Assembly: GCA_024711125.1 (NCBI GenBank)
Contig: JANJTM010000038.1
Coordinates: 124,001-188,000 of the forward strand
Source of the DNA: Rhodothermales bacterium
GTDB lineage: Bacteria > Bacteroidota > Rhodothermia > Rhodothermales > UBA10348
DNA length: 64,000 nucleotides
Direction of reading: 5' to 3'
Position 1 is the first letter of the stretch. The number at the start of each line of letters is the position of its first letter. Of the stretch, positions 1-64,000 are shown in pieces. The notes below the pieces were generated by a model, which saw nothing but the letters and a program-made list of their open reading frames with translations, was not told where the DNA came from and did not search any database. The translations under genes were made by a program, and so were the position numbers.

Positions 1-1089
1 GAGCTTCTTCGACCCGGGGTCCGGCAAGTCGAACGGGACGTCGCCGTAGGGCTTCGTGCGGAAGAAATCGAGCGTTTCCCGCCAGTTCGTCCAGCGCCGG
101 ACGAATTCGCGGTCGTACAGGTCGTTCTGGATGAGGTGGTTCGCCACCGCGAGCAACACCGTCGATTCCGACCCGGGCCACGTCGGAAGCCAGACGTCAG
201 ACTTCGAGGCGGTGTTGGACAGGCGGGGGTCGAAGGTGATCAGCTTCGCACCCTTCTGCTTGCCCTCCATGATGCGCTGGGCATGCGGGTTGAAGTAGTG
301 CCCGGTCTCGAGATGGCTCGAGATGAGCAGGATCACCTTCGCGTTGGCGTGGTCCGGGCTCGGGCGGTCGAATCCCGACCACAGGGCATAGCCGATTCGC
401 GCGCTGGACGAGCAGATGTTCGTGTGCGAATTGTGCCCGTCCACACCCCACGCCGTGATGCAGCGGTTGACGTAGTGGTCCTCGCCCGGCCGCCCGACGT
501 GGTACATGATGCCGTCCCGCCGCTTCATGCGGCTCTCGCGCATCTTCCCGCCGATCTCGCTCAGCGCATCCTCCCACGAAATGCGCTTCCATTTGCCCTC
601 GCCGCGCTTTCCGACCCGCTTGAGCGGATACAGGATGCGTTCGGGGTCGTAGACCTGGTTGATGGTGGCCGGTCCCTTGGCGCAGTTGCGCCCCCGGCTT
701 CCCGGATGCACCGGGTTGCCTTCGAACTTGCGGATTTCGAGGGTTTCCTTGTCGATGTAGGCCAGCAGGCCGCACGCCGACTCGCAGTTGAAGCAGACCG
801 TCGGCACCAGCATGTAGTGCCGTGCGATGCGCTTCGGCCATTCCTTCCCGTCCCACTCGACCCAGTCGTCCCAGGTCTCCGGGGGCGGATACTGGCTCAT
901 GCGACCGTCCGGGTGGGTGACCGTGGTCATTTCGACCGGCTTGGGTTGCCTTGCCGTCTCCGAGTAGGTCGGAAGGCCGAAGGCGGCCCCGTCGCCGCGC
1001 GGCTGCGTCACCGAGACCCGTGCTGGGGGTGCCGAGCTCGCGAGCAGGCGGAACAGGAGCGATTGAACCCGATCGGTTGTCGTTGCCAT
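1..1089 (-). CDS. Molybdopterin oxidoreductase catalytic subunit (CISM family), C-terminus cut by window edge
   Basis: Reverse-strand reading from ATG at 1089 gives MATTTDRVQSLLFRLL...TVCFNCESACGLLAYIDKETLEIRKFEGNPVHPGSRGRNCAKGPATINQVYDPERILYPLKRVG, with an N-terminal 4Fe-4S Cys motif and Mo-bisMGD signatures; open to position 1. Confidence 0.9.
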   Translation of the reverse strand, partial: MATTTDRVQSLLFRLLASSAPPARVSVTQPRGDGAAFGLPTYSETARQPKPVEMTTVTHPDGRMSQYPPPETWDDWVEWDGKEWPKRIARHYMLVPTVCFNCESACGLLAYIDKETLEIRKFEGNPVHPGSRGRNCAKGPATINQVYDPERILYPLKRVGKRGEGKWKRISWEDALSEIGGKMRESRMKRRDGIMYHVGRPGEDHYVNRCITAWGVDGHNSHTNICSSSARIGYALWSGFDRPSPDHANAKVILLISSHLETGHYFNPHAQRIMEGKQKGAKLITFDPRLSNTASKSDVWLPTWPGSESTVLLAVANHLIQNDLYDREFVRRWTNWRETLDFFRTKPYGDVPFDLPDPGSKKL

Positions 1090-1110
1090 CTTGGTTCTCG
1101 AAAACGGGGA

Positions 1111-2766
1111 TCAGCTGTTCGGCACTTCCTGGGGTGCCATCACGAACGCGTGCTCGTAGGCATACAGGCCCGCGATGGCCGCGAGCCCGGCCACGAACGC
1201 GGCCACCGGCCCGGCCACGAAAAGCAGCGCCAGCGGCACCGCGTGGCCGATCAGCATGCTCCCGACCCAGAAATGGAGGCGGTACCTGCCGTGCGTGATC
1301 GCGTGCGCCGCCTGCGCGGCGTTTTCTGACGCGTGCGGCATCCAGACTTCGCCGAACAGCGTGACGAGCACGTCGGCCGCCAGTGCGACGCCGAACGCCG
1401 TACGGGCGAGCGCCGTCACCTCGGCATCGATCGCGACGAACGCCCCGAGCATCAGGAGCGCCGCCGCGCCGGCGAACACGGCCTGCACCACGAGGTGCAC
1501 CGGAAGCAGGCTCGACTGCCAGAGGTCGCGTCCCTCGGCCTGTCCGAAGAGGAAGGCCGTGTAGATGGCGGCGCCGACGGCGAGCGGGATTCCGATCCAG
1601 AACGCGGGCGCCCTCACGGCCTCGGCCAGGTCGGCCGACAGCCAGCCCAGCGCCGCCCCGGCCTCGACGACCCACCAGAGGCCCGACACCGTGCTGAACC
1701 CGATCAGCAGGAACGCGCCCCGAACCAACCAACTCTTGAACTGGGGGCGGAAAACGATGCGCAGGAAGCGCTGGGGATGCTCCAGGTCGTACACCAGCAG
1801 GGCCGTCGTCAGGAGCGTGAAGACGATCGAGAGCAGACCGCCGCCCAGGAATGCCGGCGCGGTGAACGGGAAGGTGCCGAGGAGGAATCCGAAGGCCAGG
1901 AGCAGGAAGATGCCGGTCGCGATGCCCTTCGTCACGAGATACGCGGGCACCGGCCAGTGCCAGGGCACCTTGTGCTGGGCGTTCCACGTCACCTGGACCA
2001 TCTGTTCGGCCATCCTGCCCTCGCCGATCATGATCGGACCGGACGACGGAACTCCCTGGGTGCCGGGGGTCCGGATGGGCGTACCCGACGAGGACTTCTT
2101 CAGGACGGGAGCCGGAGCCGCATGACCGTCGCCGCCGTGCCCCTCTCCACCGTGCAGCGGGATGACGTCAGACCACGCGAACATCTCCGGCGTGCGCGCG
2201 GTCGCCGTCGGATGCATCGCCGCATCGTTGCCGCCGATGTAGAACAGCTTGGGCGCGGTGCCCTGCTCGGGCTTGCGGACGGTGGTCTTGTTCGACGCCA
2301 ACAGCTGGGCGATCTCGGTCGACGGGTCGTCGAGATCCCCCGCCACGATCGCATGCTCGGGGCAGACGATCACGCACGCCGGCTCGAGGCCCACCTCCAC
2401 CCGGTGCGCGCAGTAGTGGCACTTGGCCACCGAGTGCGTCTCCGGGTCGACGTAGATCGCATCGTACGGACAGGCCTGCATGCACGCCTTGCATCCGATG
2501 CACACGTCGGGGTCGAATTCGACGATGCCGTCGTGCCGCTGGTACATCGCGGTGACGGGGCAGATGCGAACGCACGGCGGATTCGCGCAGTGGTTGCATC
2601 GCGTTACCTGGAACGAGCGCCGGACGTTCGGATAGACGCCGGTCTCGACGCTCTTCACCCACGTGCGCTGCACGCCCAGCGGAACCGAGTTCTCGCTCTT
2701 GCAGGCGGTCGAGCACGCATGACACCCGATGCAGGTGTCGTTGTTGATGACGAAGCCGTAGTTCAT
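1111..2766 (-). CDS. Fused 4Fe-4S ferredoxin-type electron transfer subunit + NrfD/PsrC-like membrane anchor
   Basis: ORF 1111..2901; likely start MNYGFVINNDTCIGCHACSTACK; four Cys clusters (CIGCHACSTAC, CNHCANPPCVRIC, CIGCKACMQAC, CHYCAHRVEVGLEPACVIVC), then a multi-TM NrfD-like half. Confidence 0.9.
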   Translation of the reverse strand: MNYGFVINNDTCIGCHACSTACKSENSVPLGVQRTWVKSVETGVYPNVRRSFQVTRCNHCANPPCVRICPVTAMYQRHDGIVEFDPDVCIGCKACMQACPYDAIYVDPETHSVAKCHYCAHRVEVGLEPACVIVCPEHAIVAGDLDDPSTEIAQLLASNKTTVRKPEQGTAPKLFYIGGNDAAMHPTATARTPEMFAWSDVIPLHGGEGHGGDGHAAPAPVLKKSSSGTPIRTPGTQGVPSSGPIMIGEGRMAEQMVQVTWNAQHKVPWHWPVPAYLVTKGIATGIFLLLAFGFLLGTFPFTAPAFLGGGLLSIVFTLLTTALLVYDLEHPQRFLRIVFRPQFKSWLVRGAFLLIGFSTVSGLWWVVEAGAALGWLSADLAEAVRAPAFWIGIPLAVGAAIYTAFLFGQAEGRDLWQSSLLPVHLVVQAVFAGAAALLMLGAFVAIDAEVTALARTAFGVALAADVLVTLFGEVWMPHASENAAQAAHAITHGRYRLHFWVGSMLIGHAVPLALLFVAGPVAAFVAGLAAIAGLYAYEHAFVMAPQEVPNS

Positions 2767-2916
2767 GCCGCTTCGAGGGATGGGCCCTGGGATTCCGCCG
2801 GACCCGGCCGCCGAGCGCCATGACCCCATGGCGCCGACCGGCCGGACAGAACCTGTAATATCAAGTGGGTTCAATGTCCGAACCGAACGTCTCACATGCA
2901 AGACGGCGTGATGAAG

Positions 2917-3504
2917 TCAGGCTGCGCCGGGAGGGCCCTCGAGGTCAGCCGGCCGGTTCACGTTCCACAGGATCTTCTCGTCAAAAGGCACGGCGACGTG
3001 GTCGAGGGACGCGACCAGGCCTCGCATCGACCGTCGTTCGGCCGAGAGGTATCGGTCCAGGGCTGAAAGACAACTGCGCCGGTAGCAGGCGAACAGGGGA
3101 TGGAGACCGCCCGAGGGGTCGACGGCCACGACGGCGTCGGCCGCGCCGGACCGTGCACCCAGGAGGGTCCGGACGGCTTCGGCCGTGATTCCCGGCATGT
3201 CGCACGCCGCGACGAGAACCCACTCGGCATTCGACGCAAGGAAGGCCCCGCGAAGGCTTCCCGCCGGGCCCGCTCCCGGAGGATCGTCGAACACCCGCGC
3301 CGGGCCGTCGAGGGGGGACGGGTCCTCGGGACGCGCCAGCCCCAGTCGAACGTCGTCGATTTCGGCACGGAGCGCCGCATGGACGCGCTCGATCAGCGTG
3401 AGGCCGTCCAGCACGTGCGTGGCCTTGCTGGTTCCGAACCGGGAGGATCGACCCCCGGCGGGTATGAGCCCCAGGACGGAATCGTTGCGTGCGTGCGTCT
3501 TCAT
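2917..3504 (-). CDS. mobA: Molybdenum cofactor guanylyltransferase
   Basis: MKTHARNDSVLGLIPAGGRSSRFGTSKATHVLDG..., nucleotidyltransferase GGRSSRFG/K motif, ACDMPG; adjacent to molybdoenzyme genes. Confidence 0.8.
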   Translation of the reverse strand: MKTHARNDSVLGLIPAGGRSSRFGTSKATHVLDGLTLIERVHAALRAEIDDVRLGLARPEDPSPLDGPARVFDDPPGAGPAGSLRGAFLASNAEWVLVAACDMPGITAEAVRTLLGARSGAADAVVAVDPSGGLHPLFACYRRSCLSALDRYLSAERRSMRGLVASLDHVAVPFDEKILWNVNRPADLEGPPGAA

Positions 3505-3565
3505 CCGGACCTTGTTCCGTTTATTCGTACCGTACCGTCGTACGGTCGTTTCGCCAGATCCCCCG

Positions 3566-4261
3566 ATGCATTCCCGTCACGGCGGCGTCATTTCCCCACA
3601 CCTCGTCATCGTCCGGTGCCCGACCGAACGACTCGCAGACATCGCCCGCACCGGGCTGGACGTGGAGCCGGCTGACGTGTTCCCCTCCCTGCGGCGCGGG
3701 GCGAAGCAACCTGGTGAAGCCCTGCTCGTCGCGATGCCTCCTGACGGTGTCACGGGAGACCGCATCCATCTCTCCGCCGATCGGTTTCTCAACCTCTCCC
3801 CCTACCTTCCTCCCCGACCGGTGGCCGCGGCGGGCGGCGTCCTTGCGCGTCACGTGGCGGGACGGCTCCAGGTGCTGCTCATCCATCGACGGGGGGTGTG
3901 GGACCTTCCGAAGGGAAAGCAGGATCGCGGCGAGACGATTTCGGAGTGCGCCGTCCGGGAGGTCAACGAGGAACTCGGGATCGACGACGCGCGCATCGTG
4001 GAGCCGCTGGGCCGAACCCGGCACGGCTACCCCGAAGGCAGGCACTTCGTGCTGAAGACGACCCATTGGTACCGGATGCGAAGCGACGCCCGCCAGTTCA
4101 GACCGCAGGCCTCGGAGCAGATCGAAGCGGTCGGCTGGTTCCACCTGGACGACGCCATCCGTCACCTCGCGTTCGAAGGACTGAGGGCACTTCTGCGGCG
4201 GGTTTCCGGCGGGATCGAAGAGGACGCCCGGCCCGCGGGGCGGCTCAACGAAGGGGCATGA
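3566..4261 (+). CDS. NUDIX hydrolase with approx. 80-aa N-terminal extension
   Basis: Nudix box GDRGETISECAVREVNEELGI-like (KGKQDRGETISECAVREVNEELG) in ORF 3185..4261; likely ATG 3566. Confidence 0.8.
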   Translation: MHSRHGGVISPHLVIVRCPTERLADIARTGLDVEPADVFPSLRRGAKQPGEALLVAMPPDGVTGDRIHLSADRFLNLSPYLPPRPVAAAGGVLARHVAGRLQVLLIHRRGVWDLPKGKQDRGETISECAVREVNEELGIDDARIVEPLGRTRHGYPEGRHFVLKTTHWYRMRSDARQFRPQASEQIEAVGWFHLDDAIRHLAFEGLRALLRRVSGGIEEDARPAGRLNEGA

Positions 4262-6749
4262 ACACGGCGTTGGCGAAGAGCAGCTGGCCTTCGTACCAGA
4301 ACGCGCGGAAGAGAGGACCCTCGGGAAGATAGACCACCGCCCCGCGGCCGATCTCCTGCACGCCGAACGCAAGCGATTCCTCCACCCTGTCGACGGCCTC
4401 TCGACCGACGAACCCGGCCAGATGGGTCCCCTCGGCGATCGTGCCCACGTTCCAGGCGCGCTCACCCTCCAGGTAGGGCCACGAGGACGCCGAACGCTTG
4501 AGCGTGTAGTAACCCCGCTCCAGCCCGAACGCGAGCGGATGGGTGGGGTCCACCCGGGTGGCATACACGGCTCCGGCGACGTCCTCCGTGGCGCCGGACC
4601 GTTCCCGATCGGCGTACACCCGCAGGCTGTCGACCGGTTCGTCATCCCTCGGCGGCGACACCAGCCCGAATCCTTCGCGATCCGCGAACGCCCTCACGGC
4701 GCCGTCCAGGAGCACCAACCTGCCCCCGGCCGACACCCACGCGCTCACGCGGTCGAACCCGTCGCCTTCGAACAGCGGACCGTAGGATCCGGAGGGCAGA
4801 ACCAGCACGTCCCATCCGGCGAGGTCCATCGACCGCAGCGTGGCGAGCGATACCCGGGTCACGGGGTATTCCACGCGCTCGTCGAACCAGTGCCAGGCCT
4901 CGCCGGCGGCCGACGAGGAGATCCCGTCCCCGAAGGCGAGCAGGACGCGGGGCGGTTTCACGAAACGTACGGATCCGCTTCCGAAGTCCCTGCCTTGCTC
5001 CACGCGACCCGACGAGAGCGGAATCGGCGACCGGTCGTGTGCGGCGGCCGCCTCCCGGACCTTGCGGCCCAGGTCGCGTCCGAATTTCGAATTGCCGGCT
5101 TCCGTCACGAGCAGGGTACCCCTGGAGAATCCCCGTCCCGAGGCCTTGAACGGCTCGGTGGCCACGCGGACCGAGACCCCTTCGCGCAGCAGACGGGCCA
5201 GGAAACGGGCGTCCTCGGGGGAGGTCCACGGAATCGCCCACGCATAGGCCCGCTCGGCCGGTGTCGGGGCCGCGGCGGTGTGCTCGAACGGGGCATCGGG
5301 GGTCAACCCCTCGAGCAGCGCGGCCCCGTCCAGCCCGTACGCGTAGGGAAGGGCCCACGCCGTGATGTCGTAGGTGAGCGAATCCGAGAGATCGGCATCG
5401 GGCTCGAAAAGGACACGCGCCATCCGTCCCCGCGGTTGGTCGACGGATACCACCAGGTCGCCGGGCTCGACGGCCATCGCGCGGGTCACTCCGTCACGAT
5501 ACGATTCGCCGCGGGCCGTTCGTTTCGCCGCTACCGTTCCGTACCGGATTCCCAACCGGTCGAGGTGGGCTGCAAGGGCCTCGAGACGGTCGGCGCCCGA
5601 GGCGCCGGAAAGGACATAGGCGGGGTGGCGGCCGGCCGCCCCGGGCGAACGATCCGCGAAGTACGCCTCGAATTCGGACACAAGGCGCTCCCTGTGTTCC
5701 ACCGCCGTCCGCACCGTCGCCAGGCCCGTGGCGTGATGATGGGCGATCCGGTCGGCCAGCGTCAGGGTGTCCCCTTCGGCCGTCCGTATCCCCAGTCCGG
5801 CGCGGCCCGAGCCCGCCTGCTCGTAGGTCATTCCTATCGCCCCGTTGTAGGTCGGGTAGGTATCGCCGTAGGACGGGTAGAGCAGGTCGAAAGACTCCCG
5901 CGTGAAGTACAGCCATCCGTTCTCGTCGAAGACCGCGGCGTTCGCGTTTCCGATGGTGTCCTGGAACGCGCGTTGCCAGTCGGTGATGACCGCATGGTAG
6001 GGCTCGACCGCGGGAGCGAAATAGTACGGAGAGTCGACTCCCTGTTCGTGGAAGTCGACGTGTACCTGCGGCATCCAGCGGTTGTACCGTTCGACGCGCA
6101 ATCGGCTTTCCCGCTGGGAGCCCCACGCCCAGTCGCGGTTGAGGTCGAACAGGTAGTGGTTCGGCCGCCCGCCCGGCCAGGCCTCTTCGTGCTCGTAACC
6201 CGCCGGATCGGAGTCCGGGGCGACTCCCAGGCGTTGATTGTACCCGTTCACGTATCGATCGCGACCGTCCGGGTTCAGGCACGGGTCCAGGATCACCACC
6301 GCGTGGTCCAGCCAGCCTGCTCGCTCCGGGGCGTCGGTCCGCGCGAGGTCGTACAGGGTGCGCAGCGCCGCCTCCGTGCTGACCGACTCGTTTCCGTGCA
6401 CGTTGTACGACAACCAGACGATGGCCACCGGCTCTCCCTCGGGTCGGCCGGGCTCCAGCCCCGCGCGCCGCAGGTTGTCGGTCCGGATGGCCTCGAGTCT
6501 CGCGAGATTCTCGGGCGTCGAGACGAACGCCAACACGAGTTCCCGCCCCTCGTAGGTGGTTCCGTACGATTCGAGTACGACCCGGTCCGACGCGCCGGAA
6601 ACGTGGCGCACGTAGTCCAACACCCGGTGGTGAGGGGTGAAGCGCGCTCCGGATTCGTATCCGAGGAACTGTGCGGGAGAGAGCAGGCCCTGGGCCGACA
6701 CACCCATGCCGTACAACGAGAGGACGAGGATCCAGGCAAGCCGCTTCAT
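4245..6749 (-). CDS. M14 family zinc carboxypeptidase, secreted
   Basis: Signal peptide MKRLAWILVLSLYGMGVSAQ; HGNESVSTEAALRTL, NPDGRDRYVNGYNQR, VDFHEQG motifs. Confidence 0.88.
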   Translation of the reverse strand: MKRLAWILVLSLYGMGVSAQGLLSPAQFLGYESGARFTPHHRVLDYVRHVSGASDRVVLESYGTTYEGRELVLAFVSTPENLARLEAIRTDNLRRAGLEPGRPEGEPVAIVWLSYNVHGNESVSTEAALRTLYDLARTDAPERAGWLDHAVVILDPCLNPDGRDRYVNGYNQRLGVAPDSDPAGYEHEEAWPGGRPNHYLFDLNRDWAWGSQRESRLRVERYNRWMPQVHVDFHEQGVDSPYYFAPAVEPYHAVITDWQRAFQDTIGNANAAVFDENGWLYFTRESFDLLYPSYGDTYPTYNGAIGMTYEQAGSGRAGLGIRTAEGDTLTLADRIAHHHATGLATVRTAVEHRERLVSEFEAYFADRSPGAAGRHPAYVLSGASGADRLEALAAHLDRLGIRYGTVAAKRTARGESYRDGVTRAMAVEPGDLVVSVDQPRGRMARVLFEPDADLSDSLTYDITAWALPYAYGLDGAALLEGLTPDAPFEHTAAAPTPAERAYAWAIPWTSPEDARFLARLLREGVSVRVATEPFKASGRGFSRGTLLVTEAGNSKFGRDLGRKVREAAAAHDRSPIPLSSGRVEQGRDFGSGSVRFVKPPRVLLAFGDGISSSAAGEAWHWFDERVEYPVTRVSLATLRSMDLAGWDVLVLPSGSYGPLFEGDGFDRVSAWVSAGGRLVLLDGAVRAFADREGFGLVSPPRDDEPVDSLRVYADRERSGATEDVAGAVYATRVDPTHPLAFGLERGYYTLKRSASSWPYLEGERAWNVGTIAEGTHLAGFVGREAVDRVEESLAFGVQEIGRGAVVYLPEGPLFRAFWYEGQLLFANAVFMPLR

Positions 6750-6865
6750 GAGTCGTGGGGCAGGGTTTCCGGTTTCCCTCCAATGTACGAGCGCGAAAAA
6801 CGACTTCTTCCCCGTTCTCCATGGGTGGCGTTCCCCGACGCCCATCCCGCTTCCCACGCCGAACC

Positions 6866-8362
6866 ATGCGTGCCCATGGCATAGCCGGGTTTCGACTGCT
6901 TGTCCTGCTCTTCGCCTGTGTCGCCCCCGCCCTTCCGGCGTCGGGGTCGTCCCCGCGTTCCGGCGACGTGCGCATCATCCACCGCGTGGACTGGGTAGCC
7001 CCCACGCGGTACACGGCCACGGTCATGATCACCAACATGACCACTACGCCGATCGACCGGTGGACGCTCGAATTCGACCTGTTTCCGGTCATCGACGTGA
7101 TGCAGAACGCGTCGGTGAGCCGGGTCGGAAGTCGTCACGCGGTTTTCGGAACCGGCCCGATGCGTTCCATCGGGGCGGGGCAGATGGTCTGGTTCACGTA
7201 CGAGGCCGAGTGGAACGGTTCGGGCGTGCGCCTGCCCGCCGCTTGCCGGTTCAACGGGGCCGGATGCGCCTTCGAGTCCCTGTCGCCCCCTCCGCCCAAC
7301 CCGCACGTCGAACTTCCCGTCCAGGTCGTGTACTGGGTCGCATGGAAGGGGATCACGCAGTATCGCGCCCAGGTCTGGATCCGGAACCAATCCGACGACC
7401 CCATCGACTTCTGGACGATGGAGTTTCTGTCCGAGGCCACGATCGTCTCGATCGAGCACGCTTCGTGGTCCTCCGTCGGCCCGTACCTCTCGGTTGCGGG
7501 GTCGGGCTGGACCCGGCGGATCGAACCCGGCGAGGCCGTATGGATCACACTCGAGGGCGTGCACACGGGTGACGTTCCCGTTCCGACCGCCTGCGTCTTC
7601 AACGGGTTCGACTGCGAATTCCTTTCGCCCGAAGACCTCCTCGAGGAGGAAGAAGAGGAAGATCCCGACAAGCCTTTCCTGGGCTACTGCGCGCTGTCGC
7701 CGAGCGAGGCGCCCAACGCCACGATCGACGACATCTCCGTGACGTTCAAGTGGAATTCGCTCTGGGCGACGGGATTCACCGCCGCCATCGAGATCACGAA
7801 TACGGCCGTGGATCGCCCCGTGCGGAACTGGAAGCTCGTGTTCGACATGATTTCGGCCATGACGATCACCCGGTTCTGGAACGGTGACCTGACCAGGAGC
7901 GGAAACCGCTATACGGTGACGTCGCTGCTCCACAACAGCTGCATCGAGCCCGGCGTGACCGTCACGTTCGGATTCGAGGGTTCGCACGGGGGCGTGCCGG
8001 TGAAACCCACCTTCTGCGAATTCGACGGCTCGGCATGCTCGTTCTCTGCGCGGTTCTCGTCGACGGCGCGGGAGGAGGATCCGGTTGCGGTATCTCCGTA
8101 CCGGCTCGATCCGGTGTTTCCGAATCCGTTCTCGGGAAGCGCCTCGGTTGCCTTCTCCACCGATCGCACCCAGCACCTCGATCTGGGTCTCTGGGACCTC
8201 CAGGGGCGAAGGGTCACCACGGTCTTCTCGGGCGTCGTGGCTGCGGGCGCGGAAACGAGGGTTTCCGTCGACGCGTCAGCACTCGCCCCCGGCACCTATT
8301 TCGTTCGCCTCGTCGGTCCGGACGGTCGATCGGTCACCCGGCCGGTCACCCTGGTCCGATAA
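6866..8362 (+). CDS. Secreted protein with three tandem CBM2-like modules and T9SS type A-like C-terminal sorting domain
   Basis: Signal-like N-terminus; three repeats of W..Y.A.V.ITN......W.LEFD...I.....A...R.G......G......I..G..VWFT.EG.......P.ACVFNG..C.F; C-term PNPFSGSASVAFS...LGLWDLQGRRVTTVFSGVVAAG...SALAPGTYFVRL. Confidence 0.78.
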   Translation: MRAHGIAGFRLLVLLFACVAPALPASGSSPRSGDVRIIHRVDWVAPTRYTATVMITNMTTTPIDRWTLEFDLFPVIDVMQNASVSRVGSRHAVFGTGPMRSIGAGQMVWFTYEAEWNGSGVRLPAACRFNGAGCAFESLSPPPPNPHVELPVQVVYWVAWKGITQYRAQVWIRNQSDDPIDFWTMEFLSEATIVSIEHASWSSVGPYLSVAGSGWTRRIEPGEAVWITLEGVHTGDVPVPTACVFNGFDCEFLSPEDLLEEEEEEDPDKPFLGYCALSPSEAPNATIDDISVTFKWNSLWATGFTAAIEITNTAVDRPVRNWKLVFDMISAMTITRFWNGDLTRSGNRYTVTSLLHNSCIEPGVTVTFGFEGSHGGVPVKPTFCEFDGSACSFSARFSSTAREEDPVAVSPYRLDPVFPNPFSGSASVAFSTDRTQHLDLGLWDLQGRRVTTVFSGVVAAGAETRVSVDASALAPGTYFVRLVGPDGRSVTRPVTLVR

Positions 8363-8375
8363 GGTCCGGTCCCGA

Positions 8376-9182
8376 TCAGGATCGCTTGAATACGGGCTCG
8401 AACTCCCGGATGGGAAGCCCGACGTTGTTCCTGGACGCGTCGTCGCGCTGCAGTTCCAGCTCGTACGCAACCCGGTCGCTGCGGTAGAAGCGCTGCTGGA
8501 AATAGACGCAGCGGTCTCCCTCGGTGTACGTCAGCCGCTCGATGAGCAACAGCGCGCGACCCCACGGCACGCCGAGGTGGTGTCCGATGTCGGCCGGTGC
8601 GTTCACGGCTTCCATGCGGAAGCGACCCCGCTCCACGCGAATCGAGTACTCCCGCTCCAGTACCGAGTAGATCGTCGCGTGGGCCAGGTCCCGGCCCTCG
8701 AGCAGGTGCGCGTAGAGCATCGGCAGCCAGGTGCGGTCGTACGCTATCGGTTCGCCGTCGCCGAGCCTCACCCGGTCCAGGCGCATGACCTGGGTGCCGG
8801 CGCCCACGCCGAGAAACTCCGCTACGCGCTCGTCCGCGGCCTCGGCCTCGTAATGCAGGACCCTGGATTCGGCCTCGATGCCCGATGACCGCATGTCCTC
8901 GGCGAAATCGGTGAGCCGCACGAGCCCCTGGCGCACCTGCTGATCGCGCACGAAGGACCCGAGACCCTGCCTCCGATAGATGAGTCCGTCGTTCTCGAGC
9001 GTCTGGAGCGCCCGGCGGATCGTGATCCGACTCACACCGAATCGCTCCACCAGTCGGCTCTCCGAAGGGAGTTGATCGTCCTTGGAGAACAGTCCTCCCG
9101 CGATACACTCCCGGATCCATTCGGAAACCTGTTCGTGGCGCGGAATTCCGCTGCGGAGCGCGGCCCGCTCTGGCTTTGTCAT
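8376..9182 (-). CDS. GntR family (HutC/UTRA) transcriptional regulator
   Basis: N-term wHTH SRLVERFGVSRITIRRALQTLENDGLIYRRQGLGSFV followed by UTRA-like domain; likely start MTKPERAALRSG at 9182. Confidence 0.9.
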   Translation of the reverse strand: MTKPERAALRSGIPRHEQVSEWIRECIAGGLFSKDDQLPSESRLVERFGVSRITIRRALQTLENDGLIYRRQGLGSFVRDQQVRQGLVRLTDFAEDMRSSGIEAESRVLHYEAEAADERVAEFLGVGAGTQVMRLDRVRLGDGEPIAYDRTWLPMLYAHLLEGRDLAHATIYSVLEREYSIRVERGRFRMEAVNAPADIGHHLGVPWGRALLLIERLTYTEGDRCVYFQQRFYRSDRVAYELELQRDDASRNNVGLPIREFEPVFKRS

Positions 9183-9200
9183 GGTGGGTCCGTATGGCTG

Positions 9201-9224
9201 CAGGTCGATACACGTATCTACCTG
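9201..9224. promoter_or_regulatory. Candidate operator palindrome CAGGTcGATACacGTATCtACCTG
   Basis: 24-bp inverted repeat, 10 of 12 symmetric pairs match, 18 bp upstream of the GntR start codon. Confidence 0.65.
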
Positions 9225-9365
9225 TATTGATCCTGCACGCGTTTCCCTCGGGACTCCTGCGCACGCCCCCTGCACGGCGAGTGGGGGAACGCCCGTCGCG
9301 CCGGGATCCGGAGCGCCCCCGACCTTGAGCGGATGAGACGTTCACCCTTCCGAGACCCGATCACC

Positions 9366-10775
9366 ATGAAACGCCCATCCCTCGTCGCGGCGCTCCTCGT
9401 TGCCGCCTTCCTGATCCCGGCCACCGCGTGGGCGCAAGCCGGACACGTTCTCAACGGCGTTGGCCCGATCGACCAGGGCATGTCGGGAGCGGGCATGGCC
9501 CGACCCCAGGACGCCCTGACCGCGCTGCACTGGAATCCTGCGGCTCTTTTCTCGATCCCCGGGCGCTCGATCGACGTCAGTCTCCAGGTCATGCGCCCGT
9601 CCGGAGCCCTCACCTCGTCCGTGGATGCCGGTGCGTTCGGCCAGGTACCGAACCCGGCGACCGGCGGTACGATTCCCTTCCCGTGGAACGATCTCGAGGG
9701 AACCACCGACAGCGAGGCCGGGCTCTTTCCGATTCCTTCGATCGGAACCGTCACTGCACGCCCGGGCTCGCGGTTCGCGTGGGGGCTGAGCGCGTTCGGC
9801 GTCGGCGGATTCGGGGTGGACTACGCCCTCTCCCCGATGGACGCCATGTCGGGGCAGCTTCCGGAAAATCCCCTCTTGTCCCAGCAACAGGCCGAAGGGG
9901 GAATCGGGTTCGGTGCGCTCAGCTCCACGTTCATGCTGCTCCAGGTATCTCCGACCGTCGCGTATCGCCTGACCGATGCCCTGTCGGTGGGCATCGCGCC
10001 GACCCTCAACCTGGCATCGCTCGAACTCTCCGTCTTCCCGGCCACGCCTCCGCAGACCTTTCCCAACCCGATGGATCCGTCCGGAACCAGCCGCCTTGCC
10101 CTCTATCCCGACGCACCTGCAGCCTGGGCTACCGGTTTCGGCTTCCAGGCCGGGCTGCACCTCGAGATGCCCTCCGGGGTGAGCGTCGCCGTGTCCTACA
10201 AGAGCCGACAGGCCTTCCAGGACTTCTCGTTCGAGCCTACGACGACCGGAGCCGAAGACTACACGTTCCGCATGGATTACCCGATGACCGTGTCGGCCGG
10301 CGTTGCATACACCGGCGTGGACCGGCTGCTCCTCGCCGCCGACGTGCGTTATCTCGACTTCGAGAACACACCCGGCTTCGAGGATTCGGGGTTCGGCCCG
10401 CAGGGCGAGGTCCTCGGCTTCGGATGGAACAGCATCACGGTCGTTGCCGTCGGCGCGCAGGTCGAGGTGACCCCGCGGCTGCCGGTGCGCGTCGGGTATT
10501 CGGTGAACGGCAATCCGATCGACGATACGGACACCTTCTTCAACACGCCGGCGCCGGCCATCATCGAACAGCATGCGTCGGTTGGTTTCTCCTACGCCAT
10601 CAGTGAGCGGGTATCCCTCGGCCTGGCGGCCCAGTTCGGCCTCTCGAACGACATCCGGGGCACCTGGAAGACCGTCCATCCGGCGAACGGCTCCACCGTG
10701 GACGTCCCGGGTACGGGTGTGTCCAGTGAATTGTCTACCTTCACCGCCATCGGAGGCCTTCACGTGCGGCTGTGA
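9366..10775 (+). CDS. OmpP1/FadL/TodX-type outer membrane transport protein
   Basis: MKRPSLVAALLVAAFLIPATAWAQAGHVLNGVGPIDQGMSGAGMARPQDALTALHWNPAAL, NPA motif and beta-barrel-like C-terminus. Confidence 0.88.
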   Translation: MKRPSLVAALLVAAFLIPATAWAQAGHVLNGVGPIDQGMSGAGMARPQDALTALHWNPAALFSIPGRSIDVSLQVMRPSGALTSSVDAGAFGQVPNPATGGTIPFPWNDLEGTTDSEAGLFPIPSIGTVTARPGSRFAWGLSAFGVGGFGVDYALSPMDAMSGQLPENPLLSQQQAEGGIGFGALSSTFMLLQVSPTVAYRLTDALSVGIAPTLNLASLELSVFPATPPQTFPNPMDPSGTSRLALYPDAPAAWATGFGFQAGLHLEMPSGVSVAVSYKSRQAFQDFSFEPTTTGAEDYTFRMDYPMTVSAGVAYTGVDRLLLAADVRYLDFENTPGFEDSGFGPQGEVLGFGWNSITVVAVGAQVEVTPRLPVRVGYSVNGNPIDDTDTFFNTPAPAIIEQHASVGFSYAISERVSLGLAAQFGLSNDIRGTWKTVHPANGSTVDVPGTGVSSELSTFTAIGGLHVRL

Positions 10776-10837
10776 CGTCCCGTCCAGCCGGGCAGGCTCC
10801 TGCGAACGACCCCCTCACCCGGAGATCCGATTCCGCC

Positions 10838-11041
10838 ATGACCAAGAACATGGGAACCCTCGACCGCGGCGCCCGCGTCGTTGCCGCCATCGTGCTCGCC
10901 GTGCTGTACTTCACCGGAGTCGTGGAAGGCACGCTGGGTATCGTGGTCCTTGTGATCGCGGCCGTATTCGTACTCACGAGTGCCGTTTCCTTCTGTCCGC
11001 TGTACGCACCCCTCGGTCTTTCGACGAAGAAGAAGGACTAG
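10838..11041 (+). CDS. DUF2892 family small inner membrane protein
   Basis: MTKNMGTLDRGARVVAAIVLAVLYFTGVVEG...FCPLYAPLGLSTKKKD, 2 TM segments. Confidence 0.8.
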   Translation: MTKNMGTLDRGARVVAAIVLAVLYFTGVVEGTLGIVVLVIAAVFVLTSAVSFCPLYAPLGLSTKKKD

Positions 11042-11056
11042 GGAGTGTTCACACTC
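11041..11056. repeat. Left copy of short inverted repeat GGGaGTGTTCACACTC
   Basis: Matches reverse complement of 11605..11620 with one mismatch. Confidence 0.6.
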
Positions 11057-11286
11057 TTGGTTGACGCCCGCTCCGGCACGTCCTGCTAGCAGGGGCCAGA
11101 TCGAAGCGGAATCGTCATCCAGGACAAACGCCCGAATTCCATCGGGGGGCGGAATCGAACCCGCGCGGATCCCTTTCCGGCCATGCGCGGGCCCCGGAGG
11201 TACGCGGCGCACGCCTGCCAGACCACCCTGCCCGACCCGGGGCCGGCCGGGCTTTTCGTGGTGCTATTGCGAACGACCTCGTCAGG

Positions 11287-11429
11287 GAAGTGGAGTAGGA
11301 GGCGAAATTCCACTTCCGAGGCCATTTTTCGGGCGCGGAAGTGGAATTCAGCCCCGAATTACACTTCGCGGCCCCGAAGAGCGGCTTCCGGAGTGGAATC
11401 TGCGGCGATATGCCACTTCGTCGCGCCGA
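11287..11429. repeat. Three diverged tandem approx. 51-bp units each containing a GAAGTGGAATT...AATTCCACTTC hairpin
   Basis: Unit starts at 11287, 11338, 11390; arms GGAAGTGGA/TCCACTTCC, GAAGTGGAATT/AATTACACTTC, GAGTGG/CCACTTC. Confidence 0.65.
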
Positions 11430-11604
11430 GAGCAGGAAATGGCGCCCCACCGGGCCGACGCTCCCCGAAGCCCCTCCTCCCCGACCCCGCATTCGGCTGT
11501 CAACTCGAGGCCGTACGGACGCAGACCCGTGATCGCGCGCCGGCCGAGGTCCTTATTCCGGTCGCCGTATCGCATCACGCGCGTCGTAGAAGAACGAGTC
11601 CCCG

Positions 11605-11643
11605 GAGTGTGAACACGCCCTGGTTCAGCGTGAACACGCCCTG
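11605..11643. repeat. Right inverted-repeat copy plus 21-bp-period direct repeat GTGAACACGCCCTG x2
   Basis: gagtgtgaacacgccctggttcagcgtgaacacgccctg. Confidence 0.65.
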
Positions 11644-11693
11644 AGTGACCGGCAGGAAGGGCGCCCGGTCTCGCAGGAACAGCGCCGGGCGCC

Positions 11694-12908
11694 CTACCAG
11701 TCGATCGCCTCGGTCTCTACCATGGCGCCGGCAGGCGCGGTGTCCCACGCGGCCGGCAGGTGGACGATGCGATCGGCTCTCAGGACGCTGGTGAAGAGGT
11801 TCGACCCCTGTTCTCCGGTCGGTCGCACCGTGGATCGCCCGTCGCCGTCCTCCCCGGCGACACCCCGCGCGAACACGTGCAGCCCCGGCGGTTTCGGGAA
11901 TGCCGTCTCCAGCGCCGCCCGGATTCGCGGTCGAAGGACGGTGCTCCGTCCGAGCATCGTCGCGATCGCCGGGCGCGCGTACTGATCGAAGCAGATCGAC
12001 GACGATACCGGGTTGCCGGGCAGGCCCAGGACCGGAACGCCGTCGAGGCGACCGAAGAGCAGGGGATTCCCCGGGCGCTGCATCACCTTCCAGAAGTCTG
12101 CGACGAATCCCCGTTCGCGCAGCGCTTCGTGCACGAGATCGTACCGACCCATCGACACGCCCCCGGAAAACACGACGAGATCGGCCGTTCGCGCCGCATC
12201 GATCACCGAGAGCAGGTCCTTTTTCGCGTCGGGCGCATGATAGGCGCCGTGCAACTGCGCGCCGGCCCGCTCGGCCTGCACGGACAGCGCGAAGGCGTTG
12301 GTGTTGTAGATCTCGCCCGGCCGCAGGCCCCGCGAACCCGGCTCCACCAGTTCGCTGCCCGTGGTCACGAGGGCGACGCGCGGACGTTTCCTTACCGGTA
12401 CCCGGCCCAATCCGAGCCCGGCCAGCACACCTACCGCACCCCCGCCCAGGACCTGCCCCGCCGACACCACCGTATCCCCGCGGCCGACATCCTGCCCTGC
12501 GGGGCGCACGTGGGCTCCATCGGGCGGAAAACGGAGGATCCGAACGGCAGACGTGCCCGCGTCCTCCGTCCACTCGACCGGAACCACCAGGCCGGTGCCC
12601 TCCGGGACGGGCGCACCGGTCATGATGCGTACGGCAGTGCCCCGTTCCACGGTTTCGGCCCACGGAGATCCTGCGGCGGCCTCCCCGATCACGCGCAATA
12701 CCCTCGGCGGCTCGCCCCGGTCTGCCGACGCGACCGCATACCCGTCCATGGCCGAATTCGCGAACGGCGGGACGTCGTGGGGCGCCTCGATGTCCCTCGC
12801 CGCCGTGCGCCCCGCGGCTTCGGCCAGGGGAACGGTCTCTTCAGAAAGCGTCCGACAGACCGAAAGCACGAGGTCCCGCGCTTCCTCGACGGCGATCGAC
12901 GTGCGCAT
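11694..12908 (-). CDS. moeA: Molybdopterin molybdenumtransferase
   Basis: MRTSIAVEEARDLVLS...PPFANSAMDGYAV, RIMTGAPVPEG, TTGSELVEPG, PGNPVSS motifs. Confidence 0.95.
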   Translation of the reverse strand: MRTSIAVEEARDLVLSVCRTLSEETVPLAEAAGRTAARDIEAPHDVPPFANSAMDGYAVASADRGEPPRVLRVIGEAAAGSPWAETVERGTAVRIMTGAPVPEGTGLVVPVEWTEDAGTSAVRILRFPPDGAHVRPAGQDVGRGDTVVSAGQVLGGGAVGVLAGLGLGRVPVRKRPRVALVTTGSELVEPGSRGLRPGEIYNTNAFALSVQAERAGAQLHGAYHAPDAKKDLLSVIDAARTADLVVFSGGVSMGRYDLVHEALRERGFVADFWKVMQRPGNPLLFGRLDGVPVLGLPGNPVSSSICFDQYARPAIATMLGRSTVLRPRIRAALETAFPKPPGLHVFARGVAGEDGDGRSTVRPTGEQGSNLFTSVLRADRIVHLPAAWDTAPAGAMVETEAIDW

Positions 12909-12945
12909 GGTGCGTAGTTTGCGTTTCCGGAAACCGATTCCTGTC

Positions 12946-14217
12946 ATGATACGATTCGATGCCTCGGGCACGCAGCCCTTCCTCTCGGGCGACGCCATGG
13001 ACCGGGCCCACGCCTCCGTTCTCGCCGCACGTCGAACCCTGGTTGACGGTTCGGGGTCGGGCAACGCTTTCCTGGGTTGGCGGGATGTGCTGCGCAGTCC
13101 CGATCCTGACCTGATGGATCGCCTCCGGTCCGACGCCGAAGAGATCCGCGAGCGGGCCGATATCCTGGTCTGCATCGGCATCGGCGGTTCCTACCTGGGG
13201 GCTCGAGCCGTGCTGGACGCGCTGGGTCCGTATTTCGGTCCGGGCAGGGGACCCGAGATCCTCTTTGCCGGGCACCACATGTCGGGAGCCTACGTTCGCG
13301 ATCTGCTGGACCGACTGGAAGGTCGGTCGGTATACCTCAACGTCATCTCGAAGAGCGGCACGACGCTCGAGCCGGCGCTCGCCTTCCGCTTTCTCCGCAA
13401 GTGGGTCGAAGACCGGTTCGAAGACGCGGAACGGCGCATCCTCGTTACCACCGATCCGGAACACGGTGCGCTGAACGTCCTGCAGCGGGAAAAGGGGTAC
13501 CGGAAATACGTCATCCCTCCTTCCGTGGGTGGCCGGTTCTCCGTGCTGACCCCGGTAGGCCTGCTTCCGCTCGCCGCGGCCGGAGTGGACGTGACGGCCC
13601 TGTTCGACGGTGCCGTCGACGCGTTCCATGCCTGGGAGTCCGAAGCCGACAACCCGGCCGTGCGGTACGCCGCGACGCGTCACCTGCTCTACGAGGCAGG
13701 GTATACCACGGAGATCCTCGCCGTCTTCGAGCCGCGCCTGGCGGGCATCGGGGGATGGTGGCAGCAGCTGTTCGGGGAAAGCGAGGGCAAGGACGGAAAG
13801 GGCATCTTTCCGTCAACCCTCCAGTATTCGACGGACCTGCATTCGCTCGGGCAGTATGTCCAGGACGGTCGTCGCACGTTGATGGAGACGTTTCTCGTGG
13901 CGGACGAAGACGATGGCGGGTTGACGGTTCCGGCGTGGCCGGGGGACGAGGACGGCCTGAATTACCTGGCCGGTCGAACCCTGTCAGAGATCAACCGGAA
14001 GGCGTTCGAGGGTACGGCCCGTGCGCACCTGGACGGCTTGGTGCCCGTCATGAGGCTTGGAATGGATCGGATTTCGGAACGGGAGATCGGGCAGCTGCTG
14101 TATTTCTTCCAGTTCTCGGTAGCCGTGTCCGGATACCTCCTGGGAGTCAATCCCTTCGACCAGCCGGGCGTCGAAGCGTACAAGAAGGAGATGTTTCGCC
14201 TGTTGGGAAGGCCTTGA
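12946..14217 (+). CDS. pgi: Glucose-6-phosphate isomerase
   Basis: CIGIGGSYLGARAVLDALG, VISKSGTTLEPALAFR, GVDVTALFDGA..., FPSTLQYSTDLHSLGQYVQDGRR. Confidence 0.92.
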   Translation: MIRFDASGTQPFLSGDAMDRAHASVLAARRTLVDGSGSGNAFLGWRDVLRSPDPDLMDRLRSDAEEIRERADILVCIGIGGSYLGARAVLDALGPYFGPGRGPEILFAGHHMSGAYVRDLLDRLEGRSVYLNVISKSGTTLEPALAFRFLRKWVEDRFEDAERRILVTTDPEHGALNVLQREKGYRKYVIPPSVGGRFSVLTPVGLLPLAAAGVDVTALFDGAVDAFHAWESEADNPAVRYAATRHLLYEAGYTTEILAVFEPRLAGIGGWWQQLFGESEGKDGKGIFPSTLQYSTDLHSLGQYVQDGRRTLMETFLVADEDDGGLTVPAWPGDEDGLNYLAGRTLSEINRKAFEGTARAHLDGLVPVMRLGMDRISEREIGQLLYFFQFSVAVSGYLLGVNPFDQPGVEAYKKEMFRLLGRP

Positions 14218-14229
14218 GCCGTTACCCAC

Positions 14230-14660
14230 CGGGCGTCGTGCACAATCCGTGGAAAACGGGGTCAACCGTGTAGACGGTCGGGGGGATGTCCCCGGTCCCG
14301 GAACCGCACGTGGAAAAGACGACTCCCACACCCGCCGTATCCACGGTCGCCGCACGGGTCCGGTGGTTGTGGAAAACGGGGGCGAAGGTGGCCGGCGCTC
14401 GTGGAAAACACGTGGAAAGGTGGAAAACCCGGCCAGAAGGGGTTTCATGGTCTCGTGGCGGGACCTACGGATGTCCTCTTTCCACAGCGGGTAGGCAGGA
14501 TGCCGGGGCATCTCGTGGAGAAAGACTTATTCCCCTTTGTCCACATCCCTATTACGAGAGCTACCCTTTTTCTTCTTCTTTCATGCTCTTGTTGAGGCGT
14601 CGTGGATTCGTGGATACCCTGCATACGGATGGGGGTAGTCGTTTGTAGCCTCAACCGGAC
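14230..14660. other. Candidate replication origin (cluster of DnaA-box-like motifs and AT-richer tract)
   Basis: GTGGAAAA/GTGGAAAG-type 9-mers at 14248, 14309, 14369, 14400, 14411, 14419; reverse-oriented CTTTCCACA 14478, TTGTCCACA 14537, GTATCCACG 14337; CGTGGATTC/CGTGGATAC 14601/14609; AT-richer tract 14521-14595. Confidence 0.55.
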
Positions 14661-14698
14661 GTCGATTACCTTCGATCCAGCTTCCGCAGGGCATCCCC

Positions 14699-15538
14699 AT
14701 GATCAAGAAGATCCTCGTCGCACTCGACCCCGATTCCGACACCGCCGTCGCGGTGCGCTATGCCATCGATCTGGCCCGGAGATTCGACGCGGAGATAACG
14801 GCGATGGCGGTCGTCGACATGGGCAGCATCGACTCGACGACCCGGGGAGGAGGAATCGGCAGCATGTACTACGCCGACATCCTTCGCGAGCAACTGACGA
14901 TCGAAGCCCGCGAGAAAGCGCAGGAACTCATCGAGCGGTTCGGAGACCTGGTTGCGGACGCCGGCGTGCGGTCTCACGAGGTCGTACGGGAGGGAGTGCC
15001 CTTCGATCGGATTGTCGAGGACATGAAGTACCACGATCTGTTGATCGTCGGCAAAAACCCCCACTTCTTCTACAGCCACGAGAAGAGGCCTACGGAGACG
15101 CTCGCGAGACTGGTCGCGACGACCGTGGGGCCTTCGCTGATCGTTCCGGACGATCTTCGGGACATTCGCCGCGTGCTGCTTGCCTTCGATGGCAGCCATG
15201 CCGCCGCCCAGGCGATGCAGTCCTTCGTACAATTGTGCCCGTTCGGTCGGGACGTGGCGGTGCGCGTACTGTGCGTGCACAAGGAGACATCGGCCGATTC
15301 CGATCTCGCGCTTCGCTTCGCCGAGTCGTACCTGAAGGCGCACGGATTCGACATCCAGGTGGTCTCGATGCAGTCCGATTCGGTGGAAAAGGCGATCATG
15401 GACAACGTGGAGCACTTCCGGGCCGACCTGGTGGTGGCGGGAGCGCACTCGAAGTCCTTCCTTCAGAAGCTCGCTTTCGGATCCACGACGGCCCACCTGG
15501 TCAGGGACTGCCCGGTGGCGCTGTTCCTCGACAGTTGA
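14699..15538 (+). CDS. Universal stress protein, two tandem UspA domains
   Basis: MIKKILVALDPDSDTAVAVRYAIDLARRF...; second half VLLAFDGSHAAAQAM...DLVVAGAHSKSFLQKLAFGSTTAHLVRDCPVALFL. Confidence 0.9.
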   Translation: MIKKILVALDPDSDTAVAVRYAIDLARRFDAEITAMAVVDMGSIDSTTRGGGIGSMYYADILREQLTIEAREKAQELIERFGDLVADAGVRSHEVVREGVPFDRIVEDMKYHDLLIVGKNPHFFYSHEKRPTETLARLVATTVGPSLIVPDDLRDIRRVLLAFDGSHAAAQAMQSFVQLCPFGRDVAVRVLCVHKETSADSDLALRFAESYLKAHGFDIQVVSMQSDSVEKAIMDNVEHFRADLVVAGAHSKSFLQKLAFGSTTAHLVRDCPVALFLDS

Positions 15539-15542
15539 TCCG

Positions 15543-17789
15543 TCAACGACAACCGGTTCGATAGGCGGTTCCGTAGGACGACAGGCAGAAGGCTCCGTCC
15601 CGGCGGGTGACGTGAACGCGGGCCCCGGAGCGGGCCCAACGCGACAGGATCTCGGTATTCGGAAGTCCGTAGCCGTTCCGACCCACCGAGACCACGGCGT
15701 GATCTGCGCCGATCCTCGACACGAACCAGGGTGCGCTGCTCGTCCTCGACCCGTGGTGTCCGACCTTGACCACGTCGGCCTGAAGGAAGTCGTCCCAGCG
15801 GGATGTCATGGATGCTTCGGAAGGAGCTTCCGCGTCGCCCGTCAGCAGCAGGGTCGTATCTCCGTGTCGTACATGGAGGACGAGCGATAGGGCGTTCTCG
15901 TCGTCGCCGACGGCTCCCCGCTCGGGCGCGAGTACCCGGACCACGGTGCCGTCATCGAGACGTACGACGTCGCCGGCGGCCAGGAATCGAACGCCGACTC
16001 CGAAGCGAAGCGAATCCGGAAATCGCGACCCCAAGGGCAGGAACAGGGAGTCCACGCGGAGTTTCGCCGCCACCTGCGTCCAGCGTCCGGTGTGGTCCGC
16101 GTGGAGATGGGTCAGGAAGACGGCGCCGATGGCCGACACGCCCGAGCGGTCGATCCAGCGCTCGAGAGACAGGGACGTAGGGGGTCCCGTATCCACCACG
16201 TACGGAGTGCCCCGGGTCGAAACCAGTACCTGGGCATCGCCCTGACCGGTGTCGAGCGCGACGTACCGGAAAGGGCTCGGCAGGGGCAGCGCGGCCGAGC
16301 CCAGCAGCGCGGCCGACGGAATCAGCGTGGCGGCGAAGAGTTTACGTCCCCGGAGTCCGAAGCAGGCGGGAACGGCCACGACGAGGGAAACGACCACCGG
16401 ATCGGCGCGCAGGGCGAGAAAACCGAGCAGGTCGGAGGATCGGGCAGCGAATCGGATCAGCAGGTCCGCCGCGACCGTGGCCGAGAAGGCGAACTCCCCG
16501 TGCCAGGGAGTCGGAAGGAGCGAGAGTACGCCCGCGATCACGACGGCCGAAGTCAGTGGGATCGCGATCACGTTCGTGATGATCGCAGCGAGCGGGATCC
16601 GGTCGAAATAAAAGGCGACGATGGGCGCGGTGGCCCAGGTCGCGGCAAAGGACGCGACGATTCCGCTCGACCAACCGTGTTCCCGGCCCACCGACAGCAA
16701 CCCGGCGACCGCCGCGTGGGAAAGCAGGAATCCGGGGTCGGTAAGAACGGCCGGATCGTCCGCCAGCTGAACGAGGGCCGAGAAGAGCAGGGCCGAGCGT
16801 GCACCCGAACCCGAGCGGTCCGAAAGCCGAGAAGCGACCACGGTAAGGCCCAGGAACGCGGCGCGCAGCACGGAGGGTCGAGGACCGGTAACCGCGACGA
16901 CGATCCAGAGCAGAGCGACGGAGCAGAGCGCCTCGGCGACCGTGCGCGCCCGGTACCGGATGGGGAGGACGGCCGCCGCGAAGGAAGCCGGGATGGTCAC
17001 CAGCAGCAGGACGAGGGAAACGTGAAGCCCCGAAACCGCCAGTACGTGCGCTATGCCCGTCGCGCGAAAAGCGTCCGAAACCGATTCGGGAAGCTCTTCG
17101 CGCTCCCCCGTGAGCATGGCACGGACCAGGGTTCCGGCCGCGTCCTTTCCGTACAGCGCGTCGATTCGGGAACGCACGGTGGCCGCTGCGGCCGGACCGT
17201 GGCCTTCGACCACCGAGACGGAATCCCGGTCCGTGACCACGAGCCAGGCTCCGACGCCGGAGCGCGTCGCCAGGGAAAGCCGATCGGGCTCGCCGGGATT
17301 CCGCGAGCCGCCTGGACGTTGCAGGGCGCCCAGGATCCAGCCTTCGCCCGCCGGAATCGGTCGATCCGAGAGTATCCGGATCCGCATGGATATCCATTCC
17401 TCCGCGAAGAGGCATTGGGCCCGCGCCGACCGCGACCGGTCGACCGATTCGGCCAGCAGGCAGACCGTCGCGATGCGGGTTCCGTCATCCGGAAGAAGCG
17501 ATGCCACGGAGCGGGCCGACCCGATCGGAGGACCCGCTGTCCAGGATCCCGCGCAGAAGAAGGCAGAGGCGACGGTCCAGGCTCGCAGCAGCGGGACCCG
17601 TGCCGAGAGGCGCCTGGACGAAGCCATCCAGAGTCCCAGGCACGCCACGGCAACCCACGGAGCATCCGTCGGACCGCCGGCCCGAAGGATACCCGCGACG
17701 AAGGACGCGAGCGGAATCGAAAGGAGGGGAAGGCTGCGCACGGAACCGGCGGTACATACCCCAAGGAGCATGCAGGCCGTTCTCCGCAA
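15543..17789 (-). CDS. comEC: ComEC/Rec2 family competence protein
   Basis: Competence domain HVLAVSGLHVSLVLLL and C-terminal metallo-beta-lactamase domain TGQGDAQVLVS...FLTHLHADHTGR...HHGSRTSSAP. Confidence 0.92.
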   Translation of the reverse strand: MRRTACMLLGVCTAGSVRSLPLLSIPLASFVAGILRAGGPTDAPWVAVACLGLWMASSRRLSARVPLLRAWTVASAFFCAGSWTAGPPIGSARSVASLLPDDGTRIATVCLLAESVDRSRSARAQCLFAEEWISMRIRILSDRPIPAGEGWILGALQRPGGSRNPGEPDRLSLATRSGVGAWLVVTDRDSVSVVEGHGPAAAATVRSRIDALYGKDAAGTLVRAMLTGEREELPESVSDAFRATGIAHVLAVSGLHVSLVLLLVTIPASFAAAVLPIRYRARTVAEALCSVALLWIVVAVTGPRPSVLRAAFLGLTVVASRLSDRSGSGARSALLFSALVQLADDPAVLTDPGFLLSHAAVAGLLSVGREHGWSSGIVASFAATWATAPIVAFYFDRIPLAAIITNVIAIPLTSAVVIAGVLSLLPTPWHGEFAFSATVAADLLIRFAARSSDLLGFLALRADPVVVSLVVAVPACFGLRGRKLFAATLIPSAALLGSAALPLPSPFRYVALDTGQGDAQVLVSTRGTPYVVDTGPPTSLSLERWIDRSGVSAIGAVFLTHLHADHTGRWTQVAAKLRVDSLFLPLGSRFPDSLRFGVGVRFLAAGDVVRLDDGTVVRVLAPERGAVGDDENALSLVLHVRHGDTTLLLTGDAEAPSEASMTSRWDDFLQADVVKVGHHGSRTSSAPWFVSRIGADHAVVSVGRNGYGLPNTEILSRWARSGARVHVTRRDGAFCLSSYGTAYRTGCR

Positions 17790-17892
17790 CGAACAGAATT
17801 CGGCCTAAAAGCATGGGGACCGATTGTATCAGGCCTGCCGCGCGGGGTATCCTTGCCTGCGTTGCCTTCCCCTCCGAACGACACTTCCCAAC

Positions 17893-18375
17893 ATGAGCAC
17901 GCGACGCGAAGCGCGCGAAGTGGCGATGCAGGCGCTCTATGCCTTCGAGCAGGGAGGGGGAGACGCTTCCCACGTGTTGCAGACGGTCGTCCGGGACCGC
18001 CTGGGCGACGACGCAGAGGCCGTGGAATTCGCGACCCGGCTGTTCCTTCGGACACTGGATCGCACCGAAGAGGGGGACCGGCTGATCGCGGCGCATGCCG
18101 ACAATTGGGACCTGTCGCGCATCGCGCTGGTCGATCGCATCGTGCTGCGCATGGCGATCTGCGAGTTCACGGCATTCGAGGATATTCCGCCCAAGGTCAC
18201 CATCAACGAGGCGATCGAGGTGGTGAAGAAGTACTCGACCGAACGCAGCGGGCAGTTCGTCAACGGGATTCTCGACGCCGTGCTCGCCCAGCTGCGATCG
18301 GAGGGTGCGGTGCGCAAGGTGGGAAGAGGGCTGGTCGGAATGGATTCGGGCAACGGCCCTTCCACGGAGGCCTGA
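17893..18375 (+). CDS. nusB: Transcription antitermination factor NusB
   Basis: MSTRREAREVAMQALYAFEQGG...LVDRIVLRMAICEF...PPKVTINEAIEVVKKYSTERSGQFVNGILDAV. Confidence 0.95.
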   Translation: MSTRREAREVAMQALYAFEQGGGDASHVLQTVVRDRLGDDAEAVEFATRLFLRTLDRTEEGDRLIAAHADNWDLSRIALVDRIVLRMAICEFTAFEDIPPKVTINEAIEVVKKYSTERSGQFVNGILDAVLAQLRSEGAVRKVGRGLVGMDSGNGPSTEA

Positions 18376-18379
18376 CCCC

Positions 18380-19042
18380 ATGGGGCTGATTGCCATCGGC
18401 GACGTTCACGGGTGTGCCCTGACGTTGGACGCCCTGCTGGAGAGACTGCGGCCGGAGCAGGACGATCACCTGGTTTTCATCGGGGACTATATCGATCGGG
18501 GACCCGATTCGAAAGGCGTCATCGATCGCCTCATCGAGCTCTCGACCCGCGTTCGCTGCACGTTCCTGCGCGGAAACCACGAAGCGCTCTTCCTCTCGTA
18601 TCTCGACGAGGGGGAGTTCGACATCTGGAGCTATAACGGCGGAACCGCCACGCTCGACAGCTATGCCGTTCCGGGACAGGGATTCGTCATCCCGGAGTCG
18701 CATATCCGCTTCATCCGCGCAACGGTGCCGTTCTTCGAGACCGAAACGTTCGTCTTCGTGCACGCGGGACTCAAGCCTGACCGGTCGGTGGCCGAAAACC
18801 TGGCCCACGGGAACGAGATGGTGTTTCTCTGGGAGCGAGACCACCTGCGGGTACCGGAGGAGGCCCTTCCGTGGGAGAAGACCGTGGTATGCGGGCACAC
18901 GCCGGTCCCGAATCCGATCAACGGGTCCCGCCTGATCAACATCGACACCGGCTGCGTCTATTACATGCGGCCGTCGCTGGGTTACCTGACGGCAGTCCGT
19001 CTGCCCGAGCGCGAGTTCGTGACGATCCCGTTCATGGGCTGA
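18380..19042 (+). CDS. Serine/threonine protein phosphatase-like metallophosphoesterase
   Basis: GDVHGCALTLDALL, GDYIDRGPDSKGVIDRL, LRGNHEA, CGHTPVPNP. Confidence 0.88.
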   Translation: MGLIAIGDVHGCALTLDALLERLRPEQDDHLVFIGDYIDRGPDSKGVIDRLIELSTRVRCTFLRGNHEALFLSYLDEGEFDIWSYNGGTATLDSYAVPGQGFVIPESHIRFIRATVPFFETETFVFVHAGLKPDRSVAENLAHGNEMVFLWERDHLRVPEEALPWEKTVVCGHTPVPNPINGSRLINIDTGCVYYMRPSLGYLTAVRLPEREFVTIPFMG

Positions 19043-19583
19043 GACGCCCGGGTGCGAGGGGAATCCAGGCTCCGAGCCGCAGAGCCGGCGAATGCATGCC
19101 CACCTCGGCAAAGAGAAGGCGGCGCTTCACAACGACCGTCCACCGCGCGAACGGTTCGAGGAAGAGGTTGAACCGCCGGTTGCGAAAGACGCGATCCTCG
19201 CCCTCGAGCTGGAACGTAAGGGCCGGCCCGAGTCGTATTCCCAGGTCGACGTCGAATCCCCGGTAGGGAACCCCTCCGATGGTGCGGCCGACCCCGAGAA
19301 GACGCACCGCGCCGCCGATCGTGGTGGTCACCTGGGCGGTAGCGTCGCGCGAGAATGCCCGCACATCCACGATCGCCGTCACTTCGCGGGTATGCAGGGC
19401 GCCCGCGGAGACATAGCCGGCCTGGACCCCGACGCCGGGAAACGTCGCGGCACCGGCCTGGAGCCAGGGCCCGGACGGCTCCTGCGCCACGACCCTGCCC
19501 GGGGCGGCCGCAAGCAGGATCGCGGCGGCCAGAAACATTACGGGAGGCCCGGGATACAGACGCCGCCCGAAACACTGCCGCAT
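19032..19583 (-). CDS. Hypothetical exported (outer membrane-like) protein
   Basis: Signal-like N-terminus MFLAAAILLAAAPGRVVAQEPSG; no recognised domain. Confidence 0.5.
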   Translation of the reverse strand: MRQCFGRRLYPGPPVMFLAAAILLAAAPGRVVAQEPSGPWLQAGAATFPGVGVQAGYVSAGALHTREVTAIVDVRAFSRDATAQVTTTIGGAVRLLGVGRTIGGVPYRGFDVDLGIRLGPALTFQLEGEDRVFRNRRFNLFLEPFARWTVVVKRRLLFAEVGMHSPALRLGAWIPLAPGRLSP

Positions 19584-19599
19584 ACGCACGAGCCCCGAC

Positions 19600-20694
19600 A
19601 TGGCACTACGCTGTGGAATCGTAGGACTTCCGAACGTCGGGAAGTCGACCTTGTTCAACGCCCTCTCGAACGCCGGAGCCGAGAGCGCCAACTATCCCTT
19701 CTGCACCATCGAGCCCAACGTGGGCATCGTACCGGTGCCTGACGAGCGCCTCGACACCCTGGCTCGTCTCGCGGGTTCGGCGCGAACCGTGTACACCACG
19801 ATCGAATTCGTCGACATCGCCGGGCTGGTTGCGGGCGCATCGAAAGGGGAAGGGCTCGGAAACCAGTTCCTGGGCCATATCCGCGAGGTGGATGCCATCG
19901 TGCACGTCGTCCGGTGTTTCGAGGACGGGAACGTGGTGCACGTATCCGGATCGGTCGACCCGGCCCGGGATATCGAGGTGATCGAGACGGAACTCCTGCT
20001 CAAGGACCTGGAAACCCTCGAAAAGCGTGTCGATCGCGCGGCGAAGGCCGCCAAGGCCGGCGACCGGAAACTGCGGGACGAGATGGAGTTCTACGAGCGG
20101 TTGCGAGACTGGGTGGGCGAAGGACGGCCCGTGCGGTCGTTCGAGGTGCGCGACGGGGAGCGCGCATGGCTGGACGCCCTCTTCCTGTTGTCCATGAAGC
20201 CGGTACTCTACGCGGCCAACGTGGCGGAGAGTGATCTCCCGGACGGCAATTCGCACGTGGACACGGTTCGCGCCATTGCCGGGACGGAGGGCGCGGCGGT
20301 GATCGTCGTCTCGGCCGAACTGGAGGCCCAACTGGCCGAACTCGAACCCGAAGAGCGTACGGCGTTCCTCCAGGATCTCGGACTGGACGGCTCGGGCCTC
20401 GAAAGGCTCATCCGTGCCGCCTACGACCTGCTCGGACTCGAAACCTTTTTCACCGTGGGCCCGAAGGAGGCGCGAGCCTGGACGATCCACCAGGGAACGA
20501 AGGCTCCCCAGGCGGCCGGAACGATCCACTCGGATTTCGAACGGGGGTTCATCCGGGCAGAAACGATCGCGTACCCGGAGTACATTCGCCACGGCGGCGA
20601 ATCCGGCGCCCGCACGGCGGGGGTCCTCCGCTCCGAAGGAAAGGAATACGTGGTGCAGGACGGGGACGTAATGCTCTTCCGGTTCAACGTGTGA
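19600..20694 (+). CDS. ychF: Redox-regulated ATPase/GTPase YchF (OBG family)
   Basis: MALRCGIVGLPNVGKSTLFNALSNAGAESANYPFCTIEPNVGIVPVPDERLD; C-term RAWTIHQGTKAPQAAGTIHSDFERGFIRAE. Confidence 0.97.
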   Translation: MALRCGIVGLPNVGKSTLFNALSNAGAESANYPFCTIEPNVGIVPVPDERLDTLARLAGSARTVYTTIEFVDIAGLVAGASKGEGLGNQFLGHIREVDAIVHVVRCFEDGNVVHVSGSVDPARDIEVIETELLLKDLETLEKRVDRAAKAAKAGDRKLRDEMEFYERLRDWVGEGRPVRSFEVRDGERAWLDALFLLSMKPVLYAANVAESDLPDGNSHVDTVRAIAGTEGAAVIVVSAELEAQLAELEPEERTAFLQDLGLDGSGLERLIRAAYDLLGLETFFTVGPKEARAWTIHQGTKAPQAAGTIHSDFERGFIRAETIAYPEYIRHGGESGARTAGVLRSEGKEYVVQDGDVMLFRFNV

Positions 20695-20716
20695 TCCGGC
20701 CCGGTCGGGCCGCGCC

Positions 20717-21976
20717 GTGGAATACCGACTCCTCATAGCACGCCGATACCTGCGGGGCTCGCGCTCGCTCGTGTCCCGCATAACGGCCGTGTCGGTGATC
20801 GGCGTGGCGGTGGGAGTGGCGTCGCTGATCGTCGTGCTGTCGGTGATGAACGGGTTCTTCCGCTTCGTTCGGGACATGCTCGTTTCGTTCGATCCGCACG
20901 TGCGCATCGAGGCGGTGGACCCGGACGGCATTTCGGGGGCCGATTCGCTGGCGGCGTGGGCGGCCACCTTCGACGGCGTGCGCTCCGCGGCCCCGTTCGT
21001 CGAGGGCAAGGCGATGCTGTCGACCGAGACCGGGTTCAGCGTGAACAAGGTGGTCATCGTTCGCGGTATCGTGCCGGACCCGGCTTCGGAAATGCAGGCG
21101 GCCATCGACGCCACGGGGTACGGCCGGTTCGACCTGGAGCGACGGGAGGGGCTGGGCGGAATCCTGCTCGGCAGGTCGCTCGGCGAGCGGCTGGCCCTCA
21201 CGCCCGGCGGCGGCGGTCTCGAGGCCAGCCGGGTCTCGCTCCTGTCGGCGGCGGCCATCGAACGCCGGCTGACCCAGCCCATCGGAGCGTCCCCTGCGTT
21301 TCCGTTCGAAGTTCGGGCCCTGTACGCGCTGCAGGCCGCGTTCGACGAGAACTACGTCTTCGTTTCGCTCGCCGACGCGCAGCGGTTGTTCCGCACCGGC
21401 CGGAAAGCTTCGGGAATCGACCTGCGGCTGGACGACCTGGATGCTGCCGGAGACGTCAAGGAGGCGCTGGAAGCGGCCCTGGATCCCCGGGTCTACTCGG
21501 TCGCGACGTGGTACGATCTGCAGAAGTCGCTTTACGACGTCATGCGACTGGAGAAGTGGGGCGCAAGCCTGGTCCTCGGCCTGATCGTGCTCGTCGCCGC
21601 GTTCAACGTGATCGCTTCGCTCACGATGATCGTCATCCAGAAGCGGCGCGACGTGGGCATTCTCCGGGCCATGGGCGTACCGGCCGAAGGTATCCGCGCC
21701 ATATTCCTGACCCAGGGCCTGCTCATTGGCGTAGTGGGCGCCGGTGCGGGACTTGTCGCGGGGCTCGGACTTTCCCTGCTGCAGGCCCGGTTCGGTTTCG
21801 TGAAGCTTTCGAGTGACGATGCGTTCCTTATCGACGCGTATCCCGTGGCGATCGAGGGGATGGATGTGTTCGTGGTTGCCGCGATCGCGCTCGTACTGTG
21901 CGTAACGGCAGCGATATACCCGGCGCGACGCGCATCGTCCATCGAACCTGCGAGGGCCGTGGCGGCCGAGGGCTGA
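20717..21976 (+). CDS. ABC transporter permease, LolC/LolE/FtsX family
   Basis: Start MEYRLLIARRYLRGSRS...; C-term FtsX-like TM region QKRRDVGILRAMGVPAEGIRAIFLTQGLLIG. Confidence 0.88.
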   Translation: MEYRLLIARRYLRGSRSLVSRITAVSVIGVAVGVASLIVVLSVMNGFFRFVRDMLVSFDPHVRIEAVDPDGISGADSLAAWAATFDGVRSAAPFVEGKAMLSTETGFSVNKVVIVRGIVPDPASEMQAAIDATGYGRFDLERREGLGGILLGRSLGERLALTPGGGGLEASRVSLLSAAAIERRLTQPIGASPAFPFEVRALYALQAAFDENYVFVSLADAQRLFRTGRKASGIDLRLDDLDAAGDVKEALEAALDPRVYSVATWYDLQKSLYDVMRLEKWGASLVLGLIVLVAAFNVIASLTMIVIQKRRDVGILRAMGVPAEGIRAIFLTQGLLIGVVGAGAGLVAGLGLSLLQARFGFVKLSSDDAFLIDAYPVAIEGMDVFVVAAIALVLCVTAAIYPARRASSIEPARAVAAEG

Positions 21977-22141
21977 TCCGGACGCGCGGCCTCTCTTGCG
22001 TAGGGCCGTTGCCGAGTGCGCGAGGATATCGTATCTTCTGCGTTCTTTTGCCGATAGCAGAGCAAATCCGACCCACACGGACTGCCGAGGCAGGAAACGC
22101 AGATTCCGCGCGTGCGGAACTCACCATACCGAAACAGCAGG

Positions 22142-22378
22142 ATGGCACGCAGAGACGAACTGACCGGCAAAGGCCCCGTGGCCGGTCACCACGTGTCCCA
22201 CGCCAATAACAAGGCGAAGCGCCGCTTCGAGGTCAACGTACAGAAGAAGCGCTTTTTCATTCCCGAGGAGGGCCGCTGGGTGACGCTCAAGGTGTCGACC
22301 ACCACCCTCAAGACCATCAACAAGAACGGGATCTCGGCCGTGCTTCGTGAAGCGGAGCGCCAGGGCGTCAAGATCTGA
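22142..22378 (+). CDS. rpmB: 50S ribosomal protein bL28
   Basis: [39 protein letters not shown]. Confidence 0.95.
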
Positions 22379-22398
22379 CCCATCCCGAGGGAACTACC

Positions 22399-22569
22399 AT
22401 GGCGAAGGGAAAAGACGTACGGATGAAGATCATCCTCGATTGCACCGAGGCCCCGGGCACGTCGCGGTACTCGACGATGAAGAATCGTCGTAACACGACC
22501 GGTCGTCTCGAGCTCAAGAAGTACAACCCGGTCCTGCGCAAGCACACCGTGCACAGGGAAACGAAGTGA
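22399..22569 (+). CDS. rpmG: 50S ribosomal protein bL33
   Basis: Own reading: [56 protein letters not shown] (below the ORF-track length cut-off). Confidence 0.93.
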
Positions 22570-22697
22570 GGATCGGGCGCGTGCGCCCGATCTGAACGAG
22601 TTGCCGCTCCCGCGCGACGTCACCCGATTTCCTGGACGTTCGTGCGGCAATCGAAGATCCCGCGAAGGCGGGAAACCAAGTAGCCTGACACGCCACC

Positions 22698-22868
22698 ATG
22701 GCCAAGAAACAGTCCTTCGGCGACAAGGTCCTCAAGCAGAAGGCCGAGTCCAAGAAAATGGCGAAGATCGTCGTGGCCGAGAAGAAGGAGAACGGACAGT
22801 TCCGCTTCCGCTCGAAGATCGTACACGTCGACACCCTGCAGGAAGAACTCAAGGCAGCCCGCGCCTGA
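22698..22868 (+). CDS. DUF4295 family small protein
   Basis: Own reading: MAKKQSFGDKVLKQKAESKKMAKIVVAEKKENGQFRFRSKIVHVDTLQEELKAARA; typical position after rpmB-rpmG. Confidence 0.85.
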   Translation: MAKKQSFGDKVLKQKAESKKMAKIVVAEKKENGQFRFRSKIVHVDTLQEELKAARA

Positions 22869-22930
22869 GCGGGATGCGCCCGCCGTGCGGTCCCCCGATG
22901 CGTGCCCCGTACGCCGCGGCGGCCGCCGTT

Positions 22931-23005
22931 CGGGGTGTAGCGCAGCCCGGTTAGCGCGCCTGCTTTGGGAGCAGGAGGTCGCGAGTTCGAATCTCGCCAC
23001 CCCGA
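22931..23005 (+). tRNA. tRNA-Pro(TGG)
   Basis: CGGGGTG acceptor pairs CACCCCG; anticodon arm CCTGC-TTTGGGA-GCAGG; GAGTTCGAATCTC T arm. Confidence 0.95.
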
Positions 23006-23025
23006 CCCCGGTTCTTTTCCACCCT

Positions 23026-23099
23026 GCGCCCGTAGCTCAACCGGATAGAGCAGCGGTCTTCTAAACCGCAGGCTGCAGGTTCGAGTCCTGCCGGGCGCG
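23026..23099 (+). tRNA. tRNA-Arg(TCT)
   Basis: GCGCCCG/CGGGCGC acceptor; anticodon arm GCGGT-CTTCTAA-ACCGC. Confidence 0.95.
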
Positions 23100-23139
23100 C
23101 CGTGCGCGCACCGGTCGGTGCGCAGAAGGTCTCGACGAC

Positions 23140-23210
23140 GGCGACGTGGCCGAGGGGTTAGGCAAGGGTCTGCAAAACCCTGTACAGCGGTTCGAGTCCG
23201 CTCGTCGCCT
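23140..23210 (+). tRNA. tRNA-Cys(GCA)
   Basis: GGCGACG/CGTCGCC acceptor; anticodon arm AGGGT-CTGCAAA-ACCCT. Confidence 0.95.
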
Positions 23211-23321
23211 CCAGAAACGTCCGATGGGTTTCGACCCGTCGGACGTTTTTCATGGGTGCCGTCGGCGATCGCCCCGGGTCGGTTGCGCACGGCCGACCGG
23301 AGCGCGTCCTTCGAGCGGAAT

Positions 23322-24767
23322 TCAACGCAGGGAGGCTACGAGGGCTTCGCCGTACTCCTCCGCTTCGGCGAGGCGCGCCCGTCGGTCGGGGTCGTCGGCA
23401 CAAAGCGCACTCGCGGGCTCGATTTCGGCGCGGAACGCGTCGTACCGGGATACCGCTCCCTCCGGCGCGTCCAGCAGGCGGGCCCGGCAGAACTCCTTCC
23501 AGGCCCGCGATTCGGCCGGCCCGAACGTCTCCGGGTAGTTGCGCCCACGAAAGCGGAATACCATCTCGTTCAGGCGGGCATCGTCGAACGTTCCCCGGAA
23601 GGATCCGAGGTCTGCCGGGTCGGCGTTCCGGAAATCCCAGGACCGGGCCTCATCCCGTCGCCCCACGAATCCCCCGTACAGCGCTTCATCGACATCCGGC
23701 AGGCTCTCACGGGCCGGCGGGGCATGAACCTCCTGGAGCAGCGCGGCCAGGTCTCCGTGTTCCGACAGCCGTCGCTGGTTTGCGCGGCAGACGTCCATGT
23801 CGATACCCGCCCGAAGGGCCGCACCGCCGTCCACGGTACCGATGGGCGCGAGGAAGGGACACTCGTTGGTCTTGATTCGCACGATCGGCGGTCGCGTCGT
23901 CCCTTCTTCGAGCGATTCGCGGGGGGCATGCAGCAGCGTCCGCAGTTCGTCCGGCGCCATGCGGAACAGGGCTTCCGGATCCCTGCCGAGGTCGATCGCG
24001 AAGACGTCCCGGTTCTGGGACGCGTGAGCGGATCGTGCGACCAGCAGCAACGGCGCCACGCCTCGGCGGTCGTACCCGTACAAGGGGGAGACGTGGGCGA
24101 CCGCGCGGCCCATGTTGTCGGCGACGAAGCGCTCCACCGACCGGGTGGTCCGCTGTCCGAGCGCCCAGTCGTACAGGTTCGGCTGGGCCGTGCGGACCAG
24201 GCGTGCGAGCGCGACGGTCGCCTCGACATCCGACAGGGCGTCGTGGGCCGATTCGTGCCCGAGACCGTTCTCCCGTGCCAGGTCCTCCAACCGGAGAGAC
24301 GTCGAGCCGTCGGCGGCGCGGGGCCAGCGGATGCCGTCGGGACGCAGGGCATACGCCGCCAGGACCACGTTCCGCAGATCCCACTTGGAATTCCCGTTGT
24401 CGTGTTCGGCGCGGTAGGGCGGAAGGAAGTTGCGCCAGAACAGGAACCGGGCAATCTTCGAGTCGAACTTCTCGGAATTGTAACCCACGCAGCACGACCC
24501 GGGGTGCGACATATCCTCGAAGACCATGCCGGCGAATTCCGACTCGATCTCCCCTTCCTCGAGGGCGAAACGGGGGGTGATGCCGTGAATCGCGGTCGAT
24601 ACGGGGCTCGGGAGAAAGTCGCCCGACGGACGGCAGTAGTACGTGTACCCGTCGTCGACGGGCTCGAGGTCGAGGTCCGTTCTCAGGAAAGCGACCTGGA
24701 CGGGCCGGGCTGAAGCTACCCGGTTGCCCCAGGTTTCGAAGTCGTACCACAACAGCGTTTCTTCCAT
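23322..24767 (-). CDS. sbcB: Exodeoxyribonuclease I
   Basis: MEETLLWYDFETWGNRVASARPVQVAFLRTDLDLEPVDDGYTYYCRPSGDFLPSP..AIHGITP...GYNSEKFDSKIARFLFWRNFLPPY...NSKWDLRNVVLAAYALRPDGIRWP...SAHDALSDVEATVALARLV. Confidence 0.93.
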   Translation of the reverse strand: MEETLLWYDFETWGNRVASARPVQVAFLRTDLDLEPVDDGYTYYCRPSGDFLPSPVSTAIHGITPRFALEEGEIESEFAGMVFEDMSHPGSCCVGYNSEKFDSKIARFLFWRNFLPPYRAEHDNGNSKWDLRNVVLAAYALRPDGIRWPRAADGSTSLRLEDLARENGLGHESAHDALSDVEATVALARLVRTAQPNLYDWALGQRTTRSVERFVADNMGRAVAHVSPLYGYDRRGVAPLLLVARSAHASQNRDVFAIDLGRDPEALFRMAPDELRTLLHAPRESLEEGTTRPPIVRIKTNECPFLAPIGTVDGGAALRAGIDMDVCRANQRRLSEHGDLAALLQEVHAPPARESLPDVDEALYGGFVGRRDEARSWDFRNADPADLGSFRGTFDDARLNEMVFRFRGRNYPETFGPAESRAWKEFCRARLLDAPEGAVSRYDAFRAEIEPASALCADDPDRRARLAEAEEYGEALVASLR

Positions 24768-24876
24768 CACCGTCTCCCGACCGTCGGATTCCATCCACCA
24801 ACATACACCACGGAGCGGCCGTGTCCTCGGGATCCCCGGGCCCTTCGTCACGTTGCCCCATGAACCGCGACCGCCG

Positions 24877-25578
24877 GTGAAACCCGTACTTCCCATTCTC
24901 CTCCTGGCGGCCTGCACAGGCCGGGACCCCGGGGACACGCCGCGGCCCGGATCGGACTTCGGGCGCGAGCCCCTGCATGTGAACTCCGGGACGGGAACCC
25001 CGGCCTGGGGAACGGCCGACGGTATGCCGCTCGTCCTGCGGACGAAGTTCCGGGCGGTCGACCTCCCGGTCCACGTCGAGCCCGTCGTCGCGGGCGTTCC
25101 GCCCGATTCGCTCGGTGCCGAACTGGGAGCCGAAGACGCGATCCACCTCGGAGACGAACTGGCCGCGATGGCGGCGACCGACGGCCTCCTGGCCGCAGCC
25201 GAGACCGAGGCGGGGCTCTTCGTTCTTCATCGAACCACGCCCGGAGCCACCGAGACCCTGCTCGCCGCCTGGAGCCCGTCGGCCCGTCGCCTGGTCTGGA
25301 TCGCAGACCTGGCCTGGGCCGAAGAGACGGACGAGGGGCCGGCACGGCACGAAGCGTGGATCGCCGACCTGGATTCCGACGGACGACCGGAACTCGTGCA
25401 GCGCAGTGTCCGCGGGAATCCGGATGCGGGTGGCAGCGGCACGGAGTGGTCGGCCTGGTTGATGGGACCGGCGCTCGACTGGATCGCACGTCCGCTCTCG
25501 ATCCCGGAGCGGACTCGGCTCGCCCCGGACGACGCGAGGCGGGAGGCGGAACGCGGGAGCGAGGTGGCCCGGTCATGA
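24877..25578 (+). CDS. Putative lipoprotein of unknown function
   Basis: GTG start; VKPVLPILLLAACTGRD lipobox; no known domain. Confidence 0.6.
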   Translation: MKPVLPILLLAACTGRDPGDTPRPGSDFGREPLHVNSGTGTPAWGTADGMPLVLRTKFRAVDLPVHVEPVVAGVPPDSLGAELGAEDAIHLGDELAAMAATDGLLAAAETEAGLFVLHRTTPGATETLLAAWSPSARRLVWIADLAWAEETDEGPARHEAWIADLDSDGRPELVQRSVRGNPDAGGSGTEWSAWLMGPALDWIARPLSIPERTRLAPDDARREAERGSEVARS

Positions 25579-25799
25579 CGAAACGACACCTTCTATCCGG
25601 TCTCGCGCTCGGCGGGTTCCTGTTTCTGCTCGCGCGGGCGTGGTTCCTGAAGCTGCTCGCCGCGCTTGGCTACGTGGACGGTCGTCCCGGCTCGGTTCTG
25701 GTTTCGGTGCTGTTCCTCTCGTGCATGCTCGTCATGTGTCTCGGCTATGGCGTCGGGGTGGTGGCGTGGTGGGCGAAGAAGCGAAGACGAGGGGCATGA
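25575..25799 (+). CDS. Small membrane protein, unknown function
   Basis: MTKRHLLSGLALGGFLFLLARAWFLKLLAALGYVDG..., 2 TM; overlaps previous stop. Confidence 0.5.
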   Translation: MTKRHLLSGLALGGFLFLLARAWFLKLLAALGYVDGRPGSVLVSVLFLSCMLVMCLGYGVGVVAWWAKKRRRGA

Positions 25800-25803
25800 C
25801 GGC

Positions 25804-26940
25804 ATGAGCAACGAAGCGCCTGCAAGGATTCTCGTCGTGGACGACTCCGAAGCCAACCGGCGCATGCTGGTCGATTTCCTGACGGCCCAGGGCCATGTGT
25901 GCGAGGCCGCGAACGGCGGTGCCGAGGCGTTGGAACGGTTGCGGTCCGAGCCGCCGGACCTGGTCCTCCTCGACGTGGACATGCCGCAGATCGATGGGCT
26001 CGAAGTGCTGGAAACGATCCGCGGTGCCGAAGACATTCCCGGTGTGCCGGTCATCATGATTTCGGGCGTCGAGGATCGCCGGGTCGTGGCGCGCTGCATC
26101 GAACTGGGCGCGGATGATTTCCTGCCGAAGCCCTTCGACCCGGTCCTGCTGAAAGCGCGGGTTTCGGCGAGCCTGTGGCGCAAGCGAACCCGTGATCGTG
26201 AGCGGAGATTGACCGAGGATCTCGAAGAGAAGGTCAGGGCACTGCGCCAGGCCGAGGCGCTCAGGGACGCCATGTCGAACATGCTGGTCCACGACCTGGC
26301 TACCCCGCTCTCGGTGATCCGGATGAACGTGGAATTGCTTGCACTGAAGCAATCGATGGGGCTGTTCGACCCGGACGCGTCGAGAACCGGGCTCGACAAG
26401 ATCTCCGCGGCTTCCGAATCCCTGTCCAGGCTCGTGCAGGGCATTCTCGACGTAGCACGGCTCGAAAGCGGGCAGTTGAACGTCCGGCTGTCGCTCGTCG
26501 AGTGTGCCCCGCTCCTGGCCGATGTCGCCGAAATGTTCGCCGGTCCGGCCGACGAGCGCGGATCCCGGATCGTGGTCGACGAACAGGTGAAGGGGGTGCG
26601 CGTTTTCGCCGACGAGGACCTTCTTCGCCGCATGCTGCAGAACCTGGTGGCAAACGCCATCAAGTACGGCGGTTCCGGCGCGACCGTCACGCTCCGGGCC
26701 GAGAGGAACGGGGACGCCACGGTGCTTTCCGTTTCGGACGACGGACCCGGCATTCCAGACCACGCCCTCCCCCACGTGTTCGACGCCTTCTACCGGGCGC
26801 CGTCGGCGGGGTCCACGCGGTGGTTCGGCGTGGGGCTCGGGCTGGCGTTCTGTCGCCTCGCGGCCGAGGCGCAGGGCGCGTCGATCTCGGTGCGATCGGT
26901 ACCCGGGTCGGAAACCACGTTTGCCGTCGAATTCCGTTAG
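25804..26940 (+). CDS. Receiver-histidine kinase hybrid (N-terminal REC + HisKA + HATPase_c)
   Basis: ILVVDDSEANRRML...LVLLDVDMPQIDG...KPFDP; H-box NMLVHDLATPLSV; N box NLVANAIKYGG, DDGPGIP, GVGLGLAFCR. Confidence 0.93.
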   Translation: MSNEAPARILVVDDSEANRRMLVDFLTAQGHVCEAANGGAEALERLRSEPPDLVLLDVDMPQIDGLEVLETIRGAEDIPGVPVIMISGVEDRRVVARCIELGADDFLPKPFDPVLLKARVSASLWRKRTRDRERRLTEDLEEKVRALRQAEALRDAMSNMLVHDLATPLSVIRMNVELLALKQSMGLFDPDASRTGLDKISAASESLSRLVQGILDVARLESGQLNVRLSLVECAPLLADVAEMFAGPADERGSRIVVDEQVKGVRVFADEDLLRRMLQNLVANAIKYGGSGATVTLRAERNGDATVLSVSDDGPGIPDHALPHVFDAFYRAPSAGSTRWFGVGLGLAFCRLAAEAQGASISVRSVPGSETTFAVEFR

Positions 26941-26959
26941 GATGCCCGTCGGCGCGCCG

Positions 26960-28324
26960 TCACGGACGATCCAGACCGTAGCGACGCATGCGGGTGTACA
27001 GGTTCGACCGTTGGAGGTCGATCGCCTCGGCCGTGCGGCTCACGTTCCACTCGTTCTCGGCGAGCTTCCGCTCGATGAATGCCCGCTCCACGGTCTCCCG
27101 GAAGTCGGCCAGGTGCGCGTGGGCATCGATGATGCCGGTGATCGACGACGCCCCGCTTCGTCCCGCGCCGACGAACTCGGCGATATCGGCGGCGACTACC
27201 CTGTCGCGGTCGACCAGGACCAGGAGGCGCTCCACGACGTTGCGCAGTTCGCGCACATTCCCCCGCCAGGGAAGGCGCTGCAGGGCCTCCAACGCGTCAG
27301 GGGCGAAACGGACGGGTTGTGACGGCGCGCAGACCCGCACGAAATGCTCAACAAGGGCAGGGATGTCCTCGGGACGCTCCCTGAGGGGGGGTACCCGAAG
27401 CTGGATGACCGACAACCGGTGAAAGAGGTCGTCGCGGAATCGGCCTTCCTCGAGGTCGCGCTCCAGGTCGCGGTTGGTGGCACTCACCACGCGGACGTCG
27501 ATGGACAGGTCGCGGTCCCCTCCGACCCGGCGGATCGTGCCGCTTTCCAGGGCACGCAGCACCTTGGCCTGTGCGGCGGGACTCATGTCACCGATTTCGT
27601 CGAGGAAGAGCGTACCGCCGTTCGCCTGCTCGAAAGTCCCGATCTGTCTGCGAAGCGCGCCCGTAAAAGCCCCCTGCTCGTGTCCGAAAAGCTCGCTCTC
27701 GATGAGATCGGTGGGAATCGCGGCGCAGTTGACCGCGACCAGCGGACCGTCGCTGCGGGACGACAGCGCGTGGAGCCCGCGGGCGACGAGTTCCTTGCCG
27801 GTTCCGGGCTCGCCCGTGATGAGGATTCGGGCGTCGGACGGAGCCGCCCGCTCGATCAACCGCCGCACCTTGTCCATGGCCCTCGAATCGCCGACGAGCG
27901 GAAGTGCCGGTGGCTGCACCCGCGCAAGGGCCGAACGGATGCGCACGTTCTCGGTGCGCAGCTTGCCCTGTTCGAGCGCGTTGCGCACGACGACGAGCAG
28001 GCGGTTGAGCGAGGGCGGCTTCTGCAGGAAGTCGAACGCGCCGAGACGCGTGGCTTCGACGGCGGTTTCGATCGTCGCGTGGGCCGTCAGCATGACGGCG
28101 GGCACCTCGGGCGCGGTCTCCCGGAGAGCGCGGAGCGCGGTCAGGCCGTCCATGACGGGCATCATCACGTCGAGCAGGACGAGATCGACGACCTGCGAGG
28201 CGACGACTTCGAGCCCGAGCTGCCCGTTCTCGGCCTCCAGCACCGAGAAGTCCTGCAACTCGAGGAGGTCCCGGAGCGTGCGCCGGATGGCCGGTTCGTC
28301 GTCGACGATGAGTACGGTGGGCAT
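26960..28324 (-). CDS. Sigma54-dependent NtrC-family response regulator
   Basis: REC MPTVLIVDDEPAIRRTL; AAA+ GEPGTGKELVARGLH, GAFTGA loop, GTLFLDEIGD; C-term Fis-like HTH. Confidence 0.95.
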   Translation of the reverse strand: MPTVLIVDDEPAIRRTLRDLLELQDFSVLEAENGQLGLEVVASQVVDLVLLDVMMPVMDGLTALRALRETAPEVPAVMLTAHATIETAVEATRLGAFDFLQKPPSLNRLLVVVRNALEQGKLRTENVRIRSALARVQPPALPLVGDSRAMDKVRRLIERAAPSDARILITGEPGTGKELVARGLHALSSRSDGPLVAVNCAAIPTDLIESELFGHEQGAFTGALRRQIGTFEQANGGTLFLDEIGDMSPAAQAKVLRALESGTIRRVGGDRDLSIDVRVVSATNRDLERDLEEGRFRDDLFHRLSVIQLRVPPLRERPEDIPALVEHFVRVCAPSQPVRFAPDALEALQRLPWRGNVRELRNVVERLLVLVDRDRVVAADIAEFVGAGRSGASSITGIIDAHAHLADFRETVERAFIERKLAENEWNVSRTAEAIDLQRSNLYTRMRRYGLDRP

Positions 28325-28416
28325 GGCGTGTCGAATATACACGCGGGGTTTCTTCACGAGAGGGGGACACCGGCGTTCGTTACCTTGCGAAATTCGCATT
28401 CTTCACCCGTCGGGCC

Positions 28417-29556
28417 ATGAATCCCCAGCAGGCCGAGGCCTGGACCCTGGTGCTCCTCGGCGCGGCGGTCGGACTGGCTGCCGCGTGGGTCCTGCGCACG
28501 GTCTTCGGCGTCGTTCGACGCGCGACGGGATCCGCACTCGACGGCGTCCCTCCCCGAACCACCGGTACGGCGGGACTCCACAACGAGGAACTGGAACGGC
28601 AGAACGCCCGGCTCGAGCGCGAACGCGAAACGGAACGGGAACGACGTCGGATTCTTTCGGACATGAACGAGATGCTCCTGCTCCAGAAAGAGGAGCAGGA
28701 GGCCCGTGCGAGCGATCTCGCCGTGGCGAACGCCGAGCTGGAACGCATGCAACAGCTGACGGCCTGGCAGCAGGAGGCCCTGGCCGAACGGAACGAGGCG
28801 CTCGAAAACCAGACGGCCGAGGCGGAACGACTCTCCCGCGAACTGGCGCGCCGCGTCGAGCAACTGAACGTGGCGCTCGCGCAGATCGAGCGGTTGCACC
28901 GGGATCACGAGGCGTTTCTCCGGCACGAGCTGCGCAACGCGATCAGCCCGATCCTCGGGTACGTGGCGTTGCTGGAATCGGACGATCCGTCCTCCGAACA
29001 ATCGACGCGGTGGTTGGCCGGCATCCGCGAGGCGGCCGAAGCCACGGAGCGGCTGCTGAACGAACTGAGGGATCTGCAGGCGATCGAACGCGGCTCGCGC
29101 GCGATCGAGCGACAGGCCGTCCCGCTCGATGACCTCGCGCGATCGGCCGTGCGAGCGGTAGACCCACGGGGTACGGTCGAGTTCGACCTGGATCTCGCGA
29201 CCTGTTCCGCCCTCGGGGACCCGTCGCTCCTGCCGGGAGTCCTCGTGAACCTCGTGCGCAATGCCGTGGAGCACGTCCGCGGCCAGCCGAAGCCCTCGGT
29301 ACACGTGCACACCTCGGTCGAGCACGACCAGGCGATCGTCAGGGTGCGGAACGGTGGTCCCGCGATTCCGAAGGCCCTCCTGCCCCGGTTCTTCGATCGG
29401 TTCAACTCGACGAAGGAGGGCGGAACGGGGCTCGGCACCTCGTACGTGTTCCTCGTCGTGCGGGCGCACGGCGGGGATGTACACGTCGAATCGAGCGATT
29501 CGACCGGAACCACGGTGACGGTGCGACTTCCGCTCGCGGGGCCGGACGAGCGCTGA
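28417..29556 (+). CDS. Sensor histidine kinase (single TM, coiled coil, HisKA/HATPase_c)
   Basis: MNPQQAEAWTLVLLGAAVGLAAAWVLRTVF, long coiled coil, FLRHELRNAISPILGYVALLE, NLVRNAVEHV, GGTGLGTSYVF. Confidence 0.92.
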   Translation: MNPQQAEAWTLVLLGAAVGLAAAWVLRTVFGVVRRATGSALDGVPPRTTGTAGLHNEELERQNARLERERETERERRRILSDMNEMLLLQKEEQEARASDLAVANAELERMQQLTAWQQEALAERNEALENQTAEAERLSRELARRVEQLNVALAQIERLHRDHEAFLRHELRNAISPILGYVALLESDDPSSEQSTRWLAGIREAAEATERLLNELRDLQAIERGSRAIERQAVPLDDLARSAVRAVDPRGTVEFDLDLATCSALGDPSLLPGVLVNLVRNAVEHVRGQPKPSVHVHTSVEHDQAIVRVRNGGPAIPKALLPRFFDRFNSTKEGGTGLGTSYVFLVVRAHGGDVHVESSDSTGTTVTVRLPLAGPDER

Positions 29557-29565
29557 GGGAGCCGA

Positions 29566-31032
29566 TCAACGCCGGACGAGCGGCGGGTCGCATCCCAGGT
29601 CGATCCGGGACGCCGTGTCGTTGTTGGGTATGCAGCTGCCCGATGGTACCCAGTCCGGCTCGTATCGATCGAGCTGGGGGTCCCTCAACGCTTCGGCCAC
29701 GAACGCGGTCAGCAGGTCCACTTCGCGATCGGTCAGCCCCAGCGGCACGAACTGCTCAGACAGATGCTGTGCCGGAAGGGAAACCTCGGGGATCGCCCGG
29801 TTCTTGTATTGCACCACGTCGCGAACCGACACGAACGAGGCTCCGTGGCCGAGGAAAACGGCGTCGGCCAGGTTGTAGAGCTGGGGGGTCTTGAAACAGT
29901 ACGAGTCGTCCGGGTCGAGCGTGAACGCGGCTCGCCCCAGCGGCTTGGGAAGGTCCCGCGGATCGAAGCGGATATCCGGCCCCGCGAGATCGGCCATTCC
30001 GAGCGCGTGGAAGGTCATCGAGTTGAGCGCCGGCCCCGTATGGCAGGCGTGGCAGTTCGCTTTTCCGAAGAACAGGAGGGCGCCCTCCTTCTGGCGCGCC
30101 GTCATCGCTTCGCGTCGGCCGCGGAGCCAGAGTTGGAACGGTGCCCGGTTGGACAGGAGCGTCCGTTCGTACGCGGCGATCGCGAGCGCGGCATCGATGA
30201 GATTGACAGGACGGCCCGGGAAGGCCTGTTCCCACAGGCCCGTGTACACCGGTTCGGCCATGAGCGGTCCGGATGCGAAGCTGCCCATGCGATGCACGCC
30301 CATGGAGGCGATCGACTGCGTCTCCACGCCTTCGAAACCCAGGAAATTCACCTCCTTCGGGGAGCCGGGTGTCCACCGGTGCCGGGTATCGGCATTGACC
30401 CCGGTCGCGCCGAACTGTCCGTTCCAGAGCATGACCTCCTGGTACGCCGAGTTCATGATCGTCGGGGAGCGGATGGGCTGCACGTCCAGTTCGTGGTCGT
30501 TGTAGTCGGGCCTCAGGATGCGTCCCTCTCCGCCACGACCGAACCCGCTGCCGCCCTCGGCGACACCCTGGCGAACGCCGGCCTGGAAACCCGCCCGCGC
30601 GTGGTGGCACGACGCGCAGCTCCACGTCCCTCCTTCGCCGGGCCGTCGCGGATCGACCGCAAGCCCCGACTCGTGGAAGAGCAGTTTTCCGAGCTCCACC
30701 TTGGCCGGCGTGATCGGATTGCGCGGGTCCTGCGGGATGGCCGCCAGGTCGTCCGATTCCGGCAGGAGGAAGTGTGCGACGTCGCCGTCCGGGGAAGCCG
30801 CCCGCAGCGCCTCCTCGAGGGAGCGATCCAGTTGTGACGTCTCGTCGTGGCTTGCCACTTCGCAGGCCGTCAACGAGACGGCGCATCCGAGCAGGAAGGC
30901 CAGTCCGACGCGGACCGGAGGCGGGGCGGCGGACCGCGGCGTCCGGATTTCGTGCGCGCGTGCGCGCCCGACCAAGGCGGGAAGACGGGTCACGGGAGTG
31001 CGGGCCAGGTTTCGGGGCATCCCTGCGAACAA
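29566..31032 (-). CDS. Di-haem cytochrome c peroxidase / MauG family protein
   Basis: Two CXXCH: CASCH and CHACH; PITPAKVELGKLLFHESGL; LTAC lipobox-like N-terminus. Confidence 0.9.
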   Translation of the reverse strand: MFAGMPRNLARTPVTRLPALVGRARAHEIRTPRSAAPPPVRVGLAFLLGCAVSLTACEVASHDETSQLDRSLEEALRAASPDGDVAHFLLPESDDLAAIPQDPRNPITPAKVELGKLLFHESGLAVDPRRPGEGGTWSCASCHHARAGFQAGVRQGVAEGGSGFGRGGEGRILRPDYNDHELDVQPIRSPTIMNSAYQEVMLWNGQFGATGVNADTRHRWTPGSPKEVNFLGFEGVETQSIASMGVHRMGSFASGPLMAEPVYTGLWEQAFPGRPVNLIDAALAIAAYERTLLSNRAPFQLWLRGRREAMTARQKEGALLFFGKANCHACHTGPALNSMTFHALGMADLAGPDIRFDPRDLPKPLGRAAFTLDPDDSYCFKTPQLYNLADAVFLGHGASFVSVRDVVQYKNRAIPEVSLPAQHLSEQFVPLGLTDREVDLLTAFVAEALRDPQLDRYEPDWVPSGSCIPNNDTASRIDLGCDPPLVRR

Positions 31033-31127
31033 TAACGACCGCCGCGCATTATGCGCTTCCGGTCCGGCTTCGAACGCCGGATTCCATTCTTCCGTTTCCC
31101 GACGACATCATCCATCGAGTGCCCGTC

Positions 31128-31751
31128 ATGAAGAAGGTTTCCTCCGGGCGAGGCAGCCACGGAACACGGAAGCGGCACCGCCGCCCGTTCTGGAAGCGCC
31201 TGCTCTCCCGCCGCTCGCAGGAAGACCGCGTAGAGTACGTGAGCCGGCTCCTGGTCATCCCGGTGGCGATCGCGACCGCTGCGCTCCTGTATGGGCTGAC
31301 GATCGAACCGACCGGACGCAAGGACTACGTCGAATCCCTGACGGATCCGCTCCGCTGGTCCTCGTTCCTGCCGGGGACGAACGAATCCTCGGCCACCGGG
31401 CGGGACCTTTCGTCGCGGGCGTCGAACTCCGGTGGTACGGCCGAACTGCCCGTCCCCTCCGCCGCCCCGGCAGTGGCCGATTCGACGGCCGGGCACACGG
31501 ACTCGACGGCCGCGACCCGAGACGGCTCCGGGACGTGGGTGCTCGTGCGGGAAGGCCAGACGCTGTACGACATCGCCCGGGAGCAGTACGGCAACGAGAC
31601 GGCATGGAAGCGCATCTGGCTGTACAACCTGGAGCGGCTGCCGAACCCCACCAACGTGCGCTACGGTATGGAACTGTACATGCCGCCGCCGGGAGAATTG
31701 TCGGCCGAGGAGACGAGCCGCGTCGACCGCCTGTTGGCCGAGTTGTCCTGA
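31128..31751 (+). CDS. Membrane-anchored LysM domain protein
   Basis: TM SRLLVIPVAIATAALLYGL; C-term VLVREGQTLYDIAREQYGNETAWKRIWLYNLERLPNPTNVRYGMELYMP. Confidence 0.8.
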   Translation: MKKVSSGRGSHGTRKRHRRPFWKRLLSRRSQEDRVEYVSRLLVIPVAIATAALLYGLTIEPTGRKDYVESLTDPLRWSSFLPGTNESSATGRDLSSRASNSGGTAELPVPSAAPAVADSTAGHTDSTAATRDGSGTWVLVREGQTLYDIAREQYGNETAWKRIWLYNLERLPNPTNVRYGMELYMPPPGELSAEETSRVDRLLAELS

Positions 31752-31835
31752 TCTCCGGCAGACCGCCCTCGTCGAGCGCGGGGCGGGCCGCAGGCCGCGT
31801 CCGCCGGATCGGAAAGCGCGACCGTACGCCGGGAT

Positions 31836-33890
31836 TCAGGGCCCGCTGAACCGCGCCCGCACATCGAGGGCCGCCGTCGAGCCGTCTGGGAAGACCCGCA
31901 GCGGATTGATCTCCAATTCTGCGGCCTGTGCCACGGCGTCTGACCAGGCCGAAACGGCCAACAGGGCCCCCACGAGCGAATCTGCGGGCACCTCCGCCCG
32001 ACCCCGACGGGCCTCCAGCCGGCGATGGATCGACGTGCGATCCAGGAGGCGCACGGCGCCGGCCCGGTCCAGGGGCGTGAGGGCGAACGCGACATCGCGT
32101 TCCAGTTCCACGTCGATACCACCGGTTCCGACCATGACCAGGGGGCCGAACGCCGCGTCCCGCACCATGCCGACGATGCAGTCGAGTCCCGGTCCCGCCA
32201 TCGCCTGCACGAAAAGGCGGCCCTGGGGATCGATCGTGAGCAGGCGACCGGCTTCCCGGCGAAGGGTCTCGGGGTCTTCGATGCCCAGGACGACGCCGCC
32301 CACGTCGGACTTGTGCACCACGGTCACCGAGTCCAACTTCAGCACGACGGGAAAACCGATCCGTTCGGCCACGGAGGCCGCCTCTTCCACGGTTCCCGCC
32401 GAACCCGACGGGGGTACCGGGATGCCGAGCGCCGAGGCCAGGAGCGAGGCCTCGGAGGGGCGTTGCCATCCGGGCCTGGGCAGCGGAAGTGACGGAAACG
32501 ATCGTCGCACCGGTTCGGGATCCGGTCGTTCGGACGCGAGCCGTGCCTTTCGAAACCACGAAAGGCCGCGCACGGCCTGCTCGGCGTACCGGAATGTCGG
32601 AATCCGGGCCTCGGCCAGGACCTGTCGCGCCAGGACGACCCCATCCGAACCCAGGAGGGCCACGACCACGGGTTTTTCGTGGCCGGCCGCCGCGTCGCGA
32701 ATCGCTTCGGCAGCGAGCTCGGCCGGGTACCCCGGCGGAGGCGGGAGCAGTACGGCTACACCGTCCACCGATGCGTCCCGCAGCAGGAGATCGAGCGCCT
32801 GCCCATATTGCGCCGCCGACGCCGAGGCCAGCATGTCCACCGGGTTTGCGAGGCTCGCCTCCGGCGGCAGCATCGCGGCGAGCGCCTCCGCCGTGCCGGC
32901 CGCCAACGGTTCGACGAGCAGTCCGGCCTCCTCGGCGGCGTCGGCGGCCGCGACGCCCGGGCCGCCCGCGTTCGTGAGGATGGCGAGGCGCCGCACGTCC
33001 ATCCCGGGATACCGGGCGAGGACCCGTGCGGCATCCACGAGGTCTTCGGTGGAACGGGCCCTCAGTACGCCGCCCGCGTCGAAAGCGGCCTCGAACGCCG
33101 CATCCAGACCGGCCAGTGCGCCGGTGTGGGACGATGCGGCGCGGCTTCCGGCGGCCGAACGGCCGGCCTTGAGGGCGACGACAGGCCGGGTGCGCGCGAG
33201 GCTGCGGCAGGCCTGGACGAATCGTCGTCCGTCGGAGACGCGCTCCAGGTAACAACAGACAACCTCGGTCCTCGGGTCTTCGGCCGCCGCCTCGAGCGCG
33301 TCGGTTTCGCCCAGGTCGACCTGGTTTCCGAGCGATACGAGGCGCGATAACCCGAAGCCCCCATCCCGCGCCCACTCGATGACCGACGCGCAGATGGCCC
33401 CGGAATGGGAGACGAACGCGATACGTCCGGGCGGCACGGCCTGCCCGGACAGGAAGGACGTGTCGAGTCCCGTACCGGTGTCGATCAGCCCGACGCAGTT
33501 CGGGCCCACCAGCCGTACCCCGCACCGTGTCGCGACGCCGCGCAGGGCGTGTTCGAGGGCTGCGCCCTCCGGGCCCGTTTCCGAGAAGCCGCCCGAGGCC
33601 ACGATGACATGACGCACCCCGAGGTCCGCAAGGCGCTCGACCGTTTCGGGCACGTCGCGGGCCGGGATCAGCAGCACCGCCAGGTCTGGTGCGCCCTGCA
33701 CGTCATCCAGCGAAGCCAGGACCGGTCGGTCGAACAGGGTTCCGCCCTGGGGATTCACGAAATCGACCCGCCCCGTGAATCCGCGCGAAACGAGGTTGCG
33801 CGCGAGGGTATGGCCCAGTCGACCCGGCGTGCGCGAGGCACCCACCAGCACGACGTGCCGCGACTCGAAGAAACCGTCGATCGGGGTCAC
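31836..33890 (-). CDS. Acetate--CoA ligase (ADP-forming)/acyl-CoA synthetase, CoA-binding + ATP-grasp
   Basis: GTG start VTPIDGFFESRHVVLVGASRTPGRLGHTLARNL...; FVSHSGAICASVIEWA; KAGRSAAGSRAASSHTGALAG; ATP-grasp VVLKLDSVTVVHKSDVGGVVLGI. Confidence 0.88.
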   Translation of the reverse strand: MTPIDGFFESRHVVLVGASRTPGRLGHTLARNLVSRGFTGRVDFVNPQGGTLFDRPVLASLDDVQGAPDLAVLLIPARDVPETVERLADLGVRHVIVASGGFSETGPEGAALEHALRGVATRCGVRLVGPNCVGLIDTGTGLDTSFLSGQAVPPGRIAFVSHSGAICASVIEWARDGGFGLSRLVSLGNQVDLGETDALEAAAEDPRTEVVCCYLERVSDGRRFVQACRSLARTRPVVALKAGRSAAGSRAASSHTGALAGLDAAFEAAFDAGGVLRARSTEDLVDAARVLARYPGMDVRRLAILTNAGGPGVAAADAAEEAGLLVEPLAAGTAEALAAMLPPEASLANPVDMLASASAAQYGQALDLLLRDASVDGVAVLLPPPPGYPAELAAEAIRDAAAGHEKPVVVALLGSDGVVLARQVLAEARIPTFRYAEQAVRGLSWFRKARLASERPDPEPVRRSFPSLPLPRPGWQRPSEASLLASALGIPVPPSGSAGTVEEAASVAERIGFPVVLKLDSVTVVHKSDVGGVVLGIEDPETLRREAGRLLTIDPQGRLFVQAMAGPGLDCIVGMVRDAAFGPLVMVGTGGIDVELERDVAFALTPLDRAGAVRLLDRTSIHRRLEARRGRAEVPADSLVGALLAVSAWSDAVAQAAELEINPLRVFPDGSTAALDVRARFSGP

Positions 33891-35056
33891 GCGAGGGTCT
33901 CCAGGATGCCGCATGCGCGTTCGACGGTCTCGTCCGGCGCGGCGAACGAAATGCGGAAGTGCCCCGACCGCCCGAACGCCGATCCCGGAACGACGAGCAG
34001 GAGCCGCTGCTTGAGCCGTTCCACGAAGTCGGCCTCGTCGCCCGGGGTCTTCGGAAAGAGGTAGAAAGTGCCGTCCGGACGCACGGTTTCGATACCGGCC
34101 CGGTCGAGCGCCGTGAGCAGGCGGGCGCGCTTGCGCTCGTAATGGGCGATGTCCGGTACGGCGTCCACGGCGCGGGCGATGACATGCTGAAGGAACGCCG
34201 GGGCGTTCACGAACCCCAGCAACCGGTTGCACATTGCCAGGGCACTGAGAAACAGTTCTGCGTCTTCCGTCTCGAGTCGAGGGTTGACGGCCGCGTACCC
34301 GATGCGCTCTCCGGAGAGTGAAAACGATTTCGACCACGAATAGCAGATGACGCTGTTCGGGTACAGGGTGGCCGGGGAAACGAACGGGACACCGTCGAAG
34401 ACGACTTCCCGGTAGGGCTCGTCGCTCAGCAGCAGGATGGGACGCCCGTACCGGGCCGATGCGCGGGTCAGCACCTCGGCCACCTCCCGGAGCGCAGACT
34501 CGCCGTAGACGCGCCCCGAGGGGTTGTTGGGCGTGTTCAGGAGCACGGCGCGCGTTTTCGGGGTGACGGCCCGCTCGATGGCCCCGGCATCCAGTTCGAA
34601 ATCGGACCGGCTGTCGGCGAGGACCATCCGGCCTCCGTGGTTGTCGATATAGAACCCGTACTCGAGGAAGTACGGCTTCACGACGACCACCTCGTCCCCG
34701 GGTTCGAGAAGGGTCTTGAGTACCACGTTGATGGCCCCGGCGGCACCCGTCGTCATGACGACGTGGGAGGCCCCGATGCCGGGCAGGAGGCCTCGGCGAT
34801 CGAGGTGCTGCGCGACCCGCTCTCGGGTCTCCGGATACCCGGCATTCGGCATGTAGGCGTGCGGAAGGTCGGCCAGGGCAGCCTCGCGGAACGCCTCGCG
34901 AAAGAGCTTCGGGGGCGGAAAGTCCGGGTTGCCGATCGACAGGTCGGCCACGCGGTCGGCTCCATGCAGCGCCTTGAGCCGAAGACCCTCCTCGAACATG
35001 CGTCGGATTGCCGATCCGCGCGAATGGAACTCCCGGATTTTTGCTGCGACGATCAT
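33887..35056 (-). CDS. PLP-dependent class I/II aminotransferase
   Basis: SIGNPDFPPP, NTPNNPSGRVY, LLSDEPYREVVF, CYSWSKSFSLSGERIGY. Confidence 0.93.
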   Translation of the reverse strand: MIVAAKIREFHSRGSAIRRMFEEGLRLKALHGADRVADLSIGNPDFPPPKLFREAFREAALADLPHAYMPNAGYPETRERVAQHLDRRGLLPGIGASHVVMTTGAAGAINVVLKTLLEPGDEVVVVKPYFLEYGFYIDNHGGRMVLADSRSDFELDAGAIERAVTPKTRAVLLNTPNNPSGRVYGESALREVAEVLTRASARYGRPILLLSDEPYREVVFDGVPFVSPATLYPNSVICYSWSKSFSLSGERIGYAAVNPRLETEDAELFLSALAMCNRLLGFVNAPAFLQHVIARAVDAVPDIAHYERKRARLLTALDRAGIETVRPDGTFYLFPKTPGDEADFVERLKQRLLLVVPGSAFGRSGHFRISFAAPDETVERACGILETLA

Positions 35057-35263
35057 CGAAAGGCTTCGCTCGACTGCTGCCGTTAGGTACGACCGCGGGG
35101 AATGACGCGGGGGAATGCCCGGTTCGTTTTGCGTGGAGGCGCGGCGAAAACGGGGAGGCGGACCCTTCTCGCGCGGCACCGTTCCGTCGCCGTACCTTCG
35201 CTTTGCAACCGTGCCACCCCGCACGCCGCCGGCCCGGGATCTACCCCCAATATCCGAACCGAC

Positions 35264-35986
35264 GTGGACTGGATCACCGATCCGCAAGGCTGGATCGCGC
35301 TCGTCACGCTGACGTCTCTCGAGATCGTCCTCGGGATCGACAACATCATCTTCATTTCGATCCTCTCGGCCCGGCTGCCCGCTGCACAGCAGGCCCGTGC
35401 GCGCATGCTCGGTCTGGCGCTCGCGCTTTTCGGTCGCGTCGCGTTGCTGCTGTCCCTTGCGTGGATCATGAAGCTGACGACCCCGCTCTTCACCGTCCTG
35501 TACGAGGAGATCTCGGGTCGGGATCTCATCCTCGTGGGTGGAGGGCTTTTTCTGCTCGCCAAGAGCACCCACGAGATCCACGTCAGGATCGAAGGCCAGG
35601 CCGAGACGCATGCGGCCAGGGGGGTAGTGACATTCCGCAGTGTGCTGATCCAGATCCTCCTGCTCGACGTCGTCTTCTCGCTCGATTCGGTCATCACGGC
35701 GGTGGGCATGGTCGACCAGGTTCCGATCATGATCACCGCGATCGTGATCGCCATCCTGTTCATGATGGCCTCGGCTTCGGCCGTGTCCCGGTTCATCGAG
35801 GAACATCCGACGGTCAAGATCCTGGCCCTGTCGTTCCTGCTGATGGTCGGCGTGGCCCTCATCGCGGAAGGCTTCGATCTGCACATTCCGCGCGGCTACA
35901 TCTACTTCGCGATGGCCTTCTCCGTGTTCGTCGAGATGCTGAATCTCAGGATCCGGAACAGGACCCCTGCGAGGTCCACCCGCTGA
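35264..35986 (+). CDS. TerC family integral membrane protein
   Basis: VDWITDPQGWIALVTLTSLEIVLGIDNIIFISILSARLP...LLDVVFSLDSVITAVGMVDQ...HIPRGYIYFAMAFSVFVEMLN; GTG start. Confidence 0.93.
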   Translation: MDWITDPQGWIALVTLTSLEIVLGIDNIIFISILSARLPAAQQARARMLGLALALFGRVALLLSLAWIMKLTTPLFTVLYEEISGRDLILVGGGLFLLAKSTHEIHVRIEGQAETHAARGVVTFRSVLIQILLLDVVFSLDSVITAVGMVDQVPIMITAIVIAILFMMASASAVSRFIEEHPTVKILALSFLLMVGVALIAEGFDLHIPRGYIYFAMAFSVFVEMLNLRIRNRTPARSTR

Positions 35987-35990
35987 TCGT

Positions 35991-36020
35991 CGGAACCGGT
36001 TCCGAGGAACCGGTTTCCGG
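35991..36020. repeat. Two adjacent GGAACCGGTT(T)CC palindromes
   Basis: CGGAACCGGTTCCG perfect 14-bp palindrome followed by AGGAACCGGTTTCCGG; T-run at 36043. Confidence 0.6.
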
Positions 36021-36063
36021 ACCCCTCGTACTTCGGCCAATTTTTTCTTCCTGAACCCTCGTC

Positions 36064-36498
36064 ATGGGCGCTTCGTTCGAGAAGGACGGTTGGGACGGCG
36101 GAATCCAGCCGTCGGTCTCCAAGGACAAGTGGGTGCGTTTTGCCATCCAGAAGATGGAGCGCGGGTATGCGCTGATCCTCAGCGACGAGCGCAAGAGCGC
36201 CTGTTTCTTCATGGCGGGCAAGGGCTACGAGGGATGCTCGTTCAAGGTGGCCCGCCAGATGATCGTCGACGGAATCCTGGTCGAGTCGGGTTCGCACCCG
36301 CTCGGAAAGCTGTACATCCTGGATCGCGAGGCCCTGGCTCGCCTGTCGCAGCCGGCGCCGAAGACCCCTCTCCACGTGCGCACGAAGTTCCAGGCCGATC
36401 CCGAGGTGCGCGGTTCGCGATCCCGGTCCACCCGGTCTTCCGACGACGATTCCGACGAAACGACGGGAGAGCGGGAAAGCGTCGACGGGTTGGAGTGA
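36064..36498 (+). CDS. Hypothetical protein
   Basis: MGASFEKDGWDGGIQPSVSKDKWVRFAIQKMERGYALILSDERKSACFFMAGKGYEGCSFKVARQMIVDGILVESG...; Ser/Asp-rich tail. Confidence 0.6.
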   Translation: MGASFEKDGWDGGIQPSVSKDKWVRFAIQKMERGYALILSDERKSACFFMAGKGYEGCSFKVARQMIVDGILVESGSHPLGKLYILDREALARLSQPAPKTPLHVRTKFQADPEVRGSRSRSTRSSDDDSDETTGERESVDGLE

Positions 36499-36536
36499 CC
36501 GCGTGACGCCCGGGAGCGGTCCAGCCCGCAGACGGA

Positions 36537-37730
36537 TCAGCGGCCCCGGCGGGGTACCGTCGGAAGGCGTCTGACGACCATCACGGTCGCGTCGTCCGCC
36601 CACGGTGAGCTGCCGCCGAAACGATCGGCGTCATCGAAGATGGCCTGCAGGACGGTTTGCGCCGATTCGGTGCGCAGGTCCCGGGCAAGCGCGACAAGGC
36701 GCTCGGTCCCGTACATCTCGTCCCCCGGCCCGGAACGCTCGATGATGCCGTCCGAGATCAGGACGAGCAGGTCGCCGGGCGCCATGCGCACGAAATTGCG
36801 CTCGAGCGGGATCTCGGGCAGGGGTCCGAAGACCGTTCCCGTGGGCTCGAGCTCGACCATGCGCCCCTCGGAGAACAGCATGGGCGACACGTGTCCCGCG
36901 TTGGCGTAGAGCAGGTTTCCGTTGTGTTCGATCTCCCCGTAGAAGACCGACATGAATCGGCTGGACCAGGACGATCGGTGCACGATGCGGTTCAGCTTCT
37001 TCATCGTGTGCAGCATCTTCAGCTGCGCCTCCATGCCCATCCGGATCCCCGTGATGACGTCGCGCACGAGAAGCGCGGCAGGCAGGCCGTGACCGCTGGC
37101 ATCGCCGATCGAGATGCCCACGACGTCCGGGCCGAGGTCGATGTAGTCGAAGAAGTCCCCGCCCACGGATTCGGCCGGGATCGACCGGGCGGCGAACTCG
37201 AAGCCCGGGAACGTGGGCACACCCGACGGAAGGAGGCTTCGCTGGATCTCGGCGGCCTGCTCCATGTCGTTCCGCACGGCCTCGGCCTGCAGCCGGTTGT
37301 TCAGCGCGAAGCGCACGGCGTTCATCGCGAACGCGACCTCTTCGTGCGACCACCCCTCCAGGAGGTCGTAGACGAACAGCCACCGGCGAAGCGAGGTGCG
37401 CCAGACCGCGAACGCCGCGGGAACGACGATCCCGTTGTCGGTGGTTTCGGCGAACTCGGCGCGGTCGAAAAGGTAGCTGCCGTGCTCGTCGATGGCCTGC
37501 ACGATAGGGTGGTCGGCGTGAAGCCGCTCCGGACCGCGGCTTCCCGCGATGCGCACGAAGTCTTCGTCGAGCTGTTCGTACAGGCGCCCCGACGAAAACC
37601 GGAGCGATGGACCGAACGAGGCTTCGAAGGCCGCGAGAATGTCGGGCAGGAAGCTCGAACCGTCGCTCTGGAGGCGGATGCGGGCGAGAAGGGCGTCCAG
37701 CGCCCGGTAAAAGGCCTTGGGGTCGAGCAT
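36537..37730 (-). CDS. SpoIIE/RsbU-type PP2C serine phosphatase
   Basis: EQAAEIQRSLLPSGVPTFPGFEFAARSIPAESVGGDFFDYIDLGPDVVGISIGDASGHGLPAALLVRDV...ISDGIIER. Confidence 0.92.
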   Translation of the reverse strand: MLDPKAFYRALDALLARIRLQSDGSSFLPDILAAFEASFGPSLRFSSGRLYEQLDEDFVRIAGSRGPERLHADHPIVQAIDEHGSYLFDRAEFAETTDNGIVVPAAFAVWRTSLRRWLFVYDLLEGWSHEEVAFAMNAVRFALNNRLQAEAVRNDMEQAAEIQRSLLPSGVPTFPGFEFAARSIPAESVGGDFFDYIDLGPDVVGISIGDASGHGLPAALLVRDVITGIRMGMEAQLKMLHTMKKLNRIVHRSSWSSRFMSVFYGEIEHNGNLLYANAGHVSPMLFSEGRMVELEPTGTVFGPLPEIPLERNFVRMAPGDLLVLISDGIIERSGPGDEMYGTERLVALARDLRTESAQTVLQAIFDDADRFGGSSPWADDATVMVVRRLPTVPRRGR

Positions 37731-37777
37731 GGGGATCGGCCGGTACGCCGGCTCACATCGTGGGAAAAGGGCGAGAC

Positions 37778-39262
37778 TCAGAAGGGAGCGTCATCGCCCG
37801 GCTCCCCGTAGCCGTCACCGGCCCGGCCGAAGTCGCCGGCGGGACGGGCGGACGAACTGGTATACGTGGTCAGGTTCTCGAACCGGGCGTGCTGGTGCAC
37901 GAACGCGAGCTTGACGTCGCCCGTCGGGCCGTTCCGCTGTTTGCCGACGATGATCTCGGCGATGCCCTCGGTCGAATTGCCCGCCTCGTCGACGGTGATG
38001 CCGTACCGCTCGGCCCGGTAGATGAACGCGACCACGTCGGCATCCTGCTCGATGGATCCCGATTCGCGAAGGTCCGACAACTGCGGGCGCTTGTCTCCAC
38101 CGCGCGTTTCGACCGCTCGCGAGAGCTGGGAAAGCGCGATGACCGGTACGTTCAGCTCCTTCGCCAGCGATTTGAGCGATCGGGAGATGTGCGCGATTTC
38201 CTGCTCCCGGTTTGCATTGCGGCTCATGGCCGTGGCATGCATGAGCTGCAGGTAGTCGACGATGACGAGCCCGATGTCGTGCTCGGCCTTGAGCCGGCGG
38301 CACTTGGCCCGCAGCTCGAGGATCGTGAGGCCGGGCGAGTCGTCGATGAAGATGGGTGCCCGGGAAAGGCGCCCCGCCGCGCGGGCGAGTCTCGGCCAGT
38401 CCTCCTCGCTGAGCCGGCCGGTGCGTGCGGCCTGGGCATCGACGCGGGCCTCGGACGTCAGCATGCGCTGGGCAAGCTGCGCCGAGCTCATTTCGAGCGA
38501 GAAGATGGCTACCGCTGCCGGGTGCTGGGCGTGCAGGGCCGCGTTCCGTGCCATCGCCAGCGAAAACGCGGTCTTGCCCATCGACGGACGCGCCGCAATG
38601 ATGATGAGGTCAGACCGCTGCCAACCGCCCGTGAGGTTGTCCAGCCGGCTGAAGCCGCTCGGAACGCCGGTAACCCCCCCTTCGCGTCCGTGGATCGCCT
38701 CGAGTTGCGTCAGCGTGTCCTTGATGACGTCGTTCATCGACGCCGCCGACCGCCTCAGCTGGGTGTCGGAGATGCGGAATATCTCGCCCTCGGCCGAGTC
38801 GAGCAGTTCGAACGCGTCGGCCGTGGGGTCGTACGCCGAGGAGACGAGCCCCGTCATGGTCTCGATCAGCGATCGCAGGAGGGACTTCTCGGCGATGATG
38901 CGCGCGTGGTACTCCACGTTGGCCGCCGTCGCCACTTTCGACGTCAGTTCGGTGACGTAGTAGGCGCCTCCCGCTTCGTCGAGCTGTTCCCGCCGCCGCA
39001 GTTCCTCGGTGACGGTGATGATGTCGACCGGGTTGCCGCGCTCGAACAGCGCCAGCATCGCTTCGTAGATGCGCGAATGCCGCCCCGAATAGAACGCGTT
39101 GGGCGGCAGGATCTCGACCGCCCTCGGAATCGCCTCGCGCTCGATCAGCATGGCGCCCAGGACGGCCTGTTCCACCTCGACGGCCTGCGGCGGCACGCGG
39201 CCGCCCAGGTCAGGCACGGGGCGCTCGAGGCGCGCGGGCAGGATGTCGGAGGAATCGCTCAC
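37778..39262 (-). CDS. dnaB: Replicative DNA helicase
   Basis: VPPQAVEVEQAVLGAMLIEREAI; IIIAARPSMGKTAFSLAMARN; VIVDYLQLM; GDVKLAFVHQHARFENL. Confidence 0.96.
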   Translation of the reverse strand: MSDSSDILPARLERPVPDLGGRVPPQAVEVEQAVLGAMLIEREAIPRAVEILPPNAFYSGRHSRIYEAMLALFERGNPVDIITVTEELRRREQLDEAGGAYYVTELTSKVATAANVEYHARIIAEKSLLRSLIETMTGLVSSAYDPTADAFELLDSAEGEIFRISDTQLRRSAASMNDVIKDTLTQLEAIHGREGGVTGVPSGFSRLDNLTGGWQRSDLIIIAARPSMGKTAFSLAMARNAALHAQHPAAVAIFSLEMSSAQLAQRMLTSEARVDAQAARTGRLSEEDWPRLARAAGRLSRAPIFIDDSPGLTILELRAKCRRLKAEHDIGLVIVDYLQLMHATAMSRNANREQEIAHISRSLKSLAKELNVPVIALSQLSRAVETRGGDKRPQLSDLRESGSIEQDADVVAFIYRAERYGITVDEAGNSTEGIAEIIVGKQRNGPTGDVKLAFVHQHARFENLTTYTSSSARPAGDFGRAGDGYGEPGDDAPF

Positions 39263-39284
39263 GAGTCCGTTCGCTGTCGTGGGT

Positions 39285-40082
39285 TCAGGTCGAGGTCAGT
39301 TCGTCGTATCGGCGACGGAGCTGCTGTACGTCGTCCCAGGTCGGCCGTTTCCATTCCGGGTTGCGCAGCAGCGCCGCCGGATGGAAGGTCACCATGACCT
39401 CGAGGCCGTGGAAATCGTGGAACTGCCCGCGAAGCTCCTTGAGGCTCGACTGCCGGCCGAGCAGCGAGTTGCCGGCCGTGCGGCCGACGCAGAGCAGGAG
39501 TTTCGGCCGGATGAGCGTGATCTGCCGGAGCAGGATCGGCAGGTGCGCCGCCACCTCGTCGGGCAGCGGGTCCCGGTTGCCCGGCGGGCGGCTCTTGAGG
39601 ATGTTCGCGATGTAGACGTCGTCGCGCTCGAACCCGATCGCCTTCAGGATCTGCGTGAGCAGCTGCCCGGCCTTGCCCACGAACGGTTCGCCCTGCCGGT
39701 CCTCGTCGGCTCCGGGCGCTTCGCCGACGACCATGAGGTCCGCCTCGGGATTTCCGACCCCGAAGACCGGGTTGATCCGGGTCTCGTCGAGCGGAATCAG
39801 CACGGTGCCGCGCACGTAGGCCTCCAGCTCGTCGAGCGTCCCGATGGACAGTACGGGCGACCCGACCGGGATGCTCGCCGCGATGCGATCGTAGGGGGAG
39901 GATCCCGCTGCCGGGGGCGCCATGGAAACGGGGGGAGGATTCGTGTTCTGCCCGGTCCCGGGGTCCGGGGCGGGAGCGGTGCGCACCGAGAGCGGGTCGT
40001 TCCGCAGGAGCTCGTACCGCCCGTAGACGTGCACGTGGTGCTCGACCGCGGCGCGCAGCAACTGGTGGACGTCGTCGAACAT
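39285..40082 (-). CDS. Type-4-like uracil-DNA glycosylase
   Basis: [59 protein letters not shown]...[18 protein letters not shown]. Confidence 0.92.
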
Positions 40083-40173
40083 CGGGAGCGCAAGGTGAAC
40101 CGGTAGAGTACGGCCTGCCGACGGCCCCGACCGGGCACGTTGCCAACGATTTCTCAACAGGGGCCGCGGAATC

Positions 40174-41394
40174 CTACCTCGGGGCGCTCACGCGGTCGAG
40201 CAGGAGCGACGCGACGGCGGCCTTGGGCAGGACCGGAAAATCCTCCCGTCCCCCTTCCCGCGAGAGCAGGGTCACCCGGTTGGTATCCGGGCCGAACCCG
40301 GCGCCCGTTTCGTTCGGATCGTTGAGCACGATGTAGTCGAGGTTCTTCCGCTCCAGCTTGGCCCGTGCGTTCTCGAGGCCATCGTGGGTCTCGAGGGCGA
40401 ACCCGACGAGCACCTGCCCCGCCCTTTTCGACGCGCCGAGTCCCGCGAGCACGTCCGGGGTGCGGCGCAACCGGAGCATGAGATCGTCGTCGGCCTTCTT
40501 CAGTTTCCGGTCGGAGGATTCCACCGGCGCGTAGTCGGCGACGGCGGCGGCCGCCACGACGAGGTCGGCGTCCGGGACCGAACGCACGGCCCGCTCGAGA
40601 TCGTCGGCCGAGCGGATGTCCACGCGGTCCACGCCCGCCGGGGTTTCGAGCGACGTCGGTCCCGTGACCAGCGTGACGCGGGCGCCGCGCCGGGCCGCCT
40701 CGGCGGCGACGGCGAATCCCATGGTGCCCGTCGAGCGGTTCGACAGGAATCGCACCGGGTCCAGGTCCTCGACCGTCGGGCCCGCGGTCACCAGTACGTG
40801 GCGGCCGGCCAGCGACCGGTCTTCCGGCGCGGCAGCCCCCAGCATGCGCGCGATGCGCTCGAAGATGGCGGCGGGATCGGGAAGCCGGCCCTTCCCGACC
40901 AGGCCGCTCGCGAGTTCCCCCTCCTCGGGCGGCATGACGTGCACGCCGTGGCGCACGAGCAAGGCGAGGTTCTCCTGCGTGGCCGGGTGCTCGAACATGT
41001 CGTGATCCATCGCCGGGCAGACGAGGACGGGGCAGGCGGCCGACAGGTAAACGGCAGTCAGCATGGAATCGCAGTGCCCGTGGGCCAGCTTGGCCATCGT
41101 GTTGGCCGTCAGCGGCGCGACGACGAGCAGTTCGCCCCAGCGGCCGAGGTGCACGTGCCGGGTCCAGCTTCCGTTCGGAGCATCCGGGACCAGGTCCACC
41201 AGCACCTCCCGCTCCGACAGCGTGCCGAGCGTCAGGGGCGTCACGAACCGTGTCGCCTCCCGGGTCATGAGCACCTGCACCAGGGCACCGGCCTTCTTGA
41301 GCAGGCGCACGAGCTCGGCGGTCTTGTAGGCCGCGATTCCGCCCGTGACCCCGAGGAGGACGCGTCGGCCCGCCAACGGCTTGGGATCGGACAT
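40174..41394 (-). CDS. coaBC: Bifunctional phosphopantothenoylcysteine decarboxylase/synthase
   Basis: MSDPKPLAGRRVLLGVTGGIAAYKTAELVRLLKKAG; VLVTAGPTVEDLDPVRFLSNRSTGTMGFAVAAEAARRGA. Confidence 0.95.
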   Translation of the reverse strand: MSDPKPLAGRRVLLGVTGGIAAYKTAELVRLLKKAGALVQVLMTREATRFVTPLTLGTLSEREVLVDLVPDAPNGSWTRHVHLGRWGELLVVAPLTANTMAKLAHGHCDSMLTAVYLSAACPVLVCPAMDHDMFEHPATQENLALLVRHGVHVMPPEEGELASGLVGKGRLPDPAAIFERIARMLGAAAPEDRSLAGRHVLVTAGPTVEDLDPVRFLSNRSTGTMGFAVAAEAARRGARVTLVTGPTSLETPAGVDRVDIRSADDLERAVRSVPDADLVVAAAAVADYAPVESSDRKLKKADDDLMLRLRRTPDVLAGLGASKRAGQVLVGFALETHDGLENARAKLERKNLDYIVLNDPNETGAGFGPDTNRVTLLSREGGREDFPVLPKAAVASLLLDRVSAPR

Positions 41395-41402
41395 GGGGTG
41401 CC

Positions 41403-41984
41403 TCAGGTGGTGGAGCCCGACAGGAACGACCGTACGAGCGCGATCGTTTCGCCGGCCGCCCGATCCAGGTCGTCGTTGACGACGACGGCGTCGAACCGGT
41501 CGCGGTAGGTCAGCTCGTAGCGTACACGCTCCAGGCGGGTTTCGAGGTCGGCCGGCGTCTCGGTTCCGCGCAAACGCAGCCGGGATTCGAGGATCCCGTA
41601 GCTGGGAGGGCTGATGAAGACCACGAAGGCGTCCGCTCCGAAAACCCGCTTGACGGAGGTAGCGCCCCGAACGTCGACGTCGAGAAGGACCGGCGCGTCG
41701 GTCGAGGACCGTTCGACCTCCTCGACGAGCGTGCCGTACCAGCGGCCGGGGTAGACCTCCTCGCATTCGACGAAGGCGTCGTCGGCGACCCGGCGGCGAA
41801 AGGTGGCCTCGTCGAGGAAATGATACTCCCGTCCGTCCCGCTCCCCGGGGCGGGGCGGGCGCGTGGTCGCCGACACCGAAAAGCGCATCGACGGAAAGGC
41901 GGCGAGCAGTCGCGCCGCCACGGAGCTCTTCCCGGCTCCCGACGGGGCCGTCACCACGACGATGCGCGGTCCCTTACTCGACAT
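41403..41984 (-). CDS. gmk: Guanylate kinase
   Basis: IVVVTAPSGAGKSSVAARLL; FSVSATTRPPRPGERDGREYHFL. Confidence 0.95.
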   Translation of the reverse strand: MSSKGPRIVVVTAPSGAGKSSVAARLLAAFPSMRFSVSATTRPPRPGERDGREYHFLDEATFRRRVADDAFVECEEVYPGRWYGTLVEEVERSSTDAPVLLDVDVRGATSVKRVFGADAFVVFISPPSYGILESRLRLRGTETPADLETRLERVRYELTYRDRFDAVVVNDDLDRAAGETIALVRSFLSGSTT

Positions 41985-42858
41985 TCTCGATCTGCTCCTT
42001 GATCTTCTCGAGGTCCTCCTTCATCGCGATGACGACGTGGGCCACCTCGGCGTCGTTCGCCTTGGATCCGATCGTGTTGACCTCGCGGTTCATCTCCTGC
42101 GAGAGGAAGTTCAGCTTGCGTCCGACCGCCTCGGGCGTGTCGAGCGCCTGCCGGAAGAGGTCGAGGTGGGACCGCAGGCGCACGCACTCCTCGGTGACGT
42201 CGATGCGGTCGGCGATGTAGGCCATCTCCTGTTCCAGGCGCTCCGGGTTGACGCGGGCGTCCTGGAGCAGGTCCTCGAGCCGCTGCCGGAGCCGGTCCCG
42301 GATTTCCGGAAGGCGGAGCGGAACGCGGGCCTCGACCACGGCGAGGGAGGCCTCGATGCGGTCGATCCGCCCGAGCAGCTCGGTGCGCAGCGCCAGGCCC
42401 TCCTGACGGCGCATGGCCGACAGGGCCTCGAGCCCGGCCTGCACGGCCCGGCGGACGGCAGCCCAGGCGTGCTCGCCCGCGTCGGGATCCTCGGGTCTCG
42501 GCACGAAGAGGTCCGGGAAGCGCAGCAGGTGGTCGAGTTCGAACGGCACATCCTCGAGCCCGGCGGCCTCCCGGATTTCGTCCAGGGCCCGCCGGTAGGT
42601 TCGCACGGCGTCGGGGTCGACGGTGACGGAGCGCTCGCTCCGGGACGCCGAATCGAGCTGCACGCTCACCGAGACGCGTCCGCGGGACACGGCGTCCTTC
42701 ACGAGGCGCTGGACCTCGGTGTCCCGTTCGGCGACCTCGCGCGGAAGGCGGGTCGAGACCTCGCAGAAGCGGGAGTTGACCGAGCGCAGCTCGACGGTGG
42801 CGACGAAGCCGCCGGCTTCGGCCTGGGCGCGGCCGAAGCCGGTCATGCTGGCGATCAT
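41974..42858 (-). CDS. YicC family endoribonuclease/stress protein
   Basis: MIASMTGFGRAQAEAGGFVATVELRSVNSRFCEVSTRLPRE...; C-term SKANDAEVAHVVIAMKEDLEKIKEQIENVE. Confidence 0.93.
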   Translation of the reverse strand: MIASMTGFGRAQAEAGGFVATVELRSVNSRFCEVSTRLPREVAERDTEVQRLVKDAVSRGRVSVSVQLDSASRSERSVTVDPDAVRTYRRALDEIREAAGLEDVPFELDHLLRFPDLFVPRPEDPDAGEHAWAAVRRAVQAGLEALSAMRRQEGLALRTELLGRIDRIEASLAVVEARVPLRLPEIRDRLRQRLEDLLQDARVNPERLEQEMAYIADRIDVTEECVRLRSHLDLFRQALDTPEAVGRKLNFLSQEMNREVNTIGSKANDAEVAHVVIAMKEDLEKIKEQIENVE

Positions 42859-43003
42859 GGGGATCGGGGTTCGTGCGAGGAAAGGGAAGTGCCCAAAATA
42901 CGCCCGTTGCGGAACGGGGACCCGTCAGCGGGTGCGGAAGTCGCCGAGTAAGGCGCCGATCCGTCGGAGCAGGTCGAGCGTGCGGGCGTCCGGGGGTCGG
43001 CGG

Positions 43004-43163
43004 GGGGACATCGCTGCGCTCGTCCCCTGGGGCGGGACCGGGCGTCGGCGGGTCGCATCGCTTCGCTCGCTCCTGTGCGGGGTCGGGCCTCGGCGTGGGG
43101 ACATCGCTGCGCTCGTCCCCTTCGACTGGGCCTCGGCGTGGGGACATCGCTGCGCTCGTCCCC
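43004..43163. repeat. Three copies of palindromic 24-mer GGGGACATCGCTGCGCTCGTCCCC
   Basis: Copies at 43004-43027, 43097-43120, 43140-43163; last two within identical 36-bp direct repeats. Confidence 0.85.
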
Positions 43164-43265
43164 TGGGAGGTGGCGGGAGGGATTACGCCTGGGGCGTGGA
43201 TCCCGGGGTGGGGGGACCTTACATCGAATCTCCCGTTGCGCGGGCCCCTGGAGGGGGCCTGTCGC

Positions 43266-43318
43266 GCTCCGAGGGAGGGCACTACGCGAGCGAGCTCGCT
43301 CCGGCCCTCCCTCGGAGC
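43266..43318. repeat. 15-bp perfect inverted repeat GCTCCGAGGGAGGGC / GCCCTCCCTCGGAGC
   Basis: Arms 43266-43280 and 43304-43318; loop contains AGCGAGCTCGCT palindrome. Confidence 0.85.
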
Positions 43319-43320
43319 AC

Positions 43321-43356
43321 GAACGCCCGCTGCGCGGGCGCGCGCAGCGGGCGTTC
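43321..43356. repeat. 15-bp perfect hairpin GAACGCCCGCTGCGC / GCGCAGCGGGCGTTC just downstream of tRNA-Ser
   Basis: Arms 43321-43335 and 43342-43356, 6-nt loop. Confidence 0.85.
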
Positions 43357-43360
43357 GATG

Positions 43361-43448
43361 CGGAGAGGGAGGGATTCGAACCCTCGGTACCGGGTTACGG
43401 TACACACGCTTTCCAGGCGTGCCCCTTCAGCCACTCGGGCACCTCTCC
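43361..43448 (-). tRNA. tRNA-Ser(GGA)
   Basis: Reverse strand GGAGAGGTGCCCGAGTGGCTGAAGGGGCACGCCTGGAAAGCGTGTGTACC...GGTACCGAGGGTTCGAATCCCTCCCTCTCCG; long variable arm. Confidence 0.95.
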
Positions 43449-43555
43449 GGCTTGCCCCCGCGAGGGGGCGGGGGCTGTCGAATGCACCACGGCGGGCCAG
43501 GTTTCTCCGGGGCGGGCTCGACGGGAGCGCAACCGGAGGACGGGCCCGGCCGGGG

Positions 43556-44125
43556 TCAGACTTCCATGATTTCGGCCTCCTTGTGCTGGAGGAGCGAGTC
43601 GATCTTGTGGATGTAGTCGTCGGTCATCTTCTGGAGGAGGTCCTCGGCCTCGAAGCGCATGTCCTCGGGCAGGCCTTCCTCCTTCTGCATGTCCTTGATA
43701 TGGTCCTTCGAGTGCCGGCGCACGTTGCGCACGGCGATCTTGGCGTCCTCGCCGCGCGTCTTCGCCCCCTTCACCAGGTCGCGCCGCCGTTCCTCGGAAA
43801 GCGGGGGCACCGGAAGGCGGATGAAGGAACCGTCGTTGGACGGGTTGAGGCCGAGGTTGGCGGCCTGGATGGCCTTCTCGACGTCATTGAGCACGGACCG
43901 ATCCCACGGCTGCACGACGATGAGGTCGGGCTGCGGCGCCGAGATCGAGGCCATCTGGGCGAGCGGAGTGTGCGTGCCGTAGTAGTCCACCCGCACGTTT
44001 TCCAGCATCGCGGGCGATGCCCGTCCCGCCCGGATGGCGCGGAGGTCCTGCCGGAGGTGTTCGACCGTCTTGTCCATGTGGTCCTTCGCTTCGTCGAGGA
44101 CCATCTGCAGGCTTTCGTGGAGCAT
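43556..44125 (-). CDS. frr: Ribosome recycling factor
   Basis: VEHLRQDLRAIRAGRASPAMLENVRVDYYGTHTPLAQMASIS...; C-term LLQKMTDDYIHKIDSLLQHKEAEIMEV. Confidence 0.96.
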   Translation of the reverse strand: MLHESLQMVLDEAKDHMDKTVEHLRQDLRAIRAGRASPAMLENVRVDYYGTHTPLAQMASISAPQPDLIVVQPWDRSVLNDVEKAIQAANLGLNPSNDGSFIRLPVPPLSEERRRDLVKGAKTRGEDAKIAVRNVRRHSKDHIKDMQKEEGLPEDMRFEAEDLLQKMTDDYIHKIDSLLQHKEAEIMEV

Positions 44126-44142
44126 GGTGGTGCGGACTCGGT

Positions 44143-44907
44143 TCAGGCGCTTGCGGGAACGGCGGCCGAGTCCCAGTGGACGAGGGATCCGACGGGCTCT
44201 CCCTTGAGCAGGCGCAGCAGGTTTCCGGGTTCGTTGAAGTTGAAGACGACGATGCGCAGCGACGATTCGCGGCACAGCGTGAACGCGGTCAGGTCCATCA
44301 CGCGCAGGTCCCGGGCAATGACCTCATTTCCGTGGATGGACTCGAAACGCGTAGCGGACGGGTCCTTTTCCGGATCGGCGGTGAATATCCCGTCGACGCG
44401 CGTGCCTTTCAGCAGCACGTCGGCGTCGATTTCGAGGGCGCGGAGCGCCGCGGCGGTGTCCGTCGTGAAGTACGGGTTGCCCGTTCCCGATCCGAAGATC
44501 ACGACGCGGCCCTTTTCGAGATGGCGGATCGCGCGTCGCCGGATGAACGGCTCGGCGATCTGTTCCATCTTGATGCTGGACTGGAGGCGGGTCTTGAGAC
44601 CGGCCTGCTCGAGCGCGTCCTGCAGGGCCATGGCGTTGATCATGGTCGCCAGCATGCCCATGTAGTCGCCGTGGGCGCGCGTCATTCCCCCGTGTGCGTT
44701 TCCGACCCCCCGGAAGATGTTGCCCCCTCCGATCACGACGGCGACCTCGGCCCCGGCGTGTACCGCCGAACGGATCTCGGCGGCGTAGCTCGCAAGCACG
44801 TCCTGGTCGATTCCGAACTCCCGGGAGCCCATGAGCGACTCGCCGCTCAGCTTGAGCAGGATGCGGCGGTACCGGAGCGGACCGTCGACGGGTAGGGTGT
44901 CGGCCAT
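44143..44907 (-). CDS. pyrH: Uridylate kinase
   Basis: [53 protein letters not shown]. Confidence 0.96.
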
Positions 44908-45024
44908 GGGGATGGGGAACGGGGTTCCGGCAATCTACGCGGTCCGATGGGGCCGTTCAATCGACTCCCGACGGGGCCAAGGGCTCCCGTAGGCGGGATT
45001 CCCCTGCGATTCACGACGGAAACC

Positions 45025-45063
45025 CGAAAAAACGGGCGCGCCGGCCCACCGGCGCGCCCGTTT
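45025..45063 (-). terminator. Rho-independent terminator downstream of tsf
   Basis: AAACGGGCGCGCCGG-ccca-CCGGCGCGCCCGTTT perfect 15-bp stem with T run on the minus strand. Confidence 0.85.
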
Positions 45064-45080
45064 CCTGGATGCGGAAGGGC

Positions 45081-45911
45081 TCAGTCGCCCAGCGCGAAGC
45101 GGACGAACGTGCGAACGTCGGCCTTGGCCGCCTGCAGCATGGCCGAGACCGTCTGGGACGAGTCCTTGACGAACGGCTGTTCCAGGAGAACGTTGTCCTT
45201 GAAGTAGCGATCGAGCTTGCCCTGGGCGATGCGCTCGACGATCTGCTCCGGCTTGCCTTCGTTGCGTGCGACTTCCCGGCCGATCTCGAGTTCGTGCTGC
45301 TGGATCTCCTGCGGAACCTCTTCCCGCCGGGTGGCGACCGGATTCATGGCGGCAACCTGCATCGCGACGTCCCGACCGGCAGCGACGACGTCGCCGGAAC
45401 CGGTCGCATGCACCAGCACGCCGAGACGGGCGCCCGGGTGGATGTAGGCCACGACTTCGCCTTCGGTCACGGAGAGCACGGCGTGACGACGAACGTCGAT
45501 CTTCTCGCCGATCTTGCCCGTCATGTCGGTAAGCGACTGTTCGATCGTGCGTCCGCCCTCGAGCGTGAGTGCGAGCAGCGAATCCCGATCGGAAGGCCGG
45601 GCCGAAAGGACCAGGTCGGCGATCGACTGGGCATACGACTGGAATTCGTCGTTACGCGCAACGAAATCGGTCTCGCAGTTCACCTCGACGAGGATCGCCG
45701 TCTTCGCGTCGCCCGTGGCGGCGGTGGCGATGATCCCCTCCTTGGCCTCGCGGTCGGCGCGCTTGGCGGCGACCTTCTGGCCCTTGACGCGCAGGATGTC
45801 GATGGCGGCTTCGAAATCACCGTTGGACTCCTCGAGCGCCCGCTTGCAGTCCATCATGCCGACACCCGTGATGTCGCGCAGTTTCTTGACGTCTCCGGCT
45901 GAAATGCTCAT
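45081..45911 (-). CDS. tsf: Elongation factor Ts
   Basis: MSISAGDVKKLRDITGVGMMDCKRALEESNGDFEAAIDILRVKG. Confidence 0.96.
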   Translation of the reverse strand: MSISAGDVKKLRDITGVGMMDCKRALEESNGDFEAAIDILRVKGQKVAAKRADREAKEGIIATAATGDAKTAILVEVNCETDFVARNDEFQSYAQSIADLVLSARPSDRDSLLALTLEGGRTIEQSLTDMTGKIGEKIDVRRHAVLSVTEGEVVAYIHPGARLGVLVHATGSGDVVAAGRDVAMQVAAMNPVATRREEVPQEIQQHELEIGREVARNEGKPEQIVERIAQGKLDRYFKDNVLLEQPFVKDSSQTVSAMLQAAKADVRTFVRFALGD

Positions 45912-46014
45912 GGCAATGGCAGGTTGTCCGGACGGGCGAGCCCCGCTCGACCGTCCGGAGGGTCTGTGTTGGGAGGCAGGACGGCCGCAGGCACCCCGGG
46001 CCGACCCGTGCGAC

Positions 46015-46794
46015 TCAGTCCTCGTCTTCGGACTCGTCGTGGGCCTCTTCGGCGCGGCGCTCTTCGGCGGCCGCAGCCGTGGTTTCATGTACGTCCTTCT
46101 CCTTGTCGCCTTCCGAGACGGCCCGGGCGATCACCGCGGTGATCAGCTCGATCGAGCGCTGGGCGTCGTCGTTGGCCGGGATCGGAAAGTCGACCTGGTC
46201 GGGGTCGCAGTTCGTGTCGACGAGCGCGACGATCGGGATACCGAGACGCTGCGCTTCCTGGACCGCGATGTGCTCGCGGTTGATGTCGACGACGAAGAGG
46301 GCGCCGGGAAGCCGGGCCATGTCCTTGATGCCGCCGAGCGTCTTTTCGCGCTTCGCGCGCTCGCGACGGCGCATCAGGCGCTCCTTCTTCTTGAGCTGGT
46401 CCATGGTGCCGTCCTCTTCCATGCGGACGAGGTCCTCCATGCGACGGATGCTCTTCTTGATCGTCGCGAAGTTGGTCAGCGTACCGCCGAGCCAGCGCTC
46501 GGTAACGTACGGAGAGCCGCACTCCACCGCGTACTTCTTGACGATGTCACGGGCCTGCTTCTTGGTGCCCGTGAACAGGACCTTGCGACCCCGCTTCGCA
46601 AACCGCGAAACCGCGTCGGCGGCGGCATCGAGGTAGGTCTGCGTCTGGTTGAGGTCGATGATGTGGATCCCGTTCCGCTCCATGAAGATGTAGGAGCGCA
46701 TCTTGGGATTCCAGCGGGACGTGAGGTGGCCGAAATGGGTACCCGCCTTCAGCAGGTCCTCGATTTCGACGCGATGCTGGGGCGTCGTGGTCAT
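46015..46794 (-). CDS. rpsB: 30S ribosomal protein uS2
   Basis: [35 protein letters not shown]...[17 protein letters not shown]; acidic tail. Confidence 0.97.
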
Positions 46795-46893
46795 TATGTC
46801 GTTCGGGTTGGTCCGCTACGTCCGTCGCCTGGGAACCCCGAGCCGGAAACCGGCCACCCCGGGGACCCATCGGGTCGTATGCGAGATGAAAAC

Positions 46894-46916
46894 GGCGGCC
46901 GGACTGTCCGGCCGCC
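46894..46916 (-). terminator. Rho-independent terminator downstream of rpsI
   Basis: GGCGGCCGGA-ctg-TCCGGCCGCC followed by TTTT on the minus strand. Confidence 0.75.
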
Positions 46917-46929
46917 GCCTGGCTCGAAA

Positions 46930-47325
46930 CTAGCGCTTCGAGAACTGGAACCGCTTGCGGGCCTTGGGCTGGCCGTACTTCTTGCGCTCGACCATGCGGG
47001 GGTCGCGCGTCAGGAAGCCGGCGTCGCGCAGCGGCTTGCGGTTTTCCTCGTTGTTCTCCACGAGCGCACGGGCAATGCCCATGCGGACGGCCTCGGCCTG
47101 TCCCGTGGGGCCGCCTCCGCGCACGTTCACGACCACGTCGAAGCGGTCCTGGGTGCCGGTGACGGCGAGGGGGGAAACGATGGCGCGGCGGCTCCACTCG
47201 AGAGGAAAGTAGTTCTCGAGGTCGCGGTGGTTGATGACCACCTTGCCGGTGCCGGGACGGAGGTATACGCGGGCGACCGAGGTCTTGCGTCGGCCGACGG
47301 CGTTCTGCTGTGCGGGTGCTGCCAT
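46930..47325 (-). CDS. rpsI: 30S ribosomal protein uS9
   Basis: [31 protein letters not shown]...[17 protein letters not shown]. Confidence 0.97.
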
Positions 47326-47350
47326 ACGGGAGGTAGGCGGAAAGGACGGA

Positions 47351-47794
47351 CTAGAGCGACAGCAGCTCGGGCTGCTGGGCTTCGTGCGGGTGCTCGGTGC
47401 CGGCGTACACCTTCAACTTCCTGAACATCTGCCGGCCGAGAGGACCCTTGGGGAGCATGCCCTTGATGGCATTCTCCACGATGAAGATCGGCTTGCGGTC
47501 GCGCATCTCGCGCGGCGTACGAAGGGTCACGCCCCCCGGATACCCGCTGTAGCTGAAGTACTCCTTGTCGTCCTCCTTCTTGCCGGTGAACCGCGCCTTG
47601 TCGGCGTTGATCACGATCACGAAGTCGCCGGTGTCCACGTGGGGCGTGAACGACGGCTTGTGCTTGCCCCGGAGGACAGACGCCACGTGCGAAGCGAGGC
47701 GGCCGACGACCTGGTTCTCGGCGTCGATCACGTACCACTTGCGCTCCACGTCGGCGGGGCGGGTACTGACCGTTTTGAATGAATTGACGTCCAT
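47351..47794 (-). CDS. rplM: 50S ribosomal protein uL13
   Basis: [50 protein letters not shown]...[20 protein letters not shown]. Confidence 0.97.
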
Positions 47795-48157
47795 GCTGCT
47801 GGAGGGCCGGAACGGGGCATCCGGCGCGTGCTGCGGTGTGATTGCGACTCGTGGTGGGAAAGCCGCAGTCGTGCAAAATACGCACATCGCGGTCCGGGGT
47901 CAACGGCGTGGGCCCTGCCGTGAGCCCTGGCGCGCTCGAAGGCCGCCGACGCGACCCCGGCAACGCGAACGTCTGCCACGCCCGGGCCTTCGGACGGTTT
48001 TCGAGGACTGCCCCAATTCCCGTATTCTTGACGAAGTGCCGTCCATCGGTCACAAACCGGTCGGCTCCCGGCTCCATTGGTCCCGGGGGTGGGCCCCGGG
48101 GGGACAGTCCGGTGACCGTCCCGAAGCCACCGCGTCACATCAACCATTGTTCCCATC

Positions 48158-48877
48158 GTGCGCCGCGTCTCCGATCTGCCCGAACTGGACGGTCTCGCGT
48201 CGAGGCTGCCGTTTCGTCTCGACGCGGTGGACGAAGCGGGAGCGGTCTTCGAGCGCTGGCTGCGCGCGCCGAACGACGCGGACGAGTACGTCGTGGCTCT
48301 GTGGACCTACTGCTACGTGCGCCGATACTTTCTCGTGCGATTCGCACGGGAGCCGTCCTTCACGGGCGGCGAACTGGAGCACGTCATCGACCAGGCCTAC
48401 GAACGGGTGGAGCGAGGCCGCTCGGACCTGCGCGAGCCGTCCCGATACGCCCGGTGGGTCGTGGTCGTGTGTCGCAACACGTATGTCAGCTTCGTGACCC
48501 GGCGAAGTCAGCCCATGGAACTGGACCGCGTGGCGGAACCCTCTGCGTCACCGGACGAGCTGGACGATTGGCACGAAAACGCCGGCCTCGCGTCGGCGGT
48601 GCGGTCGGCCGTGGAACGGCTTCCGCCCTTCCTTCGTCCCTATGCCGAGCAGCGGTTTCTCCACGGCGCCAACTACGAGGCGATCGCTTCGGCCATGGGC
48701 CGGGATCCGGCCACCGTGCGCGCCTACGCCCACAAGGCGCTGGCGCGACTCCGGGCCGACCGGCGCCTGGTCCGATGGCTGCGGGAATTCGCAGGTTATG
48801 AACCGCCCGCCCTGGAGTCAGAGGGGGCAACGTCGGCGTCGCGAACCGGAGCCGACAAAGCGAGAGAACGAAAATGA
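48158..48877 (+). CDS. Divergent sigma-70/ECF-like sigma factor
   Basis: Region 4-like PPFLRPYAEQRFLHGANYEAIASAMGRDPATVRAYAHKALARLRADRRL. Confidence 0.65.
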   Translation: MRRVSDLPELDGLASRLPFRLDAVDEAGAVFERWLRAPNDADEYVVALWTYCYVRRYFLVRFAREPSFTGGELEHVIDQAYERVERGRSDLREPSRYARWVVVVCRNTYVSFVTRRSQPMELDRVAEPSASPDELDDWHENAGLASAVRSAVERLPPFLRPYAEQRFLHGANYEAIASAMGRDPATVRAYAHKALARLRADRRLVRWLREFAGYEPPALESEGATSASRTGADKARERK

Positions 48878-49707
48878 ATCCTGGGAATACCGCGGAACGC
48901 GTACTCCTCGCGGCCCTGCTGCCCGATGAGGATCGCGCCGCCTGGCTTTCGGACGCCAACCCCGGCGGCCCCGGGAGGGCGGCGATCGAACGGCTGGAAA
49001 AGGGGCTCGCCGATGCCGGCCTCCGGCCGGATGCCTCGGAATCGACGATGGACACGCTCGCCGCCCACAGGAGCGGACTGCTCCCGGCGGAACGGCCCGC
49101 GTTCGATCGTCGTGTCGAGCAGCTCACGACCACGCTTCCCGACGCGGGCGACGTACTCGCGCGGTGGAGGGAGCGCTGCGAGCGCATGGCCGCGTTGGAC
49201 GCCTCGCTTCCCGCAGAGGCCCACTTCGAGCGATTGTCGGGTCGCTCGGCATCCCCCGGGCGTACGGCCGAGCCGGCCCGGGTCCATCGACTCTGGCCGG
49301 TCCGGTGGTGGGCGGCCGCGGCGGTCGTCGTGACGCTCGGTGCGGCGGGCGCGATCGGACGGGTCAGCGAAGACGAGGACGCGAGGGCCGCGTGGCGATC
49401 CGTCGAAGCGCGAATCGACATGCGAACCCGGGGGCCCCAGGCCGCGTCCGACTTCGGATCGTGGACCCAAAGGGCGCTCGGCAGCCGCTCGTTGCGTCTC
49501 GGACTGTGGCCGGTCTACGACCGGGACGCCTTGGACGCCCTCGAACGGGACGTCCTGGAGTCCGAGGACGGCTCGCCGGAAAGCCTGCTCCTGCTGGGCG
49601 AACTCCGCCTCATGCGGGGCGAGCGCGAAGCGGGCCTGGTTGCGCTTCGTGCCGCCGCCGGGGCGGGCAACGAACAGGCCCGGGTGCTGCTCGGTCGCGT
49701 CGAATGA
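48874..49707 (+). CDS. Single-TM protein of unknown function, possible anti-sigma factor
   Basis: ATG overlaps sigma-like gene stop (ATGA); TM segment VRWWAAAAVVVTLGAAGAIG; TPR-like C-term. Confidence 0.5.
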   Translation: MNPGNTAERVLLAALLPDEDRAAWLSDANPGGPGRAAIERLEKGLADAGLRPDASESTMDTLAAHRSGLLPAERPAFDRRVEQLTTTLPDAGDVLARWRERCERMAALDASLPAEAHFERLSGRSASPGRTAEPARVHRLWPVRWWAAAAVVVTLGAAGAIGRVSEDEDARAAWRSVEARIDMRTRGPQAASDFGSWTQRALGSRSLRLGLWPVYDRDALDALERDVLESEDGSPESLLLLGELRLMRGEREAGLVALRAAAGAGNEQARVLLGRVE

Positions 49708-49732
49708 GCGGAATCCGGGGCCACGGCCCCGA

Positions 49733-50860
49733 TCACGCGTACGTGTTCAGCATCACCGGCATGATGAGCATCATCATGCTCTCGCCGTCCTTCTGCTCCA
49801 ACGGCACGACGATGCCGGCACGGTTCGGGGAAGAAAACTCGAACTGGACCTCGTCGCAGTCGATGTTCGACAGCACCTCGGTCAGGTATACCGCGTTGAA
49901 TCCGATCAGCATGTCGTCCGAGTCGTACTCGCACGCGACGGTTTCCTGGGCCTCGCTGGCCCGCTCGATGTCCTCGGCCGAGATGCGCACGCTGTCGGAC
50001 GACAGGGCGAGGCGTACCTGGTTCGTCATCGACGACGAATAGAGCGCGACGCGCTTGACCGCGGCGAGCATGGCGTCGCGCGAAACCGTGAGCCGCTTCT
50101 CGTTGTCGACCGGGATCACCGCCTGGTAATTCGGATAGGTCTCGTCGATCAGGCGCGCGAGCACGCGCGAGCGACCGAAATCGAACGCGACGTAGCCGCC
50201 GTCGACGAGCACGGTGCAGGGGTCGTCCGTCGCCACGCGGGATGCGAGGTTGACGGCCTTTTCCGGAACGATGAACGACACGGGCTCACTCGACAGCATG
50301 CGGTCGAGCGACAGCTTGACCAGGCGATGCCCGTCGGTGGCGACCGCCTTGCCGCCGTCGGGTCCGATCTGGAAGAAGATGCCCATCATCGCGGGTCGCA
50401 GCGCGTCCCGGCTCACCGCGAAACCGGTCTTGTGGATGGCGCGCTTGAGCAGCCCTCCGGACGTCTCGATGCGCGTCGTCTCGGCGAGTTCGGGAAGCGC
50501 CGGGTAGTCGGCCCCGTCGAATCCGACCATCTTGTACCGGCCCTGGGCGGTCTTCAGGAGAACGTTGAAGTCGCCGTCGACCGAGAATTCGACCGGGGTT
50601 TCGGGCAGCGCGCGCAGCGTGTCGAGCAGGCGCTTCGCGGGGACGGCTACCCGGGAGGCGCTGCCGTCGGTGCGGTCCAGCGTCACCGAGATCTTCTGCC
50701 GGATCGAAATCTCGAGGTCGGTCGCGCTGAGGCGCAGCGTATTGATGTCGGCCTCGAACAGGATGCACTCCAGGATCGGCAGCGTGCTCTTGGTCGGAAC
50801 GGCACCGGATACGGTCTGCAGGGCCTTGAGGAGGTCGGCGCTGGAGGCGGAAAACTTCAT
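49733..50860 (-). CDS. dnaN: DNA polymerase III subunit beta
   Basis: MKFSASSADLLKALQTVSGAVPTKSTLPILECILFEAD...; C-term MMMLIMPVMLNTYA. Confidence 0.97.
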   Translation of the reverse strand: MKFSASSADLLKALQTVSGAVPTKSTLPILECILFEADINTLRLSATDLEISIRQKISVTLDRTDGSASRVAVPAKRLLDTLRALPETPVEFSVDGDFNVLLKTAQGRYKMVGFDGADYPALPELAETTRIETSGGLLKRAIHKTGFAVSRDALRPAMMGIFFQIGPDGGKAVATDGHRLVKLSLDRMLSSEPVSFIVPEKAVNLASRVATDDPCTVLVDGGYVAFDFGRSRVLARLIDETYPNYQAVIPVDNEKRLTVSRDAMLAAVKRVALYSSSMTNQVRLALSSDSVRISAEDIERASEAQETVACEYDSDDMLIGFNAVYLTEVLSNIDCDEVQFEFSSPNRAGIVVPLEQKDGESMMMLIMPVMLNTYA

Positions 50861-50910
50861 GACGGGAAGTCGGGATGGGCCGAGGTGCGGGAAGCGGACG
50901 TTCGGTTCGG

Positions 50911-50918
50911 CAAAGGTA
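50911..50918 (-). promoter_or_regulatory. Bacteroidota-type -7 element (TACCTTTG) upstream of dnaN
   Basis: Reverse strand reads gcgtTACCTTTGccg, exact match to TAnnTTTG, 51 bp before dnaN start. Confidence 0.45.
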
Positions 50919-51004
50919 ACGCACGGGCAACGCCTTTGCAGCCGAGGAAACGCCCGGCCGCGGCGGGTGCCCGGCGGTTTCCCGCGGCGGGCGCGGACAC
51001 GGGA

Positions 51005-52501
51005 TCAGCGGCTGCGCAGTTCGATGCGGTGCCGGATTTCCTCCATCATGTGGCGGAATTTCGGGTCGGTCTCCATCTGGTCCTCCACGCTCTGGTTGGC
51101 GTGGATGACGGTCGAATGGTCCCTTCCGCCGAAATGGAGCCCGATCGTCTTGAGCGAATGCTGGGTGAGCTGCTTGGCGAAGAACATCGCCACCTGGCGG
51201 GCCTGCACGACTTCCCGCTTGCGGGTCTTGGCCCGCACCAGGTCCTCCGGAATCGAGAAATACCCGCACACCAGGCGCTGGATTTCCTCGATGGTGAGCG
51301 TGACCCGTGTCTCCTTGATCAGGTCCCGCAGCACCTCTCGGGCCAGCGGAAGGTCCATTTCCCGCTTGTGGAGCGTCGCATGGGCGAGGAGCCGGATCAG
51401 CGCTCCCTCGAGCTCCCGGATGTTGCTCTTGACGTTGTGGGCGACGAACTCGATGACGTCGGGCGTGACGCCGATACCGTCTTCCTCCGATTTCCGCTGA
51501 AGGATGGCGATGCGGGTCTCGAGGTCGGGCGGCTGCACGTCGGCCGAGAGCCCCCACTGGAAGCGGGACAGGAGACGCTCCTCGATACCCTGGATGTCCC
51601 GTGGAGGGCGGTCGGCCGACAGGACGATCTGCTTGCCGGCCTGGTGCAGGGCGTTGAAGATGTGGAAGAATTCCTCCTGGGTCTTCTCCTTTCCGCTGAA
51701 GAACTGGACGTCGTCGATGATGAGAAGGTCGATCTGCCGGTAGAACAGCGAGAAATCGCTGACCCGGTTGTGCTGGATCGCCTGCACGAACTCGGTCGTG
51801 AACCGCTCGCTCGATACGTACAGGACCGACTGCCCGGTCTGGTTCGCCTCGATGTAGTTCCCGATCGCCTGGATGAGGTGCGTCTTGCCGAGACCCACGC
51901 CGCCATACAGGAGGAACGGGTTGAAGCTGGTACCGCCGGGATGCTGGGCGATCGCCAGCGAGGCGCTGCGGGCAAGCCGGTTGCAGTCGCCCTCGATGAA
52001 CCGGTCGAACGTATAGTTGCGATTCAGGCGGCTGTCGACCTGCACCTTCTGGATGCCGGGGATCACGAAGGGGTTGGTCACCGGGCTTCCGGCCGCGGGC
52101 TCGGGCGCGGGCGACGGGGCGCTGCGAACGGGAGGGGCCGCGTCGACGGTCACGCCCCGCGGGGCCGGTTCATTGGCCGGCCGCCGCGCTGGGAGCTGCA
52201 TCGAGGTCCCGTCGTATCCGCTCTCGGCGTCGTCCTTCTCGATCACGACGTCGTAGAAAAGCCGTCCGTTGGCCCCGAGAACCTTGTTGACGGTCTTGCG
52301 GAGGAGACTGGAGTAGTGTTCCTCCAACCACTCGTAATAGAACCGGCTGGGCAACTGAACGGTAAGCCGGACCCCCTCCCCGTCCTGGGCGAGCGCCATG
52401 GGCTTGATCGGCGCGAACCAGGTCTTGAAGCTCTGGCGGCTGATGTTGTCCCGAATCACGTCGAGACACTCGTTCCAGACCTCTTCGGGTGACTTGGACA
52501 T
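51005..52501 (-). CDS. dnaA: Chromosomal replication initiator protein DnaA
   Basis: NRNYTFDRFIEGDCNRLARSASLAIAQHPGGTSFNPFLLYGGVGLGKTHLIQAIGN; C-term FGGRDHSTVIHANQSVEDQM. Confidence 0.98.
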   Translation of the reverse strand: MSKSPEEVWNECLDVIRDNISRQSFKTWFAPIKPMALAQDGEGVRLTVQLPSRFYYEWLEEHYSSLLRKTVNKVLGANGRLFYDVVIEKDDAESGYDGTSMQLPARRPANEPAPRGVTVDAAPPVRSAPSPAPEPAAGSPVTNPFVIPGIQKVQVDSRLNRNYTFDRFIEGDCNRLARSASLAIAQHPGGTSFNPFLLYGGVGLGKTHLIQAIGNYIEANQTGQSVLYVSSERFTTEFVQAIQHNRVSDFSLFYRQIDLLIIDDVQFFSGKEKTQEEFFHIFNALHQAGKQIVLSADRPPRDIQGIEERLLSRFQWGLSADVQPPDLETRIAILQRKSEEDGIGVTPDVIEFVAHNVKSNIRELEGALIRLLAHATLHKREMDLPLAREVLRDLIKETRVTLTIEEIQRLVCGYFSIPEDLVRAKTRKREVVQARQVAMFFAKQLTQHSLKTIGLHFGGRDHSTVIHANQSVEDQMETDPKFRHMMEEIRHRIELRSR

Positions 52502-52753
52502 GGCGGACCGGGACGGTTCGCGTCGATGCGGGCTTCGAGGGCCTGACGGGCTGCCGTCCGGCCACGGTACGGGGTCGCGGAACGCCGCGTGGGGGTTTCG
52601 ATGGTAACGTGTCCCGACCCGAACTTCAACGCACGTGAACCCGATTTCACAAACCCGCCGGTATGAAGTCCGTGCGGAAGCGGCACGGCGGACGGGGCCC
52701 GCATGTGGACGGACGAGCGGAACGGCTGTATATTAACAGGCTCCTTGAAAAGC

Positions 52754-53266
52754 ATGGCTCCGGAACGCATGGTGCGCCTGGACATCGGTTCCCTCAAGCA
52801 AGGGCTTCGGACGGATCGGATTTCCCCCGACCCGGGTGATCTCGGCCTGGACGGAAACGACTTCCGGGACATCCTGGTGACGGCTCACCTCGATCGCGAG
52901 GGGGACCGGATCCTGGTGCGGCTGGAGGTGGAGGGCACGGCCCGGCTGCAGTGCGATCGCACGCTGGTCGACTACGATCAGCCGCTCGAGAGCACCGGCA
53001 GCCTGCTCTACGTTCCTGCGGACGAGCTCGACTCGCTGGGCGGGCCCTCCGACGAGGTCCTCGAGCTTCCCGCCTTCGCCACCGAGCTCGACGTCACCGA
53101 CGCCGTGCGAGACCTCCTGCTCCTTTCCATTCCGCTCCGACGCATCGCTCCGGGTGCCGAATCGGTCGACCTGCCGACGCGGTTCGGAGCGCCGGCCGAA
53201 GAGGAACCGGATCCCCGATGGGAGGCGCTCCGGCGCCTGCGCGAAGGGACCCGCGACCCGGACTGA
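52754..53266 (+). CDS. DUF177/YceD family protein
   Basis: Position directly upstream of rpmF; LEVEGTARLQCDRTLVDYDQPLEST. Confidence 0.82.
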   Translation: MAPERMVRLDIGSLKQGLRTDRISPDPGDLGLDGNDFRDILVTAHLDREGDRILVRLEVEGTARLQCDRTLVDYDQPLESTGSLLYVPADELDSLGGPSDEVLELPAFATELDVTDAVRDLLLLSIPLRRIAPGAESVDLPTRFGAPAEEEPDPRWEALRRLREGTRDPD

Positions 53267-53296
53267 TTCCGGATTCGAACCCACCGAGAGACCGAG

Positions 53297-53488
53297 ATGG
53301 CAAATCCTCGCCGCAGACATTCCAAGGCACGCTCGCGCAGCCGTCGTGCCAACTACTACAGCCGGCTCGACGCGCCCGCCACGATGGCGTGCCCGAATTG
53401 CGGCGAAGCCAAGCTGATGCACCGGGCGTGCCCGAGCTGCGGACACTACCGCGGCCGCAAGGTGGTCGACCGCAAGGACGCCGCCTGA
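53297..53488 (+). CDS. rpmF: 50S ribosomal protein bL32
   Basis: MANPRRRHSKARSRSRRANYYSRLDAPATMACPNCGEAKLMHRACPSCGHYRGRKV. Confidence 0.96.
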   Translation: MANPRRRHSKARSRSRRANYYSRLDAPATMACPNCGEAKLMHRACPSCGHYRGRKVVDRKDAA

Positions 53489-53588
53489 CGACCGGCTCAC
53501 CGGCGGTCGGCCGGGACCGAAGGCTTCGTACCTTTCGGCTGATCCCGCGTGGTGCGGGTGAAGCCGACACGTCCAAGGAGATCCCCGC

Positions 53589-54605
53589 ATGCCCGTACGC
53601 GTAGCTGTCGATGCCATGGGGGGCGACCACGCGCCCGCGGTGGTCGTCGAGGGGTGTATCCAGGCGGCACGCTCGCTGTCGGGCGACGTGCAGATTCTCC
53701 TCACGGGTCCCGCCGAAGAGATCGGGCGGCTGATCCGTGAGGCAGGCGCGGAAGATGCCGGCCTGCAGGTCCTGCACGCTCCCGAAGTGATCGGAATGGG
53801 CGATTCGCCCGCGACGGCGGTCAAGACGAAGACCGGCTCGTCGATCCACGTGGGCCTGGCGGCACAGCGCGAGGGCGCGGCCGACGCGTTCGTCAGCGCG
53901 GGAAATACGGGAGCCGTGATGGCGGCTGCCCTGTTCATCCTCGGACGGTTGCCCGGCGTGAGCCGCCCCGCGATCATCGGATACTTTCCCACGCTGAGGG
54001 ATTTCTGCCTGCTGATCGACGTGGGTACGAACGTCGACTGCAAACCGGAGCACCTGGTGCAGTTCGCGCTGATGGGCTCCGTCTACGCGGAGAAGATCCT
54101 GCGCCGGGAACGCCCCGTGGTCGCCATCATGAACATCGGCGAGGAACCCGGCAAGGGAAACGAGCAGGTCAAGAACGCCTTCTCCCTGCTCTCTGCCGAA
54201 CCCGGCATCAACTTCCGGGGCAACATCGAGGGGCGTGACCTGATGCAGCACCCGGCCGACGTGGTCGTCTGCGATGGGTTCGTGGGCAACATCATGCTCA
54301 AGCTCGGCGAGAGCATCGCCTCGGTGCTTCCGCAGATGATCGGGGCCGAGATGAAACGCCAGCAGATGGGTCCCGCCGAGCAGGCGGTGGTCGGCCGGGC
54401 GTTCGAGGGGGTTCGTCGCCGGTTCGATTACGAGGAATACGGCGGGGTGCCGCTGCTCGGCGTCGGCGGCAACGTGATCATCGGGCACGGCGGTTCCGGA
54501 GCCCGCGCCATCGCGAACATGGTGCGTGTTGCCGCTGACGTGGTTCGCCAGGATGTCTCGGGCAGCATCACCACGGCCCTGGCCTCGGCGCCGGCCGGCG
54601 CCTGA
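53589..54605 (+). CDS. plsX: Phosphate acyltransferase
   Basis: [50 protein letters not shown]. Confidence 0.96.
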
Positions 54606-54619
54606 GAACGAACGTCGTC

Positions 54620-55621
54620 ATGCCCAGAGCAGCCATCACGGCCGTCGGCCACTTCCTTCCCGAGGAGCGACTCACCAACGCCGACCTGGAGGCGATGGTG
54701 GAAACCTCGGACGAGTGGATCCGCAGTCGAACCGGAATCCGCGAGCGCCGCATCCTCCGGGATCCTGCCAAGGCGACCTCGTACATGGCCACGGAAGCTG
54801 CCCGCGACGTGCTGCGCAAGCGTGGAATCCGGGCCGACGAGATCGACGCGATCGTCGTGGCCACGGTGACGCCGGACATGTTCTTTCCGTCCACGGCGGC
54901 GCTCGTGCAGGCCAACCTCGGTGCGTCCAACGCCTGGGGTTTCGACCTCTCGGCCGCCTGCAGCGGGTTCCTGTTCGCCCTGTCGACGGCGGCTCGGTTC
55001 ATCGAGTGCGGGAAGCACTCCAAGGTCCTCGTGATCGGCGCCGACAAGATGAGCTCGATCCTGGACTTCACCGACCGCACGACGTGCATCCTGTTCGGGG
55101 ACGGCGCGGCGGCGGTCCTGCTCGAGCCGGACGAGTCGGGTCATGGCCTGGTCGACTCCATCGAACGCACGGACGGGTCGAACTGGTCGATTCTCTGCAT
55201 GCTCGGAGGCGGCAGCCTGCATCCGCCCACCCACGAGACCGTCGATCGCAACCTGCATTTCCTGCACCAGGAAGGACAGCACGTGTTTCGTTACGCCGTG
55301 CAGGGCATGGCCGACGTCTCGGCCGAGATCATGAAGCGGAACGGCCTGACGGGGGATGACGTGCGTTTCCTGGTACCGCACCAGGCGAACCTGCGCATCA
55401 TCGACGCCACCGCCCGCAGGATGGGCATCGGCATGGACAAGGTGATGCTCAACATCGAACGGTACGGCAATACGACGGCGGCGACCATTCCGCTCTGCCT
55501 TGCCGACTGGGAGTCCCAGCTACGGAGGGGCGACAACCTGGTGCTCGCCGCGTTCGGCGGAGGATTCACCTGGGGCGCGGCCTACCTGAAGTGGGCTTAC
55601 GACGGCGCCGACGTCGCGTGA
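54620..55621 (+). CDS. fabH: Beta-ketoacyl-ACP synthase III
   Basis: [59 protein letters not shown]. Confidence 0.96.
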
Positions 55622-55637
55622 GCCCGATCCACACGCC

Positions 55638-56588
55638 ATGAGCAAGACCGCGTTTCTGTTCCCCGGACAGGGCTCCCAGTACGTGGGCATGGGCAGCGAC
55701 CTGGCCTCCGGCTTTCCGGCCGCCCGACGCCTCTTCGACGCGGCCGACAGGGTGCTCGGTTTCTCGCTGTCCACCGCCATGTTCGGGACGGGCGAGCCGG
55801 AAGGGGATACGGAGAGGTTGCGCCAGACCGAGGTAACCCAGCCCGCGCTGTATCTGCACAGCCTCGCGGTCATGACGGTGCTCGAGGAGGCCGGCATCGG
55901 TTTCGACATGGTCGCAGGTCACAGTCTCGGTGAATATTCGGCGCTCGCGGCGTCCGGAGCCATCGCGTTCGAGGATGGGCTCACCATCGTGCGCGAACGC
56001 GGCCGACTGATGGCGGAGGCGGGCAGGCTCCGCCCGGGCGGCATGGCGGCGGTCATCGGCACCGAAGACGCACTGATCGAAGAAGTCTGCGCCGAGGCGA
56101 GCCAGGGAACGCAGGTGGTGCAGCCGGCGAACTACAATTCGCCCGGACAGGTGGTCATTTCCGGCGACCTGACGGCCATCGAGCGAGCGACGGCGCTCCT
56201 GGCGGAGCGGGGTGCCCGAAAGGTCGTGCCGCTGCCGGTCAGTGGGGCGTTCCACTCGCCGCTCATGGAGCATGCCCGGGCCGGGCTCGCCGACGCCCTG
56301 GCCAACCTGCCCCTGCGTACCCCGCGCGTGCCGGTATACCTGAACGTCTCCGGGCTTCCGACCACCGATCCGGAGGCCATCCGTGCCCGCCTGCTCGAGC
56401 AGCTCCTGGCGCCGGTCCGGTGGACGCAGACCCTCCAGGCCATGGGATCGGACGGGGCTGCCCGCTTCGTCGAGATCGGGGCGGGCAAGGTCCTCTCGGG
56501 TCTCGTCAAGCGTACGCTAGGCCGCGACGCCGAAACGATGGCCATCGGAACGCGCGACGATTTCGAGGCGCTCACCAACGGCCGCTGA
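55638..56588 (+). CDS. fabD: Malonyl-CoA-ACP transacylase
   Basis: AFLFPGQGSQYVGMG; VAGHSLGEYSALAASGA; VSGAFHSPLM. Confidence 0.96.
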   Translation: MSKTAFLFPGQGSQYVGMGSDLASGFPAARRLFDAADRVLGFSLSTAMFGTGEPEGDTERLRQTEVTQPALYLHSLAVMTVLEEAGIGFDMVAGHSLGEYSALAASGAIAFEDGLTIVRERGRLMAEAGRLRPGGMAAVIGTEDALIEEVCAEASQGTQVVQPANYNSPGQVVISGDLTAIERATALLAERGARKVVPLPVSGAFHSPLMEHARAGLADALANLPLRTPRVPVYLNVSGLPTTDPEAIRARLLEQLLAPVRWTQTLQAMGSDGAARFVEIGAGKVLSGLVKRTLGRDAETMAIGTRDDFEALTNGR

Positions 56589-56622
56589 CGCCGCCCCGCA
56601 CCGACCCATTCCTTCGATCGAC

Positions 56623-57372
56623 ATGCATCTCGACTTTTCCGGACAGACGGTTCTCGTGACGGGCGGAACGCGCGGCATCGGACGCGCCATCGCCGAGGCC
56701 TTCGCAGCCGCAGGCGCGAAGGTGGCGTTCACGTTCCGCAGTTCGACCGCGGAGGCCGACGCGCTGGCGGCGCAGATCGCCGCCTCGGGCGGAGAGGCGA
56801 TCGCGATCCAGGGCGACGCGGCCGACCCGGCCTCGGCCGACGCCGCGGTCTCCCGGGTCGTGGAGACCTGGGGCCGGCTCGACGTGCTCGTCAACAACGC
56901 CGGCGTCACGCGCGACACGCTCATGCTGCGCATGACCGAGGAGGACTGGGACGCCGTGCTCGACACGAACCTGAAGAGCGTATTCCACTTCTCGAAGGCC
57001 GCCTACCGGGTGATGATGAAGCAGCGCTCGGGTCGCATCGTGAACCTCTCTTCGGTGGTCGGCATCACCGGGAACGCCGGGCAGACCAACTACGCCGCCT
57101 CGAAGGCGGGCATCATCGGATTCTCCAAGAGCCTCGCGAAGGAGTTGGCGAGCCGCGGCGTCACCGTCAACGTGGTCGCCCCGGGGTACGTGATGACCGA
57201 GATGACCGAGAAGATCCCCGAGGCCGCCAAGGAGGCGTTCCTCAAGTCCATTCCGCTCCAGAGGGGGGCGGATCCCAACGAAGTCGCGGCCGCGGTCGTC
57301 TTCCTCGCGTCGAGCGCGGCGGGCTACATTACGGGGCACGTGCTGCAGGTCGACGGCGGCCTGGCCATGTAG
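56623..57372 (+). CDS. fabG: 3-oxoacyl-ACP reductase
   Basis: VLVTGGTRGIGRAIAEAFAAAGA; YAASKAGIIGFSKSLAKELASRGVTVNVVAPGYV. Confidence 0.95.
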   Translation: MHLDFSGQTVLVTGGTRGIGRAIAEAFAAAGAKVAFTFRSSTAEADALAAQIAASGGEAIAIQGDAADPASADAAVSRVVETWGRLDVLVNNAGVTRDTLMLRMTEEDWDAVLDTNLKSVFHFSKAAYRVMMKQRSGRIVNLSSVVGITGNAGQTNYAASKAGIIGFSKSLAKELASRGVTVNVVAPGYVMTEMTEKIPEAAKEAFLKSIPLQRGADPNEVAAAVVFLASSAAGYITGHVLQVDGGLAM

Positions 57373-57378
57373 GAGTCC

Positions 57379-58977
57379 ATGAGCCGAGGAGAAATTCCCA
57401 GGAAACCCTGGAAGAACGTGATCGACCTTACGTCCCGGGCCAAGCGCGAAGCCCGGGACGCCGAAACAGCGGCGTCCTTCGTCGAGCCCGATGACGCCCT
57501 GCCCGAAGTGACGTTGGCCGGGCTTCCGCCCGCACTGGCCGGTGCCGTTCGCGCGGCGGGCTGGCCCGATCTCATGCCGGTCCAGCGCAAGGCCATCCCG
57601 TACCTGCTCGCCGGGCGCGACATGATCGTGCAGTCGCGCACGGGTTCCGGCAAGACCGGCGCGTTCCTCTTGCCGCTCTTCGATCGGCTCGACGACACGC
57701 TCGCCCGCCCGCAGGCCCTTATCCTGAGCCCGACCCGCGAGCTGGCCCGGCAGATCTTCGACGAGTTCGAGCGCATCAAGGGGGAACGGGGTCTGAAGGC
57801 CGTCGCGATCTACGGCGGCGTACGGTACGGCCCGCAGCTCGACAAGCTGGCGGCCGGCGCGCAGGTGGTGGTCGGAACGCCGGGCCGCGTGCTGGACCAC
57901 CTGCAGCGTCGTACGCTCTCGCTCGACCACTGCCGTGCCTTCGTGCTCGACGAGGCCGATGAGATGCTTTCGATGGGCTTCTACCCCGACATGATGGCGA
58001 TGCGGTCGTGGCTGCCGAAGGAACGGCAGTCCTGCATGTTCTCTGCGACCATCCCGCCGCGCGTCAAGGCCCTCGCGCACGAGTTTCTCCGGGACCCCGG
58101 GTTTCTCTCGCTGTCGACCGGAAACGTCAGTGTCGACGCGATCGAGCACCGGTACTACCGGGTGGATCCGATGCAGAAAGACCGGACGCTCGTCCGCCTG
58201 ATCGAGTTGGAGAACCCCGAAAGCGCGATCATCTTCGCGAATACCCGCCGCGAAGTGGAGTACCTGGGCCAGTTCCTGTCCAACTACGGGTATGACGCCG
58301 CCTCGCTGTCGGGTGACCTGTCCCAGAAGGCGCGCGAAGCGGTCATGCGTCGCATCCGGTCGGGTCGGTTGCGTTTTCTGGTCGCCACCGACGTCGCCGC
58401 CCGGGGCATCGACATCTCGGACCTGAGCCACGTGTTCATGTTCAACATGCCGGACGACCAGGAATACTACGTGCACCGCGCGGGCCGGACCGCGCGCGCG
58501 GGCAAGACCGGCACATCGATCACCCTGGTCTCCATCGAGGAAGAGACGAACCTGAAGCGCACCGCGCACAAGTACGGAATTGAAATGCAGCGAGCCGAAT
58601 TGCCTACGGACGCCGACGTCGAGGCCCGCGTCAACGAGCGGATGACGGTGACCCTCGAGGCCCGCTACCGCACGAAGACGAACCTGAACCGGGAGCGCTT
58701 GCGCCGCTTCCTTCCGATGGTGGAAGAACTTGCGCGCGAGGAACCGGAACTGCTGGCGATGCTCGTCGACGACCTGTACCACGACACCCTCCACGGTACC
58801 TCGGGCAGGGAAGCGGAACCCGAGATCGACAGCGACGAGTACCACCCGGACGAAGTGCACGCCGAGGCCCCGGCGGCCGACGCGGAGGCCCGCAAGAAGC
58901 GCAAGAAGCGCAAGAAGCGCCGTACCGGTGAAGGTTCGGCCGACCCCGGACCGGCCCGCGAAACCGACGCCGACTGA
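57379..58977 (+). CDS. DEAD-box RNA helicase
   Basis: SRTGSGKTGAFLLPL, PTRELARQIF, VLDEADEML, SATIPP, HRAGRTARAG; basic KKRKKRKKRR tail. Confidence 0.95.
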   Translation: MSRGEIPRKPWKNVIDLTSRAKREARDAETAASFVEPDDALPEVTLAGLPPALAGAVRAAGWPDLMPVQRKAIPYLLAGRDMIVQSRTGSGKTGAFLLPLFDRLDDTLARPQALILSPTRELARQIFDEFERIKGERGLKAVAIYGGVRYGPQLDKLAAGAQVVVGTPGRVLDHLQRRTLSLDHCRAFVLDEADEMLSMGFYPDMMAMRSWLPKERQSCMFSATIPPRVKALAHEFLRDPGFLSLSTGNVSVDAIEHRYYRVDPMQKDRTLVRLIELENPESAIIFANTRREVEYLGQFLSNYGYDAASLSGDLSQKAREAVMRRIRSGRLRFLVATDVAARGIDISDLSHVFMFNMPDDQEYYVHRAGRTARAGKTGTSITLVSIEEETNLKRTAHKYGIEMQRAELPTDADVEARVNERMTVTLEARYRTKTNLNRERLRRFLPMVEELAREEPELLAMLVDDLYHDTLHGTSGREAEPEIDSDEYHPDEVHAEAPAADAEARKKRKKRKKRRTGEGSADPGPARETDAD

Positions 58978-59004
58978 TTTCGACCGCCTCACGATTCGAC
59001 TTCC

Positions 59005-59991
59005 ATGGACCTTCTGCTTGCCACTCTACTCCTCGCCCTCGCGCCCACGGATACGATCCGGGTCGACGCGAGCCACTGGCGCGTCTATGATTCGCAGGGC
59101 AACCCGTCCAGCCTCGAGGCCATCGTCCGGACGGCGGGCGGGGCAGACGCGCTGCTGATCGGCGAAACGCACGACGACCCGGTGGTGCACGCCCTTCAAC
59201 TCGAACTGCTGCAACGCGTTTTCACGGCATACCACGATCGGGGCGTAGCGCTGTCGATGGAGATGTTCACGCGCGACGTGCAGATGGTCGTGGACGAGTA
59301 CCTGGACGGGATCATCACCGAGAGCGCCTTCCGCGCCGCGTCTCTTCCGTGGCCGAACTACGCGACCGACTACCGTCCGATGGTCGAGTTCGCGAAGGCG
59401 CACGGGTTGCCGGTCATTGCGGCGAACGCGCCCCGTCGGTACGTCAACCGCGTGACCCGTCTCGGACCCCAGTCTCTCGACGCGCTCTCGGCCGAAGCGC
59501 TGCGCCATGTCGCCCCGCTGCCGTATGCGAAGGCCTCGGAGGCGTACGCCGCCGAATGGAATGCCCTGATGGCCGAGGCGATGGCCGGCATGGCGGCGGC
59601 CCGTCCGACGCCCGACTCCACGTCGCGCGGGAACGCGGCGCCGAGCCCGCAGCCGACGGCGGCGCCGTCCGGTCAGGGTCCGCAGCACGGCGGCATGTCG
59701 TACATGCTGGATTCGCAGTCGCTCTGGGACGCCACGATGGCGTGGTCGATCGCAGAGCACCAGATGCGGAATCCGGGCTCGCTCGTCGTGCACGTGGTGG
59801 GTGCCTTCCACGTCGAGAACTACACAGGCATCCCGGAGCACCTGGTCCGATACCGACCGGGCTCGGGTCAGGTCGTGGTGACCGTGCGACCCGCGGCCGA
59901 CGTGAACCGGTTCGACCCCGCGAAGCACGCCGGACTCGGGGATTTCGTCATCCTGGCCGACGAGTCCCTCCCCCGAACGCATCGGCGGTAA
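59005..59991 (+). CDS. ChaN family protein
   Basis: DALLIGETHDDPVVHALQLELLQRV...ALSMEMFTRDVQMVVDEYLDG...; C-term GSLVVHVVGAFHVENYTGIPEHL. Confidence 0.85.
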   Translation: MDLLLATLLLALAPTDTIRVDASHWRVYDSQGNPSSLEAIVRTAGGADALLIGETHDDPVVHALQLELLQRVFTAYHDRGVALSMEMFTRDVQMVVDEYLDGIITESAFRAASLPWPNYATDYRPMVEFAKAHGLPVIAANAPRRYVNRVTRLGPQSLDALSAEALRHVAPLPYAKASEAYAAEWNALMAEAMAGMAAARPTPDSTSRGNAAPSPQPTAAPSGQGPQHGGMSYMLDSQSLWDATMAWSIAEHQMRNPGSLVVHVVGAFHVENYTGIPEHLVRYRPGSGQVVVTVRPAADVNRFDPAKHAGLGDFVILADESLPRTHRR

Positions 59992-59995
59992 GACC

Positions 59996-60631
59996 GTGGG
60001 TGCCCGAGTAGCCGTCGTCGTGATTGCGCTCCTGGCGGCGCCCGCGTCGGCACGGCAATCCTCGCCCGTGCATCCGGGCGAGGTGCTCGACGGACCCGTG
60101 GCCGTGTACCCGGAGCACCTGGCGGGTCGCCGCATGGCGTCGGGCGCAACGTACCGTCCGACGGACCTCGTGGCCGCCCACCCCACGTTGCCGTTCGGCA
60201 CCGAATTGGTCGTGGAAGCGGCCGGGCGCACCGTCCGGGTGGTCGTAATGGACCGTGGGCCATACGATTCCGGGGTTCGACTGTTGGTCTCGGGGTCTGC
60301 CGGGGCACGCCTCGGGTTGGGAGAAGAACCCCGATGGATGCGCATCCGCCGACAGGACGAGAGTGCGGGATCCGGAGCGGGTTCCGCTGCCGTGCCGGGG
60401 CCACCGGCGACCGCGTGGACGGTGCAGCTCGGGTCGTTCAGCGACGCGGAAACCGCGGAGCGCCTGGCCGCCCGGTTCTCGGGCGCGCGGGTCGAGAGGG
60501 GGCCAGGAGGAACGTGGCGGGTACGTTTCGGTCGGTTCGTGGACCGCGACGAAGCCGAGGCGTGGCGCGAGCGACTCGAGGGCTGGGGAGTGTCCGGGTT
60601 CGTTCGGCCTTCCGACGCGGAGGAGAACTGA
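59996..60631 (+). CDS. RlpA-like double-psi beta-barrel + SPOR domain protein
   Basis: GTG start; MASGATYRPTDLVAAHPTLPFGTELVVEAAGRTVRVVVMDRGPY; SPOR WTVQLGSFSDAETAERLAARFSGARVERG. Confidence 0.82.
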   Translation: MGARVAVVVIALLAAPASARQSSPVHPGEVLDGPVAVYPEHLAGRRMASGATYRPTDLVAAHPTLPFGTELVVEAAGRTVRVVVMDRGPYDSGVRLLVSGSAGARLGLGEEPRWMRIRRQDESAGSGAGSAAVPGPPATAWTVQLGSFSDAETAERLAARFSGARVERGPGGTWRVRFGRFVDRDEAEAWRERLEGWGVSGFVRPSDAEEN

Positions 60632-60732
60632 GCCGGAGCGAAGGTGATCTCCACGCCGATTCCTCGCAGGGACGTTGTCTGCCCCGTTCGGCTCCGGTAA
60701 TCTCCGGCCAACCCAACCCGACCGGAACGTCC

Positions 60733-62433
60733 ATGCTTCGGATCGCCCGACTCCTGCCCTTCGCGTTCGTCCTCGGCACGCTGTCCTGCGGCAGCCCGGA
60801 AGAGGGCACCACGACCTCCTGCGCCGCGATCCTCGCGGAAAGCGAATCGACCATGTCCACCTGGAATCTCGACGAGGGCTCGCCCGAGGCCCGGGCCCTG
60901 CTCTCGAAGTACACGCCCTTCCGCCTGACGACGGACACGTCGACGCTCACCCCGTCGGAGTGCCGCATGCTGCCGCTGCTCGTCGAGGCCGCCCAGGCCA
61001 TGGACGAGATCTTCTGGCTGCAGGCGTACGGGGACCGGGATTCGCTGCTGGCGTCGATCGGGGACCCCGGGCTCCGCACGTTCGCCGAGATCAACTACGG
61101 TCCGTGGGACCGGCTCGACGGCAACCGCCCGTTCGTGGACGGGGTCGGCCCGAAGCCGGACGGATCCAACCTCTACCCGGCGAACCTCTCGAAGGCCGAC
61201 TTCGAGAAGGCGGCCGAAGCCGATCCCGCCCTGCGCTCGCTCTACACGCTCGTGCGCCGCGACGCAGGGGAAGCCCTGCGCGCCGTTCCGTACCACGAGG
61301 CCTACGCCGAGCCGATGCAGCGGGCGGCGGGGCGCCTCCGCGAAGCCGCCGCGCTGGCCGAGGACGCCGGGCTGAAGCGCTACCTCGAGCTGCGCGCCGA
61401 GGCACTCGTCACCGGGGAATACCTGGAGAGCGACCGCGCCTGGATGGACATGAAGACGAACCGCCTGGATGTCGTCATCGGCCCCATCGAGACCTACGAG
61501 GACCAGCTCTTCGGCTACAAGGCGGCGGCCGAGGCCTACGTCCTCGTCAAGGACATGGAGTGGAGCGAGCGGCTGTCGCGGTACGCGGCGCTGCTTCCGG
61601 CCCTCCAGACCGGGCTCCCGGTCGACGCGGAATACAAGGCGGAATCGCCTGGCGCCGATTCGGACCTCAACGCCTACGACGTCATCTACTACGCGGGCGA
61701 CTCGAACGCCGGGTCGAAGACGATCGCCATCAATCTTCCGAACGACGAGCGGGTGCAGCTCGAGAAGGGCGCGCGGCGCCTGCAGCTCAAGAACGCGATG
61801 CAGGCGAAGTTCGACCGGATCATGGTTCCGATCACCGGCATGCTCATCGCCGAGGATCAGCGGGCGAAGGTCACCTTCGACGCGTTCTTCGGCAACACGA
61901 TGTTCCACGAGGTCGCGCACGGCCTCGGCATCAAGAACACGATCAACGGGAGCGGAACGGTGCGCGAGGCGCTCAAGGAGCATGCCTCGGCGCTGGAGGA
62001 GGGCAAGGCCGACGTGCTGGGTCTCTACATGGTGCTCTCGCTCGTGGAGCAGGGGGAGCTGGAGGCGGACGTCGAGGATAGCATGGTGACGTTCCTGGCC
62101 GGCATCTTCCGGTCGGTCCGGTTCGGAGCCTCGAGCGCGCACGGGCGCGCCAACATGATCCGGTTCAACTACTTCCAGGAAATGGGCGCCTTCACGCGGG
62201 ACGAGGCCACGGGCACCTACCGCGCCGATTTCGCGAAGATGCGCGAAGCCATGAACTCGCTCTCGGCCCTCATCCTCAAGCTCCAGGGGGACGGCGACCA
62301 TGCGGGGGTGGCCGAGCTGGTCGAGCGGTACGGCGCGATCGACGCGCAGCTGCAGGCCGACCTGGACCGGCTCGCGACGGCCGGCATCCCGGTCGACGTC
62401 GTGTTCGAGCAGGGCATCGGGGCGCTGCACTGA
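60733..62433 (+). CDS. Zinc-dependent lipoprotein hydrolase, M49 (dipeptidyl peptidase III)-like
   Basis: Lipobox LGTLSCGS; NTMFHEVAHGLGIKNTI and LKEHASALEEGKADVLGLYMV. Confidence 0.75.
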   Translation: MLRIARLLPFAFVLGTLSCGSPEEGTTTSCAAILAESESTMSTWNLDEGSPEARALLSKYTPFRLTTDTSTLTPSECRMLPLLVEAAQAMDEIFWLQAYGDRDSLLASIGDPGLRTFAEINYGPWDRLDGNRPFVDGVGPKPDGSNLYPANLSKADFEKAAEADPALRSLYTLVRRDAGEALRAVPYHEAYAEPMQRAAGRLREAAALAEDAGLKRYLELRAEALVTGEYLESDRAWMDMKTNRLDVVIGPIETYEDQLFGYKAAAEAYVLVKDMEWSERLSRYAALLPALQTGLPVDAEYKAESPGADSDLNAYDVIYYAGDSNAGSKTIAINLPNDERVQLEKGARRLQLKNAMQAKFDRIMVPITGMLIAEDQRAKVTFDAFFGNTMFHEVAHGLGIKNTINGSGTVREALKEHASALEEGKADVLGLYMVLSLVEQGELEADVEDSMVTFLAGIFRSVRFGASSAHGRANMIRFNYFQEMGAFTRDEATGTYRADFAKMREAMNSLSALILKLQGDGDHAGVAELVERYGAIDAQLQADLDRLATAGIPVDVVFEQGIGALH

Positions 62434-62551
62434 CGCAGGGGCGGGGAAGCGGAGAGGATTTCGTCGACCCGGACGCAGGCCCTAAAGGGGGCGCCCGGGT
62501 CGGCCGATATCCCTGCCAAGGCGCAGCGCGCCGTCACTTCCGCACCGCCCG

Positions 62552-62815
62552 ATGTCCGTCGACGACTACACCCTGGCCGCCTTTCTCTCGGGCGAGCTTC
62601 CCGAGCGCGAACGCAAGACGGTAGCCGCGGCACTGGTTTTTGACCAGGAAGCGCGCGAGGTCCTGCACATGGCCTGCGAGGCGTTGTCGGCGGTATTCGC
62701 GTCGGAGCCGGCGCGCTCGGAATACATGGAGCGCCTGCGCAGCGCACCCGCACGCCCCTCGAGACCCGTCGGCGACCGGCCCTCGGTCGAAACACGCAAC
62801 CGGCGCGTGGCCTAG
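62552..62815 (+). CDS. Small hypothetical protein
   Basis: MSVDDYTLAAFLSGELPERERKTVAAALVFDQEAREVLHMACEALSAVF...; resembles anti-sigma N-terminal helices without Cys ligands. Confidence 0.45.
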   Translation: MSVDDYTLAAFLSGELPERERKTVAAALVFDQEAREVLHMACEALSAVFASEPARSEYMERLRSAPARPSRPVGDRPSVETRNRRVA

Positions 62816-62903
62816 TTCCGGGAATCGACCCGTCGACGACCGGCCGCGCACGCGGAACCGTGTCGGCGAATATATTCGGGGTTTCACCGTCCCGAGGTTC
62901 GCC

Positions 62904-64000
62904 ATGCTCCGCCGCTTTCCGCTGCCGGCCTTCGTCCTGCTGTCGCTCCTATCGTTTGCCGTTCTCGCGCCCGGGGTTTCGGCGCGGCAGGGATACCGGG
63001 AGGCGCCTCCCGAACTCGCCCGTTTCGTGGACGCGCCGACGTCCCCGTCGGTGTCGGTCAGTCCGGACCGGTCTACCCTGGCCGTGATGCCCGGTCGTGC
63101 CCTTCCGACGATCGCCGACCTTGCACAACCGGAGCTGCGCATCGCCGGCCTGCGAATCAATCCAAGGACCGGCACGGCGAGCCGCGGTACCTATGCCGAC
63201 GGACTCTCGCTGATCGCGCTCGGCGATGGCTCGGAACGCGGGGTGACCGGGTTTCCGGACGGCGTGCGAATCGCTTCGTTGGCCTGGTCTCCCGACGGAC
63301 GCCATCTCGCCGTGAAAGTGGCCGGTGACACGGGCGTTCACGCGTGGCTGGTGGAAGTCGCCGCAGCCCGTGCCCGCCCCCTGTCGGAACGCGCGCTGTC
63401 GGACGTCCTCGGCAACTCGTGGGCGTGGGAGCCCTCGGGGGCAGCCGTGCTGCTGAAGGTGATCCCGTCCACCCGCCCGGCGAATCCACCGGAGCGGCCC
63501 GAGACCCCGGCGTCGCCGGTAATCCAGGAGAACCTCGGCACGGCCGCGCCGGTGCGGACCTACCAGGACATGCTCCAGAATCCTCACGACGAGGCGCTGC
63601 TGGAGTACCACGCCAAGGGCGAGCTGATCCGTGTACACCTCGACGGACGCGTCGAGCCGGTGATCTCGGCCTCGATGCTATCCGGATTCGAGCCTTCCCC
63701 CGACGGGCGCTACCTGCTGACGGAGACCGTGCACCGTCCCTACTCGTACCAGGTGCCGGTGTCGGGATTCCCGACCCTCGTCGAGGTTCGGGATCGCGGT
63801 GGGCGCGTGGTGCATTCGGTCGCCGACCAGCCCTCCAGCGAAACCGTGCCGACGGGCTTCGGATCGACGGTGACCGGCCCGAGGTCGGTGACGTGGCGCC
63901 CGGACCGGCCGGCTGCGCTCTCGTGGGTGGAAGCCCTGGACGGAGGGGACGGACGGGCCAAGGCCGACGTTCGGGACGCGCTGTTCACGCAGGAGGCGCC
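62904..64000 (+). CDS. S9 family peptidase, N-terminal part (runs off window)
   Basis: Signal peptide MLRRFPLPAFVLLSLLSFAVLAPGVSARQGYREAPPELARFVDAPTSPSVSVSPDRSTLAVMPGRALPTIADLAQPELRIAGLRINPRT; open to end. Confidence 0.78.
   Translation, partial: MLRRFPLPAFVLLSLLSFAVLAPGVSARQGYREAPPELARFVDAPTSPSVSVSPDRSTLAVMPGRALPTIADLAQPELRIAGLRINPRTGTASRGTYADGLSLIALGDGSERGVTGFPDGVRIASLAWSPDGRHLAVKVAGDTGVHAWLVEVAAARARPLSERALSDVLGNSWAWEPSGAAVLLKVIPSTRPANPPERPETPASPVIQENLGTAAPVRTYQDMLQNPHDEALLEYHAKGELIRVHLDGRVEPVISASMLSGFEPSPDGRYLLTETVHRPYSYQVPVSGFPTLVEVRDRGGRVVHSVADQPSSETVPTGFGSTVTGPRSVTWRPDRPAALSWVEALDGGDGRAKADVRDALFTQEA

Follow-up and report, generated by a model that had tools for sequence, protein, structure and literature searches.

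The intergenic region between the stop codon of pgi and the start codon of usp (positions 14218-14698) is very probably the chromosomal replication origin (oriC) of this Rhodothermia bacterium, as judged from its sequence features and surroundings. These were analyzed in a window of 64,000 nucleotides, meaning the whole stretch of DNA considered here (C49:124001-188000, in a genome assembly of 81 contigs), and GC skew was followed along the entire 216.5-kb contig C49. The gap combines a cluster of DnaA boxes that is rare in the genome with an adjacent skew switch, an AT-rich element, parS sites nearby, and a position and layout conserved across the order, which are the features by which an oriC is recognized. 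The initial annotation had proposed either an origin or a DnaA-titrating locus at this place, and the skew minimum, the parS/gid synteny, a unique motif of the basal unwinding system (BUS) type, and the conserved position and layout favor the origin.

Within positions 14230-14660 (431 bp), 11 9-mers differ by at most one mismatch from five accepted forms of the DnaA box, compared with a mean of 0.43 and a maximum of 4 in 2000 dinucleotide shuffles. Contigs C49 and C13 have backgrounds of 0.49 and 0.59 such matches per kb, respectively, and in the 296 kb of genome scanned the runner-up 431-bp stretch, located at the promoter of a second dnaA gene (dnaA2), holds 5 matches. No similar motif density was thus found in the other stretches examined (a maximum of 5 versus 11), a similar density elsewhere being one of the outcomes that the initial annotation had named as refuting its reading. 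The entire 3.79-Mb genome contains 49 copies of the form TTTTCCACR, and they form a cluster of four at one place only, the pgi-usp gap. The majority of the boxes are TTTTCCACG, found on the minus strand at 14248-14256, 14309-14317, and 14400-14408, together with TTTTCCACA on the same strand (14368-14376). Box-like sequences complete this part of the cluster, with GTATCCACG (14337-14345) and CTTTCCACA (14478-14486) on the plus strand and the overlapping CTTTCCACG (14411-14419) and TTTTCCACC (14419-14427) on the minus strand. All eleven 9-mers originally listed between pgi and usp are present in the sequence at the positions given, except that TGTGGAAAA begins at 14368 and not at 14369. An additional near-match absent from that list, CGTGGAGAA, was found at 14514, the site of the weak box-like TTCTCCACG of the minus strand (14514-14522). 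No perfect TTATCCACA was found within the cluster.

The cumulative GC skew of C49 is V-shaped. It falls steadily until C49:137039 (window 13039), where it has its minimum 1.2 kb from the box cluster, and then rises, still doing so beyond the dnaN-linked initiator gene, dnaA1. A minimum elsewhere, which the initial annotation had named as refuting its reading, was not found on the 216.5-kb contig. Only two parS sites exist in the 3.79-Mb genome (C49:100923-100938 and 102815-102830), both 36-37 kb to the left of the cluster, and the pair adjoins mnmE-gidA-gidB, with gidA about 35 kb from the gap. The mnmE-gidA-gidB genes are often found close to bacterial origins. On the other side lie dnaA1 (51005-52501), about 37 kb from the cluster, and dnaN, encoding the sliding clamp (49733-50860), both on the minus strand. 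Contig C49 consequently shows the usual neighborhood of an origin, with the gid/parS block on one side, dnaA-dnaN on the other, and the proposed origin between them. The single ParB gene is located on a different contig, C43, apart from both parS sites.

The orientation of the genes to the right was a stated caution for rpsB, which is correct and applies equally to dnaA-dnaN, as both would be head-on to a rightward fork leaving the gap. They belong to a long, mostly minus-strand run of genes at window positions 36537-52501 that has this head-on orientation. The strand bias of genes on the right arm is weak, with no clear flip. Head-on genes and a weak strand bias are tolerable given that skew, parS, motif, and synteny all agree.

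The immediate neighbors of the gap are both encoded on the plus strand: pgi, for glucose-6-phosphate isomerase, as the conserved left neighbor (12946-14217), and usp, for a universal stress protein, on the right (14699-15538). The reading frame of pgi is open for about 195 codons upstream of 12946, from 12361, and this extension (12361-12945) has no NCBIfam match. Its counterpart in relatives is similar but interrupted by stop codons. The true start of pgi is probably 12946 rather than 12361, and the extension may be the shadow of a minus-strand gene.

The right part of the gap has the organization of an unwinding region. A box on the plus strand, TTGTCCACA (14537-14545), is followed by the GC-rich spacer TCC (14546-14548), by CTATTAC, by an AT-richer pyrimidine tract, and by two inverted boxes. 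The first six positions after the spacer (14549-14554, plus strand) form two proximal DnaA-trios, CTA TTA, read as 3'-GAT-AAT-5' on the other strand; the trio block is thus degraded to two, compared with at least three in many relatives. Based on its AT content and sequence, the tract at 14549-14600 is the probable unwinding element; it contains a run of NTN triplets, CTT-TTT-CTT-CTT-CTT, counted by eye at 14566-14580. The inverted boxes CGTGGATTC and CGTGGATAC (14601-14617, minus strand) close the AT-rich element on the side away from TTGTCCACA, and in many relatives a GTGGA box in reverse orientation stands at the corresponding position. AT content reaches 50-63% at about 14533-14595 versus about 23-43% across most of the gap to the left. 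The AT enrichment of the segment suggested beforehand as an unwinding element (14521-14595) was therefore confirmed, and the segment coincides with the conserved trio-bearing, AT-rich part of the gap. Furthermore, the pattern TCCAC-N4,5-CTAYTAC has a single occurrence in 3.79 Mb, at 14537-14554.

In Bacillus subtilis, the BUS combines a DnaA box with DnaA-trios that follow it after a short spacer (PMC8287927, PMC10721633). The published search rule asks for a DnaA box, a spacer of up to 16 bp, and at least three consecutive DnaA-trios (PMC8287927), each defined by a central A, which corresponds to T on the box strand. TTGTCCACA with its TCC spacer has the box (at most two mismatches) and the short spacer of this rule. 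A strict search for runs of at least three trios gave no match in the window, where the maximum was two consecutive trios, and we therefore term the locus BUS-like rather than a full BUS.

By analogy with the B. subtilis BUS, we infer that DnaA would most likely bind, melt, and fire the origin at this gap. DnaA would bind TTTTCCACR and the related boxes at 14248-14545 and, from the anchor at 14537, would extend along the trio-bearing strand. It would then melt the AT-richer tract at about 14549-14600, with the inverted boxes at 14601-14617 as the boundary beyond it. Two helicases would be loaded, and two forks would depart in opposite directions.

The conservation of the locus was examined in 27 genomes of the family, belonging to 10 genera, of which 23 had usable sequence. 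The pgi-gap-usp arrangement, with the box cluster and the unwinding motif, recurs in 19 of the 23, and also in the majority of the other families examined within the order. The box-spacer-CTAY motif leads into trio-like triplets in 19/23 as well, many of them with three or four clean trios (as in G002, G003, G015, G022, G012, and G009). In family members, the 300 bp that follow pgi hold 13-19 boxes per kb, and the density drops to about 0.5-2.7 per kb at distances of more than 500 bp. Of 31 genomes compared across the order, 26 have a spacer of 4 bp. The trio columns free of search constraint, positions 5-7, are strongly conserved, with T in 29, A in 30, and C in 27 of the 31; columns 1-4 of the trios and the TCCAC core were fixed in advance by the search pattern and carry no weight as evidence. 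The box-spacer-trio motif is also found in families f4, f9, f10, f11, f12, and f14, and family f6 and some members of f12 have the boxes with no trio match. The cluster beside pgi is absent in families f2, f8, and f13 and in G052, one member of f7 (loci of relatives without it: L214-L216, L223, L226, L231, and L240). In these lineages, the origin has probably moved away from pgi. The box cluster between pgi and usp, whose conservation the initial annotation had offered as a check, is therefore kept in the majority of genera of the family and in several families outside it, and the pgi-side position of the proposed origin is old within the order.

Gene order and skew extend this comparison to a single-contig genome, G060, of family f10, which we call Rhodothermus-type; this label and that of the Salinibacter-type genome (f12, G082) were assigned by inference. 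The order pgi-gap-usp-comEC-phosphoesterase-ychF is common to G060 and the source genome. The skew minimum of G060 lies at 31,161, only about 140 bp beyond the edge of the pgi-usp gap, and its dnaA is at 0.5 kb, about 30 kb away. In G004 and G009, the skew minima are at most 0.7 kb from the 3' end of pgi, and the minimum of G012 lies 11.6 kb away. G014 and G045 have no global skew minimum around pgi, and conservation of the skew signal among the relatives is partial. In the literature searched, we found no published origin for Rhodothermus or Salinibacter, and DoriC may list predictions. The pgi-usp locus would be an ordinary DnaA-type origin at a location that we have not found described for this clade.

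Nearly all members of the family have two dnaA genes. In the source genome, the second is complete and lies outside the window (G000:C13, about 44057-45487, plus strand; L012), and its product is identical to DnaA1 at 221 of 468 aligned residues. The dnaN-linked DnaA1 groups with the DnaA of the Rhodothermus-type genome, which has only one. DnaA2 belongs to a divergent, fast-evolving clade with long branches and groups with the second copy of the Salinibacter-type genome. The trio-contact residues of B. subtilis DnaA are Asn187, Ile190, Ile193, Arg202, and Glu228 (PMC10721633). DnaA1 and DnaA2 both differ from these at several sites. The dnaA2 promoter has a triad of boxes at about -145 (plus strand), -127 (minus strand), and -107 (minus strand), located at G000:C13:43907-43961 and in the same place in L241-L244 and L128-L130; it was found in all 8 relatives with usable sequence. 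No box array is common to the dnaA1 promoters compared. The triad suggests that DnaA controls the expression of dnaA2, and DnaA2 possibly shares or regulates initiation. More speculatively, and with rather low probability, the pgi-linked oriC may be served by two DnaA proteins, with DnaA1 as the main initiator and DnaA2, expressed from its three-box promoter, working at the same boxes either as an additional initiator or as a regulator. If true, such a division could explain relaxed boxes and trios like those of the source genome. In a member of family f3 (G038), 17 matches to the DnaA ATPase family were observed, and the matches listed are for the most part weak, with lengths of about 250-270 aa. 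These short matches are perhaps transposon helper ATPases.

It is important to consider what else a dense group of boxes could represent. Titration loci likewise carry DnaA boxes, and the density of the cluster about 37 kb from dnaA, together with the weak trio block of the source genome, would suit a DnaA-titrating or recharging locus (like datA or DARS of Escherichia coli) lying within the origin region, with the origin itself elsewhere. In E. coli, datA and DARS are not known to have DnaA-trios or an unwinding element or to lie at the skew switch. At the gap, the element is present, the box-spacer-trio motif and the AT-rich segment are conserved, and the switch lies within about 1.2 kb; moreover, the genome has no second TTTTCCACR cluster to act as the origin. 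An oriC is preferred because titration predicts neither a skew switch nor a DnaA-trio motif, which leaves a titrating locus very improbable.

An origin beside dnaA, the common arrangement in bacteria, has slightly less probability still, whether upstream of dnaA1 (52502-52750) or of dnaA2 on C13. The dnaA2 promoter is indeed the second densest box group, with its 5 matches in 431 bp, but these boxes form a promoter-like triad, and C13 has no V-shaped skew minimum at dnaA2. Upstream of dnaA1, where the initial annotation saw no comparable cluster, there are zero box matches, and the skew keeps rising past the gene; the minimum in G060 is likewise beside the pgi-usp gap, some 30 kb from dnaA. 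The imperfection of several boxes and the degraded trio block could also be taken as marks of a functionless relic, a secondary origin, or a chance expansion of repeats. This is the least probable of the explanations, as the arrangement and its location persist in most of the family's genera and in several families beyond it, even though the sequences have diverged widely. Neither a titration locus nor an origin beside one of the two dnaA genes fits the data as well as an oriC at the pgi-usp gap.

These results would place the replication origin for Rhodothermia, a largely uncultured branch. Setting the zero of the map at dnaA, the choice made in the Rhodothermus-type assembly, would put it about 30 kb from the origin, and estimates of growth rate from metagenome coverage need the correct origin. 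Additionally, many relatives have a very clear BUS motif and the source genome a degraded one, which provides natural variants for the question of how many DnaA-trios an origin requires.

Compared with known systems, the proposed pgi-usp origin shares with E. coli datA and DARS the presence of a DnaA box cluster distant from dnaA. In layout it resembles the BUS of B. subtilis (DnaA boxes 6/7, a GC-rich spacer, and DnaA-trios), since here too a box and a short GC-rich spacer precede CTA-type triplets, 3'-GAT-5' on the opposite strand, that lead into an AT-rich segment. The closest solved relative of DnaA1 is 8btg, a seven-chain entry of B. subtilis DnaA, which presumably represents the BUS complex described in PMC10721633. 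Unlike the B. subtilis BUS, the pgi-usp origin is not at dnaA, the spacer to the nearest box is 3-4 bp, and the source genome has only two clean trios. The oriC of E. coli is flanked by mioC and mnmG/gidA and separated from dnaA by tens of kb. The pgi-usp origin differs from it in its flanking genes, pgi and usp, in the distance of about 35 kb to gidA, and in having no perfect TTATCCACA box, and resembles it in lying far from dnaA, in a gap flanked by unrelated genes, and in having the gid genes in its neighborhood.
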